DNA of 46,564 bases from the IMG/VR virus record IMGVR_UViG_3300028809_000024, positions 1 to 46,564 of that record. The stretch is one strand, 5' to 3'. Of the stretch, positions 1 through 46,564 are shown in pieces. A program made the translations under genes and the position numbers. This stretch comes from a virus. The notes beneath the pieces were generated by a model, which saw only the letters and a list, made by a program, of their open reading frames with translations, had not been told where the DNA came from and made no database searches. Positions within the stretch are counted from its first letter, which is position 1; each line of letters starts with the position of its first letter.

Positions 1-203
1 CATCGCAATCGATTGGCAGATTGTAGTTGAAATACTCCCCAGCCTGTTTGAAAGCGATCACGCAGATTGCTTTGAACGCCTCAACATGCTCAGTAAGCAC
101 GTCACACTGCCACTCGTCGTGGATATCTCCGACCCACAGCACGTCCAGCTTCTGCTCCCGGATCATCCGATCAGCGATCAGTTTCGCCTTCTTCATAATC
201 CGG
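1..203. repeat. Terminal direct repeat, left copy (assembly circle junction)
   Basis: These 203 bases recur at the other end of the window (46362-46564) with a single difference: A at 76 here, G at 46437 there. The repeat lies inside the DNA polymerase frame, which reads straight across the junction. This fits an overlap of a circular or circularly permuted genome assembly better than a physical end, since a true terminal repeat would hardly be placed inside polymerase. The one mismatch changes a codon from Phe to Leu and suggests a mixed population or a sequencing error. Confidence 0.9.
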
Positions 204-1822
204 CTCTCGTCACCTTGCAGCAGATACGGAATAACGGTATGGTCGCTCTCGCAAAGGATACGTGCGCCATCGCACAGCGTTATCCGACCATCCTTCTTCT
301 GTTCAGCTTTGAGGCGGTTGATGAGCTTCCGCAGTCCGGGCACCTTGTCGAAGAACTTCTTCTTGTTTTCCTTGGCCTCTGCCAGCGAGATACGGGCAGT
401 ATCAGCAATCTTCTGATCCCCGGCTCCCATCACAATGGCGTAGGTAATGGTCTTGGCGATGCCTCGACCCGGCAGTCCCATCATGCGAGCGTTAGCTGCG
501 TGCGGGTCCGCCTCAAGAATAGCTGCCGTGAAGTTCTCATCGTTAAGGTAGTGCGCAAGTACCCTTAGCTGGATACCTTTGGCATCAACGCCCACCATAC
601 GACGAGTACCACGATCACGAGTATCCCATAGGTCGCGACACTCATAAGCCCAGCCTCCAGCTTTACCTTTGAGCGGATGTTCATTTTCATCGAGCTTCAA
701 CCCCACAATGTTGGCCGTGTTAGGACCGCTGTGCTTGTACCGAAGGGTGTTAGCCAGCCAAAGCTGTCCGTGGATGCACTCCGTCTGTTCGTTGTAGTGT
801 TCCATCCACGTCCGGATCATTGTGGCCCGGCCATTTGCCTCCATCCAGTTAACAAGAGTAACGACCCCGTTGTCTTCTTCCTGCGCCTCCACGAACTCCA
901 CGAGAGAGGGCACCAGCTTTCCCTTGCGGGTCATCTGGGGTTGCCCCTCGGGGTGTGTCTTGGAAGGCTCAGTGTACTCCCTCGGAACCCAACCAAGGGC
1001 CATCAGCTTGTCGATACGTTGCTTGATGGACCCCGGATCGAACTGAACCCAACCCCAAGCCTGATACTTGCCAGTCTCGGCATCGATTACGAGCTTCTCG
1101 AAGACTTCCAGATGGTTCAGATAGTCCTTAGTGAACGTTCCATCCTTCTTGTACGCCTTGCTGTATTCCTTGAGCATGGCGAGTTCAGGGGGAAAGAACA
1201 CCTGTAGCTCTTTGTTCAGCTCGTCAGCGATATCGATCAGATCAGACCGAAGAGTTGCTGCCCGAGGATAGTCGAAGTGGAAGCCGTTGATCTTCTGCTT
1301 ACGCACAAGAACCCAAGCCATATGCTCCAATGCAATTGACTTCTCGGCAAAGCCGATACGCCGGAGCCGGAGACACAGGTTGGCATAGACCCACTTCGTG
1401 ATCTTAACGTCACCCTTGCATCGATCCACCATCTCTGGGGAAAACACATACCAATCGTCATGTTCGAGCTTCGGGATGTTAGCTCGCTCGCCCCACGCTT
1501 CAAGGCCGTGACCGCCCCCGAGACTTGGGTTATATAGCATGGACAGAACCATTGTGTCGATGATGTTGCTCGGAGACAGCTTGCTTCCGACCATCTTGTT
1601 CAACACAGGTCCGTCGAAGTGCAGTCCATTGTGGAACACGAACTTGTGACCGTCTGCTCGTTTCTCTTCGAGCCAGTCCGTCATTTCCTTCATGTCGGTA
1701 AGGACGACTTCCTCATTGGTAATCATGTTCCCGGCGACCATAACCCACACCAAAGTGGGGTTAAGGCCGTCAGTTTCGATGTCAATGGCCCACGTCTTAT
1801 CGTCGTAGGTGAGGTATTTCAT
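1..1822 (-). CDS. T7-like DNA polymerase (family A) with 3'-5' exonuclease; N-terminal 607 codons, continues across the circle junction
   Basis: Replicative polymerase. Reading minus from the ATG at 1822-1820 gives an open frame to base 1. On the circle it continues through 46361-46327 to a TGA, 618 residues in all (T7 gp5 is 704). The exonuclease domain shows AIDIETDGL (Asp14, Glu16), a second motif HNGLHFDGPVL, and a third-motif Asp in KGDVKITKWVY, so proofreading looks intact. The polymerase domain shows motif A GVDAKGIQLRVLAHYL, motif B AKTITYAIVMGAGDQKI, and motif C VGDIHDEWQ. The start lies 3 bases after the helicase stop, with GGGG upstream, so the two are likely co-translated from the promoter near 3.72 kb. 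Seen: motifs and junction. Known: family A polymerases of T7-like phages. Confidence 0.95.
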   Translation of the reverse strand, partial: MKYLTYDDKTWAIDIETDGLNPTLVWVMVAGNMITNEEVVLTDMKEMTDWLEEKRADGHKFVFHNGLHFDGPVLNKMVGSKLSPSNIIDTMVLSMLYNPSLGGGHGLEAWGERANIPKLEHDDWYVFSPEMVDRCKGDVKITKWVYANLCLRLRRIGFAEKSIALEHMAWVLVRKQKINGFHFDYPRAATLRSDLIDIADELNKELQVFFPPELAMLKEYSKAYKKDGTFTKDYLNHLEVFEKLVIDAETGKYQAWGWVQFDPGSIKQRIDKLMALGWVPREYTEPSKTHPEGQPQMTRKGKLVPSLVEFVEAQEEDNGVVTLVNWMEANGRATMIRTWMEHYNEQTECIHGQLWLANTLRYKHSGPNTANIVGLKLDENEHPLKGKAGGWAYECRDLWDTRDRGTRRMVGVDAKGIQLRVLAHYLNDENFTAAILEADPHAANARMMGLPGRGIAKTITYAIVMGAGDQKIADTARISLAEAKENKKKFFDKVPGLRKLINRLKAEQKKDGRITLCDGARILCESDHTVIPYLLQGDESRIMKKAKLIADRMIREQKLDVLWVGDIHDEWQCDVLTEHVEAFKAICVIAFKQAGEYFNYNLPIDCD

Positions 1823-1825
1823 CGT

Positions 1826-3265
1826 TTAAAATTCCCCGTTGTCGGTGCCACCTGCCTCGTACACCGCAGCTTGCTCTTGTGTCAGCTGTGTTAATCGAGA
1901 GGTGGCCTCGTCGTAGAAGAGATAGCAAGCCGTACCGCATCGCCCACAGAACCTGTTATCCGTGATGCTGACTTTGGTAATGTTTGCCCTCCACGGGTCC
2001 GGGTCCATCTTGTCCCGTTCCAGCTTGATGACGATATTGGCGAGTTGCTCCGCTGCCATCGTTCCTCGTACCTCACCCGCCCGATTTTGGTGGATCACGC
2101 AAATCACGCACAGGTCCAGTTCCATCGTCATGGTCTTGAGTTTGGTACAGATTTCATCAAGCTGCTTGCGTTCGTCTCCGGATTGATCCGACACGATGAT
2201 CGAAAGGTGATCGATCACAATGTACTTACAACCCATCGCTGCCATGTGCCGAACCTTGGCCAACACCACTTCGATGTTGTTGCTTCCGAAGTGATCGTAG
2301 ATGACCACTCGTCCGTTGTTCAAAAGTTCGTCATAGGCTTGACGCAGTTCAGCCTCGGGCTTGGCTACATCCGGGAGGTGATAGGGCACCCCGTTGTGGA
2401 TGCTGATAAGGCCAAGTCCCGTGTGCTTCTTCGGCTCCTCAAAGTGCATGAACCCTACGCCGTACCCCTTCTCGATTACCGTGGGGTCGGTCAGTAGTTT
2501 GTGCTCGATACTCTTGATGAAGCTGGTCTTACCGATCTTCGGATCGGCTCGGATCAGCACAACCTCGGAAGTACGGAGGCCGTAAGTCTTCTCATTCAGA
2601 CCGGAGTGAGGGTACTCCACCGAGAAGTAGCTGTCTTCCTTGATGATGTCATCCCACAAGTCAGAGCCAAGTAGGAGGCCATCAGGCCGGTAAGGTTCAG
2701 CTTTCCACCACTCGGAAATCCATGCCGCATCATCGCCCGCTTCACGATACGCAGAGGCATCCTTGTAGCGAGACATCGACATGATCTTGAGTTTGCCTGC
2801 TGCGAAGGGAAGTTTCTCCGCAACGTCCTTTGCTGCCTTCTTGCCAGCCTCGTCGTTGTCAAACGCGAGAACGATGGTCTCGAAGGAGTTCAGGTACTCG
2901 AAGTCAGCCTTCATGTCCCCTACTGCGGAGGCCGAACCGTGGATGGAAACACAGGGATATCGGGAGTTGTCGATCAGGTGTGCTGCAACAGCATCCTCGT
3001 ACCCCTCTGTGACCGTGATGGCCTTGGCGCAGCCAGCGGGAAAGACGTGCCTTCCGAAAAGGCCCGCCCCCTTGAGGCTTCCGTCAACAGAGAACTTCTT
3101 TGGGTAGAACCGGGTCTTCTTGGCGTGAGGCTTGTTTTCAGGATCGTAGATCGGCCATACCGTACGGTCGTCAAAGACTTCCACACCGTACTTGGCAAGA
3201 GCGGCATTAGTCAGCTTGCGGTCGCGCACCGTCCGGGGTTTTAGTTTCCCTTCGGCTTCACGCAA
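1826..3265 (-). CDS. T7 gp4-like primase-helicase: Toprim and DnaB-type helicase portion
   Basis: Replicative helicase with primase catalytic domain. Toprim residues are seen in VTEGYEDAVAAH and VLAFDNDEAGKKAA. The RecA-like helicase shows a P-loop (ADPKIGKTS, first Gly replaced by Ala), Walker B CKYIVIDHLSIIVS, and the late motif GEVRGTMAAEQLANIVIKLE. The frame is open back to 3301, where it meets an in-frame TAG (3304-3302) directly preceded by the zinc-domain ORF. Together the two make 552 codons including the TAG, close to T7 gp4 (566). The TTG at 3265 is only the first possible start after the stop, and its ribosome site is weak. The product is either a zinc-less helicase, as T7 gp4B is, or is made by amber readthrough. 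It ends 3 bases before the polymerase start. Confidence 0.9.
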   Translation of the reverse strand: MREAEGKLKPRTVRDRKLTNAALAKYGVEVFDDRTVWPIYDPENKPHAKKTRFYPKKFSVDGSLKGAGLFGRHVFPAGCAKAITVTEGYEDAVAAHLIDNSRYPCVSIHGSASAVGDMKADFEYLNSFETIVLAFDNDEAGKKAAKDVAEKLPFAAGKLKIMSMSRYKDASAYREAGDDAAWISEWWKAEPYRPDGLLLGSDLWDDIIKEDSYFSVEYPHSGLNEKTYGLRTSEVVLIRADPKIGKTSFIKSIEHKLLTDPTVIEKGYGVGFMHFEEPKKHTGLGLISIHNGVPYHLPDVAKPEAELRQAYDELLNNGRVVIYDHFGSNNIEVVLAKVRHMAAMGCKYIVIDHLSIIVSDQSGDERKQLDEICTKLKTMTMELDLCVICVIHQNRAGEVRGTMAAEQLANIVIKLERDKMDPDPWRANITKVSITDNRFCGRCGTACYLFYDEATSRLTQLTQEQAAVYEAGGTDNGEF

Positions 3266-3301
3266 AGCTCGTTTCTCGGGAGAGCCGCCCCCGCTGCGCC
3301 C

Positions 3302-3484
3302 CTATGCCGGTGCCGAAGCAACAGCAGTCTCAGCGTCGTACCCTGCCTCACTCATCATCTTCGGGGACCATCGAGGCTTGTCGCAAGCCCCCGAGAAGCA
3401 CTGGCCCCAACCTGTATCGTCGTACACAGCAAACGCATCAGAAGACTTACCGCACGGACAGGCGAGGTGTTGTGCATCAGCCAT
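3302..3484 (-). CDS. Zinc-binding domain of the gp4-like primase, cut off by an amber codon
   Basis: A 60-residue ORF with a zinc-ribbon pattern: CPCG near the start, then QCFSGAC (C-x-C and C-x4-C), matching the N-terminal template-recognition domain of T7-type primases. The second of two adjacent ATGs (3484) is chosen because GGGAG then sits 6 bases upstream. It ends at TAG 3304-3302, and the same frame continues without further stops into the Toprim-helicase ORF. The linker after the TAG (GRSGGGSPEK) is Gly/Ser rich, as expected between zinc domain and primase core. Inference: originally one gene. Alternatives are a leaky stop, a real split, or a base error. Confidence 0.85.
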   Translation of the reverse strand: MADAQHLACPCGKSSDAFAVYDDTGWGQCFSGACDKPRWSPKMMSEAGYDAETAVASAPA

Positions 3485-3677
3485 CATCTTCTCCCGGTTG
3501 AGTTGTAATTACGTCATCGTCCAGATCGTCCAGCAGAACGTACTGGTCGTCCTCTTCCTCACCGAAGACGTTTCGGATCACCTCCAGACAGCGGCCACAC
3601 GGATCATAGTCCTTGTGTTCCCTGTTGAACTTGATTTCATCTTCGCCAAGGGCGGCATCGCAAATATGGCAACGCAA
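3477..3677 (-). CDS. Small acidic zinc-ribbon protein (66 aa), first gene of the replication operon
   Basis: Two Cys pairs (CHICDAALG and DPCGRC) indicate a zinc ribbon. The C-terminal half is very acidic (EEEDD, DDLDDD). An ATG at 3692 would add five residues but lies only about 7 bases from the expected transcription start. The TTG at 3677-3675 has a perfect GGAGG 8 bases upstream and is preferred. The gene overlaps the start of the primase zinc domain. Function is unknown; binding to nucleic acid or protein is a guess from the ribbon. Confidence 0.75.
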   Translation of the reverse strand: MRCHICDAALGEDEIKFNREHKDYDPCGRCLEVIRNVFGEEEDDQYVLLDDLDDDVITTQPGEDDG

Positions 3678-3705
3678 TAGATCAACCTCCATAGCTTACA
3701 AGGGT

Positions 3706-3734
3706 ATTATACCACCCTTTTGTCAGTTTGTCAA
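3706..3734 (-). promoter_or_regulatory. Sigma70-type promoter for the primase/polymerase operon
   Basis: Minus strand: TTGACA (3734-3729), 17-base spacer, TATAAT (3711-3706), both boxes at consensus. GGC precedes the -35 box and TGG precedes the -10 (an extended -10, TGn). Transcription would start near 3699, just ahead of the zinc-ribbon gene. Confidence 0.85.
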
Positions 3735-3818
3735 GCCTTTTCGTGCCTGATTTTCGGCCCATCGGTGATGGTCCAGTCATGGCTGAACCGGGTCAAGCTG
3801 TTGAAACGCTGAAACGTC

Positions 3819-4505
3819 TTACCATCCTTCCATTGGCATGTCGAGATACACGTTGACCTGACGCCTGATTTCGTTGTGATGCGGACGCCCTTGGTCATAC
3901 CCGGCGTCGTAGGACAGCCGACCGAACCAGCGGAAGCCCCGGCCCACGGCACGGGTTCCTTGATGGAACGAGCGGTCGTTGAAGTGGACGAGAAAGTTGG
4001 TTGGCACCTTCACCCGCTTCATCACGTCGTCGGCAATGTCCTGTTCGACCAACTCGTGCCACGCCTTGTACACCACACCATCGACGTGTGGATATGCCGC
4101 CTTGCCCACTGCGAACTCGGTCGGACAGATGTTGCCGTTGACGAGGGCAAGGATGTGCTTGGAGCGGTACTCGGGGTTCTCGTAGTTCGGCTGGCCGTCC
4201 CCACGGGAGCGAGGCACGTCGTCGTGATGCCAGCCGGGGATGCAAGGGAACCATCCCGGCATAAGCATGTGGACGCGGCTGTCGAAGCAGAAGTTCCGGT
4301 CGTAGCGGGTCACGCAGTCCGTTGCCAGACCGTCGTCGAACAGGGCGGCTTCCAAGAACGCCTTGGTGATCGGCCCTCCTGCGGCCAGCGCGAACGATGG
4401 CTGGGCCGAGAAGAACATCGGCTCGTTCTTGACAACTTCCTCCGGGAATACGGGCAGCGGACGGCCCACCCGGAAATCGCTGTCGATCTCGTACATTTTG
4501 TCCAT
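3819..4505 (-). CDS. Possible 2OG-Fe(II) oxygenase-like protein (228 aa)
   Basis: The assignment rests on pattern only. A GWHHDDVPR stretch could supply the HxD iron ligands, and a distal SFHQGTRAV...GFRWFGR could supply the second His and the 2-oxoglutarate-binding Arg. The spacing is plausible for the fold, but I cannot confirm it. The start MDKMYEID is placed just after the stop of the phosphoesterase gene (4507), with GGAGG 11 bases upstream. It is the last gene before the 3.72-kb promoter. After its stop, the +1 frame stays open and protein-like for about 30 codons (KDGKTFQRFNSLTRF...), so a frameshifted longer version is possible. It sits next to the amide-ligase cluster. Confidence 0.45.
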   Translation of the reverse strand: MDKMYEIDSDFRVGRPLPVFPEEVVKNEPMFFSAQPSFALAAGGPITKAFLEAALFDDGLATDCVTRYDRNFCFDSRVHMLMPGWFPCIPGWHHDDVPRSRGDGQPNYENPEYRSKHILALVNGNICPTEFAVGKAAYPHVDGVVYKAWHELVEQDIADDVMKRVKVPTNFLVHFNDRSFHQGTRAVGRGFRWFGRLSYDAGYDQGRPHHNEIRRQVNVYLDMPMEGW

Positions 4506-4506
4506 G

Positions 4507-5085
4507 TTACCACGGGCCTCCATTTTCTTCGATGATCTTGCTGAGCGACTTCGGGGTGAAGTCGATCTGTTCCATCGAGACGTTGACATAGCGAGGGTCG
4601 GGCACTTCGATTGGCTCGAAGCCGGACATGATGTTGCCGCAGCTATCCCGAAAAGGAGCTTCGGTCAGCACGTTGTTGGCGTGCAGATGCCCGTGGATGT
4701 TAATTTTCCATCTGCTCAAGCTGCCGGGGTGGATCGGAATGTGCGACATGATGACGCCCTTCTTCACCACATAGCCCCGAACGTCGTCGAACAGGTGGAA
4801 ATACTTCCGCATCTTCGGCGGCTCGTGGTTGCCGGGGACCAGCACGATGCGGCCCTTGAGGCGCGGGATGATCTGCTCGAACACCTTGGGATGGAACGCC
4901 ACGTCGCCCAGCAGGTAAACCCGGTCACCGTCCTTGACGGTTCGGTTCCAGTTGTCGATCATGGTTTCGTTCATCTCCGTCACGTCCTTGAAGTCGCGCA
5001 GCGGGACACCGGGCGACCGCTCGAACTTTAGGATGTTCGCGTGGCTAAAGTGCGGATCGGACGCAACCCATGTCCCACCGCCCAT
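4507..5085 (-). CDS. Calcineurin-like metallophosphoesterase (192 aa)
   Basis: All metal-site motifs of the family are in order: DPHFSH near the N-terminus, LLGDVAF, VPGNHEPP, MSHIPIHP, and GHLHANN. It is predicted to hydrolyse a phosphate mono- or diester with a di-metal centre; the substrate is unknown. It starts at the ATG overlapping the upstream stop (TGATG; a GTG one codon earlier is possible) and ends one base before the next start. Its place between the ligase cluster and the oxygenase-like gene suggests one transcript from the 12.4-kb promoter. It could remove a phosphate from an activated intermediate or degrade a nucleotide signal; neither is shown. Confidence 0.9.
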   Translation of the reverse strand: MGGGTWVASDPHFSHANILKFERSPGVPLRDFKDVTEMNETMIDNWNRTVKDGDRVYLLGDVAFHPKVFEQIIPRLKGRIVLVPGNHEPPKMRKYFHLFDDVRGYVVKKGVIMSHIPIHPGSLSRWKINIHGHLHANNVLTEAPFRDSCGNIMSGFEPIEVPDPRYVNVSMEQIDFTPKSLSKIIEENGGPW

Positions 5086-5402
5086 CACCCGAACTTCTTC
5101 TGGAGACGCTCATAGTCACGACGATCCTGCTCTTCCGCATACGCTCGCTGTTGTGCGGCCTGTGCCTCGCGGGTTTCAGCTTCCTTGTCCGTTTCCAGAC
5201 GGTCGCCGATAATCAGCAGCTCCGAACCCTCGCTATAGCCGAAGTTGTAATCGAGGTCGAAGCGAAACTTCGATACCCCGTTCTTCTCTTCTGCAACTAG
5301 GCGGTCGCGGAGACGGCCTACACCCTCTTCAAAGGACATGCCGTCGATGATGTCGGATATGTCCAGCTTAAAGCCGCCGACTTTGACTTGCTTCTCGGGC
5401 AT
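5085..5402 (-). CDS. Hypothetical protein, 105 aa
   Basis: The middle of the protein has a beta-rich look (FRFDLDYNFGYSEGSELLIIGD). It ends in a charged helix rich in Glu, Ala, Gln and Arg that may be a coiled coil. It starts one base after the upstream stop and overlaps the next gene by the TGATG junction, so it belongs to the ligase operon. No family recognised. Confidence 0.8.
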   Translation of the reverse strand: MPEKQVKVGGFKLDISDIIDGMSFEEGVGRLRDRLVAEEKNGVSKFRFDLDYNFGYSEGSELLIIGDRLETDKEAETREAQAAQQRAYAEEQDRRDYERLQKKFG

Positions 5403-5403
5403 C

Positions 5404-5733
5404 TTAGAACTCCTTCCATTCGTATGTGGACCCTGAGCGGGTCTTGAAGACGACGACCCGCACCAGATCAGGCTTGAAATCCGGGTTGTCGTGATCGTAT
5501 GCGGACTGCACCAGCTCGTCGGACACGATTTCCGTCACCGGGGTCGTCATCCAGTAGTCCTGCCACTGATATGAGCGAGCGCGGAAGCCGCCGACGGTCA
5601 CGTTCCAGCCGACGCGAGGGGCCTCCCCGTGCAACCGTTCGATCTCCTCGCCCGGTGCTGCCGAGCGTGCGATCATAGACATGGGGCCGCTGTCACCAAC
5701 CCCGTCCGAGAGACGCCGGAGGGAATAGGTCAT
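5404..5733 (-). CDS. Hypothetical protein, 109 aa
   Basis: No family recognised. It has a mixed alpha/beta look with aromatic runs (SYQWQDYWMTT) and the end VVFKTRSGSTYEWKEF. Its ATG overlaps the upstream stop (ATGA) and its stop lies one base from the next ATG, so translation is coupled throughout. Likely a small partner of the ligase operon, by position only. Confidence 0.8.
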   Translation of the reverse strand: MTYSLRRLSDGVGDSGPMSMIARSAAPGEEIERLHGEAPRVGWNVTVGGFRARSYQWQDYWMTTPVTEIVSDELVQSAYDHDNPDFKPDLVRVVVFKTRSGSTYEWKEF

Positions 5734-5900
5734 ACCTTGACCCCCTTCGGAAAGGCGTTAATCTCGAAGTCGTCGATGCTCTCCAGCCGACGCCAGTTTT
5801 CGGCGGTCTCCCGCAGATAGGCGGTGTTCGGGCTTTGGAGCGACTGCTCCCACTGACCATTGCGCTTGATGGCGAGATAGAACTGCTGCTTGTGTCCCAT
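5730..5900 (-). CDS. Small hypothetical protein, 56 aa
   Basis: Three ATGs lie in a row after AGGAG. The third (5900) gives 7-base spacing and the product MGHKQQFYLAIKRNGQWE...; longer readings upstream are out of the ribosome-site context. No family recognised. Its end overlaps the next gene by ATGA. Confidence 0.75.
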   Translation of the reverse strand: MGHKQQFYLAIKRNGQWEQSLQSPNTAYLRETAENWRRLESIDDFEINAFPKGVKV

Positions 5901-5940
5901 CATCATTCTCCTGTATTGTTCGTTACGATGGGCGATGTCC

Positions 5941-7020
5941 TCACTGGAAAGGCCGACGCGGGACACCCGCCAACTCCAAGAACTTGACAGCGATATCGAT
6001 GTTGGCAAGGACGTAATCCTTATCGCTTTCGACATAACCTTCTGCGAAGATGCCATTGGCTTCGACGTGGATGTCGCCGTACATATAGATCGGAGCACCC
6101 ATCGCCTTGAATTCGGCCACAACCGGGTCTGCCTGACCCGCGTGATCGTGAACCTGTTCCAGAACATCTACCAGTGGTTTCATTGGTTCCTCCTTCTGCT
6201 CTTCCCGATACCGATTGAAGAATTCGGCATACAGTTCCGCCGACCGTTCGGTCATCTCCGGAGCCGTGTTCATCTCGATGACGAACGCCTTCTGCCGGTT
6301 AGCGTCGTAGATCACGTCCAGACCTGCGAAGTGGAACTCGGGGAAGTACGTCCACACGTCCCGCACAGCCTTCTCGACCGCATCGGGAAGCTTCACCGGC
6401 TCACCGTCCACAGTCCACACGAAATAGCAGCCGTTGGCGTTGGTGCGGATGCGGATGTCATCCTTCGGCAGTCCCTTCGGCAAGAACTTCTGCTGAACTC
6501 CGATGATGACAGACGTACCGTCCGGATCGCGGCCCATGTGGATACGGTACTCCGCCGTCTTCGCTTCAAGCGAGACGTACAGAGGGGCGTCCACCAGCTG
6601 TGCGTTGTTTTCAGCAACGACGATACCTTCACCGTCCTTGCCCTTCACCTTGGTCCGACACAAGATCGGGAACGTGAGACGACCCTGTGCTTCCGCAGAG
6701 GCCGCTGCCTCGACGCGATCTTCTCCGCGCTTGACCGCGATAAAGTTCGGGACGTTCGGGCTACGAGCCGTCCGCTTGAAGAACTCACGCTTGTCCGTAG
6801 CTGCCCGCGTTTCCGGGTTGAGCGTAATCACGGTGTCACGGCTGCGAGGACCGTACCAGTTGAGGAAGTCTCCTGCGCCCCAGTTGATGAGAACATCACC
6901 ATCCTGTGGGGCGTATCGGCTTCCGTTGCGCAGGATTTTCTGACAGTCCAGTGCTGCCGCAACAGCAGTCGCACCTTCCGAAAGCTGATCCCACGGATAC
7001 ACGTAAATACGATTAGCCAT
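5941..7020 (-). CDS. ATP-grasp carboxylate-amine ligase (359 aa)
   Basis: Predicted to activate a carboxylate as acyl-phosphate with ATP and join it to an amine (RimK/glutathione-synthetase style). Seen: a Lys/Gly-rich ATP loop (TKVKGKDGEGIVV, residues 123-135) and a metal-binding end GLDVIYD (233-239) followed by FVIEMNTAPEM (246-256) with the acidic and Asn ligands. The last 80 residues form a separate module that begins at Met280, where AAGGAGG lies 5 bases ahead of an in-frame ATG (6183), so a short separate product is possible. The start overlaps the amidoligase stop (TAATG) behind AAGGAG. This is one of three ligases in the cluster. Confidence 0.88.
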   Translation of the reverse strand: MANRIYVYPWDQLSEGATAVAAALDCQKILRNGSRYAPQDGDVLINWGAGDFLNWYGPRSRDTVITLNPETRAATDKREFFKRTARSPNVPNFIAVKRGEDRVEAAASAEAQGRLTFPILCRTKVKGKDGEGIVVAENNAQLVDAPLYVSLEAKTAEYRIHMGRDPDGTSVIIGVQQKFLPKGLPKDDIRIRTNANGCYFVWTVDGEPVKLPDAVEKAVRDVWTYFPEFHFAGLDVIYDANRQKAFVIEMNTAPEMTERSAELYAEFFNRYREEQKEEPMKPLVDVLEQVHDHAGQADPVVAEFKAMGAPIYMYGDIHVEANGIFAEGYVESDKDYVLANIDIAVKFLELAGVPRRPFQ

Positions 7021-8348
7021 TAGTTTTCTCCTTCGTCCTCGACTTCACCAAAACCACCACCAGCTAGTTCGGCCAATGCGGCTGCAACTGCCGGGTTTTC
7101 CACTGGGATCGGTGGCATTACACGTGCATCCTCGAAACGACCCTGCTCGAAATTCCACTGAGGATCGTGCAACGGGATAGGTTCAGGTTGCATACCAGCA
7201 ACAGCGCGGGCACGACGACGGGGCGCTTCTTCTGGCTCGAACTCACGATCAATAGGATCGATATCTTCCTCTTCGTCTTCGTCAGCAAACGGGTTCTTCA
7301 ACCGCTCCTGTGCAAGCGCCCAGTTGGCAGCCCGAGCATCGCGCTCGGCCTTGAGAAGCTCCGTCTCGACAACTTCACCAGCTTCTTCCCGTTCCGGAAC
7401 GATGTCCCAGTTGGTTCCGAAGAGAAGCGGCTGCACCAGCAAGAAGCCCTTACGAACTTTGTCAGGTACATCTTCGTTGTCCGGAATGGCCAGCATCTCC
7501 GTCCACAGTCCCAGCAGATCGTGATCCCGAATGATCCGGTCGATGACACCATAGGCGCTCATAGCCGACACGTCCGAGGCCAGTTTCATTGGGTTGCCGT
7601 AGGTCGTATGCGCCTCCGTCCGAAGTGCCCACAGGAACTTGACCCACTGGATCACCATGTCCGGGTTTTCCGCCCCGCGAAGGCAGCGGAACTCGATGGA
7701 CCCGCGATCCCACAGCGGCTTGAGGTTCATGGAGTTGTACTTGAGACCTTGACCCCATTCAGGAGCACGTCCTTCAAGATGCTCCGTCCACTGCTCTACG
7801 GTTGCGAGGCTGTCCTTCACACGAAGACAGAACGGGTTGGACACCCGCTGATCGCCACACCAGTTGGTAGCGACCTCCTCGACCATCGACCACAGAGCGA
7901 TCATGCTGGTGATCGGCTTCGGACTGAACATAGAGAAGTTCAGATGAACGTGCGTCGAACACCGATTGGACAGTTGCAGTTTGCTGCCTGCCTTCTCGAA
8001 TTGCTCCCACAGGCCGACGAGCATCGGTTCCACCTCGGCAACCTTGATAGGTCCGGAGGTGATATACTCGAAGTTGTCGCCGCGAAGCGAGCCGTCCTTG
8101 GTCGCAACCCAATGCCGAGCGGTTTGCTCGGTCAGCAGCGGGAAACCCGTGTCCACCGGAATGTCACCAGCCCGTACGTGATCGGGACCGGGCAGGTCGT
8201 CACCCTCGATTTCGAGTTCCAACCCTACGTCTCCGTACACAGGCTTGAGCCTGATCGCCTTGCCCAGAAACATCTTGATCCGATAGTCACGAGTACCTTC
8301 CTTGACGACCTTGGCCGCTTCCATACGTTTGAAAATCGCTTCGCTCAT
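7020..8348 (-). CDS. Amidoligase, COOH-NH2 ligase of glutamine-synthetase fold (442 aa)
   Basis: Predicted ATP-dependent ligase that forms amide bonds. The signature residues of the phage/fungal amidoligase family are visible: GLELEIEGD (42-50), DGSLRGDNFEYITSGP (85-100), CSTHVHLNFS (130-139), and YNSMNLKPLWDRGSIEFRCLRG (204-225); the Glu and His residues would hold Mg-ATP. After about residue 330 comes an acidic, low-complexity tail (DEDEEEDIDPIDREFEPEE, then Pro/Ala rich), probably disordered. It overlaps both neighbours by start/stop codons. Known: the family was predicted by comparative genomics in clusters with ATP-grasp and glutamine amidotransferase genes. The substrate is unknown. Confidence 0.88.
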   Translation of the reverse strand: MSEAIFKRMEAAKVVKEGTRDYRIKMFLGKAIRLKPVYGDVGLELEIEGDDLPGPDHVRAGDIPVDTGFPLLTEQTARHWVATKDGSLRGDNFEYITSGPIKVAEVEPMLVGLWEQFEKAGSKLQLSNRCSTHVHLNFSMFSPKPITSMIALWSMVEEVATNWCGDQRVSNPFCLRVKDSLATVEQWTEHLEGRAPEWGQGLKYNSMNLKPLWDRGSIEFRCLRGAENPDMVIQWVKFLWALRTEAHTTYGNPMKLASDVSAMSAYGVIDRIIRDHDLLGLWTEMLAIPDNEDVPDKVRKGFLLVQPLLFGTNWDIVPEREEAGEVVETELLKAERDARAANWALAQERLKNPFADEDEEEDIDPIDREFEPEEAPRRRARAVAGMQPEPIPLHDPQWNFEQGRFEDARVMPPIPVENPAVAAALAELAGGGFGEVEDEGEN

Positions 8349-9013
8349 CGCACCACTACTCCTTGGTCACGGAAGATCGGGTTTTCTTCGATCTCTTCCT
8401 TGAGGTACTTGAACCGGCGTCCGAGCTGGACCGCGTGAGGATCGGAGAACAAACCGACCCGGTAGTCCTTCCTCCACAGCCACAGGTAGCCGTCTTCACT
8501 GGCCTCCAGCAAATACTCTCGGCTTACCGCAATCGCTACCTTCGGTTGACCGAGTAGTATTGCAGCTGTATCCGGGATAGTCGGATAATCCCCTGCCAGC
8601 ATCTCGCTGAAACCTTCGTCATACAGCAGATCGGATACCGTCAGGTTCTGGTGTCGATCCAGCCCTTCACCGAACTGGCTAAGCTCCCACATGACGACAT
8701 TCTCGTCACCGTAGCCACGCCGGGTCTGCCGAATAGGTCGAATGTCGGCCAGAACTGCACCATCGCTGTGGTTGATCCACCCCATCGGATCGAACCGGAA
8801 GTGATTGAACCCCGGATCGTCGATGTCCACCTCCTGACGCATACCGAGCTTGTCGTTCATAATGACACGAGCAGCGGCGTTCTCATCGTCGGGAATAGGC
8901 ATGTGGATGGACGTGACGTTGTACGCATGACCATTGTAGATGACCATGCGATAGCGAATGTGCTGGAGTGCCTGATCCATGTCCTCGAAGATACCGTAAG
9001 GATGTTTCGCCAT
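8345..9013 (-). CDS. Hypothetical protein of the amidoligase cluster, 222 aa
   Basis: I recognise no family. It lies between the two COOH-NH2 ligases, overlapping one by ATGA and following the other by 3 bases, so it is likely part of the same assembly. It is rich in acidic residues and aromatics (DPGFNHFRFDPMGW, YLWLWRKDY) and has no membrane segment or Cys cluster. An adaptor or substrate-handling protein is possible, by position only. Confidence 0.8.
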   Translation of the reverse strand: MAKHPYGIFEDMDQALQHIRYRMVIYNGHAYNVTSIHMPIPDDENAAARVIMNDKLGMRQEVDIDDPGFNHFRFDPMGWINHSDGAVLADIRPIRQTRRGYGDENVVMWELSQFGEGLDRHQNLTVSDLLYDEGFSEMLAGDYPTIPDTAAILLGQPKVAIAVSREYLLEASEDGYLWLWRKDYRVGLFSDPHAVQLGRRFKYLKEEIEENPIFRDQGVVVR

Positions 9014-9016
9014 ACA

Positions 9017-9817
9017 TCAATCTCCCATCATAAAGCGCAGGATCGACTTGCACTCGTCCACGTCCGAACGATTGATGGCATCGATCACGTCTGCGTCCAC
9101 GACATCGTGCGTGGCATCGTTGGTCACGAGCTGCTCGACTGCCTTGTGCGAAAGCGTGTACATCACGAAGCGCCGACGCTCGGACTTGATCCATGCGTTC
9201 GACGGTACACGATATTCACAGCCATACGGCTTGACGCGGAACGCACCGGCTGCGCCGTACAGAACGCGGCGGGTGGGGTCGGGGTCCATGATGACAGACG
9301 CACAACCGAGATATCGGTCGAGCATACGCACCAGCTTGGCCATCTGCTCGAAGTGAGCTTCTTCCCGGAAGTTGGGGAACGTACCCAGTCCGAAGTGGAT
9401 GTGACCAGCAGCCGTTCGCAGGCCGGGGATAGGTGGCTCGGGACGCGGGTTGGCTTCCATCGTATAGGCGTTGAAGTCGGGGTCGCACCCCAGTTCCTTT
9501 GCCTCATCCGGCATGATCGCCAGCGTCACCTCGTCGAACACCACCGAACCACGAATGTCGAACTCCAGACTGCTCGGAAGCATAGCTTCCATCTGGGCTA
9601 GAACAGACGTGATATTGTAGCTGAACTCGGCAGCCGTTGCAGCCGGAGCCGTGTTGAACTCCAGCGCCATACCATCGACCTGAACCGCACCGTCGTTGAC
9701 GGCGTGAGGCTCGGCCTTGGTGCCCGGGACAAGACCGTACGCTGATACCGGCATCTTGGTCTCACGATCACGGACAAACACTTCGGGATCACACCCGAGA
9801 GTGAGATTGATCGTCAT
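9017..9817 (-). CDS. phiEco32-type COOH-NH2 ligase (266 aa)
   Basis: Second glutamine-synthetase-fold ligase, of the type named after phage phiEco32. Motifs: LGCDPEVFV (7-15), VQVDGMALEFNTAPA (45-59), AAGHIHFGLG (136-145), and YGCEYRVPSNAWI (about 195-207). The first Glu, the Glu of LEFN and the HIH pair match the expected ATP/metal site. The start at 9817 has AAAGGAG upstream. Having this and the other amidoligase in one operon implies two different amide bonds or two steps of one product. Confidence 0.85.
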   Translation of the reverse strand: MTINLTLGCDPEVFVRDRETKMPVSAYGLVPGTKAEPHAVNDGAVQVDGMALEFNTAPAATAAEFSYNITSVLAQMEAMLPSSLEFDIRGSVVFDEVTLAIMPDEAKELGCDPDFNAYTMEANPRPEPPIPGLRTAAGHIHFGLGTFPNFREEAHFEQMAKLVRMLDRYLGCASVIMDPDPTRRVLYGAAGAFRVKPYGCEYRVPSNAWIKSERRRFVMYTLSHKAVEQLVTNDATHDVVDADVIDAINRSDVDECKSILRFMMGD

Positions 9818-9837
9818 AGTCTGCTTCTCCTTTCGTG

Positions 9838-11388
9838 TTAACGGGGACCGTCAAACCAGTTCCACTTACCGTCGTTCGGACGATTGGGCCGGGTCGTGAC
9901 CAGCTTTGAACATTTCTGCCCTTTTGGGATCACCAACGGTGGTGGGGACACATTGATCGTATCCGGGGCACGAAGGACCGCAGCCCCAAGATCGGGGATC
10001 GGATCGTCCAGCGGAAGTTCGAGCGCCTGAACATCGAGGAACAGCGCCGAGTTGGCCTCCATAGGAGGGACACCGGGGATGCCGAGTTCCGACCACGGAA
10101 TGTCGTCGTTGTCAGACACAGCAGTTTGCTTGTCCATCGCCTGTTGCCAGTCGTTATCGAACCAGTCCTTGCAGCAGTTCGTACACACAGCGAAGGAATA
10201 GTCCTTAGCCAGATGCCCGATCTCACGAGGATCGGTGAAGAAGGTTCCGCAGGAATGGCACGAACCGTCCGTACGGTATTCCAGCAGCTCGCGGAACTTG
10301 ATCTCGTGGCTGCCCGGAGCGCATACGTAAGCCACGCCTGCCACGTTTCGCCACAGCTTTCCCGACTTGTCGTTCCACTTGATGCCGTTTCCCTGCTTCT
10401 TCTCCTCCTCTTTCGACTTGAGGATCGAGCCGAGGTTGGGTACCCTCATCGCGCCGCTGTCGTTCTGACCGCACATGGCCCACTTCTGGTCCTTGATGTC
10501 CCACTTGACGTAGTAGAACTCACCATCGTCGTTGGCCGTGTTCGTCGTACCATTCTTCCCAAAGTTGTTCGTATCGATCCCGAGGTCTTCGATCATCTCC
10601 TTCAGGATACGCTCCCCCGTGAAACCGTCGAACTGGACCGTGATCTCCTTGACGGGTTCCGGCTTTCCCTCTAAAGGGATGTCTTCGAGTTGCACCACCG
10701 TGCCTTCCTCGTCGAGCTGCCACTTGCGCCAGACGTTGGTCGGGAGCTTGGTGAAGAAGCGACCATCGTCCCACTTCTCGAACTTCGTTCGATCCTTTTC
10801 TCCCGCACGCACCATGCCTTGGATCATCCAATACTCGGATGCCCAGTACAGGTTGCCGTCCTTGCCACGAGCCAGCCACATCGGGCGCTCGTCGTTGCGC
10901 AGCATGTTGAGCGTCTGCTCATCGTCGTCCCACCAGACGAAGCACCACGCCCCGTAGATGCGGCTGATGGTCTCCTGCACCCCGTAGTAGGCGAAGTTAT
11001 AGAACACCGCCTGACTGTCGGATGCGAACACCTCGTTCGTACCCCACTGGAGTTGCTCCCGCCAGTCGCCTCGAAGCGTACCGTTGTGAGCGCCGATGAT
11101 GTTGTCGAAGATGAACGGATGAGCCGTCTCACGATTGACGTGCCCGATGGTCGCCGACCGCACATGCCCGATCACGCATTGGGCGCCCTTGTCCGGTAGC
11201 TTGAAGTAAAAGGGCGGACTGCCCACACGCTTCGAGACGTATGCCGCCTCTTCGAGATCGGCGGGAACGACGCCAACACCGACACTGTCCATGCCGCGAA
11301 GAGCACAGATGAAAAGACCTTCCTCGATCTTACTCTCGTCGGTTGCACCGGCAATCTTCTTGCCAAACATTCCTACATGACCGCACAT
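9838..11388 (-). CDS. Class II glutamine amidotransferase with C-terminal Cys-rich domain (516 aa)
   Basis: Ntn-type glutaminase: the start MCGHVG exposes Cys2 as nucleophile after Met removal. GHVRSATIGHVNRETAHPF and GAHNGTL are the Arg and Asn/Gly parts of the glutamine pocket. It would release ammonia from glutamine or transfer a glutaminyl group. After the roughly 260-residue amidotransferase domain comes a second region with four cysteines in pairs (CHSCGTF and CTNCCKDW), a likely zinc ribbon, then an acidic/Pro-rich tail. A longer frame to 11490 exists, but the Cys2 rule and AGGAG 7 bases upstream fix the start at 11388. It feeds the neighbouring ligases by inference. Confidence 0.9.
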   Translation of the reverse strand: MCGHVGMFGKKIAGATDESKIEEGLFICALRGMDSVGVGVVPADLEEAAYVSKRVGSPPFYFKLPDKGAQCVIGHVRSATIGHVNRETAHPFIFDNIIGAHNGTLRGDWREQLQWGTNEVFASDSQAVFYNFAYYGVQETISRIYGAWCFVWWDDDEQTLNMLRNDERPMWLARGKDGNLYWASEYWMIQGMVRAGEKDRTKFEKWDDGRFFTKLPTNVWRKWQLDEEGTVVQLEDIPLEGKPEPVKEITVQFDGFTGERILKEMIEDLGIDTNNFGKNGTTNTANDDGEFYYVKWDIKDQKWAMCGQNDSGAMRVPNLGSILKSKEEEKKQGNGIKWNDKSGKLWRNVAGVAYVCAPGSHEIKFRELLEYRTDGSCHSCGTFFTDPREIGHLAKDYSFAVCTNCCKDWFDNDWQQAMDKQTAVSDNDDIPWSELGIPGVPPMEANSALFLDVQALELPLDDPIPDLGAAVLRAPDTINVSPPPLVIPKGQKCSKLVTTRPNRPNDGKWNWFDGPR

Positions 11389-11404
11389 AGACTTCTCCTG
11401 TGTG

Positions 11405-11572
11405 TTAACCGATACTCCGCACAAGCACCCTGCTTCCGTGACGGAGTGTACCAGAGTTTCTGATCTTCCTTGCTCGACGATCCGTCTCATTATACGTATC
11501 GACCGGACCTCGAAGGTCTATGTCACCGCCTCGATGAACGATAACACACAGGAAGTTTTTGTAGTGGCTCAT
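11405..11572 (-). CDS. Possible small gene, 55 aa
   Basis: This ORF fills the gap between the two amidotransferase genes: its ATG is 2 bases after the upstream TGA, and its TAA is just before the next ribosome site. The product is basic (MSHYKNFLCVIV..., many Arg near the end). No good ribosome site is seen, so it would depend on coupling. No family recognised. Confidence 0.45.
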   Translation of the reverse strand: MSHYKNFLCVIVHRGGDIDLRGPVDTYNETDRRARKIRNSGTLRHGSRVLVRSIG

Positions 11573-11573
11573 A

Positions 11574-12323
11574 TCAGCAGCAACCAGCGCCGATACGCGC
11601 TGCCCCTTGCTTGATGACCTCGGGAACGATCAGACCTTCCCGCTCGATGCCCATGCGAGGCTCGGCAAGGAAGTCGATCACTTTCTGGGCAGCCCACACG
11701 CTGAACTCGTCACCACCCCACTCAGGATGGCCCTGAATACCGATGATGTTGTCCTTGCGATAGCGGTAGCCCTCGACCTCGGTGATGGGCTTCTCCGCCG
11801 TCGAATAGATGGGACCGTCAGCACAGACGAACACGGGCGAGATAGGTTCGCGAGGCTCGGCCATCAGTTCGAAGCCGTTGGTCGCAGCCGACTTGCCGTT
11901 GGTCCATTCCATCCGCACCATCTGGTGATGCGTCGAACAGGTGTTCGGAATAATCGTCCCGTCATCGCGGTCACGCAGATCGTGGAAGACACCAGCGTGT
12001 CCCTCGATATGCTGCCACAGCTTGCCATCCTTCATGGCGTGCAGGAACTGGCTGCCCCGGCAAATGCCGAGCATCGGGATACCCGCCGAGATAGCGTAGT
12101 CGAAGATGTCCGTTTCCGTTGCATCACGCACCAGATCGACACCCGAAGCCACGTTGGTTTCGCCGTAGATGGTTGGGTTCACGTCCGCACCGCCGGTGAA
12201 GACGATCAGGTTCGCATCCTCGATAGCGGTTGCAAGCTCGGCTCCGACGAAGTTGCGTACCCACACCTTCACGTCTTCGCTGCCTGCTCCGTCAAGGACG
12301 TACGCGACAATATGCTTAGCCAT
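11574..12323 (-). CDS. Class I glutamine amidotransferase-like, peptidase C26 type (249 aa)
   Basis: Flavodoxin-like amidotransferase/gamma-glutamyl hydrolase. The triad is visible: Cys88 in GICRGSQ, His199 and Glu201 in IQGHPEW. FTGGADVNPTIYGE (42-55) is typical of the C26 group (PuuD/gamma-glutamyl hydrolase), which cleaves gamma-glutamyl amides. The start MAKHIVAYV at 12323 is chosen for GGAG 8 bases upstream over a longer frame to 12356. It is the first gene after the 12.4-kb promoter, behind a hairpin. In this cluster it may trim a gamma-glutamyl group or supply ammonia. Confidence 0.9.
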   Translation of the reverse strand: MAKHIVAYVLDGAGSEDVKVWVRNFVGAELATAIEDANLIVFTGGADVNPTIYGETNVASGVDLVRDATETDIFDYAISAGIPMLGICRGSQFLHAMKDGKLWQHIEGHAGVFHDLRDRDDGTIIPNTCSTHHQMVRMEWTNGKSAATNGFELMAEPREPISPVFVCADGPIYSTAEKPITEVEGYRYRKDNIIGIQGHPEWGGDEFSVWAAQKVIDFLAEPRMGIEREGLIVPEVIKQGAARIGAGCC

Positions 12324-12348
12324 TCGATAGTCTCCACATATGCGAAAA

Positions 12349-12374
12349 CCCAGCAAGCGGTATTGCTTACTGGG
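12349..12374 (-). terminator. Leader hairpin with short U run (attenuator-like)
   Basis: Minus strand: CCCAGTAAGC, 6-base loop AATACC, GCTTGCTGGG, then TTTTC. This is a 10-bp stem with one G-T pair, sitting about 25-50 bases after the expected start of the 12.4-kb transcript and just before the ribosome site of the C26 gene. The U run is short, so partial termination or a leader structure is more likely than a full stop. Confidence 0.5.
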
Positions 12375-12405
12375 GTATACTTTTAACCACTGCTACTACA
12401 AGTAT

Positions 12406-12433
12406 ATTATACCACGTATTTCGAAAATGTCAA
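12406..12433 (-). promoter_or_regulatory. Sigma70-type promoter for the amide-ligase operon
   Basis: Minus strand: TTGACA (12433-12428), 16-base spacer, TATAAT (12411-12406) with TGG before it. It shares GCTTGACATTTTC with the promoter at 19339-19367. It drives the genes from the C26 amidotransferase downward. Confidence 0.8.
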
Positions 12434-12454
12434 GCAAAATCGTACACGCGGAGG

Positions 12455-12466
12455 GATGACAGACGT
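12455..12466 (-). repeat. ACGTCTGTCATC motif copy, after a stop codon
   Basis: Exact 12-mer on the minus strand, directly after the stop of the 117-residue gene. Other junction copies lie at 15271-15282, 16805-16816 (one mismatch) and 17025-17036. Confidence 0.6.
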
Positions 12467-12467
12467 A

Positions 12468-12821
12468 TTAATCCGTCAGCGAGATACCTACCGAACACAG
12501 CTTCCGGATGGCAGCCATGTCGGCTTGGGTCTGGAACTGGTGATGGTTCTTCCCGAGCTTGGTCTTGCGACGGTTGCCACGAGGAGGCCGGAGCTTCTGT
12601 GCGCCGATGGGCTGCCTACATGGAGCCACATACTTGCGAGGGATCGCACGAGGCCACTTGGAACCGAAGTCCTCATCGGCATCGTACACCAGCGTCACCT
12701 TCTTCTCGTAGGGCACCTCGATACCCCCGGCCATGCGCGATGCCGGAACCGTAGCGGTGATCTTTTTCATCCCCGCCTTCTTCATGATGCGCTTCTCGAT
12801 GCGCCGCAGCAGGCTGCTCAT
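12468..12821 (-). CDS. Hypothetical basic protein, 117 aa
   Basis: A strongly basic protein (runs such as RRIEKRIMKKAGMKK and RPPRGNRRKTKLGK), perhaps nucleic-acid binding. No family recognised. Its ATG overlaps the stop of the 42-residue gene upstream (ATGA). It is the last gene before the 12.4-kb promoter and is followed by a copy of the ACGTCTGTCATC motif. Confidence 0.75.
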   Translation of the reverse strand: MSSLLRRIEKRIMKKAGMKKITATVPASRMAGGIEVPYEKKVTLVYDADEDFGSKWPRAIPRKYVAPCRQPIGAQKLRPPRGNRRKTKLGKNHHQFQTQADMAAIRKLCSVGISLTD

Positions 12822-12946
12822 TTTCGATACTCCGGGTTGTTGTTCTTGGTGGGCTTAATGCGATTGACCGTGGCCACCCGCATACGCTGATGTACCCGCC
12901 GCTGGGCGAGCATCTCTGCCCGTTCCTTCTTGTTACGTTGCGGCAT
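12818..12946 (-). CDS. Small basic protein, 42 aa
   Basis: MPQRNKKERAEMLAQRRV... ends in PEYRK and TGA, overlapping the next ATG. AAAGGAG lies 8 bases ahead of the start. Highly charged, mostly basic; no family recognised. Confidence 0.7.
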   Translation of the reverse strand: MPQRNKKERAEMLAQRRVHQRMRVATVNRIKPTKNNNPEYRK

Positions 12947-12961
12947 AGAACGTCTCCTTTG

Positions 12962-13054
12962 TTAGCGCCAAGGGGCGCATTCGATAAACAGAAACCACAC
13001 CAAGACCGCCAGCACAAGGCCAAGCGGCACGAGGTTGACGATCTTCTTCACCAT
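12962..13054 (-). CDS. Single-pass membrane peptide, 30 aa
   Basis: MVKKIVNLVPLGLVLAVLVW is a positive start followed by one hydrophobic helix. GGAGGAG lies ahead of the ATG and overlaps the upstream stop. It is one of several tiny membrane proteins in this genome; function unknown. Confidence 0.65.
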   Translation of the reverse strand: MVKKIVNLVPLGLVLAVLVWFLFIECAPWR

Positions 13055-13059
13055 CGGCG

Positions 13060-14184
13060 TTATCTCCTCCATTCTCGGCAGGCTTCGCCCACCTTGCCGA
13101 GCAACCACACAAAGCCCGGATCATACGACCGTTGGAACGCACCGGCTGCTACGTCCGTCTTCTTGATCGGGTTGCCCCACAGCTGGGGAACTTCCTTCTC
13201 GACAAGAAGCTCGGGACGTTCCTTCTGGACCTGCTTGAGCCATCCGTTTTGGCTGTTCCCATAGACGGCTTCCCACGCTACAAGGTTAGACGTGCTGTAC
13301 GTGTAGCGGGCAGGCAGCTTCATGTAATCGTGGCAGTCCTTGCTGCAAGGCGGCTCGTACTTAGCCACCCCTTCCGCGAACCGAGCGATGGTTGTCGTGG
13401 ATGCCACGTCACAGAACACGTGCCCACGTGCCCCGTAGGTGAATAGTTGGCCGTCGTCTCCCTTGTGGAAGCCGATGACCTTCTGCACCACACCGAAGGC
13501 AAGGTTCGGATCGACACCGCGCTGGACGAGATGATACCACTCCTCGACCAGCTCGACAGACTCACCCGGCATACGCCAAGCAACTGCGATGGTGTGGATC
13601 ACGAACGAAGGTGCGTCCAGATCGAGGATGTACCCGTACCTGCTAAGCGTTCGCACGTCGCGCGGCCCAACAAAGAACCGGGAGAAATGCGAATGGTTGC
13701 GAAGCCAGTCGTAGTACATCTGGCAGGCACGAAGACGCTCACCACGGAACGGGGCACACTCGTCCCACTCCGCGTACTGGGGCTTGAGCTGGTGGTTGGA
13801 CCAACCCACGAGATAGCGGTACGGATAGTTACGACGCTTGATCTTAGGAGGGGTCAGATACACGAACTGTTGCTGCCATTCCTTAGTCTGATCGTTGTAG
13901 TATTCGTACCCTCCGCCCCAAGGGTTGGCCTTGGCATTCCACCGGCTCTCGTACTTGCGGTCGCGGTCGTCCGGATGCACCAGCATACTCGAAAGACACG
14001 CATGACAGACGCGATCAAGCTGAACGTCCACCTTCTCGATGCCCACGACAGCACAGTTAGTGACGTTCTGGCTCTCCCGCGCGGCGTCGCGCTTATCGCG
14101 CAACAGGTTCTCGGCAATGCCAAGTACCACCGGCGCGGGTTTGCGCAGGCGGATATCCCGCAGCCGTATATTCGTCTGCTTCAT
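13060..14184 (-). CDS. Hypothetical protein, 374 aa
   Basis: No family recognised. The sequence has scattered Cys/His (RVCHACLSSMLVHPDD and PPCSKDCHDY), which could bind a metal. It is rich in Tyr/Trp and has a basic N-terminus (MKQTNIRLRDIRLRKP). GGAG lies 6 bases ahead of the ATG. Its position in the leftward early block, between unnamed genes and the ligase cluster, suggests a host-takeover or metabolic role, but nothing in it proves this. Confidence 0.8.
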   Translation of the reverse strand: MKQTNIRLRDIRLRKPAPVVLGIAENLLRDKRDAARESQNVTNCAVVGIEKVDVQLDRVCHACLSSMLVHPDDRDRKYESRWNAKANPWGGGYEYYNDQTKEWQQQFVYLTPPKIKRRNYPYRYLVGWSNHQLKPQYAEWDECAPFRGERLRACQMYYDWLRNHSHFSRFFVGPRDVRTLSRYGYILDLDAPSFVIHTIAVAWRMPGESVELVEEWYHLVQRGVDPNLAFGVVQKVIGFHKGDDGQLFTYGARGHVFCDVASTTTIARFAEGVAKYEPPCSKDCHDYMKLPARYTYSTSNLVAWEAVYGNSQNGWLKQVQKERPELLVEKEVPQLWGNPIKKTDVAAGAFQRSYDPGFVWLLGKVGEACREWRR

Positions 14185-14196
14185 AGCAGTCTCCGT

Positions 14197-14916
14197 TTAT
14201 TCGGGAACGTTAGGCTCCCAGCCATAGTGACGAGCGATGAACTCGACCTTGGCACGGCTGATTGACTGACAACCGATGAGGACACCGGTTTTTGTCACGC
14301 CGACAACTTGATAGCCGTATCCACCTCCGATTGGTTCATGACCCGGCTTCGGGTCTCGGACCCGATCCGTAGGATAGAGATCACACTGCGCCCAGTATTT
14401 TGAAGCTCGTTTCCACAACTTTTCGGCGAACGCCTTGCTGACCGAATATCCGTTGTGACGAATTTCCTCTCCGCCTACTCGGAAGGCCACCTCATTACCA
14501 GTGTAAGGCGTCTTCCATTGGTAACTGTTCTTGAGGGTGCCCATCAGTCGGTCGAGAATTGGCCGCACCTTGGCCAGCGTGGCCTGTTCATCTGCCGAAA
14601 TGTCCAGCTCATTGAACTCGATTTCGAGGGTGACATCCGTGCCATTGAGCAGTCGGTCGCGCAGCGAGTTCTTGTCGCGAAGAGTAGCAAACGACGGAAC
14701 GAACCGAACGTTCTTACCCACAGCCGAAGCGATCAGTTCGGTCTGTTGCACCGGGGTCTGCTTTGCGAACATGGCACCATCGATCACGAAGAAAGATGGC
14801 AGGTCACGGAACAGCGGCGACAGCGGCACCGGAGGTACGACAGCCTTGGCTGCACGCGGTTTCTTTGTGGCGACGGGCTTGCTCGCCTTTGCTTTCGCAG
14901 TCTTGGGAGTAGTCAT
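14197..14916 (-). CDS. Hypothetical protein with Lys/Ala/Pro-rich N-terminus, 239 aa
   Basis: The first 35 residues are a histone-H1-like tail (repeats of AK and KP: TPKTAKAKASKPVATKKPRA), followed by a folded part with no family I recognise (DVTLEIEFNELDISADEQ and a C-terminal GYGYQVVGVTKTGVLIGCQS). The tail may bind nucleic acid. AAGGA lies 9 bases before the start. Confidence 0.8.
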   Translation of the reverse strand: MTTPKTAKAKASKPVATKKPRAAKAVVPPVPLSPLFRDLPSFFVIDGAMFAKQTPVQQTELIASAVGKNVRFVPSFATLRDKNSLRDRLLNGTDVTLEIEFNELDISADEQATLAKVRPILDRLMGTLKNSYQWKTPYTGNEVAFRVGGEEIRHNGYSVSKAFAEKLWKRASKYWAQCDLYPTDRVRDPKPGHEPIGGGYGYQVVGVTKTGVLIGCQSISRAKVEFIARHYGWEPNVPE

Positions 14917-14951
14917 ATCGATAGTTCCTTTCTACAAAACGACGGTTGAAA

Positions 14952-15254
14952 TTACACCTCGATGGTGCGCCCCTTCTTGCCCCACTGGTGGAGCGGAACG
15001 CGGTTGTGACGATGCTGCGCAAGGAACCGAGACATCATCGGAGTAGTGTGCCCAATGATGCACGACGCGAGGTCGAGCTTGTCATAGCTCTCACGCTGCT
15101 GCTTGACGGCGCTTTCAGCCACAGCCTTCACGAAGAAGGGCTTGCGCCGACCGCTGATATGTTCCGAGCTGGACTTCTTCCGGTTCTCGCCGGGACGCTT
15201 GGGCCGACGCCCACCGACCGGACGCTCCGGGTAGTCCGCTTTGTTTGCCGACAT
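14952..15254 (-). CDS. Hypothetical basic protein, 100 aa
   Basis: Begins MSANKADYPERPVGGRRPKR; very basic N-terminal half (GRRPKRPGENRKKSSSE). The second ATG after AGGAG (15254, 7-base spacing) is chosen. No family recognised. Confidence 0.75.
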   Translation of the reverse strand: MSANKADYPERPVGGRRPKRPGENRKKSSSEHISGRRKPFFVKAVAESAVKQQRESYDKLDLASCIIGHTTPMMSRFLAQHRHNRVPLHQWGKKGRTIEV

Positions 15255-15270
15255 ATTCATTCTCCTTGCT

Positions 15271-15282
15271 GATGACAGACGT
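15271..15282 (-). repeat. ACGTCTGTCATC motif copy, gene junction
   Basis: Exact copy of the 12-mer, just after the stop of the 202-residue gene (15290) and before the ribosome site of the 100-residue gene. Confidence 0.6.
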
Positions 15283-15289
15283 ATACGTG

Positions 15290-15898
15290 TTACGCCTTTA
15301 TCCCGCACCACTTAGCCAGTGCATCGGCGGCGCGGTGTTGACGCTCGCCGATCTGCTTATCCTTGTCGCGTTCGAGTTGCTGAGCTTCCGCCTTGGCGAT
15401 GGCAGCTTCGATCATTTTCCGTTCACGCTCGTTGAAGTCGTTGCCGAACGGCTTGACATCCTTCCAACGAATATACGGATCAGGCACTCGCGAGTACACA
15501 TAATCACGAATGTATGCCTTGTCGTACACCGACCAGTATGGCACGTACTTTACCAACTCGATACGCTCCGTCTTGAACCGGAACGTATGCGCAGCTTCTT
15601 CACACGCCTTACCATACCGACGGTACTCAGGGCTGTCGCCCATGACGAACTCGACAGCAACCGAGGCTTCGTGGCCCGATGTCTTTTCACTGCCCTTCTT
15701 GGTACGCATGTAGAAAGACTTGGGAGGGTCTTTATCGCTCTGCCACTTGAACTCTTCGGCTCCAAGTATCTCAGCACACACCATTTGAGCCAGCACGTAG
15801 CTAGGGCTGTCACACACAGCCTCAACTACAGGCGAAAGTGGCTGACGCACGACGGATGCACATGCGTCCCGCCACACGCGGATCAGAGCGGCGATCAT
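15290..15898 (-). CDS. Hypothetical protein, 202 aa
   Basis: No family recognised. The C-terminal third is a charged helix (NERERKMIEAAIAKAEAQQL) that may be a coiled coil. Its start overlaps the upstream stop by ATGA. Confidence 0.8.
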   Translation of the reverse strand: MIAALIRVWRDACASVVRQPLSPVVEAVCDSPSYVLAQMVCAEILGAEEFKWQSDKDPPKSFYMRTKKGSEKTSGHEASVAVEFVMGDSPEYRRYGKACEEAAHTFRFKTERIELVKYVPYWSVYDKAYIRDYVYSRVPDPYIRWKDVKPFGNDFNERERKMIEAAIAKAEAQQLERDKDKQIGERQHRAADALAKWCGIKA

Positions 15899-16164
15899 CC
15901 CCGCATCGAACCCGGCTCGTGCAAGCCGAGAACCGTAGCGGGGCTGACCTGCTTGCGATAGTCCAGATCGCGCTGATAGCCAGCCTTGCGAGCAGCCAGA
16001 CGTGCGAGGGCACGCCGACGATGACGACCACCCGGATAGGTCTGGCCCTCACGGGTGCGAGGCGGAGCCGCCGTGTTGTTGCCGACAGTCAGGCCGATTG
16101 CCCGAGCTTCGCCTGAGTTGATGCGGCGGATTTTCCCGCCAGCGACGACGTAATGCACGTTCAT
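15895..16164 (-). CDS. Hypothetical basic protein, 89 aa
   Basis: Starts MNVHYVVAGGKIRRI and contains an Arg-rich segment (GGRHRRRALARLAARK). The start at 16164 overlaps the stop of the cyclotransferase-like gene (ATGA), with GGAG 10 bases upstream. No family recognised. Confidence 0.75.
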   Translation of the reverse strand: MNVHYVVAGGKIRRINSGEARAIGLTVGNNTAAPPRTREGQTYPGGRHRRRALARLAARKAGYQRDLDYRKQVSPATVLGLHEPGSMRG

Positions 16165-16541
16165 GGTTTCCACACTCCTTCTTCGATGAGCGACCCGTTA
16201 GGTGGCTCGAGGTTGAACTCATATACCCACACCTTGTGGCCACCCCACGTGACCACCTGCTTGCGGGAATACAGGTCGGGATAGCCCTCGTAACGGTCGA
16301 GTGCCCGCACCATCAGAGGGCAGGCATCGTCATCAGGCAGGCGATACACTTCGCCATGTACCTGAAACACAGACGAGAACGGATTGGCCGTAGCATCCCT
16401 TACTCCGGGGAAACCGCCAAGACTGTACAGCTTGCCACCGATCTTGTCAGGACCGATGAAGGTTGCCCCGTCGAGCATGAGGTTGGCATGGTAGCCACGC
16501 TTGAGCGTACCGTATACGAACAGCAAATGGCCCGCGTTCAC
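16161..16541 (-). CDS. Gamma-glutamylcyclotransferase-like protein (126 aa)
   Basis: GGCT/AIG2-like fold. The N-terminal FVYGTLKRGYHAN (8-20) is the substrate-binding loop signature, and ALDRYEG (80-86) holds Glu85 at the place of the catalytic Glu. Such enzymes release a gamma-glutamyl group as 5-oxoproline (GGCT, BtrG). GTG start with AAGG upstream; the codon overlaps the stop of the membrane protein before it. In a genome that also has two COOH-NH2 ligases, an ATP-grasp ligase and two glutamine-amidotransferase-type proteins, it is likely the removal or maturation step of the same pathway (inference). Confidence 0.88.
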   Translation of the reverse strand: MNAGHLLFVYGTLKRGYHANLMLDGATFIGPDKIGGKLYSLGGFPGVRDATANPFSSVFQVHGEVYRLPDDDACPLMVRALDRYEGYPDLYSRKQVVTWGGHKVWVYEFNLEPPNGSLIEEGVWKP

Positions 16542-16747
16542 AGTTTGTTGACCTTACGCTCGTAGTAGCCAGCCCACAAAATGACCGGACCCCACAACAT
16601 GTAGCCGATTCCCTGCCTCAACGCATCAAGCGGAGACGGGGGCCGATACCACGGGACCATGCTGCGCCACGAACGTTCGTGAAGCCAGAACTCGACAAGG
16701 CCACAGACAGCCCAAGCAGCGAGCAACACAAAGAGAAGATAGATCAT
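16538..16747 (-). CDS. Small membrane protein, 69 aa
   Basis: Two hydrophobic segments: MIYLLFVLLAAWAVCGLVEF at the start and a second near GYMLWGPVILWAGYY. They are separated by a basic, Trp-rich loop. AAAGG lies 9 bases before the ATG at 16747. No family recognised. Confidence 0.7.
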   Translation of the reverse strand: MIYLLFVLLAAWAVCGLVEFWLHERSWRSMVPWYRPPSPLDALRQGIGYMLWGPVILWAGYYERKVNKL

Positions 16748-16804
16748 AGCCAAATACCTTTCGACGTGCGCCACAGCACATCAACTAGAGGGACGTAAGA
16801 AGGG

Positions 16805-16816
16805 GATGATAGACGT
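16805..16816 (-). repeat. ACGTCTRTCATC motif copy (one mismatch), gene junction
   Basis: ACGTCTATCATC on the minus strand, directly after the TAG TAA end of the 83-residue gene. Confidence 0.5.
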
Positions 16817-16820
16817 GTTA

Positions 16821-17072
16821 CTACGGGAAGGGGAGAGCCTCCGGCCTCAAGTCCACGATGGTCCCCGCGAACCCGTACATAATCCCGTGATGGTGCCACA
16901 AGATTTCTCCCGTCTCGATATAGATTTCACAGTGAGGGCCATTGAACGCGGCAGCGGGCCACGTAACGGCAGCTACTTCACCATCGCGCCACGTCACATC
17001 CTCCGGCATAAGCGGCAGAGACATGATGACAGACGTGATTGCGCACACGTGCGAGCTAACGGCGATTGCCAT
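16821..17072 (-). CDS. Hypothetical protein, 83 aa
   Basis: Start MAIAVSSHV at 17072 with AAAGGG 7 bases upstream; overlaps the end of the 48-residue gene. The second half is protein-like (HCEIYIETGEILWHHHG). It ends with TAG immediately followed by TAA, which matters for the amber question in the primase. No family recognised. Confidence 0.65.
   Translation of the reverse strand: MAIAVSSHVCAITSVIMSLPLMPEDVTWRDGEVAAVTWPAAAFNGPHCEIYIETGEILWHHHGIMYGFAGTIVDLRPEALPFP
17025..17036 (-). repeat. ACGTCTGTCATC motif copy, inside the 83-aa gene
   Basis: Exact 12-mer that ends at the second in-frame ATG (17024) of the 83-residue gene, so it may overlap an alternative start. Confidence 0.5.
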
Positions 17073-17202
17073 TGGTGTTCCCTTTCGTTTCGTACTGCTC
17101 ACGCAGTTCAGGGGTGAGAGGCACATGACGCACCTTGCCCTTTGCACCTGCCCGGCGCTGGTCCAGCCCATGGCTAGACGGATTGCTCCACTTGTGTGAC
17201 AC
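17056..17202 (-). CDS. Small basic protein, 48 aa
   Basis: GTG start with GGGAGA 7 bases upstream. The product includes KVRHVPLTPELREQYETK and ends in TAG. Basic, no family recognised. Found by reading the gap by eye. Confidence 0.6.
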   Translation of the reverse strand: MSHKWSNPSSHGLDQRRAGAKGKVRHVPLTPELREQYETKGNTNGNRR

Positions 17203-17271
17203 CTGATCGTCTCCCTTGTTTCATATTAGGGGTTGACACATCTAAACCCTCGGTAAGTCAAAGGCTTAGAA

Positions 17272-17299
17272 GTGCCGCGCACGATTATGCGCGCGACAC
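17272..17299 (-). other. GC-rich hairpin in the 17203-17341 gap
   Basis: Nine-bp stem (GTGTCGCGC with GCGCGGCAC, one G-T pair) with a 10-base loop; no U run follows. A second weak stem (GGGTT/AACCC) lies nearer the next start. Perhaps RNA processing or transcript stability between the 180-residue gene and the small genes after it. Confidence 0.4.
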
Positions 17300-17341
17300 C
17301 CCTTCACACTCACCGCTTGTGCGCGGCTTGTGCGCGTCACC

Positions 17342-17884
17342 TTAGTTGATGGTACGCACTTCACCAGCAATGCGCTTGGCGTGAGCCGCGACAGTCGGTT
17401 CGATACCGTCCTTGTCCGCAATAGCGTCGATACGCTTGGCCAGCCCTTCCAGCATCTTGAGCAGCGTCTTCAGGTCATAGACCTTTTCCTCGGGAGTACC
17501 TTCGGCAAGCTTCCAAAACGGCTCAGCATCCGCACCAGCGATATCCCATTTGGACAGCTTGGCAGCGTCGGTAGTCAGTTTGCCATAGCTGGCGGTATAG
17601 CCGACGTTATCGCCCTGATCGGACAGCTTCACCGCGATAGGTGAATACTTCGCGAACCATTGAATGAGCATGGTCCGACGCATGGATGCGGGCATAGCCT
17701 TCACCAACATGAGGGCACGAGTGCAGTCGCCATGACCGAAGCCACCCGCATCGACAGGGGCAGCGTGCTTGAGGATGGAAAGGGCGAGGCTGTGCGCCTG
17801 ATCGTTCAGCTTGGCCGCATTCGTGGTAAACTTGACGGTAGCTGCGTCGATGGCCTTGAGACCCTTGATGATTTTGGTAGCCAT
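17342..17884 (-). CDS. Hypothetical protein, 180 aa; first gene of the leftward block
   Basis: No family I can name. The central part (HGDCTRALMLVKAMPASMRR) recalls conserved unknowns of podoviruses. Mostly helical with a Lys-rich C-terminal helix; Cys only in HGDC. AAAGGA lies 7 bases before the ATG. It directly follows the long leader from the 19.35-kb promoter, which makes it the first leftward, probably early, product. Confidence 0.8.
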   Translation of the reverse strand: MATKIIKGLKAIDAATVKFTTNAAKLNDQAHSLALSILKHAAPVDAGGFGHGDCTRALMLVKAMPASMRRTMLIQWFAKYSPIAVKLSDQGDNVGYTASYGKLTTDAAKLSKWDIAGADAEPFWKLAEGTPEEKVYDLKTLLKMLEGLAKRIDAIADKDGIEPTVAAHAKRIAGEVRTIN

Positions 17885-19338
17885 TTGGGTTGTCCTTTAC
17901 GGTTATCCCCTAGCAACATCGCTAGGCTCAAACACACAAAAGACAGGCGATCCGCATATGCTTGAGACTAGCGAGGCGACTTACAAGCAACACGTTAGAC
18001 GTGATGCATATGCGCCTAGTCAGTCCGATGCCTCATCACCCCGGCTACAACACAACCCGGCATGTTTCCATGTGGTCAAACAGACATCGCACGTATGTTT
18101 CCGGCACCGCGCCTATTGGCGTCTAAGGCTCATCGTCATATTCGGCTTGAAGCTAGAGGCATCTAATCGGGCAGCAACTAGGGTTAGACAAGCACAAGGC
18201 AAGCCCTAGGCTCCCGTCCCCGTATAGTCAGCTATCGCTGCAATCAGGGGTCTAGCATCCGGCACCTAGCGGCTCTTTCATCCGCAAGTGTGTACAGCTA
18301 GAGGCATACCCTAGCCTTGCCCGTAGATCGCGTGAGCCTTTCGCTCCTATCGCTGCACAGGGCGCAACCCCTGTCGTCACCGCTACCCCTCGCATCGCTT
18401 AGACCGTCCGTGGCGTTCACGCCTCTTAGGTCGGTTCGGAGGGACGGCATAGCGTCCGCGCTGTCCGGTGACCGGCTCAAAGCCGCACCGTCGCCGCATC
18501 CTTTGCACGTCCTGTGCCAAGTCTTCGGAACATGCGTCGATCAGACGCAACACGGCGTCTGGAGCTGTCCAAAATCACCCCATTTTCAACCCCTTTCGCG
18601 GGCACCCTGTACTCTCTCAACTAGTTGATTTCCCTCACCATTTGCTCTCCGAAATGAGTGGACTAAAGGGCTTGGCGTATGCACCCGGTTTGCCCCCTTG
18701 CCGTTGCCTTGCCGTGCTACCAGTGCGCTAAGAACCATTCGCAATAAGGCTCATGTGTAAGCACGTCCGACAGTGTCTAGCGTGACATTTATGCAACACG
18801 TCCTAACTTCCCTTCGATATCAACGTCTTAGCCTACTCCCCGCCGTGTAAAGCGTACCGACGTTCCACCCTTACGTCCCGCATATTCTCGATTGAACTCA
18901 AGCCAGATTTGTCTGGCAATACAGCGACTTACGTCGCATGGGTTAGCCTGTCGGTATCTCTTACACATTGTCTGGACGTACTCCTTGGCATGATCCTTGC
19001 AAGTGCCTCGGGGTCACTCGGCTGGCACAGTCCTTGCATGAAGGTGCCGGGGAGGGGGAGGGGGCATGAAGTCTGGACGTGGTCTGGGCCTAATCTATTC
19101 ACCTCTTACGCCAGATAAAATTTTGAAAAAACGTCCGGGGCAACATCTGGGCAACCCTTTCCATGTTACTGGCAGCAGTAGCTGGACGTCAGAAAAACCA
19201 GTCGCGGGCCTCCTGCTAAGAGCATAAGCTCAGAGCATATACTCTAGAGGTTTATACTCCTACCACATACTCCTACTACAACCTCTACCTATAATCTCTA
19301 TATAAGATACTCTTATCTAGATACTCTATATAGAGTAT
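17885..19338 (-). other. Gene-poor 1.45-kb leader/control region
   Basis: No convincing gene. It contains a CTAG-rich, hairpin-rich part (17909-18374), two adjacent tetraloop hairpins (18902-18917 GCCAGA/TCTGGC, 18924-18937 GCGAC/GTCGC), repeated TGGACGT, a G-rich run (19049-19064), and an AT-rich stretch of repeated ATACTC (19216-19338). Minus-strand ORFs of about 46-60 codons exist, the most protein-like at 18828-18968 (MCKRYRQANPCDV..., 46 codons) and around 18380-18560, but all three frames look similarly open and AGA codons are common. It would be the 5' leader of the leftward transcript, or an origin or packaging region. Confidence 0.6.
17909..18374 (-). ncRNA. Candidate structured RNA with CTAG-bearing helices
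   Basis: Eleven CTAG tetramers lie between 17910 and 18314, against fewer than two expected by chance. Several lie in complementary arms: CCTAGC 17909-17914 with GCTAGG 17921-17926; GACTAG 17966-17971 with CTAGTC 18016-18021; CTAGGG 18178-18183 with CCCTAG 18204-18209; GCTAG 18297-18301 with CTAGC 18311-18315. There is also ACAGGG 18357-18362 with CCCTGT 18369-18374. GCATATGC occurs twice (17954, 18006). Because CTAG is self-complementary some pairing is automatic, but the flanking bases also match. Strand and transcription are inferred. Confidence 0.4.
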
Positions 19339-19350
19339 AGTATATACTAT
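19321..19350. promoter_or_regulatory. Two overlapping palindromes at the leftward promoter (operator-like)
   Basis: ATACTCTATATAGAGTAT (19321-19338) and ATAGTATATACTAT (19337-19350) are perfect palindromes. The second covers the -10 box of the leftward promoter. They look like dimer-binding sites, though AT-rich palindromes can also arise by chance. Confidence 0.5.
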
Positions 19351-19367
19351 TTAGAGGAAAATGTCAA
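19339..19367 (-). promoter_or_regulatory. Sigma70-type promoter, leftward (early block)
   Basis: Minus strand: TTGACA (19367-19362), 17-base spacer, TATACT (19344-19339). GCTTGACATTTTC is shared with the 12.4-kb promoter. It fires through the 1.45-kb leader into the 180-residue gene and beyond. Confidence 0.75.
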
Positions 19368-19406
19368 GCACATTCTTTACGTGTTCAAATTTACGAGGTG
19401 TTGCTC

Positions 19407-19426
19407 CTGCTGCTGCGAAGCAGCGG
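19407..19426. other. Hairpin with GCGA tetraloop between the divergent promoters
   Basis: GCTGCT / AGCAGC stem extended by one G-T and one C-G pair around a GCGA loop. It lies between the two divergent promoters, outside either transcript by the predicted starts. Confidence 0.4.
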
Positions 19427-19480
19427 TGCGGTGCTAAGCGCGCCTGTGCGAAGAAAATTCACCTCTTTGTACGATTTTGC

Positions 19481-19509
19481 TTGACTTTGGCGCGTGAAAA
19501 TGGTATAAT
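19481..19509 (+). promoter_or_regulatory. Sigma70-type promoter, rightward (structural block)
   Basis: TTGACT (19481-19486), 17-base spacer, TATAAT (19504-19509) with TGG before it. GC precedes the -35 as in the minus-strand promoters. Expected start about 19516, just before the first structural-block gene. Confidence 0.8.
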
Positions 19510-19534
19510 ATGTGTATGAGGTATGGGGAAGAAG

Positions 19535-19789
19535 ATGGCTATCGGTCCTAACACGCAGAAAAATACTAAGGCCCGGGCTGCCACGCAAAAGCGATACAGC
19601 TCCAAACCCGAACAAATCAAGCGGCGTGCCCAGCGTAATGCTGCCCGCCGGAAGATGATGAAAGCAGGATTGGTCCGAAAGGGCGACGGCAAGGATGTCC
19701 ACCACAAGGATCGGAACACGGCCAACAACAGTCACAGCAACCTCGCAGTCACGTCACCTTCCAAGAACCGAAGCGTCAAGCGGAAATAA
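19535..19789 (+). CDS. Small HNH-like protein next to terminase (84 aa)
   Basis: Very basic protein with a DVHHKDRNTANNSHSNLAV segment resembling the His-rich core of HNH nucleases (HH, then N, then N-L). HNH proteins beside terminase genes commonly assist DNA packaging. It is short and may lack parts of the full fold, so activity is uncertain. The ATG at 19535 is preferred over 19523 because GGGGAAG then acts as ribosome site. First gene of the rightward transcript, 3 bases before terS. Confidence 0.65.
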   Translation: MAIGPNTQKNTKARAATQKRYSSKPEQIKRRAQRNAARRKMMKAGLVRKGDGKDVHHKDRNTANNSHSNLAVTSPSKNRSVKRK

Positions 19790-19792
19790 CGA

Positions 19793-20371
19793 ATGACCAC
19801 TCACAAGAACGATCCCTCCCAGAACGAGAACCTGCGCCGTAAGGTGGAGAAGCTACTCGCTTCGGGTGGCGAACAGGCGGTTATCGATAGCCTGACCGGC
19901 AAGCAGCGGTCGTTCGTGGAACATTACGTCCGGGACTACCAGCTGATTGAGGCCGTCTACTCTGGCGGCTTCTCACCGGCATCCCGAGAAAACGCTCGAA
20001 AGATGGGCGAAGCCCTTTTGGGCCACCCTGCTGTCGTCATCGCCCTTCGTCACTACAGCCGTAGGCGGACCGAAAAGGCTACCGCCGATACGGCGTACGT
20101 CATTCAGAAGTGGCTGCGTCTCATCGAAGCGATGGACGAAAACGCTATCGAAAAGAAAGACCCCAAGGCGGCTGCTACGCTGCTGCGGGCTTCCGAACTA
20201 CTGGCCCGTCACCTGAGCATGTTCACCGACAAGGTCGAACTGACCGGAAAGGACGGGGGTCCGATCCAGACTGAGGAAATCAAACATGAAGCCGATGCTT
20301 TCGCCAGCGCAATTGCTGGCCTCGCTTCCCGAAACGGAGAGGCTGAACGCACTCTCGAAACTCGACACTAA
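19793..20371 (+). CDS. terS: Terminase small subunit (192 aa)
   Basis: DNA-recognition subunit of the packaging motor. LTGKQRSFVEHYVRDYQLIEA followed by GGFSPASRENARKMGEALLGHPAV is the helix-turn-helix region typical of small terminases. The C-terminal half (SELLARHLSMFTDKVELTG) is the usual oligomerisation/DNA segment. It overlaps the large subunit gene by 86 bases, so translation is coupled. Confidence 0.9.
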   Translation: MTTHKNDPSQNENLRRKVEKLLASGGEQAVIDSLTGKQRSFVEHYVRDYQLIEAVYSGGFSPASRENARKMGEALLGHPAVVIALRHYSRRRTEKATADTAYVIQKWLRLIEAMDENAIEKKDPKAAATLLRASELLARHLSMFTDKVELTGKDGGPIQTEEIKHEADAFASAIAGLASRNGEAERTLETRH

Positions 20372-21698
20372 GACACAGGCTTACCTCAAACATCACTGGC
20401 CCTTTTGGGCACGTCCCGACCAGCTCCCGCCAACGGATGATGAGTGGACGACGTGGCTCATTCTGGCTGGCCGTGGTTGGGGTAAGACCCGTACTGGTGC
20501 CGAGACCATTCGTGACTGGGTAATGAGCGGCAAATATGGCCGTATTGCCCTTGTCGGCGAGACCACCGGAGACGTTCGTGGGGTTATGGTGGATGGCGAA
20601 AGCGGTCTGCTCAACATCGGCCCCAAGGATGAACGTCCTACTTACTACCCCTCGCTTCGTCAGCTCAAGTGGCCGAACGGGGCGATTGCAACGACTTACA
20701 ACGCCACGGAGCCAGATCAGCTTCGCGGTCCTCAGCACGATGCTGCTTGGTGTGACGAGATCGCTAAATGGCAGTATCTGCAAGACACGTGGGATCAGCT
20801 ACAGTTTGGCCTCCGACTTGGGAGCAAACCTCGGCAAATCCTGACCACTACGCCTCGACCTCTTCCGCTCCTCAAGAAGATGCTGAACGATCCGTTCGTT
20901 CGCGTCACCAAGGGGCACACGATGGACAATCGCGGGAACCTCGCTGAGAGCTTCCTCCACCAGATCGAAGATCGCTACGGCGGCACTCGCTTTGGTCGGC
21001 AGGAGCTTGCTGGCGAAATCCTTGACGACATGCCCGGCGCACTGTGGACCCGAGAAATTCTCGACATCCACCGTGTTAAGGAGGCCCCGCGTGAGCTGGA
21101 GCGCATCATCATCGCGGTTGATCCCGCCACTACGAGCGGAGAAGACTCGGATGAAACGGGTATCGTTGCAGTCGGTGTGGCGTCGGATGACGACGGCTTT
21201 CAGCGCGGCTACGTACTCGAAGATGCGTCCCTTAAAGGTCAGCCCGAAGAGTGGGCACGCAAGGCGGTTCATCTCTATCGCAAGTACGATGCTGATCGGA
21301 TCGTCGCGGAAAAGAACCAAGGCGGGGAAATGGTCGCATCCGTTATTCGCGCGGTGGATCGTAATGCTCCGGTAAAATTGGTTCACGCCTCTCGGGGTAA
21401 GATCGTGCGTGCTGAACCGATCTCGGCTCTGTATGAGCAAGGTCGTATCCATCACGTGGGGCGACTGGACCTGCTCGAAGATCAGATGTGTCTGTTCACT
21501 AACGACATGGACCGAAAGAAGAGCGGAAGCCCGGATCGGGTTGATGCACTTGTCTGGGGTTTTACTGAACTGTTCGACCGCATCACGCGGCGGGCACGTA
21601 AGCCTGTGGACACTCAGACAGACTTCCGAAAGCAAGACATGCTTGGTCCCGGCCCGACTGATCTAAGTCGTGTTCCGGACACCATGTGGATGGCATAA
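20286..21698 (+). CDS. terL: Terminase large subunit (470 aa)
   Basis: Packaging ATPase and nuclease. Walker A is LAGRGWGKTRTGAE (residues about 60-73); Walker B with catalytic acid is AAWCDEIAKW. The C-terminal nuclease has IIAVDPATTSGEDSDETGIVAVG with the metal-binding Asp, and a late Asp in GSPDRVDALVW. Length fits the family. The start lies inside terS with GAGG upstream. Confidence 0.95.
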   Translation: MKPMLSPAQLLASLPETERLNALSKLDTKTQAYLKHHWPFWARPDQLPPTDDEWTTWLILAGRGWGKTRTGAETIRDWVMSGKYGRIALVGETTGDVRGVMVDGESGLLNIGPKDERPTYYPSLRQLKWPNGAIATTYNATEPDQLRGPQHDAAWCDEIAKWQYLQDTWDQLQFGLRLGSKPRQILTTTPRPLPLLKKMLNDPFVRVTKGHTMDNRGNLAESFLHQIEDRYGGTRFGRQELAGEILDDMPGALWTREILDIHRVKEAPRELERIIIAVDPATTSGEDSDETGIVAVGVASDDDGFQRGYVLEDASLKGQPEEWARKAVHLYRKYDADRIVAEKNQGGEMVASVIRAVDRNAPVKLVHASRGKIVRAEPISALYEQGRIHHVGRLDLLEDQMCLFTNDMDRKKSGSPDRVDALVWGFTELFDRITRRARKPVDTQTDFRKQDMLGPGPTDLSRVPDTMWMA

Positions 21699-21711
21699 AT
21701 AGGAAATTTTG

Positions 21712-23790
21712 ATGGCTGCTGATAGCAAGACGGGCGAAGCCCACGAGGTAGGCTCGTCGGCTACCAACATCTTCGGGTTTGACGACCTGCAAAAGGTTCC
21801 GAAGAGCTATACACCGGAAGGCTTCAAGTCTGCCGAGCTGTTTATCGAAGACATGCGCGAGAACTATCGTCTCGACGTCCAGAGCGACATGAAAAATCGC
21901 GAAGAGGCACTCGAAGACCTTAAGTTCCGCGCAGGAGAACAGTGGGATCCACGTGTTCTTGAGCAGCGCCTCGGCCTGCCTTCGATGAAAATCAATACTA
22001 TCCCCCAGTTCACAGCCCAGCTTGTGGGCGACTGGCGGTCAAATCGCAACGGCGTGAAGGTCGTTCCCTCCGAAAACGGAGATGTGGACGTTGCTTCGGT
22101 GCGTTCGGACCTTATTCGGTCCATCGAAATGCACAGCCGTGCCCAGCGCGTGTACGATAACGCCTTTGAAAGCATGGTCACTTGCGGTGATGGTGCGTAT
22201 CAGATCGTTGTCGAGTACGCGGGCGAGGACGTGTTCGATCAGGACATCGTAATCAAACCCATCGACGACCCTCTGGCTGTCGTTTGGGACCGAATGGCGA
22301 TTGATCCTACTGGCCGCGATGCAAATCGCTGCTATGTAGACGAACTGTTCCCGCGCAAGGAGTATGACAAGCTGTGGCCTGACGCCACGCCTGATGAACT
22401 TGGTCAGCGTATGCTCAAGACCCTCGGTACTGAGGGTTGGGTAGACAAGGACATCATCCGAGTTACCGCCTACTGGCGGATGCTGGTGCGTGATCGCCTG
22501 CTCATCATGTTCGAGGACGGTTCCATCCACGCGATGGACAACACCGAGAACCTTGAGACCCTTGTTGAGCAGCATGGCAGTCCGGTACGCAGCCGTGTGG
22601 CTCCGTGTCGCTACGCCCAGATGCACCTTTGTACTGGTTTCCAGATTTTGGCAGGGCCGTTTGAGTATAAGCTCACTCGTCTGCCGATCATCCGGATGAC
22701 TGGTCGTGTCGTAAACATCGGTGGACGCCGTGTTCGTCACGGTCTTGTCCGCGATATGAAAGACCCAGTGCGGCTACGGAACTTTCATCGTTCTGTGGCG
22801 GCGGAGCAGCTCGGGTATGCCCCGAAGGCGCAATGGATTGCCACTGAGAGTGCGGTTGAAGGTCGTGAGCCGGACTTCCGGAAAGCACACCTTAGCCGTG
22901 ATCCGCTGCTCATTGTTAATGACGGTACTGTGGTCGGTCAGGACATTCAACGTGTCCAGCCTCCGCAGATTGAAGCGGCTCTTCTGAACGAAGCAGCTGT
23001 CAATACCCAAGATATGAAGGATGTCACTGGCATCCACGATGCATCTCTTGGCATCAAGTCTAACGAAACGTCCGGGCGGGCCATCATGGCCCGCCAGCGA
23101 GAGGGAGACATTGCTTCCCTCACCTATTACGACAACGGTAATGCCGCTCTGCTGGAAGGCGGGGACGTTATCAACCAACTTATCGGTCAAATCTACGACG
23201 CTACTCGTGTGGTTCGCATCATCGGCGAGGATGAACAGCCTAAGTTGCTCAAAATCAATGATCCTATGGACCCAAGCAGCCCAGACCTCTCGGTCGGGAA
23301 GTACGATGTGGCGATCACCACCGGTGCGAGTTATACTACTCGTCGTGTGGAGGCTGCTGATGCGATGATGCAGGCTGTTCAGGTCTGGCCGCAGCTTATT
23401 CAGGTTGCGGGCGACATCATCGCCAAGGCACAGGATTGGCCGGGCGCACAGGAACTCAGTGACCGTCTGCGGAAGACTATTCCGCCCGAGTTGCTGGCTG
23501 GCGAAAAGGACGAGAACGGACAGCCGATCCCAGAGAACGGTATTCCGCCTCAAGTTCAGGCTGTGATCCAGCAGGGGCAGGCAGAGATTGCCGCCTTGCA
23601 GGGTGAAAATCAGAGCCTCAAGGCTGACAAGGCGATTGACGCGGAGAAGCTCCGTATCGACCGCTTTAATGCCGAGACCCAGCGTATCAAGGTTCTTACT
23701 GATGCGCAAGCTAAAAACCGAGAAGATCGGAGGCAGGCCGTTGAAAACCTGAACCGAAGCTCGGGCGGCGGCCCATTGGGCAACCGCTAA
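21712..23790 (+). CDS. P22-type portal protein (692 aa)
   Basis: Dodecameric head-tail connector through which DNA enters and leaves. Length and sequence fit the P22 portal family: an N-terminal region with FRAGEQWDPRVLEQR and INTIPQFTAQLVGDWRSNR, the stretch KYDVAITTGASYTTRRVEAADAM, and a C-terminal helical barrel (AEIAALQGENQSLKADKAIDAEKL). The ATG at 21712 is taken; a TTG one codon earlier is open. Confidence 0.92.
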   Translation: MAADSKTGEAHEVGSSATNIFGFDDLQKVPKSYTPEGFKSAELFIEDMRENYRLDVQSDMKNREEALEDLKFRAGEQWDPRVLEQRLGLPSMKINTIPQFTAQLVGDWRSNRNGVKVVPSENGDVDVASVRSDLIRSIEMHSRAQRVYDNAFESMVTCGDGAYQIVVEYAGEDVFDQDIVIKPIDDPLAVVWDRMAIDPTGRDANRCYVDELFPRKEYDKLWPDATPDELGQRMLKTLGTEGWVDKDIIRVTAYWRMLVRDRLLIMFEDGSIHAMDNTENLETLVEQHGSPVRSRVAPCRYAQMHLCTGFQILAGPFEYKLTRLPIIRMTGRVVNIGGRRVRHGLVRDMKDPVRLRNFHRSVAAEQLGYAPKAQWIATESAVEGREPDFRKAHLSRDPLLIVNDGTVVGQDIQRVQPPQIEAALLNEAAVNTQDMKDVTGIHDASLGIKSNETSGRAIMARQREGDIASLTYYDNGNAALLEGGDVINQLIGQIYDATRVVRIIGEDEQPKLLKINDPMDPSSPDLSVGKYDVAITTGASYTTRRVEAADAMMQAVQVWPQLIQVAGDIIAKAQDWPGAQELSDRLRKTIPPELLAGEKDENGQPIPENGIPPQVQAVIQQGQAEIAALQGENQSLKADKAIDAEKLRIDRFNAETQRIKVLTDAQAKNREDRRQAVENLNRSSGGGPLGNR

Positions 23791-23803
23791 AACAACCTCA
23801 CGC

Positions 23804-23833
23804 GGGAAGCCGGTCTTAACCCCACCGGCTCCC
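23804..23833 (+). other. Intergenic hairpin between portal and scaffold genes
   Basis: AGCCGGT / ACCGGCT with an outer GGG/CCC and one bulged A, 9-base loop; no U run. Likely an mRNA processing or stability element that sets the level of the downstream scaffold and coat messages. Confidence 0.45.
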
Positions 23834-23873
23834 GATAACGTGCAACCTAAACGGGGACGAGGAAACTCGCAAG

Positions 23874-24944
23874 ATGGCAGACAAGCCTGTTGTGGATGTG
23901 AATACCGACAATCTCGCTGACTTCACTAAGCTGCTCTACGGAGACGCGGACGAGAAGGCAGCGGAAGCGGACACGCCAAATATCGCCGATGACGATCCCG
24001 GCGCAGATGCAAATGCAACTGATACGAGCGAAGGCGACGAAGACGAAGGCACTCCCGTGGTGGACGACGCTGACCTTGACGGAGGTAGCGACGATCCGGA
24101 CGAAGCGAATGCCGATAGTCCCGACGAGGACATCTTCAAACCTAAGTCGAAGAAGAAGCAGACTGCACAGGAACGGATCGATGAGGTAACTGCTGAGAAG
24201 CACAATGAACGGCGTCGAGCTGAGGCTGCCGAACTCCGCCTTGCGGAACTCGAACGCGCTCTTGCTGAACTCCGTGCTGCTCCGAAGCAGGTGCCCACTA
24301 ACGAGGCACCTGTTGCCAATCCGACTGGAGTTAGTGATCCGAACGCCCCTGATCCCGAAAGCGTGGATGCACAGGGCAATCTGATCTATCCGCTCGGTGA
24401 GTTCGACGTGAACTTCATTGCCGCTGTCCATCGCTACGAAGCCCAGAAGGCTCGTGCAGAGGTGGAAGCAGCCGCGACGAAGACCGCTGAACAGAAGGCA
24501 GTAGAAGCGGAAGAAGCTAAGCTGTTCGAGACTTGGCAGGGTAAACTGACGAAGGCCGAGGAAACTTTCCCCGATCTTCGTGCTACGGTTGCCGCGCTGG
24601 ACACCGAATTTGTGGACCTTGATCCGACGCTTGGAACTTATCTGGCCAAGACCATCATGGAGATGGATCACGGCGCAGAGGTTCTGTACTACCTCGCAAA
24701 CAACGTCGATGAAGCCAAGCAGATTGTTGCTGCTGGGCAGACTGGCGCGACCCTTGCTCTTGGGCGACTGGAAGGTAAGATTTCCGTGGCTCTGGGGAAG
24801 AAAGCAAAAACCCCGGCTCCTCGTCAGACCAAGGCTCCTGTGCCTCCCGCAACCCACACTCGTGGAAGCGGTGCGGCTAAGACCTCGATCAAGGGGGATA
24901 CGGACAACTTCGCGGATTTCAAGAAGCTGTTCTACAGCGAATAA
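23874..24944 (+). CDS. Capsid scaffolding protein (356 aa)
   Basis: Assembly scaffold by position (between portal and coat) and composition. The first 110 residues are acidic and disordered (DEDEGTPVVDDADLDGG), followed by long charged helices (KHNERRRAEAAELRLAELER) and a basic C-terminus (KKAKTPAPRQTKAP), which in P22-type scaffolds binds coat. The end repeats the start motif: DNLADFTKLLYGD at 11-23 and DNFADFKKLFYSE at the last residues, an internal duplication of about 13 residues. Confidence 0.85.
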   Translation: MADKPVVDVNTDNLADFTKLLYGDADEKAAEADTPNIADDDPGADANATDTSEGDEDEGTPVVDDADLDGGSDDPDEANADSPDEDIFKPKSKKKQTAQERIDEVTAEKHNERRRAEAAELRLAELERALAELRAAPKQVPTNEAPVANPTGVSDPNAPDPESVDAQGNLIYPLGEFDVNFIAAVHRYEAQKARAEVEAAATKTAEQKAVEAEEAKLFETWQGKLTKAEETFPDLRATVAALDTEFVDLDPTLGTYLAKTIMEMDHGAEVLYYLANNVDEAKQIVAAGQTGATLALGRLEGKISVALGKKAKTPAPRQTKAPVPPATHTRGSGAAKTSIKGDTDNFADFKKLFYSE

Positions 24945-24976
24945 TCCGCTTTTCACATCAACGGAAACAACATTAA

Positions 24977-26284
24977 ATGGCTGACAATACTGTCGATCAA
25001 GCAAAACTCGTAATGAACACGTTTGCTGCTCATTTCGAGAATAACCTCGTCGCTGCGGATGCAGTTACGTGGAAGCAGTACGATGGTGAGATGACGGAGC
25101 GCAACCGCTTCCAGATCAGCGAACAGGTTCCCCCGCGCTACAACGTCACTGAGACGGTGGATGGCGTGGTCGATCTGTCGGCTGGTGTTCAGGACAGCGT
25201 GTTCGGTTCGGAACAGTACACCGTCAATCGCACCTTCGGCTCCAGCATGGGCTGGGGTGACTTCGTGGCGATCCGCGACATTGGTGACGCTCGTAAGAGT
25301 GAAGCTATTAAGTCGGCGGCGCTTAACCTTGCCGAGAAGATTGACGCCCACGTTCTGCGTACGGCGGCTCTGGCTTCGAGCAACTGGACCGGCACCGCTG
25401 GTTCGGCGGTTGCGGACTTTGACGACTTCGTGAGCGGTTACACCCGTCTCAAGGAAGAGGGCGTTGACGACAGCGACCTGCGAGGCATCCTTAACTATTC
25501 GGACAAGCAGGCGCTTGGTTCGGACGTTGTGGACCTTCCGGCTCCTGACGGTATGGTCACCAAGACCTTCCGTGAAGGCTTCACCGGCCAGATCGGTGGC
25601 ATCCCCGTGGTGTTCACTCAGCAGCTCCCGACCCTGACGGTCGGTACTCGTGCTGCCTCGGGTGCAGCGGCCATGAACGGCGCCAGCCAGAACGTCAACT
25701 ATTCGGATGTCGCTATCTCGGCGGCTCCGGGTCAGTACAAGACGCAGACTATTTCGATTAATGGTCTGACTGGCACGCAGACGGTCAACGATGGTGAGGT
25801 TTTCACCATTGCCAATGTCAATGCATGGGATGAGCGACTGGGCGCAAGCCTCGGGCGTCCGCAGCAGTTCCGAGTGATCGGTAACTACACTGCAACTGGT
25901 GGCGCAATCGCTAACCTGCGTATTTTCCCGGCGATCATCGTCCCGGGTTCGGGTACGGGCGGCGATATTGGCGTCAACACGGCTCATGCTACTGTGGACA
26001 GTGTCCCGGGAGCGACGGCTGCGATCACGTTCCTTGGCGCCGCTTCGGCTCAGGTTCGTCCGCGCGTTATCCTCCAGAAGCAGGCGATCATCGTCAACAC
26101 CAAGGCGCTGATTAAGCCCGCCACGGGTATCAGCGAGTTCAAGCAGCTCGACAAGGTTCCGATCTCGGTTCGCATGTGGGCTGACAGTGTGTTCGGTACG
26201 GGTGAACACCGCGTTCGCTTCGACGTTGCCCTCACGGCTAACGTCCGCGACCGTCGGCGTATCGTTCGTATCAACGGCTCGTAA
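24977..26284 (+). CDS. Major capsid protein, P22 coat type (435 aa)
   Basis: P22 gp5-like HK97-fold coat. The N-terminal arm has FAAHFENNLVAADAVTWKQYDGEM, then GDTV-type loops (QVPPRYNVTETVDG), and a central KIDAHVLRTAALASSNW. The middle insertion (about 215-310, ITINGLTGTQTV-like sequence, FTIANVNAWDERLG) matches the telokin/I-domain position of P22 coat. Length close to P22 (430). Followed by a strong hairpin. Confidence 0.92.
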   Translation: MADNTVDQAKLVMNTFAAHFENNLVAADAVTWKQYDGEMTERNRFQISEQVPPRYNVTETVDGVVDLSAGVQDSVFGSEQYTVNRTFGSSMGWGDFVAIRDIGDARKSEAIKSAALNLAEKIDAHVLRTAALASSNWTGTAGSAVADFDDFVSGYTRLKEEGVDDSDLRGILNYSDKQALGSDVVDLPAPDGMVTKTFREGFTGQIGGIPVVFTQQLPTLTVGTRAASGAAAMNGASQNVNYSDVAISAAPGQYKTQTISINGLTGTQTVNDGEVFTIANVNAWDERLGASLGRPQQFRVIGNYTATGGAIANLRIFPAIIVPGSGTGGDIGVNTAHATVDSVPGATAAITFLGAASAQVRPRVILQKQAIIVNTKALIKPATGISEFKQLDKVPISVRMWADSVFGTGEHRVRFDVALTANVRDRRRIVRINGS

Positions 26285-26293
26285 TCTCCGACC

Positions 26294-26319
26294 GGGGGCG
26301 GGGCTTCGGCTCCGCCTCC
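26294..26319 (+). other. Strong cUUCGg hairpin after the coat gene
   Basis: Eleven-bp stem (two G-T pairs) closed by a C(TTCG)G tetraloop, 9 bases after the coat stop; no U run follows. Probably protects the 3' end of a processed coat message rather than stopping transcription. Confidence 0.6.
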
Positions 26320-26347
26320 CAACCTCTCTTGGAAGGTGTGGCTTCTA

Positions 26348-26956
26348 ATGGCTACTGAAAACATTTACGTTCGACCGGAGGATGGTTGGGTTCAGGTTGC
26401 AGATGCTTCGAGCTACCTGCTGCTTCGAGCTAATCCCGGCAATATGAGCTGGTATGTAGCGTTTACTGATGGCAGTCCTCCGTCAGAGACGGTTCCGGCT
26501 GCGAGTGGTACGTTTACGTTTGCAGGCAATCCGACTGCCGGTGACACCATTTCTATCGATGGCATCGTATTCAAGTTCGTGTCGGGCGCTCCGACTTCGG
26601 AAGTTGAGATCGAGCTTGGTGTTGATGCCGAGGCTTCGATTATCGCGGCTATGACCGTAATCAACACGGAACTGGACACGATTATTGCTACTGGCAATCC
26701 CACTACGCTGATTATCACTTCGGTGCAGCAGGGCGCCGCTGGTAACTCTATTCCAATTGCCGAAGACAGTACTCAGATCACGGTCTCGGGTCCGACCCTT
26801 TCGGGGGGCGGCCCTGCCTTTGTTGGGTATCTGGTTGACTGCGGTAAGCACATCAGGATCACCGAGCCGTTTACGGACAATGTGTATGTACGGGTCCACG
26901 ATCCGTCGCAGCCACAGCCCGGTCAGGCTCGTCGCTTTGATGTTATTGCCCTTTGA
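26348..26956 (+). CDS. Decoration/head-associated protein with beta module (202 aa)
   Basis: Follows the coat gene. The centre is a beta-rich module with pattern GDTISIDGIVFKF ... AAGNSIPIA ... TLSGGG (residues about 55-155). The same pattern recurs in the P22 gp10-like protein encoded at 27769. The ends (ENIYVRPEDGWVQV and GKHIRITEPFTDNVYVRVHD) flank it as a separate domain. ATG at 26348 chosen over an earlier GTG. Confidence 0.7.
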   Translation: MATENIYVRPEDGWVQVADASSYLLLRANPGNMSWYVAFTDGSPPSETVPAASGTFTFAGNPTAGDTISIDGIVFKFVSGAPTSEVEIELGVDAEASIIAAMTVINTELDTIIATGNPTTLIITSVQQGAAGNSIPIAEDSTQITVSGPTLSGGGPAFVGYLVDCGKHIRITEPFTDNVYVRVHDPSQPQPGQARRFDVIAL

Positions 26957-26977
26957 CGTTTACGGGGTCTGTGTAAA

Positions 26978-27772
26978 ATGACTTTGGTTTCGACGATCAT
27001 CCGCGATGCGTTCCGGGAAAGTAACCTGATCGCTATCGCCGCAGACCCCACTACGGCGGAACAGGCAGAGGCGTTGCGTCTGCTTAACCGCCTTATTTTG
27101 TCTGTACTCGGTACGGAGATGGGCGAACAGCTTTCTCCAATCATTATTGGTCGCAACAACATCAATCGTCCACAGGGTTTCCCGTGGTACGAACAGGTTC
27201 CAGATCAGGTTGATTGGTTCGTACCGGCTAACTCCCGGCTGTTCCTCAATCTGACCTTTCCGCAGACGGTGTATCTCGATCCCAATCCCGAAGACGGGGC
27301 ACGGTTCGCCTACATCGACAAGTCCGGGAACCTCAATACTTACCCGCTCACAATCAACGCTAATGGGCGGACAATCGATAACTCCTTTACGGAAACGGAC
27401 AACACCAACAACTCGGTGCGCGAGTACTTCTTTCGCGCGGACACGGGTAATTGGTCTGTTGTGACGCCTCTCGGCCTTGCCGATGAGATGCCTTTCCCTC
27501 CGGAGTTTGACACTCTCTTCATTGTTGATCTGGCGATGCGGCTTAACCCACGTCACGCACAGGAGGCTGATACCCAATCGATTGCTGCACGTAATCGGGC
27601 GGAGCGCAACTTCAAGGCGCGGTATCGGCAGCACAGGGAGATGGGTAGTGAGCTTGGTCTGGTGTTGCTTCCCAGCATCAAGGACAAGTACTTCGACAAT
27701 TCCCGCTACGCCAATGCCGCCTTCGATAGCGGATATGCGTGGCCCTACTCTACAGTGAGGCCATACGGATGA
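26978..27772 (+). CDS. P22 gp4-like head-completion/tail-accessory protein (264 aa)
   Basis: Position (after coat, before the gp10-like gene) and sequence (TLVSTIIRDAFRESNLIAI, QAEALRLLNRLI, PPEFDTLFIVDLAMRLNPRHAQ) fit gp4-like adaptors that bind the portal and close the packaged head. Longer than P22 gp4 (166), with an extra middle part. The C-terminal tail is Tyr/Ala rich. TGA overlaps the next ATG. Confidence 0.75.
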   Translation: MTLVSTIIRDAFRESNLIAIAADPTTAEQAEALRLLNRLILSVLGTEMGEQLSPIIIGRNNINRPQGFPWYEQVPDQVDWFVPANSRLFLNLTFPQTVYLDPNPEDGARFAYIDKSGNLNTYPLTINANGRTIDNSFTETDNTNNSVREYFFRADTGNWSVVTPLGLADEMPFPPEFDTLFIVDLAMRLNPRHAQEADTQSIAARNRAERNFKARYRQHREMGSELGLVLLPSIKDKYFDNSRYANAAFDSGYAWPYSTVRPYG

Positions 27773-29037
27773 CTGGTGTTCCTCTCGGAAAATCGGATTG
27801 GCGGCGTCACGTTGCCGATGAAGCGGACATCCCGGTTCTAAATCGGTATTTCGAGACGAACCCGACTAATCTTGTAGAGCAGGTTGCTCTGCTGGCTCGA
27901 CCGTCGCTTCGCCGCCTCGTTGCAGTTGGCGAAGGCCCGATCCGGAGTATGTATTCTCAACCCGGTTCGTTTGACGACGATCTCTTTGTTGTGTCCTACG
28001 ATACGCTCTATCGCGTAGCTTCTCTCGATCTGGCTGTGACCAGCATCGGGGGTGGTATTTTCGGTTCCAGCCTTCGTGCTAATCCGTCCATGACGGCCAC
28101 TGCTCGGATCGGCTCGGTTCCGGAGTATCTCTATATCGCGGATGGGCGTGTGCTGTGGTGTTACAGCGACGACAGCTCGGCTACCGGTACGCTGCTGGCT
28201 TCCGGCGCTATCGCTAACGGTGATACGATCCGCATTGGCAGTGTGTACTATCAGTGGACCAGTGGTTCGGTTGACACGGGCACGCCTAACGGCACTAGTG
28301 GCACTCCGTGGCTCGTGGCTCTCGGCGGTACAAACGCCGTTGCTCTCGATAATATGCGACTGGCTATCAATAACGAAGGCGTTGCAGGCACTACGTATTC
28401 GACTGGCCTTACGTCCAATGCGGACGTTGTAGCACTGTCAAGTGACACGGACGACATGCGCGTAAGCGCCCGAGCAGCAGGCACCGGTGGCAACAGCATT
28501 GTGACTACGGAAACTGGCGCAAACATCGCGTGGGGGAGTGGAACTCTTACCGGTGGCGGTGGTTCCAGTCTGTTCCAGGTCAACGTCCCAGATGATCTAG
28601 GCGTGGTTTCAGTCGGCTTCATTGCGGGCTACGTCATCTGTGTCGTTGCACAGGGCCAAGGTGTCAATGGAAGGTTCTACTGGATCAATCCGGGCGAGAC
28701 TTGGATCGAACCTCAGAACTTCGCTACAGCAGAACGTGCCCCCGATCCCGTGATCTCGGTTCGAGTGATCGGTGACCGCTTCTGGCTCCTCGGGACCAAC
28801 AGTTCCGAAGTATGGTATCCGACGGGGACGATCCCACCGTTTCAGCGGGTACAGGGTAACGTCTTTGATCGAGGTGTCTGGGAAGGTTCAGATGTCGCTA
28901 TCAAGGATAGTCTGATCGTCACAGATCAAGATGGTGTCGTGTACCTCATCACAGGTGCTGGACCACAACGTATTTCAAATCACTCTATCGAAGAGCGTAT
29001 CCGCAACGCTATTCAAGAACAGAAAAGGCATCTGTAA
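27769..29037 (+). CDS. P22 gp10-like packaged-DNA stabilisation protein, N-terminal part (422 aa)
   Basis: Beta-propeller-type tail hub. The line from VPLGKSDWRR and LVAVGEGPIRSMY through FYWINPGETWIEPQNFATAERAPD to PQRISNHSIEERIRNA fits this family. It carries an inserted module (about 150-265, GDTIRIGSVYYQW ... GGNSIV ... GTLTGGG) related to the one in the 202-residue protein upstream. It stops soon after the SIEERIR segment, while its relatives continue with a C-terminal part that here seems to be encoded separately (30105-30932). GAGG lies 8 bases before the ATG. Confidence 0.75.
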   Translation: MTGVPLGKSDWRRHVADEADIPVLNRYFETNPTNLVEQVALLARPSLRRLVAVGEGPIRSMYSQPGSFDDDLFVVSYDTLYRVASLDLAVTSIGGGIFGSSLRANPSMTATARIGSVPEYLYIADGRVLWCYSDDSSATGTLLASGAIANGDTIRIGSVYYQWTSGSVDTGTPNGTSGTPWLVALGGTNAVALDNMRLAINNEGVAGTTYSTGLTSNADVVALSSDTDDMRVSARAAGTGGNSIVTTETGANIAWGSGTLTGGGGSSLFQVNVPDDLGVVSVGFIAGYVICVVAQGQGVNGRFYWINPGETWIEPQNFATAERAPDPVISVRVIGDRFWLLGTNSSEVWYPTGTIPPFQRVQGNVFDRGVWEGSDVAIKDSLIVTDQDGVVYLITGAGPQRISNHSIEERIRNAIQEQKRHL

Positions 29038-29039
29038 AC

Positions 29040-30098
29040 ATGGCTGTTGAATGGATGGATTTCCCTAGCGGTTCGCAAGGCCTGTATGGAGATCAGGAAG
29101 ACCGACTTACGGATGGTGTCTATTCCGTTCAAAGCGGTTGTGAGCTTGCAGAAGACCCCGACCCTAACGTAACCGGGCGTGTTCTGCGTTACGACGATTT
29201 TTCACAGGACGCCACTAAGCTCCGTAAAGTCCTTGCTGCGGAACAGACGACAGTCGGTTTTGCGTTTAGGCAGTGGAAGACTGCACTGCAGAATACCTCT
29301 TGGGGTATCTGTTTAAACAATGCAGGGGCGTCACGACAGGTCTCCATTACTACTGATAGTTCTGGGCGTCTTTTAGTCAAGACTGGTTCTCCTCGAACTG
29401 GTTCGGTTATCGGCACATCTGCTTTGAACACGATTGTCGCTAATGCGTGGCAACATATCGAATGTCGTTTTACTGCGGGTGCGGGTACAGGATCGTTTGA
29501 AATCCGTGTCGAAGGTGTTACGGTATTGAATATCAGCTCCGTGGACACTGGCGCAGGCCCGTATGCTCAGCTGGAGTTTACGCACACGGGGAACAATACG
29601 AGTAGTGGCAACTTCTATTTCAAGGACTTTGTAATCTGGAACGGTTCGGGGGGATGGGGTGACAGCTTTGTCGGCTCGGTTCAGGTGTTCGATCTGCGAC
29701 CTAACGCGGATGTTTCGACTGGTTGGTCCCGGACTACGGGCACGACCGATTGGGAAATCCTTGATAATACACCTCCGGTCGATACCTCGTATATCTTCGC
29801 TCCTGAAGACCCGAGCATCCCGGCTCCGTCTATTACGCAACTGACTAATCTCCCAGAGGACGTTACTTCGGTACGCGCCCTTATGATGATTGGACGGATG
29901 CGCAAATCGGATGGCGGCGATGCACAGGTACAGATGTCTTTGCTCTCCAATGGCGATGCTGACAATGGAGCCGATAGGCCTGTCACTACGGCGTTCACTT
30001 ATTGGTACGACATTAGCCATCTCGATCCCGATACGGCTGCCCCTTGGACGCCTGCGGGAGTCGACAACGCTCAGTTCCAGATCAATCGAACGGTGTAA
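29040..30098 (+). CDS. Tail protein with LamG/lectin-like fold (352 aa)
   Basis: The first 200 residues look like a concanavalin/LamG-type beta sandwich (VGFAFRQWK, NAWQHIECRFTAGAG, GSFEIRVEGVTVLN, FYFKDFVIWNGSG), the type used by phages to bind glycans. The C-terminal part ends in YDISHLDPDTAAPWTPAGV, common in phage tail proteins. It lies between the two apparent halves of the gp10-like protein, starting 2 bases after the first half's stop. Confidence 0.65.
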   Translation: MAVEWMDFPSGSQGLYGDQEDRLTDGVYSVQSGCELAEDPDPNVTGRVLRYDDFSQDATKLRKVLAAEQTTVGFAFRQWKTALQNTSWGICLNNAGASRQVSITTDSSGRLLVKTGSPRTGSVIGTSALNTIVANAWQHIECRFTAGAGTGSFEIRVEGVTVLNISSVDTGAGPYAQLEFTHTGNNTSSGNFYFKDFVIWNGSGGWGDSFVGSVQVFDLRPNADVSTGWSRTTGTTDWEILDNTPPVDTSYIFAPEDPSIPAPSITQLTNLPEDVTSVRALMMIGRMRKSDGGDAQVQMSLLSNGDADNGADRPVTTAFTYWYDISHLDPDTAAPWTPAGVDNAQFQINRTV

Positions 30099-30104
30099 CC
30101 TACT

Positions 30105-30932
30105 ATGACCGATACCTATGTTTCTCAAGGCGACGTACTTGGCGTTGGCGAGTTCGGCAACATTAACCCTTGGGTTTCGTTGGGTACGGTTTTCGCTGCG
30201 GCCAACTTCCCTGCCGAGTTTTCTGAGGCATCGCAGATCGCAGTTGTAACTGCTGGCCCGAGCAAACTGACTGCCGAGCTTTCCGAAGCCACGGTATTCG
30301 GTCTTGCTCGGGGCCGGATCGAGAACCGACGTGTACGGGCGTGGCCTGATACGTTGGACGGTCACGACATGTACTTCATCCGGCTAGGGGAGACTGCAAC
30401 CCTGATGTACGATCTGACGACAGGTCAGTGGTCGCAGTGGGCTTCTCCGGGCATGGCTGCGTGGCGTCCCAACTATGGACTGAACTGGCTTGGTTTAGGC
30501 AAGGTCGCCTACGATGACGGCCATACCTCAAATGCTCTTCTCGGAGACGACACCTATGGTCTTCTCTGGACGATGGACCCGACTTCGGGCCTCGATCAGT
30601 CGCCTCGTGCCGATCTTCCTGATCGCAGTTATACTCGTCGGGTGGTCGGTGGAGTACCTATGCGCCTCCGCGAGACACAGAAAGTCGGAGCGGCGTATGT
30701 GACTGCCAGTATCGGAGAACCTTCTCCCTTGCTTGGTGCTAACATTGCCCTACGCACTTCGGACGATAACGGCAAGACTTGGCTCGATCACGGTACGGTT
30801 GTTGCGACTTCCGGTACGTGGGATCAAGAGTTCGTCTGGCGCAGTCTGGGCCTCATCAAGGCTCCGGGTCGTATTTTCGAGATCACTGATGACGGTGCGA
30901 CGGTACGCATCGATGCACTGGATATCAGGTAA
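30105..30932 (+). CDS. P22 gp10-like stabilisation protein, C-terminal part (275 aa)
   Basis: GHDMYFIRLGETATLMYDLT and TGQWSQWASPG are the repeat type of the gp10-like propeller. The end (FVWRSLGLIKAPGRIFEITDD) is also typical for the C-terminus of that family. Translating it after 27769-29037 would give a protein with the usual order. It has its own start and 60 unrelated N-terminal residues, so the gene seems truly split. Confidence in the family is moderate. Confidence 0.6.
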   Translation: MTDTYVSQGDVLGVGEFGNINPWVSLGTVFAAANFPAEFSEASQIAVVTAGPSKLTAELSEATVFGLARGRIENRRVRAWPDTLDGHDMYFIRLGETATLMYDLTTGQWSQWASPGMAAWRPNYGLNWLGLGKVAYDDGHTSNALLGDDTYGLLWTMDPTSGLDQSPRADLPDRSYTRRVVGGVPMRLRETQKVGAAYVTASIGEPSPLLGANIALRTSDDNGKTWLDHGTVVATSGTWDQEFVWRSLGLIKAPGRIFEITDDGATVRIDALDIR

Positions 30933-30940
30933 CACGCAAC

Positions 30941-32161
30941 ATGGTTGACATCACCAAAATCCCAGCACTTGACTGGCAGACGCCCATCGTCGATCCTCTG
31001 ACCGGCAATCCGTCTGCACAGTTTCGTCTGCTGTGGCAGCAGTTGTTCCAGAATTCAGAAACTAACAATCAAGAAATTGCAATTAAGATTACCGGGCCGT
31101 CTAGTAGTAGCGATAACGCTGTTGTTAGGTGGGATGGCGTTTCCGGAAAGTTGGCACAGAACTCTGGCGTGTTTATTGATGACGCCAACAATCTATTCGG
31201 TATCAGTAATTTTTCTGCTGTAGGCGGCGGATTTCTTGCAGCCAATATTTCTGGCTATACCGGTTTATGGCTCGGGGCCGACGCTTTTGCTCCTGATCTT
31301 ACTAACTACTCTCTATTAAAAGAGTCTTTCGGACCTCTCTATAATGCTCCGGTTGGAGGACTACAGGCCTTCCGTATCGGTAATGAAAATAGGATTAATG
31401 TTAGTCCTAATGGAGCGGTCGTCAACCAAGCCTCTAATATCGGACCACCGACTGGCGTCGCCTTTCAAGTTTACAGTCCAGACTACTCCACCGAATGGAT
31501 GGCAGTAACTTCAACAGGCGTTAGGGTTGTTGACCAAGCGTATAGCGCAGCGTGGGATGGAGATTTTACTGTCCCTACGAAGAACGCAGTTTACGATAAA
31601 ATCGAGACACTAACCCCGGGCGGGAGCGGTACAAATCCACCTCAGCTTGTTACGTTTTCGACTAGCATCGGTTCAGCGAAGACTACCAGCGATACAACCA
31701 ACGGCGGTATCATGATCGAGGCCACTACGGACAATTCGGGACTACAAGCGCAGCTAATGGCTGCAACCGCTCCGTTCACGTTTGTGGCAGGACTGTACGG
31801 CAACACGCAGGCGAACTTTAACGGTCTTGGCCTCGTCGTTAGGGATACCGCAGGTAAATATGTGTTTGCGGCTGATCTTGCCGAGGGCACATTGGAGCTT
31901 TCGCAGTGGAGTAATGCAGCGACGTTTTCGTCTGCGGTTTTCTCTGCTGCTTGGGCCAGTACTCCTCTGTATTTTCGTGTTGTGGTTGACGCCTCTAACG
32001 ATGTACAGTGGTCGATTAGCCAAACTCGCAACGGGCCGTGGCACAACCTATCGACACCTAGTACTTACCTTGGTACAGTAGATGCTGTGGGGTTCGCAGT
32101 AAACCGCAACAACGCCAGTTCTGCTCCTGTAGCTTGGTTCTTTGATTACGAGAAGTCTTGA
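30941..32161 (+). CDS. Tail fibre/receptor-binding protein (406 aa)
   Basis: The N-terminal 30 residues (MVDITKIPALDWQTPIVD, SAQFRLLWQQLF) are a short virion-anchor type segment. The rest is Ser/Thr/Asn/Gly-rich beta structure ending in a jelly-roll-like domain (FSTSIGSAKTTSDTTNGG ... VAWFFDYEKS). Bases about 31040-31480 are clearly more AT-rich than the neighbours, suggesting an exchanged host-range module. No enzyme motif seen. Confidence 0.65.
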   Translation: MVDITKIPALDWQTPIVDPLTGNPSAQFRLLWQQLFQNSETNNQEIAIKITGPSSSSDNAVVRWDGVSGKLAQNSGVFIDDANNLFGISNFSAVGGGFLAANISGYTGLWLGADAFAPDLTNYSLLKESFGPLYNAPVGGLQAFRIGNENRINVSPNGAVVNQASNIGPPTGVAFQVYSPDYSTEWMAVTSTGVRVVDQAYSAAWDGDFTVPTKNAVYDKIETLTPGGSGTNPPQLVTFSTSIGSAKTTSDTTNGGIMIEATTDNSGLQAQLMAATAPFTFVAGLYGNTQANFNGLGLVVRDTAGKYVFAADLAEGTLELSQWSNAATFSSAVFSAAWASTPLYFRVVVDASNDVQWSISQTRNGPWHNLSTPSTYLGTVDAVGFAVNRNNASSAPVAWFFDYEKS

Positions 32162-32586
32162 TGCCTATTCAACGCACATATCACGTAGGTAACGTAGAGA
32201 CAGCCCTTGAATTGTATCCCTACGAGCCTATCGATCTGGACGTTACTGAATGGCTGGCTGATCGTAACAACATTGCCCTTACTGCCGAGGACGGATCGAT
32301 TGCTCTGTTTGAGTGGGTTCGTCCCGGTCTCTATGACGGGCACTACTTCTTTCTGTGTCGTGGCAAAGAGGCGATTGAACTAAGCCATCGCATACTTAGC
32401 GAACTACACACAAACTACGGGGTCAAGGCCATTCGAGGCTTCACTCCGATCAAGCACAAGGCAGCTCTGTGGATGAGCCGAAAGATTGGCTTCCACGATA
32501 TGGGCGAAGTGCCGACCGAGATTGGTCCGTGTACTCTGTTCTTGATGAACCTTGACGAACACTTTTCCCGGGAAGCAAGCGAATGA
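32161..32586 (+). CDS. GNAT-like protein of the tail region (141 aa)
   Basis: Looks like the GNAT-related unknowns found in the structural clusters of P22-like phages: GHYFFLCRGKEAIELSHRIL followed by IRGFTPIKHKAALWMSRKIGF, the latter like the acetyl-CoA-binding end of GNAT folds. The catalytic role is doubtful. ATG overlaps the fibre stop (TGATG). Confidence 0.6.
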   Translation: MPIQRTYHVGNVETALELYPYEPIDLDVTEWLADRNNIALTAEDGSIALFEWVRPGLYDGHYFFLCRGKEAIELSHRILSELHTNYGVKAIRGFTPIKHKAALWMSRKIGFHDMGEVPTEIGPCTLFLMNLDEHFSREASE

Positions 32587-33083
32587 GCGGACTATTCGGT
32601 GGCTCCAAGCAGAAGAGCCAGAGCGAGAGTAAGAACCTCGCCTACCCGTTTCTGCAAGATACATTCGGTGGTGCCGCTGGTGCTACTGGAAACGTAACGT
32701 CTGCCCTAAGCGCCCTATTTGGTCTCGGTGGAGATCAGGCTGGTCAGGCTGCGGCCTTTAACCGGTTCCGGGATAGCACGGGGTATCAGGCAGCCCTTAA
32801 GGGGGCACAGGAGGGAGTTACCTCTAGCAATGCTGCTCGTGGCCTTCTGGCATCTGGCGACTATGGCCAGCGAATGGCCAAGACCGGTGCGGACCTCGCT
32901 ACGGGCACCTATCAGAACTACATCGCAAACATGCTTGGCCTCGGTCAGATGGGCCTTGGTGCTGGCGGTCTCATTGCTAACGCGGGCCAGACCAGCAAGT
33001 CCATGCAAGAAAGCAAGTCCAAGCCCGGTCTTGGCGGTCTTCTCGGCGCAGGTCTTAGCATGATCCCCGGCGTTCCGGGCTAA
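32583..33083 (+). CDS. Internal virion/DNA-injection protein (166 aa)
   Basis: Gly/Ala/Ser-rich protein of a type common before internal proteins in podoviruses: MSGLFGGSKQKSQSESKN, then AYPFLQDTFGG, FRDSTGYQAALKGA, NAARGLLASGDYGQR, and a Gly-rich end. Likely packaged in the head and ejected. The start overlaps the previous stop (ATGA). Confidence 0.7.
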   Translation: MSGLFGGSKQKSQSESKNLAYPFLQDTFGGAAGATGNVTSALSALFGLGGDQAGQAAAFNRFRDSTGYQAALKGAQEGVTSSNAARGLLASGDYGQRMAKTGADLATGTYQNYIANMLGLGQMGLGAGGLIANAGQTSKSMQESKSKPGLGGLLGAGLSMIPGVPG

Positions 33084-33100
33084 CGAATGGAGAGGCACAT

Positions 33101-33991
33101 ATGAACCCGGCACTACTCCCTGCGATCTCGGCCCTCCTCGGTGGGGGCCAGATGGGACAGGCTGCTCCGGTCGAACCGGTGGCAGAGGAGATTGCGATCT
33201 CGGGTCAGCCTCTTCCGCGCCTTAGCCGTGGAGATGGGCTGGTTCAACGAGGCTTCTTCTCTCGTGGCCGCACAGGCGGCAACATTCTCGGTACTCTTGG
33301 CGACGCCTTCCTTATTCAGGCTGGCCGAGACCCGATCTACCGTCAGCGGCTACAGCAGGACCGTGAGGCGGAAGCACTCCAGAACTTCACTACGGACCCT
33401 ACGACTGCCATTCAACAGCTCAATCAGGTCAATCCGCAGCTTGCGGCTCAGCTTTGGGATCGTCAGCAGGACAACACTCGGCAGGCATCTGCTCTCGACA
33501 TTCAGCGACAGGCTCTTCGTCAGAAGCAGCAGGACGCTTTCGATGATCGTGTATATAGTGCCCTTGGGTCTGCGACTGACGAGAAATCGTATCAGGCGCT
33601 AGTGAACCAGATCAACGGTTCAAGTGAACGTCTGGGCATTAAACCTTCGTTCGATCTGCCGCCCAACTACGATGCTGCTCGTGTTGCTGCTCTCCGTATG
33701 CAGGGTATCCCTGTGGATCGGCAGGCACAGCTACAGGATATGCGTGAGTACCGGCAAGGCCAGTTGAGCAATCAGCAGCTGGCTGAACGTGGTCGGCAAG
33801 GCCGTACCGCAGCCCAGATCACCAGTCGCGAGCGAGAAGGTCAGCGTAACCGGGATTTCCGGGGCACGCAAGGCCAGCTTAATCGTGAAAGCCGTGAACG
33901 GGTTGCTGCCCAGCGCGGTAGTGGCGGACGTTCTCGTCCGAAATTGGCGTACGATCCGGCTACTGGCCAGATCACTCGTGCTCAGCAGTAA
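33101..33991 (+). CDS. Internal/ejection protein, Gln-rich (296 aa)
   Basis: Begins MNPALLPAISALLGGGQMGQ, then long Gln/Arg-rich helices (YRQRLQQDREAEALQ, QRQALRQKQQDAFDD) and a basic disordered tail (GRQGRTAAQITSREREGQRN). Position and composition fit an ejection protein paired with the large one that follows. No named family. Confidence 0.7.
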   Translation: MNPALLPAISALLGGGQMGQAAPVEPVAEEIAISGQPLPRLSRGDGLVQRGFFSRGRTGGNILGTLGDAFLIQAGRDPIYRQRLQQDREAEALQNFTTDPTTAIQQLNQVNPQLAAQLWDRQQDNTRQASALDIQRQALRQKQQDAFDDRVYSALGSATDEKSYQALVNQINGSSERLGIKPSFDLPPNYDAARVAALRMQGIPVDRQAQLQDMREYRQGQLSNQQLAERGRQGRTAAQITSREREGQRNRDFRGTQGQLNRESRERVAAQRGSGGRSRPKLAYDPATGQITRAQQ

Positions 33992-34010
33992 TATGAAAGG
34001 ATAACGACCC

Positions 34011-37000
34011 GTGGCTTCTCGTCCGCAAACTACTTATGAAACCACTGTCGATATTCGTGATATCATCAATGACGTTCGGGCGCGGCGTACTCCGCGACCC
34101 GGACGGGGACGAGTTGTGTCCCGTACCCAGACCCGTACTGTGCCTCTTCGCGGTGTTCCCCTGCGGGAGCGCGTGAGCAAAGACGAGGCTACATGGGAGG
34201 GTCTTAAGTCAGCTGCCTTGATGGGCGGTGGAGATGAAATTCAGGCGTTTGGTGGTGGCCTTGGATCGTTGATCTCGGGTCGCGGCTTCAATGCTGGCTA
34301 CGACGCTGAACTGGCTGCTGCTCGTGCCCGGCGCGATCAGGCTTGGGAGGAACAGCCCGAAGCATATGGTGTGGGCTACGTGCCCGGACTGATTGCTTCT
34401 GCTGGCCTGCCTGCTGGACGTATCCTACAAGGCGCTACGCGGGGCCAGAAGGCCGCTCAAGCGGCTAAGTGGGGTGCAGGCTACGGGGCGCTTGAAGGTG
34501 CGCTCAGCGGCGGCGAGAGCGAAGATGACGGGCGTTTGATGGGCGCAGGTCGTGGCGCAGCTATTGGTGCTGTCGCTGCTCCCGTTCTTGGACGTGTCGT
34601 TGAAGGGGTCATGGACCTAGGTACTCGTGCCTATCGGGCGTGGAACGCAGATGGTTTCGTTCCGGAAGTCGTAGATGACGTTGTGGAGGCGGGCATTCCG
34701 CTGACCAATGCTGACGATCTGGAACGTGTCCTTAGCACTCGTCCGTCGTGGGATATCGAATATCTCGATACACCTACTCTTGAGCCTCTGCCTTCGGGCG
34801 GGCCTCGTATGCCCCTTAGTAGCCTTGAACAGGGCCGAGGGATGGACGAGCGCCAGCTCCAGAAGTACAATCGTGCCCGGCAGCGTGAAAAGGAAGCTAA
34901 CGTCCTTCCCGAAGATCGGGCAGAGGGCGTCGATGAAGTACTGAACATGGCCAATGGTAGGCAGGAGCCTGTAACCACTTGGTCAATGGAAGGTCTTGCT
35001 CGTCGTATGCAGCAAGAGGCGACCCCAGAAGCGAGTTACATGGACCGGCTGGTCGATGAAGCTCCGTTCTCGGATGTGCCGCCTGTCGCAGCTAATACGG
35101 ACATTCCCACTGACTTCCGCCAGAACACGGCTCCGGCTGCTGGCTACACTGGGTCTATTGGTCCGGGTAGCGCTGCTGGTCCTGCTGTAAGCGAAGCTGC
35201 GGATGCAGTTGGCCGTCAGTTCGGTCGTCGCTACCGTTCCCGTGAAGCCACCTTCGAGGCTGGCTCTGATCTCGGTATGGACAGCGGCAACTTCGATGAG
35301 CTTGGCGATGTTGGGGATATCTCGGCTGTCGCTGCTCGTGGTTCGGAACTGGCCTACGAAACGTCCATGGACTTGCTCCGGTCTATTGCTCGGAACGGTC
35401 TAGACAGCCCTGAGACCCGCGCTGCTCTTGAGGCGTCGGATGCGGTACTTCCGCGTCACATCGACAACTCAGGTGAGTTCGGTCGTGCCCTTGGCATTCT
35501 TGGGGACGGTCCCGGGCGTCAATCTGGTGGTTCGGCATCGGCTCTTGTGGATGCTGTTCGCGATCCCGTGAAGCGTGCCAAGGTTGAACAGCTGGCCCAG
35601 CGCTATGCTGACGATCCAGAGGCTGCTACCAAAATCCTTCGGGACTTGGTAAACCCTCGCCTAAAGGATCGTATTTTCTCGTTCCGTTACAACATGATGC
35701 TGAGTTCGCCTCGCACCCAGATTTACAACATCGCGGGTACGGGTGGCAACATCGGCTACGACATCGCCGGTAACAAGACTGGGGCGTGGCTGTTGGGCCT
35801 GCCTCGCAAGTTGCTCGGGGACCGCAATCGCGTCACTGCTGGCGAGCTTCTGGCTCGTTGGGAAGGTGCTGCGGAAGGTCGTCGTCGCGGTTGGGCGCTG
35901 GCTAAGGAGGGCTTCCTCACTGGCCGTACAGCGGATCAGGTTGACCGTGCTGAAATGCGGCGTGGCGCTGTCGGGAAGTTTGAACTTCCTGTCAAGGCTA
36001 TCGCAGCACAGGACGAGTTCTTTCGTTCCGTTGCCGAACTTAGCGAAATGTACGGTCTGGCCCATCGGGCTGCTTACAACGAGGGTCTTGACGGGGCTGA
36101 GCTTGCTGCTCGCCGTACGGAACTTCTCGATGAGGCTCGTCTGGTGGACAAGCAGGAGGTTCGCAAGGCTGCCGCAGCACAGGCTAAAGCCGAAGGTTTG
36201 AAAGGCAAGCCTGCTACTGCCCGCATCAAGGAACTGGTCGAGGAAAACATTCCGCTCCAGATCAAGGAAAGCGCTGGCGAGTATGCCAAGCGTATGCGCT
36301 TTCAGGATGACCCTTCCAAGATCGGTCAAGCTATCGAGCAGTATCGTTCGCAGGACGGTATCGGTCCGACTATGACGGCCCTTGTGGTTCCGTTCGTTCG
36401 TACTCCCGACAGTCTTGTCCGGACTGCTCTCCGTCACAGCCCGCTCGGCGTTATGTCCAAGCGAAACATTCGTGACTGGAAGGCCGGAGGGGCGCAGCGG
36501 GATGAAGCTGCTGCTCGTGTGTTACTCGGCTCTGCCGTTACTGGTGCAATCGCCCATAGCGCCCTCAACGGAGGTGTTACGGGGGAAGGCCCGCGCGATT
36601 ACGAGAAGCGCCGTCAGATGGAACTGAACGGCTGGCAGGCTAATTCGATCTGGGTTCCCGGTGCGGGGTATGTTTCGTACGAGGGGTTGGAGCCGCTGGC
36701 TCTGCTGCTCAGCGGTACTGCTACCACTCTGGAACGCTGGAACGAAGGGGACAGCAAGAGCTTCCTCGACAAGGCTGCACTACAGACCCTCAATGCTGCT
36801 GAAATGCTGCTGAACAGTTCGTGGTCGGAAGGCTTGCAAGATACCCTTGCCATGCTGGAAGGTCGCGATGAGAACGGACGCCAAGGTGATGTCGCCAACT
36901 GGCTGTCCAACATCGTCAGCAGCTTCACGACCCCTGCTGCGGTTCGTCAGGTCAATCAGTCCTATGTGGACCCGGTTGTCCGTGACACCAAGGGAGACGG

Positions 37001-37817
37001 TAGTATCCAAGACCGCGTTGTCAATCGCACTATGGCTGGCTGGCCCGGACTTAGCGACAATCTGCCTGCACAGGTGGACATCCTTGGACGTGCTCAGACG
37101 CGCCCGGATGCGCTTGGCCCTGATCTTATCAGCCGCTTGAACGTGGCTCCCGGTATCAGCACTCCTGTTACCGAGGAACTAGATAGACTGATGGCGTCCG
37201 ACCCCGAGGGGAAGGTTTTGCTCAAGGCTTCGGACAAGACCCTTGACGGGTTGAAGCTCAAGGCAGAAGATGCCCAGAAGTTGCAAGCGTTCACTGGTGC
37301 CTACGTTCGCTTTATGATGGAAGACGCACTTGCGTCACCGGAATACGCGAAGATGACAGACGCCGAAAAGAGAGACGAGGTAAAGGACATCATCAAGGAT
37401 GCCCGTAAATGGGCCAAAGAAGATGCCTTTCCCGAAGCCTTTGGCGGGGAGGGGGATGCGGACACCCCTTCTCCGTCGCCCACCAAACAGCGGTCATCTG
37501 CTCCGGAACTTGTTGAAGGAGATGAAGCAGATATCGAAGGTTTCCCATTCGGATACGTTACGTCCATGCGACGGACTGCCGAAGGGAACCGCAATGTGGG
37601 CGGTGTCAGCAACAGTCGTCATCTTAGCGGTGAAGGACTGGACATTAAGCCGTCTGCGGGTGTGTCTATGAGCGAACTGGCGCAAGAAGCGGAAGACTTC
37701 TTTGGTCCAGATGCCGAAGTAATTGTTGAGGGAGATCACGTACATGTTCAAATGCCGGGTCTCTCGACCCCATACTTCGGCCCTCGCGGAACAGCGGGGC
37801 TGAGACGGGATGAATGA
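34011..37817 (+). CDS. Large ejection protein with C-terminal M15-like peptidase (1268 aa)
   Basis: Internal virion protein thought to form the DNA-ejection tunnel. GTG start behind AAAGGAT. It has Gly/Ala-rich, membrane-active stretches (residues about 130-200: GAGRGAAIGAVAAPVLG), long helical middle parts, and a C-terminal domain (about 1175-1268) with SMRRTAEGNRNVGGVSNSRH, LSGEGLDIKP and EGDHVHVQMPG. The His, Asp and HxH pattern is that of VanY/M15 peptidoglycan peptidases. Thus the ejected protein would carry its own wall-cutting activity, here at the C-terminus, whereas T7 gp16 has a transglycosylase at the N-terminus. The preceding linker is acidic/Pro-rich. Confidence 0.85.
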   Translation: MASRPQTTYETTVDIRDIINDVRARRTPRPGRGRVVSRTQTRTVPLRGVPLRERVSKDEATWEGLKSAALMGGGDEIQAFGGGLGSLISGRGFNAGYDAELAAARARRDQAWEEQPEAYGVGYVPGLIASAGLPAGRILQGATRGQKAAQAAKWGAGYGALEGALSGGESEDDGRLMGAGRGAAIGAVAAPVLGRVVEGVMDLGTRAYRAWNADGFVPEVVDDVVEAGIPLTNADDLERVLSTRPSWDIEYLDTPTLEPLPSGGPRMPLSSLEQGRGMDERQLQKYNRARQREKEANVLPEDRAEGVDEVLNMANGRQEPVTTWSMEGLARRMQQEATPEASYMDRLVDEAPFSDVPPVAANTDIPTDFRQNTAPAAGYTGSIGPGSAAGPAVSEAADAVGRQFGRRYRSREATFEAGSDLGMDSGNFDELGDVGDISAVAARGSELAYETSMDLLRSIARNGLDSPETRAALEASDAVLPRHIDNSGEFGRALGILGDGPGRQSGGSASALVDAVRDPVKRAKVEQLAQRYADDPEAATKILRDLVNPRLKDRIFSFRYNMMLSSPRTQIYNIAGTGGNIGYDIAGNKTGAWLLGLPRKLLGDRNRVTAGELLARWEGAAEGRRRGWALAKEGFLTGRTADQVDRAEMRRGAVGKFELPVKAIAAQDEFFRSVAELSEMYGLAHRAAYNEGLDGAELAARRTELLDEARLVDKQEVRKAAAAQAKAEGLKGKPATARIKELVEENIPLQIKESAGEYAKRMRFQDDPSKIGQAIEQYRSQDGIGPTMTALVVPFVRTPDSLVRTALRHSPLGVMSKRNIRDWKAGGAQRDEAAARVLLGSAVTGAIAHSALNGGVTGEGPRDYEKRRQMELNGWQANSIWVPGAGYVSYEGLEPLALLLSGTATTLERWNEGDSKSFLDKAALQTLNAAEMLLNSSWSEGLQDTLAMLEGRDENGRQGDVANWLSNIVSSFTTPAAVRQVNQSYVDPVVRDTKGDGSIQDRVVNRTMAGWPGLSDNLPAQVDILGRAQTRPDALGPDLISRLNVAPGISTPVTEELDRLMASDPEGKVLLKASDKTLDGLKLKAEDAQKLQAFTGAYVRFMMEDALASPEYAKMTDAEKRDEVKDIIKDARKWAKEDAFPEAFGGEGDADTPSPSPTKQRSSAPELVEGDEADIEGFPFGYVTSMRRTAEGNRNVGGVSNSRHLSGEGLDIKPSAGVSMSELAQEAEDFFGPDAEVIVEGDHVHVQMPGLSTPYFGPRGTAGLRRDE

Positions 37818-38055
37818 CGAAGGAAAGCGCATAGCAAGACGTATGCAGACGCTAACACAGGCAGAGCGTATCGCTATGCTCGAAACTCAGGTCGTTAATC
37901 TCAGCGATAACGTCACTTCGATGAACAACAAACTGGACGATCTCCTCGCCCTCCGCAACAAGGGGGCAGGAGCGTTCTGGCTGGCTACAATTCTGTGCGG
38001 TACTACCATGGTAGGTGTAGTCGGCTGGCTGTTCAACTACTTCAAGGGAGCGTAA
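37810..38055 (+). CDS. Holin-like membrane protein, XhlA-type layout (81 aa)
   Basis: An N-terminal coiled coil (RIAMLETQVVNLSDNVTSMNNKLDDLL), one membrane helix (AFWLATILCGTTMVGVVGWLF) and a short basic end, as in haemolysin XhlA-type holin partners. Its start overlaps the large ejection gene (ATGA) and it leads the lysis cassette. Confidence 0.7.
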   Translation: MNDEGKRIARRMQTLTQAERIAMLETQVVNLSDNVTSMNNKLDDLLALRNKGAGAFWLATILCGTTMVGVVGWLFNYFKGA

Positions 38056-38060
38056 CACAG

Positions 38061-38603
38061 ATGGCACTCGGTATTCCGATCATCGGCGATATCATTGACG
38101 CCGTAAAGGAACTCGGATCGGAGTTGATTGCCGATCCCGATAAGAAGCGGGAGCTTAACGTCGAGCTGGAGAAGCTCCGGGACGCGGGTAACGCCCGTGC
38201 CCACGCGGAGGTACTTGCCCAGATTGAAGTCAACAAGGTTGAAGCTGCAAGCGGCTCTCTCTTTGTTGCCGGGTGGCGTCCCGCCGTAGGTTGGGTCTGT
38301 GCTGCTGGTCTAGCGGTTCAGACCATGATCTTGCCTACCATAACTGCCTTTACCGGTAAGATGTTCAACTTCGACACCGAACTGCTGATCCTTACGATGA
38401 GCGGTATGCTAGGTATCGGTGCTATGCGGACCTATGAAAAGGTCAAGGGTGTGTCCACCAACGACTATACGGATGTCCCTCGGACGACTGTTGCTGGTGC
38501 TCAGGCTGCTGCCAAGAACGTGCTGTTCGGCCCTCGCAAGGAGGTCGTTCAGCCCCTGTCAGCCGTGTCGGCTTTGCCGGAGGACGCCCCGTGGAGCAAG
38601 TAA
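38061..38603 (+). CDS. Holin, GTA-type three-helix family (180 aa)
   Basis: An amphipathic N-terminal part (LGIPIIGDIIDAVKELGSEL), a charged helix (KKRELNVELEKLRDAGNARAH), then WRPAVGWVCAAGLAVQTMILP and a second hydrophobic segment (LLILTMSGMLGIGAM). The WRPAVGW box is typical of the gene-transfer-agent/phage holin family. ATG at 38061 chosen; the open frame to 37995 only overlaps the previous gene. Confidence 0.8.
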   Translation: MALGIPIIGDIIDAVKELGSELIADPDKKRELNVELEKLRDAGNARAHAEVLAQIEVNKVEAASGSLFVAGWRPAVGWVCAAGLAVQTMILPTITAFTGKMFNFDTELLILTMSGMLGIGAMRTYEKVKGVSTNDYTDVPRTTVAGAQAAAKNVLFGPRKEVVQPLSAVSALPEDAPWSK

Positions 38604-39199
38604 TTAACCTGTTGCAGTCAGCCATCCACCTCCTAGAACAGCAGCCATCGTCAGAAGGATCGTCGCTGCTGCAAGAAACGAACCAAGTACGTCGAAAGAT
38701 CGCTTGGGGGGCACATGTCTCTCCTGTCTTTATTGAAAGGGTTTGGTGGATTGCAGATACTCTACGACTTAATCCTGATGACCTGATGGCGTGCATGGCT
38801 TGGGAGAGCGGGGAAACCTTTTCTCCTTCGGTCAAGAATGCCGCAGGGAGTGGTGCTACAGGCTTGATCCAATTCATGCCCAGTACGGCTGTCGCCCTTG
38901 GGACGACTACGGCTAAGCTGGCCGCTATGAGTGCAGAGGATCAGCTGAACTACGTCTATAAGTACTTCCGGCCCTTTGCCGGGAGGCTCAACAACCTTGG
39001 TGACATTTACATGGCCATCCTGTGGCCCAAGGGTGTCGGTCAGCCGGACAGCTACGTCCTATGGGACAAGGAGACGAAGCCCACTACGTTTCGCCAGAAT
39101 GCGGGACTGGACATCAACAAGGACGGCGAGATCACTCGCGGAGAGTGTCTGGCCAAGATTAGGGGCAAGCTCACGAAGGGACAGAAGTATGCCGCTTAA
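38591..39199 (+). CDS. Endolysin: lysozyme-like transglycosylase with EF-hand-type loop (202 aa)
   Basis: Lyses the cell wall. The core [17 protein letters not shown] with Glu, and [13 protein letters not shown], is the SLT/lysozyme-like active-site pattern. The C-terminal stretch [12 protein letters not shown] is a perfect EF-hand calcium-binding loop (D-x-N-x-D-G-x-I-x-x-x-E). GTG start with GGAGG 7 bases upstream, overlapping the holin end. No signal peptide, so release depends on the holin. Confidence 0.88.
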
Positions 39200-39317
39200 A
39201 CGAGGCTCGTCCAAGAAAACTGTGTCGTCCAACATCCGAACAGAGATGAAGGCTGGCAAACCTAAAAAGCAGGCTATCGCCATTGCCCTTAACAAGGCAG
39301 GCAAGTCTCGTAGATAA
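39189..39317 (+). CDS. DUF6496-like small basic protein (42 aa)
   Basis: [20 protein letters not shown]... with [19 protein letters not shown] is the conserved pattern of a very common small phage/bacterial protein of unknown function (DUF6496). It overlaps the endolysin end and is the last gene of the rightward block. Confidence 0.8.
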
Positions 39318-39323
39318 AAGAAA

Positions 39324-39352
39324 ACCCCCGGTAGCATATCGCCGCCGGGGGT
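39324..39352. terminator. Bidirectional intrinsic terminator between converging blocks
   Basis: ACCCCCGG / CCGGGGGT, an 8-bp GC stem, followed rightward by CTTTTT and leftward by TTTTCTTTT. It ends both the structural block (plus) and the long leftward block (minus). Confidence 0.9.
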
Positions 39353-39376
39353 CTTTTTGTATCTGCTGTTTGCCGA

Positions 39377-39622
39377 TTATTCCGACAGTTCAAGGTCTAG
39401 CTGCGGATGACCCGCAAGAGGGAAGGTATCGCTCTGGCTGTACTCATCCTTCTCAAACGGAGGACTGATCTGCGTCAGGAACACAGAGCCAGTAAGGACC
39501 ACGACCTTGTTGTTGGGCATGGCCGTACGGAGTTCAGCAATCGCTGCCTCATTCTCATCAGCCTCTGCTCGGTCACGGAAGGCAACCAGCAAAAGGTCTT
39601 CGGCAGAAAGGTATACGTTCAT
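39377..39622 (-). CDS. Hypothetical protein, 81 aa
   Basis: MNVYLSAEDLLLVAFRDRAE... with an acidic second half. No family recognised. The start MNVYL is chosen because it follows the small membrane gene; the ribosome site is weak, so coupling is likely. Last gene before the terminator on the minus strand. Confidence 0.7.
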   Translation of the reverse strand: MNVYLSAEDLLLVAFRDRAEADENEAAIAELRTAMPNNKVVVLTGSVFLTQISPPFEKDEYSQSDTFPLAGHPQLDLELSE

Positions 39623-39627
39623 ATCTA

Positions 39628-39741
39628 TTAGTTCCAAGGAGTAATAATAAGGAAGGCTCCGACGATAATAACGCCAGCGCTGATCCCCAGCCAATCACTT
39701 GCGTTCATGGTCTTTCGCGGGGAAACATAAGGTCCGCACAT
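39628..39741 (-). CDS. Single-pass membrane peptide, 37 aa
   Basis: MCGPYVSPRKTMNASDWLG then a hydrophobic helix (ISAGVIIVGAFLIIT). AAAGGG 8 bases before the ATG is formed by the end of the upstream gene. No family recognised. Confidence 0.65.
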   Translation of the reverse strand: MCGPYVSPRKTMNASDWLGISAGVIIVGAFLIITPWN

Positions 39742-39746
39742 ATTTG

Positions 39747-39905
39747 TTACCCTTTAGCTGCAAGGAGGCACACAGCGATGTATATGGCAACTGAGGCGGC
39801 TGCAATCATACAAACACCTGAAACAACCAGTCCACGACCGACTTCCCGAGCGAACTCTGAGAACGGCGCAGCCAGACTGGTATAATCATAGTCCTCAATT
39901 TTCAT
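39747..39905 (-). CDS. Single-pass membrane protein, 52 aa
   Basis: MKIEDYDYTSLAAPFSEFAR, then a long hydrophobic helix (VVSGVCMIAAASVAIYIAVCLL). Start at 39905 overlaps the end of the 85-residue gene. Function unknown. Confidence 0.65.
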   Translation of the reverse strand: MKIEDYDYTSLAAPFSEFAREVGRGLVVSGVCMIAAASVAIYIAVCLLAAKG

Positions 39906-40152
39906 CGCCACGCACCCCCTGCATGAATAGTAGAGCATCCGTCCAGTTCAGACGGTTCTCGTCCACTCCGTTGATGATCCATGCGAGCATCTCGAATACA
40001 GTATCATCGTTAAACGGACGATCAGCTGAAAAGAACTCCCATGCTGCGTTGCGGGCAGCACCAATCGGTGAGTGGTAGAAGGCGAGTAGTAGAGCGATCT
40101 TCTGCATCTTGGTCAAGTCGGGGACCATTCGGGTCTCGTCAATCGAAGCCAC
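39895..40152 (-). CDS. Hypothetical protein, 85 aa
   Basis: GTG start with AAGGA 8 bases upstream, overlapping the previous gene. MQKIALLLAFYHSPIG and NDDTVFEMLAWIINGVDEN; soluble, helical. No family recognised. Confidence 0.7.
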   Translation of the reverse strand: MASIDETRMVPDLTKMQKIALLLAFYHSPIGAARNAAWEFFSADRPFNDDTVFEMLAWIINGVDENRLNWTDALLFMQGVRGDEN

Positions 40153-40312
40153 GGAGAATATCCTTCATATTTTCAATGATCTTGCGAGCCTTTTCAAGGT
40201 CAGCGGCATAGTCATATGGTCCGCCGTATTCGTGTTCAAAAGCCCACAAGTTGCTGGAGAAATGATCGAGCAACCAGTCGAGATCATCTTGAGTGATCTG
40301 GATGGCGGTCAC
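40139..40312 (-). CDS. Hypothetical protein, 57 aa
   Basis: Acidic protein: TAIQITQDDLDWLLDHFSSN, ending NMKDILRGFD. The GTG at 40312 (GAGGA 10 bases upstream) is preferred over a TTG at 40321 that lies directly on the ribosome site; it overlaps the stop of the 36-residue gene (GTGA). Confidence 0.65.
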   Translation of the reverse strand: MTAIQITQDDLDWLLDHFSSNLWAFEHEYGGPYDYAADLEKARKIIENMKDILRGFD

Positions 40313-40419
40313 AGTATGCAAATCCTCGTGCTGTTAAGCGCCCATACTAGACCAAAGAATGTGATGCCGCATACAGTCAGACCGAGTACAACGATGAATT
40401 TTGCGAATTTTTCAACCAT
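40309..40419 (-). CDS. Single-pass membrane peptide, 36 aa
   Basis: MVEKFAKFIVVLGLTVCGIT and further hydrophobic residues (FFGLVWAL). AGGAG 10 bases upstream; start overlaps the deoxyribosyltransferase-like gene and stop overlaps the next start. Found in the gap by eye. Confidence 0.65.
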   Translation of the reverse strand: MVEKFAKFIVVLGLTVCGITFFGLVWALNSTRICIL

Positions 40420-41005
40420 TGCGAAGCCACTCCTCAAGCTGTTCAGTGGTTTCAAACACGTTGTCGATGAACTGATACATCACGTCCCAACGGGGATCGG
40501 CTCCCTGTTCGAGCAGGATGGCACACTTTGCACCAACTCCATATGCTGCGTACATAAGCTCCATGTGTCCGCTTTTTCCGGCAGGTAGAACCAGTACTGC
40601 GTGTGTGCTGGTGTCAAGGTGATGCTTGTCGAACTCAAACACGTGTTTTGCCGCATGGCCCGAAAGTGCATCAGTATAGGCTCGGCCTCGTCCTTGCTCA
40701 TATTCTTTCCAGAAGTCGTCTGCCTCCGGTCCAGCAGCGTACCAGTCGTCGAAGACCTCGTAGTTCGGAACGGATCGACGGAGGCGCTTGCCAAGTTCGG
40801 GAACGGCGTTGTTACGAAGGCTGCCGATCAGATACACCTTCTTTGGCTTCAAGCCCTCCACGTATGAGGCGTAGAGCTGGTCGGCCTCGTCCCGGCTGAT
40901 TACCACGGGGTCCGGATAGCGCGCTACGGTATCGCGGATCGACAGCCAATCCTCCGAAGTCGCTGGGCGATCTCCAATTATCAGGGGTACGGTTACGGTC
41001 TGCAT
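40412..41005 (-). CDS. Nucleoside 2-deoxyribosyltransferase-like protein (197 aa)
   Basis: Residues about 56-160 match the fold: VYLIGSLRNNAVPELGKRLR (nucleotide-binding start), EVFDDWYAAGPEADDFW, DTSTHAVLVLPAGKSGHMELMYAAYGVGAK (Asp and Glu of the active site, E in GHMELM). A 55-residue N-terminal extension has no known family. The family swaps or cleaves bases of deoxynucleosides; in phage it may salvage or alter nucleotide pools, and some relatives act on other glycosides. AAGGTG 10 bases upstream. Confidence 0.75.
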   Translation of the reverse strand: MQTVTVPLIIGDRPATSEDWLSIRDTVARYPDPVVISRDEADQLYASYVEGLKPKKVYLIGSLRNNAVPELGKRLRRSVPNYEVFDDWYAAGPEADDFWKEYEQGRGRAYTDALSGHAAKHVFEFDKHHLDTSTHAVLVLPAGKSGHMELMYAAYGVGAKCAILLEQGADPRWDVMYQFIDNVFETTEQLEEWLRNG

Positions 41006-41052
41006 CTTCGTCTGTCACCTTCTTATCTCTGCGTTGGCCATTCATGTACAGT

Positions 41053-41226
41053 TCAAGTCGGATTAAGTTCATCCTCAATAAACTGCTTGGGGTGCTTGAT
41101 CCGGTTATACTTGACATGGATGATCCTCAACCAATAGCGTTTATCTTTTGATCTAAGTGATCGGTTCTTTAGGTTGTACGGCTTAGCATGTGCCCGCCGG
41201 TAGCTTCGGCCTCTTACTCTCTTCAT
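41053..41226 (-). CDS. Small very basic protein, 57 aa
   Basis: MKRVRGRSYRRAHAKPYNLK... with basic residues throughout, probably nucleic-acid binding. The start overlaps the previous gene; ribosome site weak. Confidence 0.55.
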   Translation of the reverse strand: MKRVRGRSYRRAHAKPYNLKNRSLRSKDKRYWLRIIHVKYNRIKHPKQFIEDELNPT

Positions 41227-41356
41227 CGATGATGATCCACGCAAACAGAGGCTTGCCGTCCTTGTCTTTCACACGACCGTTCAGCAAGTCATCGATTGTT
41301 ATTCTTTTATCCGTTTCCCTCAGCAACGTCGTACTTCGGTTTGGCTTTGCGGCCAT
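41183..41356 (-). CDS. Small hypothetical protein, 57 aa (start uncertain)
   Basis: The C-terminal 45 residues (RITIDDLLNGRVKDKDGKPL and IIIDEESKRPKLPAG) look real. The ATG at 41356 overlaps the membrane-protein gene by about 50 bases. A start nearer 41300 is likely, but no ATG/GTG/TTG with a ribosome site is seen there. Confidence 0.5.
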   Translation of the reverse strand: MAAKPNRSTTLLRETDKRITIDDLLNGRVKDKDGKPLFAWIIIDEESKRPKLPAGTC

Positions 41357-41627
41357 TCTTGCTGTCCTTTCTGGACAGAATGTACCTCTCGTGGACCCAC
41401 ATCGACAGCGTAATGGCACAGGCACCGCTCAAGGCGTACACGAACCACGCTGCTGCACTTGTTTTAGGTGAAGTGATGTGGGTCCAGAGGGCGGCTTGGG
41501 ACAGGCCAACGAAGAACGAAGTCCCCGCTGCCCATCCATAGTTCCCGTGATTAACGTTTCGGCTTTGAAATCCAAGGGCAAAGACCGAGACGAAACCAGT
41601 AAGGAACACCACAGCCAACTCAGTCAC
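41307..41627 (-). CDS. Conserved small membrane protein (106 aa)
   Basis: Three hydrophobic segments: LAVVFLTGFVSVFALGFQSR, GTSFFVGLSQAALWTHI and AAWFVYALSGACAITLSMWV. The layout and the FQSRNVNHG loop resemble a small membrane-protein family seen in phages of proteobacteria. Not near the lysis genes; role unknown. Confidence 0.75.
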   Translation of the reverse strand: MTELAVVFLTGFVSVFALGFQSRNVNHGNYGWAAGTSFFVGLSQAALWTHITSPKTSAAAWFVYALSGACAITLSMWVHERYILSRKDSKNGRKAKPKYDVAEGNG

Positions 41628-41941
41628 AGTCGGGTGTCCAGTCCGAGCTTCTCAGAAGTTTTGTTGAACTTAGCGGAAACTGCTCGACCAAGATCGATAC
41701 GATAGTGCATGGCCAACAGATCAACACAGATAATGATATCTGCCAGTTCTTCCGCCAGATGTTCCACAGTATCTCGGCTGCCACGTACACCTAGACGTTC
41801 ACGTTCGAGCTTCTTGACAACGTTCAGTGCTTCGCCAACTTCACCGCCAAGTTCGGTTGCCTTGTATGAAGCGTCGAGAGGAATGTCGCCATTCCACTCT
41901 TTTGCGCGAATGAAATTCGCCAGACGAAGTGCATCAAACAT
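41624..41941 (-). CDS. MazG-like nucleotide pyrophosphohydrolase (105 aa)
   Basis: All-alpha NTP-PPase pattern: ELGGEVGEALNVVKKLERE (the ExxE of helix 1) and EHLAEELADIIICVDLLAMH (ExxD of helix 2) form the Mg site. Predicted to cleave (d)NTPs to monophosphates or lower ppGpp-like signals. Start MFDALRLANF with AAGGA 8 bases upstream. Confidence 0.85.
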   Translation of the reverse strand: MFDALRLANFIRAKEWNGDIPLDASYKATELGGEVGEALNVVKKLERERLGVRGSRDTVEHLAEELADIIICVDLLAMHYRIDLGRAVSAKFNKTSEKLGLDTRL

Positions 41942-42230
41942 TAGCTGCATCCTTCGCATTCCGAGGAGCAGGATAGCCCTCGTCTCTTTCAATCTCTTCC
42001 TGCAACAGCGCTAGGCTTCGCCAAGCCAGAGCCGTCGAATGTCGATGGCCCTCCGGGTCTCGCTTACCGCTGTCCACAAGATGCTTGAGGATTTTGTTAC
42101 GATGGTCCGTTGATTTGCCACGCTCCCAATGGAGAGGCTCACCGGGGTGGTGTTTGTCGCCAGCCAGTTTACTGTGACGGGCGATCTCTGCAAGTGCATT
42201 CGGGAAGTAGTCCAGCAGGCCGTCAGCCAT
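41934..42230 (-). CDS. dATP/dGTP diphosphohydrolase N-terminal-like protein (98 aa)
   Basis: FPNALAEIARHSKLAGDKHH ... HRNKILKHLVDSGKRD ... GHRHSTALAWRSLALLQEE fits the small helical family found at the N-terminus of phage dATP/dGTP diphosphohydrolases (and alone in many phages). It lies directly before the MazG-like gene, so the two may work on deoxynucleotide pools together. Start at 42230 is set by AAGGA 7 bases upstream; longer frames exist. Confidence 0.75.
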   Translation of the reverse strand: MADGLLDYFPNALAEIARHSKLAGDKHHPGEPLHWERGKSTDHRNKILKHLVDSGKRDPEGHRHSTALAWRSLALLQEEIERDEGYPAPRNAKDAANV

Positions 42231-42273
42231 CGGGATTTCCTTCCGACTTTCGTCGTCCTGTGGGAGTGAGCAA

Positions 42274-42474
42274 TCAGTTATAGTCTGTGCCATCCGTCTC
42301 ATCCGTTTCCAGACCAAGCTCGGCTTTCACTTCGCCGAGACGGTCCATAATGATTTCCGCAAAGGCGTCAACCACTTCGTCCGCCGAGAGGTCGAGAAAT
42401 TCCACGATCTCATACCCCTCGAAACGGTCGATCAGCATCCGCTTGATTTCATCAGGCAGAACTGGGTCAAACAT
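42274..42474 (-). CDS. Small acidic protein, 66 aa
   Basis: MFDPVLPDEIKRMLIDRFEG ... DEVVDAFAEIIMDRLGEVKA, ending in ETDETDGTDYN. An all-helical acidic protein similar to small unknowns in T7-like replication regions. Weak ribosome site (AAGA), 4 bases after the exonuclease stop. Confidence 0.7.
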   Translation of the reverse strand: MFDPVLPDEIKRMLIDRFEGYEIVEFLDLSADEVVDAFAEIIMDRLGEVKAELGLETDETDGTDYN

Positions 42475-42478
42475 AATC

Positions 42479-43204
42479 TTACACAACCTTCGTTCGCGTC
42501 CCGTCCTGCCACGACCCGCAAGTCTGGCACTGGAGCCGCTGGATTTTAAAAGCCTTGGTCCGACGGAAGCCACGGCTCTGGAGATGCTGTCCGCCACAAT
42601 TTCCGCATTCACCTCGCCCTCGTTCACCGAGGAAGGGATGGTTCTTGATGTACGGCAGCACCTTAAGGTACAGCTTCTTGAGCATGGCAACGTCCTGCTT
42701 ACAGTATTTGGCCATACGGCTCTGAGCATCAACGTCTCCGGCTTCAACCTTCTGCCACAGCTTGATACCTTCGTGTTCGACCTTACCTCCAACACCGAGG
42801 AACGGACCGATGAAGCCAAGCCGGTTCATAAAGAACCCGAGCTTCTTCACAGCCTTAAGGACATCGATGCTTGTCGGAGGCGGAGGCGGAGCCAGCCCAG
42901 CCAACAGGAACTCGCCCTGTAGCTTCGGCAGGTCGTACTTGTCACCGTTGTACGTCACAATCGCATCAGCCTCGCTGATCCATTCGTGGGCACGCTTGAC
43001 CATAGTGTCGTGACCGTGTTCCCATTCCGAGTACAGGGTCACCTCGTTGTCCTTGAGCCACATCACGCCGATGCACAGCAGTCCGCCGTGTTCGATGATC
43101 TGGTCAGGACCGATGTTCTCATCCCATGCTCGCCACACATATGCCTTGGTAGGTTTCCACTCGATGTCAAGAATGAGAATTTTTGGTTCAACTTTATCCG
43201 CCAT
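42479..43204 (-). CDS. DnaQ-type 3'-5' exonuclease with C-terminal zinc ribbon (241 aa)
   Basis: RNase H-fold exonuclease: motif I LILDIEWKP (Asp, Glu), motif II AIVTYNGDKYDLPKL, motif III KYCKQDVAML (Tyr-x3-Asp). The last 50 residues carry CGNCGG and CQTCGS, a zinc ribbon that may hold DNA. It is separate from the polymerase's own exonuclease. Its start lies 2 bases after the endonuclease I stop. Predicted role in recombination, repair or host DNA breakdown. Confidence 0.85.
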   Translation of the reverse strand: MADKVEPKILILDIEWKPTKAYVWRAWDENIGPDQIIEHGGLLCIGVMWLKDNEVTLYSEWEHGHDTMVKRAHEWISEADAIVTYNGDKYDLPKLQGEFLLAGLAPPPPPTSIDVLKAVKKLGFFMNRLGFIGPFLGVGGKVEHEGIKLWQKVEAGDVDAQSRMAKYCKQDVAMLKKLYLKVLPYIKNHPFLGERGRGECGNCGGQHLQSRGFRRTKAFKIQRLQCQTCGSWQDGTRTKVV

Positions 43205-43205
43205 C

Positions 43206-43592
43206 TTACTTCTTTTCCTTGAACCACTCTTCGGGGATTTTGCCTTCTGCCCATTGGAAGCCGTTTGCTTCGGCCCATCCGGCGTAGGTCATCTTCGCGC
43301 CTTTGCGGAGTGGATTTTCTGACCGCTGGAATACCATGCGGATATCTAGTTCAGGGTGAGCTTGCTTGACGAGGAGCATCTTTCGACGATCCTCATACAT
43401 GAAAGCTCCCTTAGTTTCGACAATGATCCCGTTAGGCAGCCGGAAGTCCGGCAGGTACACAGACTGGATCACGTATGGCAACTTAAGGTCCGCAGGCTCA
43501 TACTCTAGGGCATCACCTCGCTCGGTGGCCTCTCCGTAGATGCGGGCTTCAAACTTGCTCTTGAACTTAGGTGTCTTTCTTTTTACGACCAT
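43206..43592 (-). CDS. Endonuclease I, Holliday-junction resolvase of T7 gp3 type (128 aa)
   Basis: SKFEARIYGEATERGDALEYEPADL gives the Glu residues, and YLPDFRLPNGIIVETKGAF the Asp/Glu-x-Lys of the active site. GGAG 10 bases before the ATG at 43592; the longer frame only overlaps the nuclease gene. In T7 the enzyme cuts branched DNA before packaging and degrades host DNA. Confidence 0.92.
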   Translation of the reverse strand: MVVKRKTPKFKSKFEARIYGEATERGDALEYEPADLKLPYVIQSVYLPDFRLPNGIIVETKGAFMYEDRRKMLLVKQAHPELDIRMVFQRSENPLRKGAKMTYAGWAEANGFQWAEGKIPEEWFKEKK

Positions 43593-44430
43593 CGAACTTA
43601 AACTCCGGAACGTCTGGTACACGTTCCACTTTTGTCAAGAAGCGCGGACCACCACTGTATGCAAACCCTCGCAGACCGGGGTGACATTTCCACTTCCACT
43701 TGCAGTACCCACAAGGGGTGCTGAGTTTCTCATTGCCGCTCTTTCCGTCGGGGACAGGATCGTAACAACGCGCGGGCGGTTCATCTGCTCGATCAAGAGC
43801 GGCTTTAAGATGTACAATGCGAGGAGCAGGGGGATGACCTCTGATCGCGTATTCAGATAGTTTGCTAAGCGCGAGTTTTCCACTTACTTTCTCGATTGCA
43901 AGGAAGGCAGCTGGAAGTTCTTTGACAGCGGCGTATCCAGATAGCTGACGGATGTAACCGAAGGCGTCATCCGCAGGCTGGAGTTCACCATCCTCGAACT
44001 TCTTGAACCCATACGGAGAGGCTGACTTGATGTCCACAACGTAACCGTCAACCACAAGGTCCATGTGGCCTTTAACACCTTCCACCTCGACTTCTTCTTG
44101 CTCGCAGGTGACTTCATGTCCAGCTTCCTTGATGAGAAAGATCAGCATGGCTTCAAGAAGATGGCCGTATAGAAACTTGATGTAAGTCTCAGGGGTCATC
44201 TCTTCGGCTTCATCTGGATCAGCGTGTTTGTCATACCACAGTTGGCGGTCCTGTTTCCCCAGTCCGGAAAAACGGAGATCGCCTTTCTTTTCGTACTTCT
44301 TCAAGGCATCCCGGAGGGCGCTTTTAAACGCCTCTCCAGCAGCCTCAAGGTTCTCTTCACTCGCGATATGATCCGTCTGTGGATCGAGCAGCGAATGGAT
44401 GTCCTCGATCAGCGTATCGATGGATTTCAT
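43567..44430 (-). CDS. PD-(D/E)XK nuclease with Cys cluster (287 aa)
   Basis: RecB/Cas4-like: FLYGHLLEAMLIFLIKEAG (motif I), KGHMDLVVDGYVVDIKSAS (Asp, Asp-x-Lys), and a C-terminal Cys cluster (RCYDP ... PCGYCKWKWKC). Four cysteines resemble the iron-sulphur site of Cas4/AddB-type nucleases. Probably the recombination exonuclease of this phage, the role of T7 gp6, which I do not find here. Confidence 0.88.
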   Translation of the reverse strand: MKSIDTLIEDIHSLLDPQTDHIASEENLEAAGEAFKSALRDALKKYEKKGDLRFSGLGKQDRQLWYDKHADPDEAEEMTPETYIKFLYGHLLEAMLIFLIKEAGHEVTCEQEEVEVEGVKGHMDLVVDGYVVDIKSASPYGFKKFEDGELQPADDAFGYIRQLSGYAAVKELPAAFLAIEKVSGKLALSKLSEYAIRGHPPAPRIVHLKAALDRADEPPARCYDPVPDGKSGNEKLSTPCGYCKWKWKCHPGLRGFAYSGGPRFLTKVERVPDVPEFKFDGRKKKDT

Positions 44431-44446
44431 ATCGTAGTCTCTCCGA

Positions 44447-44644
44447 TTAGGCTACGCGAGCCTCGGTCGGCACGATCATGTAATTAATATTGGCCGAGTT
44501 CAGGATGATATAGCCCTCGTCGCTAGTCAGTCGCAGGTAGCTACCGCTGGCGTTGAAGGAAGTCACGTGATTAAACGTGGCCCGAGCGCCGTCCTTGAAA
44601 TAGACAGTCCGCTTGGCTTCCGTAACTTCAATGTCTTTGAACAT
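44447..44644 (-). CDS. Small hypothetical protein, 65 aa
   Basis: MFKDIEVTEAKRTVYFKDG ... SGSYLRLTSDEGYIILNSAN, a beta-rich small protein. AAGGA 7 bases before the ATG at 44644. Lies between SSB and nuclease genes. No family recognised. Confidence 0.75.
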   Translation of the reverse strand: MFKDIEVTEAKRTVYFKDGARATFNHVTSFNASGSYLRLTSDEGYIILNSANINYMIVPTEARVA

Positions 44645-44756
44645 GGTGTGTTCCTTTGTGTGGCTGGCCCTCGACCTTTTGCGATACCTTATCCAGCCTT
44701 TTAACTGCCGCATCGGACATACCCGTCAAGATACAGACAGTAGAGGGGAGAGAGTA

Positions 44757-45323
44757 TTAGTCGAAGGGAACCTCATCGTCCTCTTCGTCTTCGGTCTCGA
44801 CTTCCGCCTCGTCCTCCTCGTCCACAACAGCCTGCTGCTGGTTCTTCGGATTGTACGGATCGTCTTCGTCCATCTCATCGAACACGGGCCGATTGTACGG
44901 CACCAGATCGAGGATGCGCAGACCGTTCACATAGACGCCACGCTTGAAGCCCTTGCCGTAGTCGGCAACTCGCAGCTTGACATCGGCAACAGTTTCGTTA
45001 CCAAGCAGCTTGTTATCGGGCCACGGCTGGCCTGTGACATCAACCACGCTGATCGGATCGTTCGGGTCACCATTCTTCTTGGTGGCCTTCTGACGCAGGC
45101 TCAGAAAAGGCGTACCCTCAAGGTAATCTTCCTTCTGCTTGAGCCGGTCTGCGATACCGACCTTCTTGAGACGGGCACGTGCCTCTTGTTCATCCAACGG
45201 GATGAAGTCGAAACGCCATTCCTTACCGTCCTTCTCGTAGTTGTCCACGGGCTTGCCAAGAACCTTGGCGTAGTTCAGCTTCCCACGAAGCGTAATGAAA
45301 ACTGTTTCTTTAGGCTTGGGCAT
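44757..45323 (-). CDS. Single-stranded DNA-binding protein, T7 gp2.5 type (188 aa)
   Basis: OB-fold SSB: FITLRGKLNYAKVLGKPV at the start, FDFIPLDEQEARARLKKVG in the middle, and a long acidic tail ending in DDEVPFD, the interaction tip by which gp2.5-type proteins contact polymerase and helicase. AAGGA ahead of the ATG. First gene after the 45.37-kb promoter. Confidence 0.9.
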   Translation of the reverse strand: MPKPKETVFITLRGKLNYAKVLGKPVDNYEKDGKEWRFDFIPLDEQEARARLKKVGIADRLKQKEDYLEGTPFLSLRQKATKKNGDPNDPISVVDVTGQPWPDNKLLGNETVADVKLRVADYGKGFKRGVYVNGLRILDLVPYNRPVFDEMDEDDPYNPKNQQQAVVDEEDEAEVETEDEEDDEVPFD

Positions 45324-45352
45324 TATACAAATGTCCTTTCATCTATACCAGT

Positions 45353-45381
45353 AGTATAACATGTTATCGTGTCTTTGTCAA
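45353..45381 (-). promoter_or_regulatory. Sigma70-type promoter for SSB and recombination genes, with palindrome
   Basis: Minus strand: TTGACA (45381-45376), 17-base spacer, TATACT (45358-45353). A perfect palindrome ATAACATGTTAT (45356-45367) overlaps the -10 and spacer and could bind a repressor. The promoter lies inside the 3' end of a 53-residue ORF. Confidence 0.8.
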
Positions 45382-45525
45382 CTCTTTTTTCGCGAGCTTA
45401 CATACTCGCTCCCATTCCTTGTGATCCCAACTCTCGAAGGGCCACAGATCATCGGCTCGTTGGAAGGCTTGCGTTGTGCTGATCTGAGCAAACGTCAATC
45501 CCGCTTCCCTTAGGCGGCTCAACAT
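45364..45525 (-). CDS. Small helical protein, 53 aa
   Basis: MLSRLREAGLTFAQISTTQA ... WDHKEWERVCKLAKKELTKTR, with AAGGA 9 bases before the ATG. Looks like a real helical protein. It overlaps the 3' end of the 78-residue gene in another frame, and its last codons contain the -35 box and palindrome of the SSB promoter. A frameshift joining the two is possible. Confidence 0.6.
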   Translation of the reverse strand: MLSRLREAGLTFAQISTTQAFQRADDLWPFESWDHKEWERVCKLAKKELTKTR

Positions 45526-45685
45526 CGGATCGGTTCCTTCGCATCTTAGTCAGAGCAAGATCGATAGCCTGACTGTCGGTGATACCTTCGTAGCCAAGAC
45601 CATTCAAGATAGCTGCCTGATGGCCATTTCGATACGCAACTGCAATTGCCTCTCGGGCAACATCCTCATCAACCAACAACGACAT
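45449..45685 (-). CDS. Small protein, 78 aa
   Basis: MSLLVDEDVAREAIAVAYRN, with GGAAGG ahead of the ATG, which starts 1 base after the zinc-ribbon peptide's stop. The last 30 residues, which overlap the 53-residue ORF, look less protein-like (VEPPKGSGIDVCSDQHNAS). No family recognised. Confidence 0.6.
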   Translation of the reverse strand: MSLLVDEDVAREAIAVAYRNGHQAAILNGLGYEGITDSQAIDLALTKMRRNRSDVEPPKGSGIDVCSDQHNASLPTSR

Positions 45686-45686
45686 G

Positions 45687-45770
45687 TCAAGTCCTTCCGC
45701 AACGAGGACAACGAGGTCCGACAAAGGAGGGCCAGTTATAGCCGCACCAATGGCAGAAGCGTTCAAACAT
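45687..45770 (-). CDS. Zinc-ribbon micro-protein, 27 aa
   Basis: Two Cys pairs (CHWCGYNW and CPRCGRT) in a 27-residue product. GGAG lies upstream (a GTG two codons earlier is also possible). Stop is next to the following start (TGA C ATG). A minimal zinc ribbon; function unknown. Confidence 0.6.
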   Translation of the reverse strand: MFERFCHWCGYNWPSFVGPRCPRCGRT

Positions 45771-45772
45771 GC

Positions 45773-45952
45773 TCACCGTGGTTTCTCCTTTTCGTAGGCG
45801 TAGTCCCACTCGCTGCACAGATAGTTGATTGCCCTTGTCTGTAGCGGCGTTTCGGGACGATCCGATTTGTATGGGTAGATTATTCCGCCACGGGTGACAC
45901 CGTGAGTGTACTTTATCGTCTCCCATGCTTCGTAGTCACCATCAAAGGCCAT
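45773..45952 (-). CDS. Small hypothetical protein, 59 aa
   Basis: MAFDGDYEAWETIKYTHGVT..., ending in YAYEKEKPR; GGGG 9 bases ahead of the ATG. Longer frame to 45=46063 is not needed. No family recognised. Confidence 0.65.
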   Translation of the reverse strand: MAFDGDYEAWETIKYTHGVTRGGIIYPYKSDRPETPLQTRAINYLCSEWDYAYEKEKPR

Positions 45953-46184
45953 GATCGATATCCCCACAAAAGGTGCATTGCTGACCCCAGTAGATGCTGC
46001 CCATAAGAACATCGTCTTCATAGAAGGGCCTACGTTCAAGGTGTTCGCAGCGGTCCTTGGCAAGCTGGATATACACGTTCTGAACCCTAGCAGGAAGTTC
46101 TTCCCAGAAATCAGCTACGTGCATGTCTCCTTTCGTCTCGTCACAGTACAGTTGCCATGCCTTGCCTTTCAGGGTAAGGGTCAT
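45942..46184 (-). CDS. Small hypothetical protein, 80 aa
   Basis: MTLTLKGKAWQLYCDETKGD ... CTFCGDIDHGL; the three Cys do not form a clear ribbon. AGGAG before the ATG, which overlaps the previous stop (ATGA). Confidence 0.7.
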   Translation of the reverse strand: MTLTLKGKAWQLYCDETKGDMHVADFWEELPARVQNVYIQLAKDRCEHLERRPFYEDDVLMGSIYWGQQCTFCGDIDHGL

Positions 46185-46345
46185 CAGTCTGCTCCTAACA
46201 ACTTGCCTCGAAACTCTTTCAAGGCCGAAAGATACCCCTCTTGCCAGTCCGTCAGATAGATACTGTCGTCATCGCCTATAACTAGATTTGGTTCGACAGA
46301 ATTAATCCAATTGTCAAGCTCGGCTATCAGTGCGTCTCTGCCCAT
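46184..46345 (-). CDS. Small hypothetical protein, 53 aa
   Basis: MGRDALIAELDNWINSVEPN ... WQEGYLSALKEFRGKLLGAD, acidic and helical. AGGTAGG before the ATG at 46345, inside the end of polymerase. No family recognised. Confidence 0.65.
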   Translation of the reverse strand: MGRDALIAELDNWINSVEPNLVIGDDDSIYLTDWQEGYLSALKEFRGKLLGAD

Positions 46346-46564
46346 GTGAAACCTACCTTTGCATCGCAATCGATTGGCAGATTGTAGTTGAAATACTCCC
46401 CAGCCTGTTTGAAAGCGATCACGCAGATTGCTTTGAGCGCCTCAACATGCTCAGTAAGCACGTCACACTGCCACTCGTCGTGGATATCTCCGACCCACAG
46501 CACGTCCAGCTTCTGCTCCCGGATCATCCGATCAGCGATCAGTTTCGCCTTCTTCATAATCCGG
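46327..46564 (-). CDS. DNA polymerase C-terminus, right-hand copy (partial)
   Basis: This is the last part of the polymerase of the preceding entry. It carries motif C (VGDIHDEWQ) and ends GFTWAETH followed by TGA. Bases 46362-46564 duplicate 1-203; only 46327-46361 is unique sequence, and it completes the gene that runs off the left edge. The copy reads EALKAIC where the left copy reads EAFKAIC. The end overlaps the start of the next small gene (ATG at 46345). Confidence 0.93.
   Translation of the reverse strand, partial: RIMKKAKLIADRMIREQKLDVLWVGDIHDEWQCDVLTEHVEALKAICVIAFKQAGEYFNYNLPIDCDAKVGFTWAETH
46362..46564. repeat. Terminal direct repeat, right copy (assembly circle junction)
   Basis: Repeat of bases 1-203 with one mismatch (G46437 versus A76). 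It marks where the circular genome was opened. Confidence 0.9.

Follow-up and report, generated by a model that had tools for sequence, protein, structure and literature searches.

An amide-ligation gene cluster in a viral genome belongs to a published phage cassette and carries two constant orphan proteins

Genes and catalytic residues at the locus

The 46,564-nucleotide stretch of viral DNA analysed here (the window) carries a cluster of amide-ligation genes on its minus strand. All the enzymes named in the original prediction were present, with their catalytic residues intact. The features are as follows.

3819..4547, minus strand: 242-aa protein, phrog_1843 (PHROG 3e-51), not a cassette member
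4507..5088, minus strand: calcineurin-like phosphoesterase (PHROG 547, 2e-50), an optional downstream neighbour
5941..7020, minus strand: ATP-grasp ligase (PHROG 2599, 7e-31; Pfam Ddl_C sub-threshold only)
7020..8348, minus strand: Amidoligase_2, the second glutamine-synthetase-like ligase (PF12224, 1.8e-5, above cutoff; PHROG 7469, 2e-43)
8345..9013, minus strand: non-enzymatic 222-aa protein, constant in the cassette (its family is present at 121 of 124 loci)
9017..9817, minus strand: phiEco32-type COOH-NH2 ligase, glutamine-synthetase-like (PF14395, 1.5e-9; PHROG 3815, 1e-74)
9838..11388, minus strand: class II (Ntn) glutamine amidotransferase (GATase II) with a C-terminal CxxC...CxxC domain (PF13522, 1e-16)
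11574..12323, minus strand: peptidase C26/class I glutamine amidotransferase (PF07722, 3e-19), triad C88-H199-E201 intact
12406..12433, minus strand: sigma-70 promoter, TTGACA-16-TATAAT with extended -10 (12/12 consensus matches), directly upstream of the C26 gene
13060..14184, minus strand: 374-aa orphan, constant cassette member and first gene of the commonest seven-gene order (88 of 124 loci)
16161..16541, minus strand: gamma-glutamyl cyclotransferase (GGCT, AIG2-like; PF06094, 2e-18), a satellite gene outside the operon

Profile searches matched PF12224, PF14395 and the glutamine amidotransferase families as expected, but the ATP-grasp ligase remained below threshold in Pfam and was recovered by PHROG 2599 instead. 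We then compared each family with about 100-135 homologues. The catalytic positions were near-invariant, and every core enzyme of the window kept them; a check for lost ATP or metal residues found none. Invariant or nearly so were D10, E12, E53, H139, H141, R183, R194, K196, E201 and R203 in the COOH-NH2 ligase, and E44/E46/E48, H133/H135 and E219/R221 in Amidoligase_2. Strictly invariant were K77, R122, E157, R159, D235, E249 and N251 in the ATP-grasp ligase, C2, R77, H90, N102, G103 and D124 in the class II enzyme, and the C26 triad (93-102 homologues). The class II gene starts at an ATG at 11388, which gives the required Met-Cys N-terminus, and has the ribosome site GGAGAA. The catalytic Glu85 of GGCT is present in the window and in 41/41 aligned sequences. 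Because the catalytic residues are invariant, the enzymes are probably active. The Cys-rich extra domain that had been singled out in the class II protein is indeed there, but it is not unusual: its Cys motif occurs in 106 of 119 homologues, against 6 of 2380 shuffles.

The best PDB match of the ATP-grasp ligase was RimK (8e-9 over about 200 columns), with D-Ala-D-Ala ligase at 6e-5, so that by sequence it appears closest to the RimK glutamate ligases; its phmmer matches to the homologues of PA11, KZY1, RIO-1 and PaP3 ranged from 8e-24 to 4e-15. The nearest solved relatives of the C26 enzyme were a Pseudomonas probable GATase and PuuD, a gamma-Glu-GABA hydrolase. A gamma-glutamyl or glutamate chemistry is consistent with the nearest solved relatives, RimK and PuuD. 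A PDB sequence search with the two glutamine-synthetase-like ligases gave no significant match.

Promoter and gene spacing

The core had been described as tightly spaced behind one promoter. The promoter does lie before the C26 gene, and the genes from GATase II to the ATP-grasp ligase are tightly packed, two junctions overlapping (by 4 and 1 bp) and two leaving gaps (3 and 20 bp); however, 185 bp separate C26 from GATase II. A second 12/12 sigma-70 site lies at 3734-3706, ahead of the primase/helicase block. In phage HP1, the cassette genes are "expressed immediately" and are among the first expressed (PMC7082346). Given this and the perfect sigma-70 promoter of the window, early expression is suggested, and the best explanation is that the cassette is an immediate-early operon read by the host sigma-70 RNA polymerase.

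Gene order and distribution of the cassette

We compared 124 cassette loci (11 phage records and 113 IMG/VR contigs), 44 of them with full flanks. The commonest order, found in 63 of the 124 and also in the window, runs from the 13060-14184 ORF through C26, GATase II, the COOH-NH2 ligase, the 222-aa protein and the amidoligase to the ATP-grasp ligase. Two ligases flanking a 222-residue protein had been regarded as unusual; this turned out to be the standard arrangement, seen in 117 of 123 loci. The core genes stood together, in fixed order, in 43-44 of the 44 full-flank loci, and the constant parts of the cassette are five enzymes and two orphan proteins, which defines the targets for cloning and mutagenesis. 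Co-occurrence and catalytic residues thus both bear out the grouping of these genes as an amide- or peptide-ligation cluster. That they are unrelated auxiliary genes, neighbours by chance, is extremely improbable: GGCT, the phosphoesterase and the phrog_1843 gene are variable, as such an explanation would have it, but the core is fixed, and five neighbouring ORFs of the window were absent from every other cassette locus. GGCT itself, placed in the cluster by the original prediction, is present and intact, but it lies 2 kb upstream of the 13060-14184 gene, outside the unit formed by the promoter and C26. It was found in 40 of the 124 loci (16 of the 44 with full flanks), at variable positions.

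The families of the COOH-NH2 ligase and of the class II amidotransferase each occurred in 317 phage records out of 50,697, and the host lists of the two are nearly identical. A degenerate-pattern scan of bacterial and archaeal genomes, which distant relatives may escape, gave only 5 matches in 84,980. A non-phage bacterial home was rejected, the matches being just five MAG contigs, some as long as a phage genome, and the cassette appears to be phage-specific. Several hundred sequenced short-tailed phages carry it, with Pseudomonas, Escherichia, Vibrio, Aeromonas and others as hosts; the hosts seen are Gram-negative. The same arrangement is found in the annotated PA11, PaP3, phiEco32, RIO-1, Privateer and LAh_9. 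Megablast against phages gave no near-identical relative of the window. The BASEL collection of E. coli phages includes close relatives (Bas88, Bas89, Bas90 and Bas92), which makes the cassette question directly testable.

The cassette comprises 7-8 genes, about 8-9 kb of the 46.5-kb genome, and in the window it adjoins the primase-helicase and DNA polymerase genes; both its order and its location beside replication genes are conserved. This location would suit the synthesis of an amide-decorated base in phage DNA. We consider that very unlikely, as none of the proteins scanned (a subset of the ORFs) pointed to a thymidylate-synthase-like, hydroxymethylase or deazaguanine gene, and the DNA of tf, a cassette phage, was cut by HaeIII and sequenced normally (PMC3517423).

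Comparison with published cassettes

Iyer et al. (2009) are said to have grouped amide- and peptide-ligation clusters of this kind computationally, and Hardies (2013) is reportedly to be credited with the peptidoglycan modification cassette of RIO-1, HP1, PA11 and CW02. The cassette of these four phages is described under that name (PMC5498523), and peptidoglycan modification or superinfection exclusion has been published as a hypothesis for it (PMC5498523, PMC11945000, PMC6256558). The cluster of the window is this already published cassette, a member of the RIO-1/HP1, PA11, LUZ24/PaP3/tf and phiEco32 kind, and is not new. "Peptidoglycan modification" is a name resting on prediction; the literature searched yielded neither a biochemical nor a genetic test of the cassette's substrate or product.

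RIO-1, HP1, PA11 and CW02 share with the window GATase II, the COOH-NH2 ligase, an orphan of ~160-220 aa, the amidoligase, the ATP-grasp ligase and GGCT, in the window's order, and their cassettes likewise adjoin primase-helicase and DNA polymerase A genes. In RIO-1, GGCT directly precedes GATase II and the searched flank holds no C26 match, whereas in the window C26 is part of the operon and GGCT stands away from it. The PA11-type phages (Zobellviridae, Paundecimvirus) have a C26-like GATase, GATase II, COOH-NH2 ligase, orphan, amidoligase and ATP-grasp ligase in identical order; their core proteins are 24-40% identical to those of the window, and PA11 has no GGCT match within the region compared. 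LUZ24/PaP3/tf and phiEco32 share these families, GGCT among them, and also have the orphan between the ligases, but GATase II follows the amidoligase, extra small ORFs are present and the searched flanks show no C26 match.

The two orphan proteins

Two constant orphan proteins in a known cassette merit attention. The family of the 222-aa protein was recovered only by iterated profiles; a single-sequence viral scan yielded no tblastn-confirmed relative. Its AF2 model (pLDDT 91.4) has a predicted N-terminal SH3/Tudor-like barrel, which aligns with Tudor domains at Z about 5 over 50-54 residues (5.1 over 54), and no Tudor or SH3 family stands out beyond that score. In BFVD the model matched proteins of CW02 and other phages. 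SspH matched weakly in 6 of 58 relatives (best 3e-5), and those of the six that were scanned again gave 0.003-0.05, below cutoff. We found no catalytic signature, no whole-fold match in the PDB and no significant PDB sequence match. Therefore, judging from the model, the protein is likely an adaptor, scaffold or carrier.

The ORF at 13060-14184, a conserved cassette member present in 38 of the 44 full-flank loci, had been overlooked in the original prediction. The model of its 374-aa product has a confidence of only 67; a Foldseek search of viral models (BFVD) returned only unnamed relatives, which belong to the same phages (CW02, CVT22, RIO-1, GAP52). Single-linkage clustering, which grouped it with the COOH-NH2 ligase, and a weak match to glutamine synthetase (Z 3.6) hinted at a third ligase of the glutamine-synthetase fold. 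This reading was rejected as unproven, since only short spurious ORFs made the cluster link, with no direct edge. Profile comparisons were null, a weak test that also fails to join the two known ligases.

Proposed pathway and its target

From the enzyme families, we infer an amide-ligation pathway that is expressed immediate-early and fed by glutamine, and whose substrates are most likely precursors of the cell envelope; we assign this reading a probability of about 0.4. The three ATP-dependent ligases would form one cytoplasmic pathway together with both glutaminase-type enzymes, the class II Ntn and the class I/C26 protein. The class II enzyme would release ammonia or glutamate from glutamine, and the ligases would activate carboxylates with ATP and join them stepwise to amines. 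Gamma-glutamyl groups would be trimmed or removed by C26 and GGCT. The 222-aa barrel protein would hold the ligases or their substrate, and a further step may fall to the 374-aa protein. The likeliest target would be an envelope precursor that bears a peptide, probably the peptidoglycan stem, and the infected cell would be altered early, e.g. against superinfecting phages. The peptidoglycan-amidating MurT-GatD, in which a glutaminase is coupled with an ATP-dependent ligase, offers an analogy of logic, not homology, as its folds differ from those of the cassette. MurT/GatD are described in PMC3267633.

An envelope target is supported by the published proposals, by the Gram-negative hosts and by the lysis region, in which a holin is paired with a transglycosylase-like lysin, which cuts glycan and would not depend on stem peptides. 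However, such hosts and lysins are common and therefore weak evidence. Searches for a cell-wall enzyme fused to or neighbouring the cassette, and for domain fusions in extra-long family members, found none. The ATP-grasp ligase resembles the protein-glutamate ligase RimK more closely than D-Ala-D-Ala ligase, and this speaks for a protein or peptide as the target rather than for the stem peptide.

One possible but doubtful alternative is a soluble gamma-glutamyl or short-peptide metabolite (e.g. a protected amine, thiol or signalling inhibitor) that aids takeover or counters defence and is recycled by GGCT and C26. Butirosin synthesis, in which BtrJ adds and BtrG removes a gamma-glutamyl group, is a model for it. 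The glutamate-directed relatives (RimK, PuuD and the GGCT family) fit such a product, all the proteins appear cytoplasmic by sequence, and genes for PRPP synthetase and nicotinate/nicotinamide phosphoribosyltransferase lie beside the cassettes of LAh_9 and Slicky01. On the other hand, no gene indicates a specific acceptor, and GGCT is present in just 16 of the 44 loci with full flanks, so that removal is not constant.

Modification of proteins is unlikely. Host or phage residues would be glutamylated or amidated, the RimK-like ligase being the extending enzyme, and either orphan, of 222 or 374 aa, would serve as the carrier, the substrate or a recognition subunit. In favour are the nearness of the ATP-grasp ligase to RimK, the position between the ligases of a conserved barrel protein that lacks catalytic residues, and early expression, which suits host takeover. 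Against it, LysW-type carriers are charged on a C-terminal Glu, whereas the 222-aa family shows no C-terminal conservation, and two glutamine-synthetase-like ligases plus two glutaminases exceed the needs of a protein glutamylase.

Tentatively, the cassette may be no wall modifier but a biosynthetic line confined to phages, yielding a new amide adduct derived from glutamate, either soluble or attached to protein. The 222-aa protein would be its substrate carrier or scaffold, and the 374-aa protein another enzyme that has escaped recognition. If true, this would be a major overlooked early takeover pathway in short-tailed phages of Gram-negative bacteria.

Variable neighbours of the cassette

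The phosphoesterase gene accompanied the cassette in 25 of 124 loci (9 of the 44 with full flanks). The phrog_1843 family occurs in 454 phage records, many of them T4-like, and in 0 of the 44 full-flank loci. The 242-aa protein had no Pfam match; in pairwise alignment it shows an HHDD...H...R pattern resembling 2OG-Fe(II) oxygenases, and its HHDD and FH..GT..V..G.RWF motifs are conserved with phage S72.

Organization of the cassette

Pfam and PHROG profiles placed every enzyme named in the original prediction where it had been located from the sequence alone. The cluster is real and belongs to a known kind, the seven-gene "peptidoglycan modification cassette", hypothesised to change the host surface and prevent superinfection (PMC5498523; also PMC11945000, PMC6256558, PMC10580990). 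Its published carriers are RIO-1, phiEco32, 7-11, PA11, tf, MR299-2, LUZ24, PaP3 and CW02 (PMC5498523). In the window, a minus-strand unit begins behind the first promoter listed here and runs through peptidase C26, a class II amidotransferase (GATase II), the COOH-NH2 ligase, a 222-aa protein, the amidoligase, the ATP-grasp ligase, three small ORFs, a phosphoesterase and a phrog_1843 protein. Consecutive genes in the stretch between GATase II and ATP-grasp are spaced by -4 to 20 bases, negative values being overlaps.

12433-12406, minus strand: sigma-70 promoter before the cassette, perfect (12/12), TG-extended -10
3734-3706, minus strand: sigma-70 promoter before the primase block, perfect (12/12), TG-extended -10
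3819-4547, minus strand: phrog_1843 protein with the pattern HHDD...FH..GT..RWF

Judged from its sequence, the product of 3819-4547 is probably a 2OG-Fe(II) oxygenase. Many T4-like, Aeromonas, Mycobacterium and Gordonia phages encode a phrog_1843 protein, and in Stenotrophomonas phage S72 the gene is followed by a phosphoesterase-sized ORF, as in the window.

Conservation among relatives

By tblastn, the COOH-NH2 ligase family and the class II enzyme were each detected in 317 of 50,697 phage records, with nearly identical host breakdowns. The same cassette lies in annotated regions of PA11, PaP3, phiEco32, RIO-1, Privateer, LAh_9, Slicky01 and others, usually adjoining primase-helicase and DNA polymerase. 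A scan of 84,980 genomes turned up 5 loci; within the sensitivity of that scan, the cassette is essentially absent from bacteria.

Iterated profiles built on each protein of the window were run against 124 loci, 113 of them IMG/VR loci recruited via the ligase; the loci are partly inter-related, so that the counts measure cohesion and not independent events. GATase II, COOH-NH2 ligase, amidoligase and ATP-grasp were each present in all 44 loci with full flanks. Among these 44, the count was 40 for C26, 38 for the 13060-14184 family, 16 for GGCT (gamma-glutamyl cyclotransferase) and 9 for the phosphoesterase; no locus had the phrog_1843 protein. The proposed neighbourhood check bore out the association of the 222-aa family with the ligases (43/44). 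Its position between two ligases, once thought unusual, is the rule, the same slot recurring in 117 of 123 loci; 63 of the 124 carry the seven genes in precisely the order seen in the window. Most unconserved neighbour ORFs (e.g. 12468-12821, 14197-14916, 15290-15898) matched in no other locus, and therefore the profile method does not score everything as conserved. That both unnamed proteins, of 222 and 374 aa, are constant cassette parts is a contribution of this work.

A phrog_1448 protein without assigned function (17342-17884, minus strand) recurs near the cassette in 32/44 full-flank loci. In LAh_9 and Slicky01, genes for PRPP synthetase and nicotinamide/nicotinate phosphoribosyltransferase adjoin the cassette (L014:14266-17404, L013:2994-5275), a possible link to NAD salvage. 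In the cassette of Stenotrophomonas phage StenR_269 (L010:4051-6449), a COOH-NH2 ligase match was absent; genes there are annotated as L-glutamine synthetase, PRPP amidotransferase and D-Ala-D-Ala ligase.

Catalytic residues and unnamed proteins

Loss of the ATP or metal residues was looked for; the catalytic residues proved essentially invariant across ~100-135 homologues, and all are present in the window. They comprise Cys2/Arg77/His90/Asn102/Gly103/Asp124 in GATase II, Cys88/His199/Glu201 in C26, the ligase E-x-E, H-x-H and E-x-R motifs, Lys77/Asp235/Glu249/Asn251 in ATP-grasp, and Glu85 in GGCT, with catalytic roles as established for these families. Showing this retention in every core enzyme is a further contribution. 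The Cys-rich domain of GATase II is present as predicted but is not special to the window: the C-terminal CxxC...CxxC occurs in 106/119 homologues versus 6/2380 shuffles and is thus a family feature. The nearest solved structures of C26 are a Pseudomonas glutamine amidotransferase and PuuD.

The 222-aa protein was modelled confidently (pLDDT 91.4). No PDB match was found for the whole fold; residues 1-75 resemble Tudor/SH3-like barrels (Z about 5), SspH was weakly matched by 6 of 58 relatives, and Foldseek matches among viral models include CW02. Because a few glycines and arginines alone are conserved in the family, an enzymatic role is unlikely, and we infer an adaptor, scaffold or carrier. 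The 374-aa protein (13060-14184) modelled poorly (confidence 67). The proteins related to it in structure are likewise unnamed and come from the same cassette phages, RIO-1 and GAP52 among them. We tested a hint that it might have a glutamine-synthetase fold in divergent form and found no support.

Possible function

That the cassette is enzymatic is highly probable, far surer than its target. We favour, at roughly 40%, a glutamine-fed, ATP-driven amide-ligation pathway that would act early on a cell-envelope precursor. HP1 cassette genes are expressed immediately upon infection (PMC7082346), which agrees with the host-type promoter of the window and argues against a late virion-only role. A soluble glutamyl metabolite as the product is a somewhat weaker candidate. 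The nearest solved structures of ATP-grasp are RimK glutamate ligases, followed by D-Ala-D-Ala ligase; the resemblance to RimK speaks for modification of a protein, which we consider less likely still. Modification of DNA is unlikely, since DNA of the cassette phage tf was cut and sequenced normally (PMC3517423) and no base-modification-like enzyme was seen among the window proteins scanned. Our literature search found no paper testing the cassette product, and we contribute a list of laboratory phages suited to substrate testing.

Genome context

Matches to portal, internal virion and DNA-ejection proteins mark the 46,564 bases as a podovirus-like phage genome. Its 203-base terminal repeat (1-203 and 46362-46564, one mismatch at position 76) suggests that the assembly is nearly complete and either terminally redundant or circular. 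At 37995-39199 (plus strand), a holin precedes a transglycosylase-like lysin that carries an EF-hand-like motif of 12 residues, and a nucleoside deoxyribosyltransferase-like protein (PHROG 12607, 7e-12) lies at 40412-41005 (minus strand).

Follow-up and report, generated by a model that had tools for sequence, protein, structure and literature searches.

We find that the DNA directly before the first leftward gene of an uncultured phage carries a dense cluster of CTAG tetramers, and that this CTAG-dense stretch most likely belongs to the untranslated leader of the leftward early message, a reading drawn from sequence. The strong part of the result is a 90-base predicted structured translation start beside the gene, which appears to be a variant of the T7-type early hairpin. 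Our computations yielded the cluster, a predicted promoter, a strand-specific fold, a recurring CTAG pair, and compensatory changes in relatives. An earlier note on this DNA had proposed the cluster as a candidate new structured RNA. The observation of the cluster is confirmed, and its interpretation as a structured RNA is partly supported: it stands for the 90 bases beside the gene and not for one large RNA across the whole cluster.

The CTAG cluster and its genomic setting

The window, by which we mean the whole stretch of DNA that was analysed, is 46,564 bases long and covers positions 1-46,564 of the IMG/VR virus record IMGVR_UViG_3300028809_000024. Using the list of open reading frames and a PHROG search, we observe a 1.64-kb gap, with no conserved gene found in it, that separates the leftward genes from a rightward block with the order HNH, terminase small subunit, terminase large subunit, and portal. 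The CTAG cluster makes up the 3′ part of a noncoding stretch of about 1.45 kb that runs from a minus-strand promoter to the first leftward gene. The features of this region are:

17342-17884, minus strand: first leftward (early) gene, 180 aa, from the open reading frame list; PHROG 1448 (phrog_1448, E 8.7e-23), function unknown
17893-17898, minus strand: Shine-Dalgarno-like AAAGGA, 8 nt before the ATG, from the sequence
17910-18314, no strand assigned: CTAG cluster, 11 copies, from the count and shuffles
17954-17961, no strand assigned: GCATATGC, copy 1, within the stem of hairpin H2 (below)
18006-18013, no strand assigned: GCATATGC, copy 2, from the sequence
19339-19367, minus strand (read 19367-19339): predicted leftward sigma-70 promoter TTGACA-17-TATACT, some 1.45 kb upstream of the ATG and agreeing with the consensus at 11 of 12 positions
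19481-19509, plus strand: predicted rightward promoter TTGACT-17-TATAAT, before the HNH/terminase block and conserved in related loci by blastn

A promoter consensus alone is weak evidence, because 1.5 such promoter-like sites are expected per shuffled region. Between the leftward promoter and the ATG at 17884, however, no conserved gene was found, and the related loci L071, L074, L222, L061 and L066 likewise have a good promoter, separated from the first leftward gene by well over 1.5 kb. Additionally, a homologue of the 17342-17884 product is the first annotated gene of the T7-like Caulobacter phage Cd1 (tblastn), a gene that is preceded by five annotated early promoters in the Cd1 annotation. 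Because of this promoter layout, its recurrence in relatives, and the homology to the first gene of Cd1, the best reading of the region is that it forms the leader of an early transcript. The earlier note had placed the cluster right upstream of the first leftward gene, which it is, and in the 5′ leader of that gene, which is what the minus-strand promoter and the lack of a conserved gene before the ATG predict.

The eleven CTAGs start at 17910, 17922, 17968, 18016, 18153, 18178, 18206, 18252, 18266, 18298 and 18311. As had been claimed, all eleven fall within 405 bases and 15 are present in the wider region (17885-19522). CTAG is otherwise scarce: the whole window contains 45 copies against 115.65 expected, so that the tetramer is depleted elsewhere. 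Dinucleotide shuffles of the 405-base segment gave a mean of 2.69 CTAGs and a maximum of 8 (2000 shuffles), and the largest 405-base cluster in shuffles of the whole window had 7 (100 shuffles). Among the 256 tetramers in 17885-18374, CTAG ranks 1 by first-order expectation and 35 by second-order expectation, the latter because CTA and TAG are themselves enriched there. The segment said to occur twice, GCATATGC, does so; for pairing between its copies, the single pair that was read out, 17957/18010, had a probability of 0.0 in the computed contexts.

Because CTAG is its own reverse complement, its copies are ready-made 4-bp RNA helix cores. The earlier note had described helices reaching beyond the tetramer and a hairpin-rich leader, and each of these claims survives in part. 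Over all CTAG pairs within 60 nt in the window the extension is marginal, with 5 of 15 pairs extending by at least 2 Watson-Crick pairs against 2.4 expected (p 0.07; p 0.046 when G-U pairs on the minus strand are allowed). However, an inverted repeat formed by 17919-17934 and 17959-17974 is complementary at 14 of 16 positions, a best value attained by 1 of 300 shuffles of the 490-base region. CTAG bases in 17885-18480 have a mean pairing probability of 0.85, compared with 0.63 overall. Hairpin richness holds near the gene only: 150-base windows across the gap on the minus strand have an average z of 0.15, with no general fold signal over the leader, and 150-base folds at the CTAGs from 18016 to 18314 are no better than shuffles. 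The CTAGs in this latter part may serve as helix cores in a leader under weak constraint, or may simply be permitted in noncoding DNA.

Predicted hairpins at the start of the early gene

Two hairpins are predicted at the end of the leader that adjoins the gene:

17891-17945, minus strand: hairpin H1, -22.3 kcal/mol, z -3.40, matched by none of 200 shuffles
17919-17974, minus strand: hairpin H2, 22 pairs, -26.8 kcal/mol, z -5.20, matched by none of 200 shuffles

In the predicted H1 structure, an outer 14-bp stem includes the Shine-Dalgarno sequence and an inner 7-bp stem holds the CTAGs at 17910 and 17922. In the predicted H2 structure, CTAG 17922 pairs with CTAG 17968, and most of the Shine-Dalgarno stays unpaired. 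When 9300 sixty-base windows on both strands of the record were scanned, the H2 window (17917-17976) ranked 1 and the H1 window (17887-17946) ranked 28, in a scan whose z values are rough, being based on 30 shuffles, and whose grid happens to start exactly at 17917. The strand opposite H2 folds at -16.5 kcal/mol. H2 contains five G-U pairs and H1 four, and the difference between -26.8 on the leader strand and -16.5 on the opposite strand is what one would see if G-U pairs contribute and the molecule is the minus-strand RNA.

H1 and H2 are mutually exclusive, because both use 17919-17945. Their predicted energies are close: within 166 nt, H1 gives -53.0 and H2 -52.6 kcal/mol (0.4 apart), and within 505 nt the values are -189.1 and -190.6 kcal/mol, so that H2 is favoured by 1.5, with probabilities of 0.95 for H2 and 0.05 for H1. 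In a 185-nt context with another end point, H1 is favoured (0.83). The balance between the two hairpins thus varies with the context chosen and is not to be over-read. As in translational riboswitches, the prediction gives two exclusive folds of which one hides the Shine-Dalgarno, an arrangement that was not found in relatives; the relatives with the nearest leaders have no counterpart of H2, and their upstream sequence at that place is coding. A conserved ligand-binding aptamer of the riboswitch kind was not found, there being neither an Rfam match nor a domain that the window shares with the related leaders at that place. At the gathering score, Rfam 15, which covers known riboswitches and large phage RNAs, returned no match either in the window or in any of 15 related loci, and at E values up to 5 it returned nothing relevant, the best match in 17200-19600 being a microRNA model with 19.2 bits against a cut-off of 90.

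Two further folds were observed in the window. The gap between the first and second leftward genes (17195-17341, minus strand) has a predicted multi-branched fold of -70.5 kcal/mol (z -6.52, 0 of 200 shuffles as good) and is possibly another intercistronic processing element; no sequence like it was found in the related loci examined. At 39300-39380 on the plus strand, a long hairpin whose 3′ arm is rich in T (z -6.35) resembles a terminator, which may work on both strands.

Related phages and known systems

By blastn, the region has no match in 50,697 phage records. From a TerL search, 80 IMG/VR loci were retained, and nearly all of their matches to the gap lie at its HNH/promoter end, with none in the CTAG cluster. 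Searching with the product of the first leftward gene as a single protein found no relative in IMG/VR and none in GTDB genome contigs; a search with a three-sequence alignment found three IMG/VR loci, namely L222, which was new, and the contigs of L071 and L074. No relative aligns to the window's own region, so the covariation check suggested in the earlier note was carried out within relatives, where any one element has two or three alignable sequences. In the alignment of L061 with L066, a 34-pair consensus has 6 pairs changed on both sides and 0 broken, and the changes include CC/GG versus TT/AA within a CTAG helix. This position has a z of -5.5 on the leader strand versus -2.4 antisense, and it is the best of 32 leader-strand windows tested. 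In L071, L074 and L222, a CTAG or near-CTAG hairpin is flanked by conserved ACCGACAATGC and TACGATAGGCCGGAC, and its arms, compared by eye, differ yet are complementary. These sequences support covariation of the CTAG arms in relatives, as a comparison of two or three sequences rather than a formal covariation test. Among viral contigs, a permissive CTAG-hairpin pattern matched at least 119 stretches, near chance by a rough, uncomputed estimate, and was rejected; two stricter patterns matched 2 and 3 stretches, all of them in known relatives.

A homologue of the first leftward gene is present in 13 of the TerL loci, where the gap is about 1.5-2.9 kb. The observed/expected ratio of CTAG in the leader is >1 in 10 of these 13 loci and <1 in L002, L003 and L018; L002 and L003, which are identical in sequence, are nearest to the window by TerL (75%) and have a ratio of 0.81. 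Across 65 de-duplicated loci, counting the window, there are 4.72 CTAGs per kb upstream of TerL and 2.23 per kb downstream. Distances from one CTAG to another show a peak at 12, with 16 pairs where 2.67 are expected, and this peak is confined to the upstream side. In the leaders of ten relatives, CTAG ranks 2 of 256 tetramers by first-order and 1 of 256 by second-order expectation, and 26 of 91 CTAG pairs within 60 nt gain at least 2 extra flank pairs against 13.9 expected, in sequences that are not independent. We found that 9 of the 28 phages examined (the window, L071, L074, L222, L061, L066, Cd1, Babayka and BC) have a CTAG pair spaced 11-15 and located 26-60 nt before the PHROG 1448 gene; the other 19 have no CTAG pair at that place. 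CTAG hairpins also occur in L222, L061 and L066 just before small leader genes that the window lacks.

The start of the early gene tends to be structured in these phages. The 70 bases before the ATG fold with a mean z of -1.88 at 34 test starts from 28 phages versus -0.50 at 84 control starts (Mann-Whitney p 2.6e-5), where the test starts are those of the PHROG 1448 gene or of the first or preceding early gene (six are preceding or first-gene starts) and include the near-duplicates L071/L074 and Cd1/Babayka/BC. For the 13 IMG/VR phages alone (the window and 12 relatives, without L071), the mean z is -1.94 (p 5e-4). The strongest starts are those of GY3 (-6.28), the DoCa7 gene before the homologue (-5.17), SB3 (-5.01) and L222 (-4.13), and the starts of Cd1, Babayka and BC have z of about 0. 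The Shine-Dalgarno is largely unpaired in L066, GY3 and GP-4 (0.39, 0.39 and 0.57 paired, respectively). Compared with shuffles, complementarity of the Shine-Dalgarno arm is not significant as a set, with p 0.355 for the window and a combined p of 0.12 over 6 of the 9 computed phages, the near-duplicates L071, Babayka and BC being omitted.

By analogy, the nearest functional counterpart is the T7-type hairpin that precedes early genes. When the T7 record was folded, the z values were -2.0, -3.0 and -3.7 at the starts of genes 0.3, 0.5 and 1.3, where CTAG lies in or beside the hairpins, and no such signal was seen at genes 0.7 and 1.1. The RNase III processing signals of the T7 early region include R0.3, R0.5 and R1.3. 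The window resembles these signals in having irregular hairpins directly before an early gene, in what would be a transcript of the host RNA polymerase, and in having CTAG in or beside them, as T7 does before genes 0.3, 0.5 and 1.3. The predicted promoter and gene order put the window's hairpins in an early transcript directly before an early gene, and their predicted folds (14 + 7 pairs with an internal loop in H1, 22 pairs in H2) are those of irregular hairpins of about two helical turns. Unlike the T7 signals, to which it has no demonstrated sequence similarity, the window has its Shine-Dalgarno inside one stem, two hairpins that are mutually exclusive, and a leader of 1.45 kb, and its cleavage is presumed from the likeness.

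The Autographiviridae leaders of Caulobacter phage Cd1, Brevundimonas phages Babayka and BC, Xanthomonas phage SB3 and Cronobacter phage GY3 share with the window a homologous gene behind a noncoding stretch (tblastn). Cd1 and Babayka also share a CTAG pair with a spacing of 12 at 26-38 nt before the ATG; however, the starts of Cd1, Babayka and BC are no more stable than shuffles. SB3 and GY3 share strong hairpins (z -5.0 and -6.3), but these two and GP-4 are without the CTAG pair. In Salmonella, CTAG-containing intergenic stem-loops have been proposed (PMC5337935), with CTAG retained in intergenic sites predicted as stem-loops, which is like the window, whereas these sites lie in a bacterial chromosome rather than a phage leader and the paper's abstract and structure section describe neither a dense cluster nor a covariation test. 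Within the PMC literature, which leaves most subscription journals outside its coverage, we found no paper on CTAG hairpins in phage early leaders.

Interpretation of the CTAG region

We give roughly an even chance to the CTAG region being the gene-proximal part of a long early leader with a T7-type processing or translation-initiation hairpin. Transcription of the leader, its cleavage and its effect on translation are what we infer. In the H1 form, the Shine-Dalgarno would be held in the outer stem, capped by the CTAG 17910/17922 stem, and the site would be hidden. In the H2 form, CTAG 17922 would pair with the upstream CTAG 17968 in a long double strand and leave the Shine-Dalgarno mostly free. 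By analogy with T7, host RNase III would most likely cut the long helices of H1 or H2 and so trim the leader, and trimming would leave an open ribosome-binding site for the first early gene.

The cluster could also be explained by relaxed avoidance only, with CTAG shunned in coding DNA and tolerated in the noncoding leader, and the gene-adjacent hairpins incidental. CTAG is scarce in the coding part (0.33 observed/expected to the right of TerL), its second-order rank in the segment is just 35 of 256, and most of the leader is without a fold signal, all of which fits. Simple tolerance sits less well with 11 CTAGs where shuffles of the same segment give 2.69 and the first-order rank is 1 of 256, with the rank of CTAG in ten relatives' leaders (2 by first-order and 1 by second-order expectation), with the non-random spacing of CTAGs, or with H2 ranking 1 of 9300, and we consider this explanation unlikely. 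The evidence on spacing bears as well on a role at the DNA level, where CTAG pairs about one helical turn apart would bind a phage or host protein controlling the divergent early and late promoters. The spacing peak at 11-12 is in line with such sites, as are inner arms (CCTAGC/GCTAGG) that barely vary among L071, L074, L222, L061, L066 and the window, and other conserved noncoding blocks that related phages carry on either strand. The spacing at that place nevertheless ranges from 11 to 15, the hairpin energy in the window is strand-specific with G-U pairs, and L061/L066 lose CTAG on both sides of the helix together, which makes DNA sites a decidedly unlikely account.

That the hairpins of the window fold more strongly as RNA from one strand also argues against a replication origin or packaging site in the divergent region, in which the CTAG hairpins would be structural DNA elements. 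We regard an origin or packaging site as very unlikely. It would suit the divergent location beside the terminase genes, the cumulative GC skew minimum at about 19-21 kb, GAACAAA-like repeats in L222, and the repeated AT-rich stretch at 19230-19370; this stretch, however, lies roughly 0.9 kb away from the cluster, immediately downstream of the leftward promoter.

If an early leader with a T7-type hairpin is the right reading, hairpins for processing early messages or controlling their translation are not confined to T7 and occur also in uncultured 46-kb phages whose packaging module differs, and a CTAG cluster would offer an inexpensive sequence marker of structured early leaders in genomes that otherwise avoid CTAG. 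A more far-reaching form, which we consider unlikely, is that a bistable RNA switch in the leader governs the first early gene. CTAG 17922 would choose between a downstream partner that hides the ribosome-binding site and an upstream partner that frees it, the choice depending on the kinetics of transcription, on RNase III, or on a factor from phage or host, and CTAG palindromes would be interchangeable pairing modules across the early leaders of uncultured phages and their T7-like kin. An H1/H2 switch of this sort is possible on the basis of predicted energies, with no parallel in relatives, and it could be tested directly with a short RNA.

Several other elements were observed in the window and its relatives. 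The AT-rich stretch at 19230-19370, just downstream of the leftward promoter, contains repeated ATACTC/GAGTAT units, and L071 and L074 carry tandem GGATAAGATAAAGA-like repeats at the matching site. Two conserved noncoding elements, neither of which is present in the window when checked, occur on either strand in related phages: block B1, about 100 nt in their divergent gaps (e.g. L006 1406-1507, L018 3291-3392, L031 133-233), and block B2, 38 nt with a repeated CGGTTCGTCGC-like unit (e.g. L007 2988-3024, L044 2130-2167, L066 6950-6987). In L222, GAACAAA-like repeats surround block B2. The leaders of L071, L074 and L222 contain small early genes absent from the window, of 97 aa, of 75 aa ending in RSRIL or RTRIL, and of 73 aa (L222); in L071 such genes lie at 993-1286 and 1803-2030 of the leader strand, in coordinates of the excised leader. 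Downstream of the PHROG 1448 gene, L071, L074, L222 and L040 share a conserved CTAGGCAAGTC...AAACTGCC-like element, again with CTAG. On the minus strand of the window, 5941-12356 holds a cluster of ATP-grasp, amidoligase, COOH-NH2 ligase and glutamine amidotransferase-like genes.
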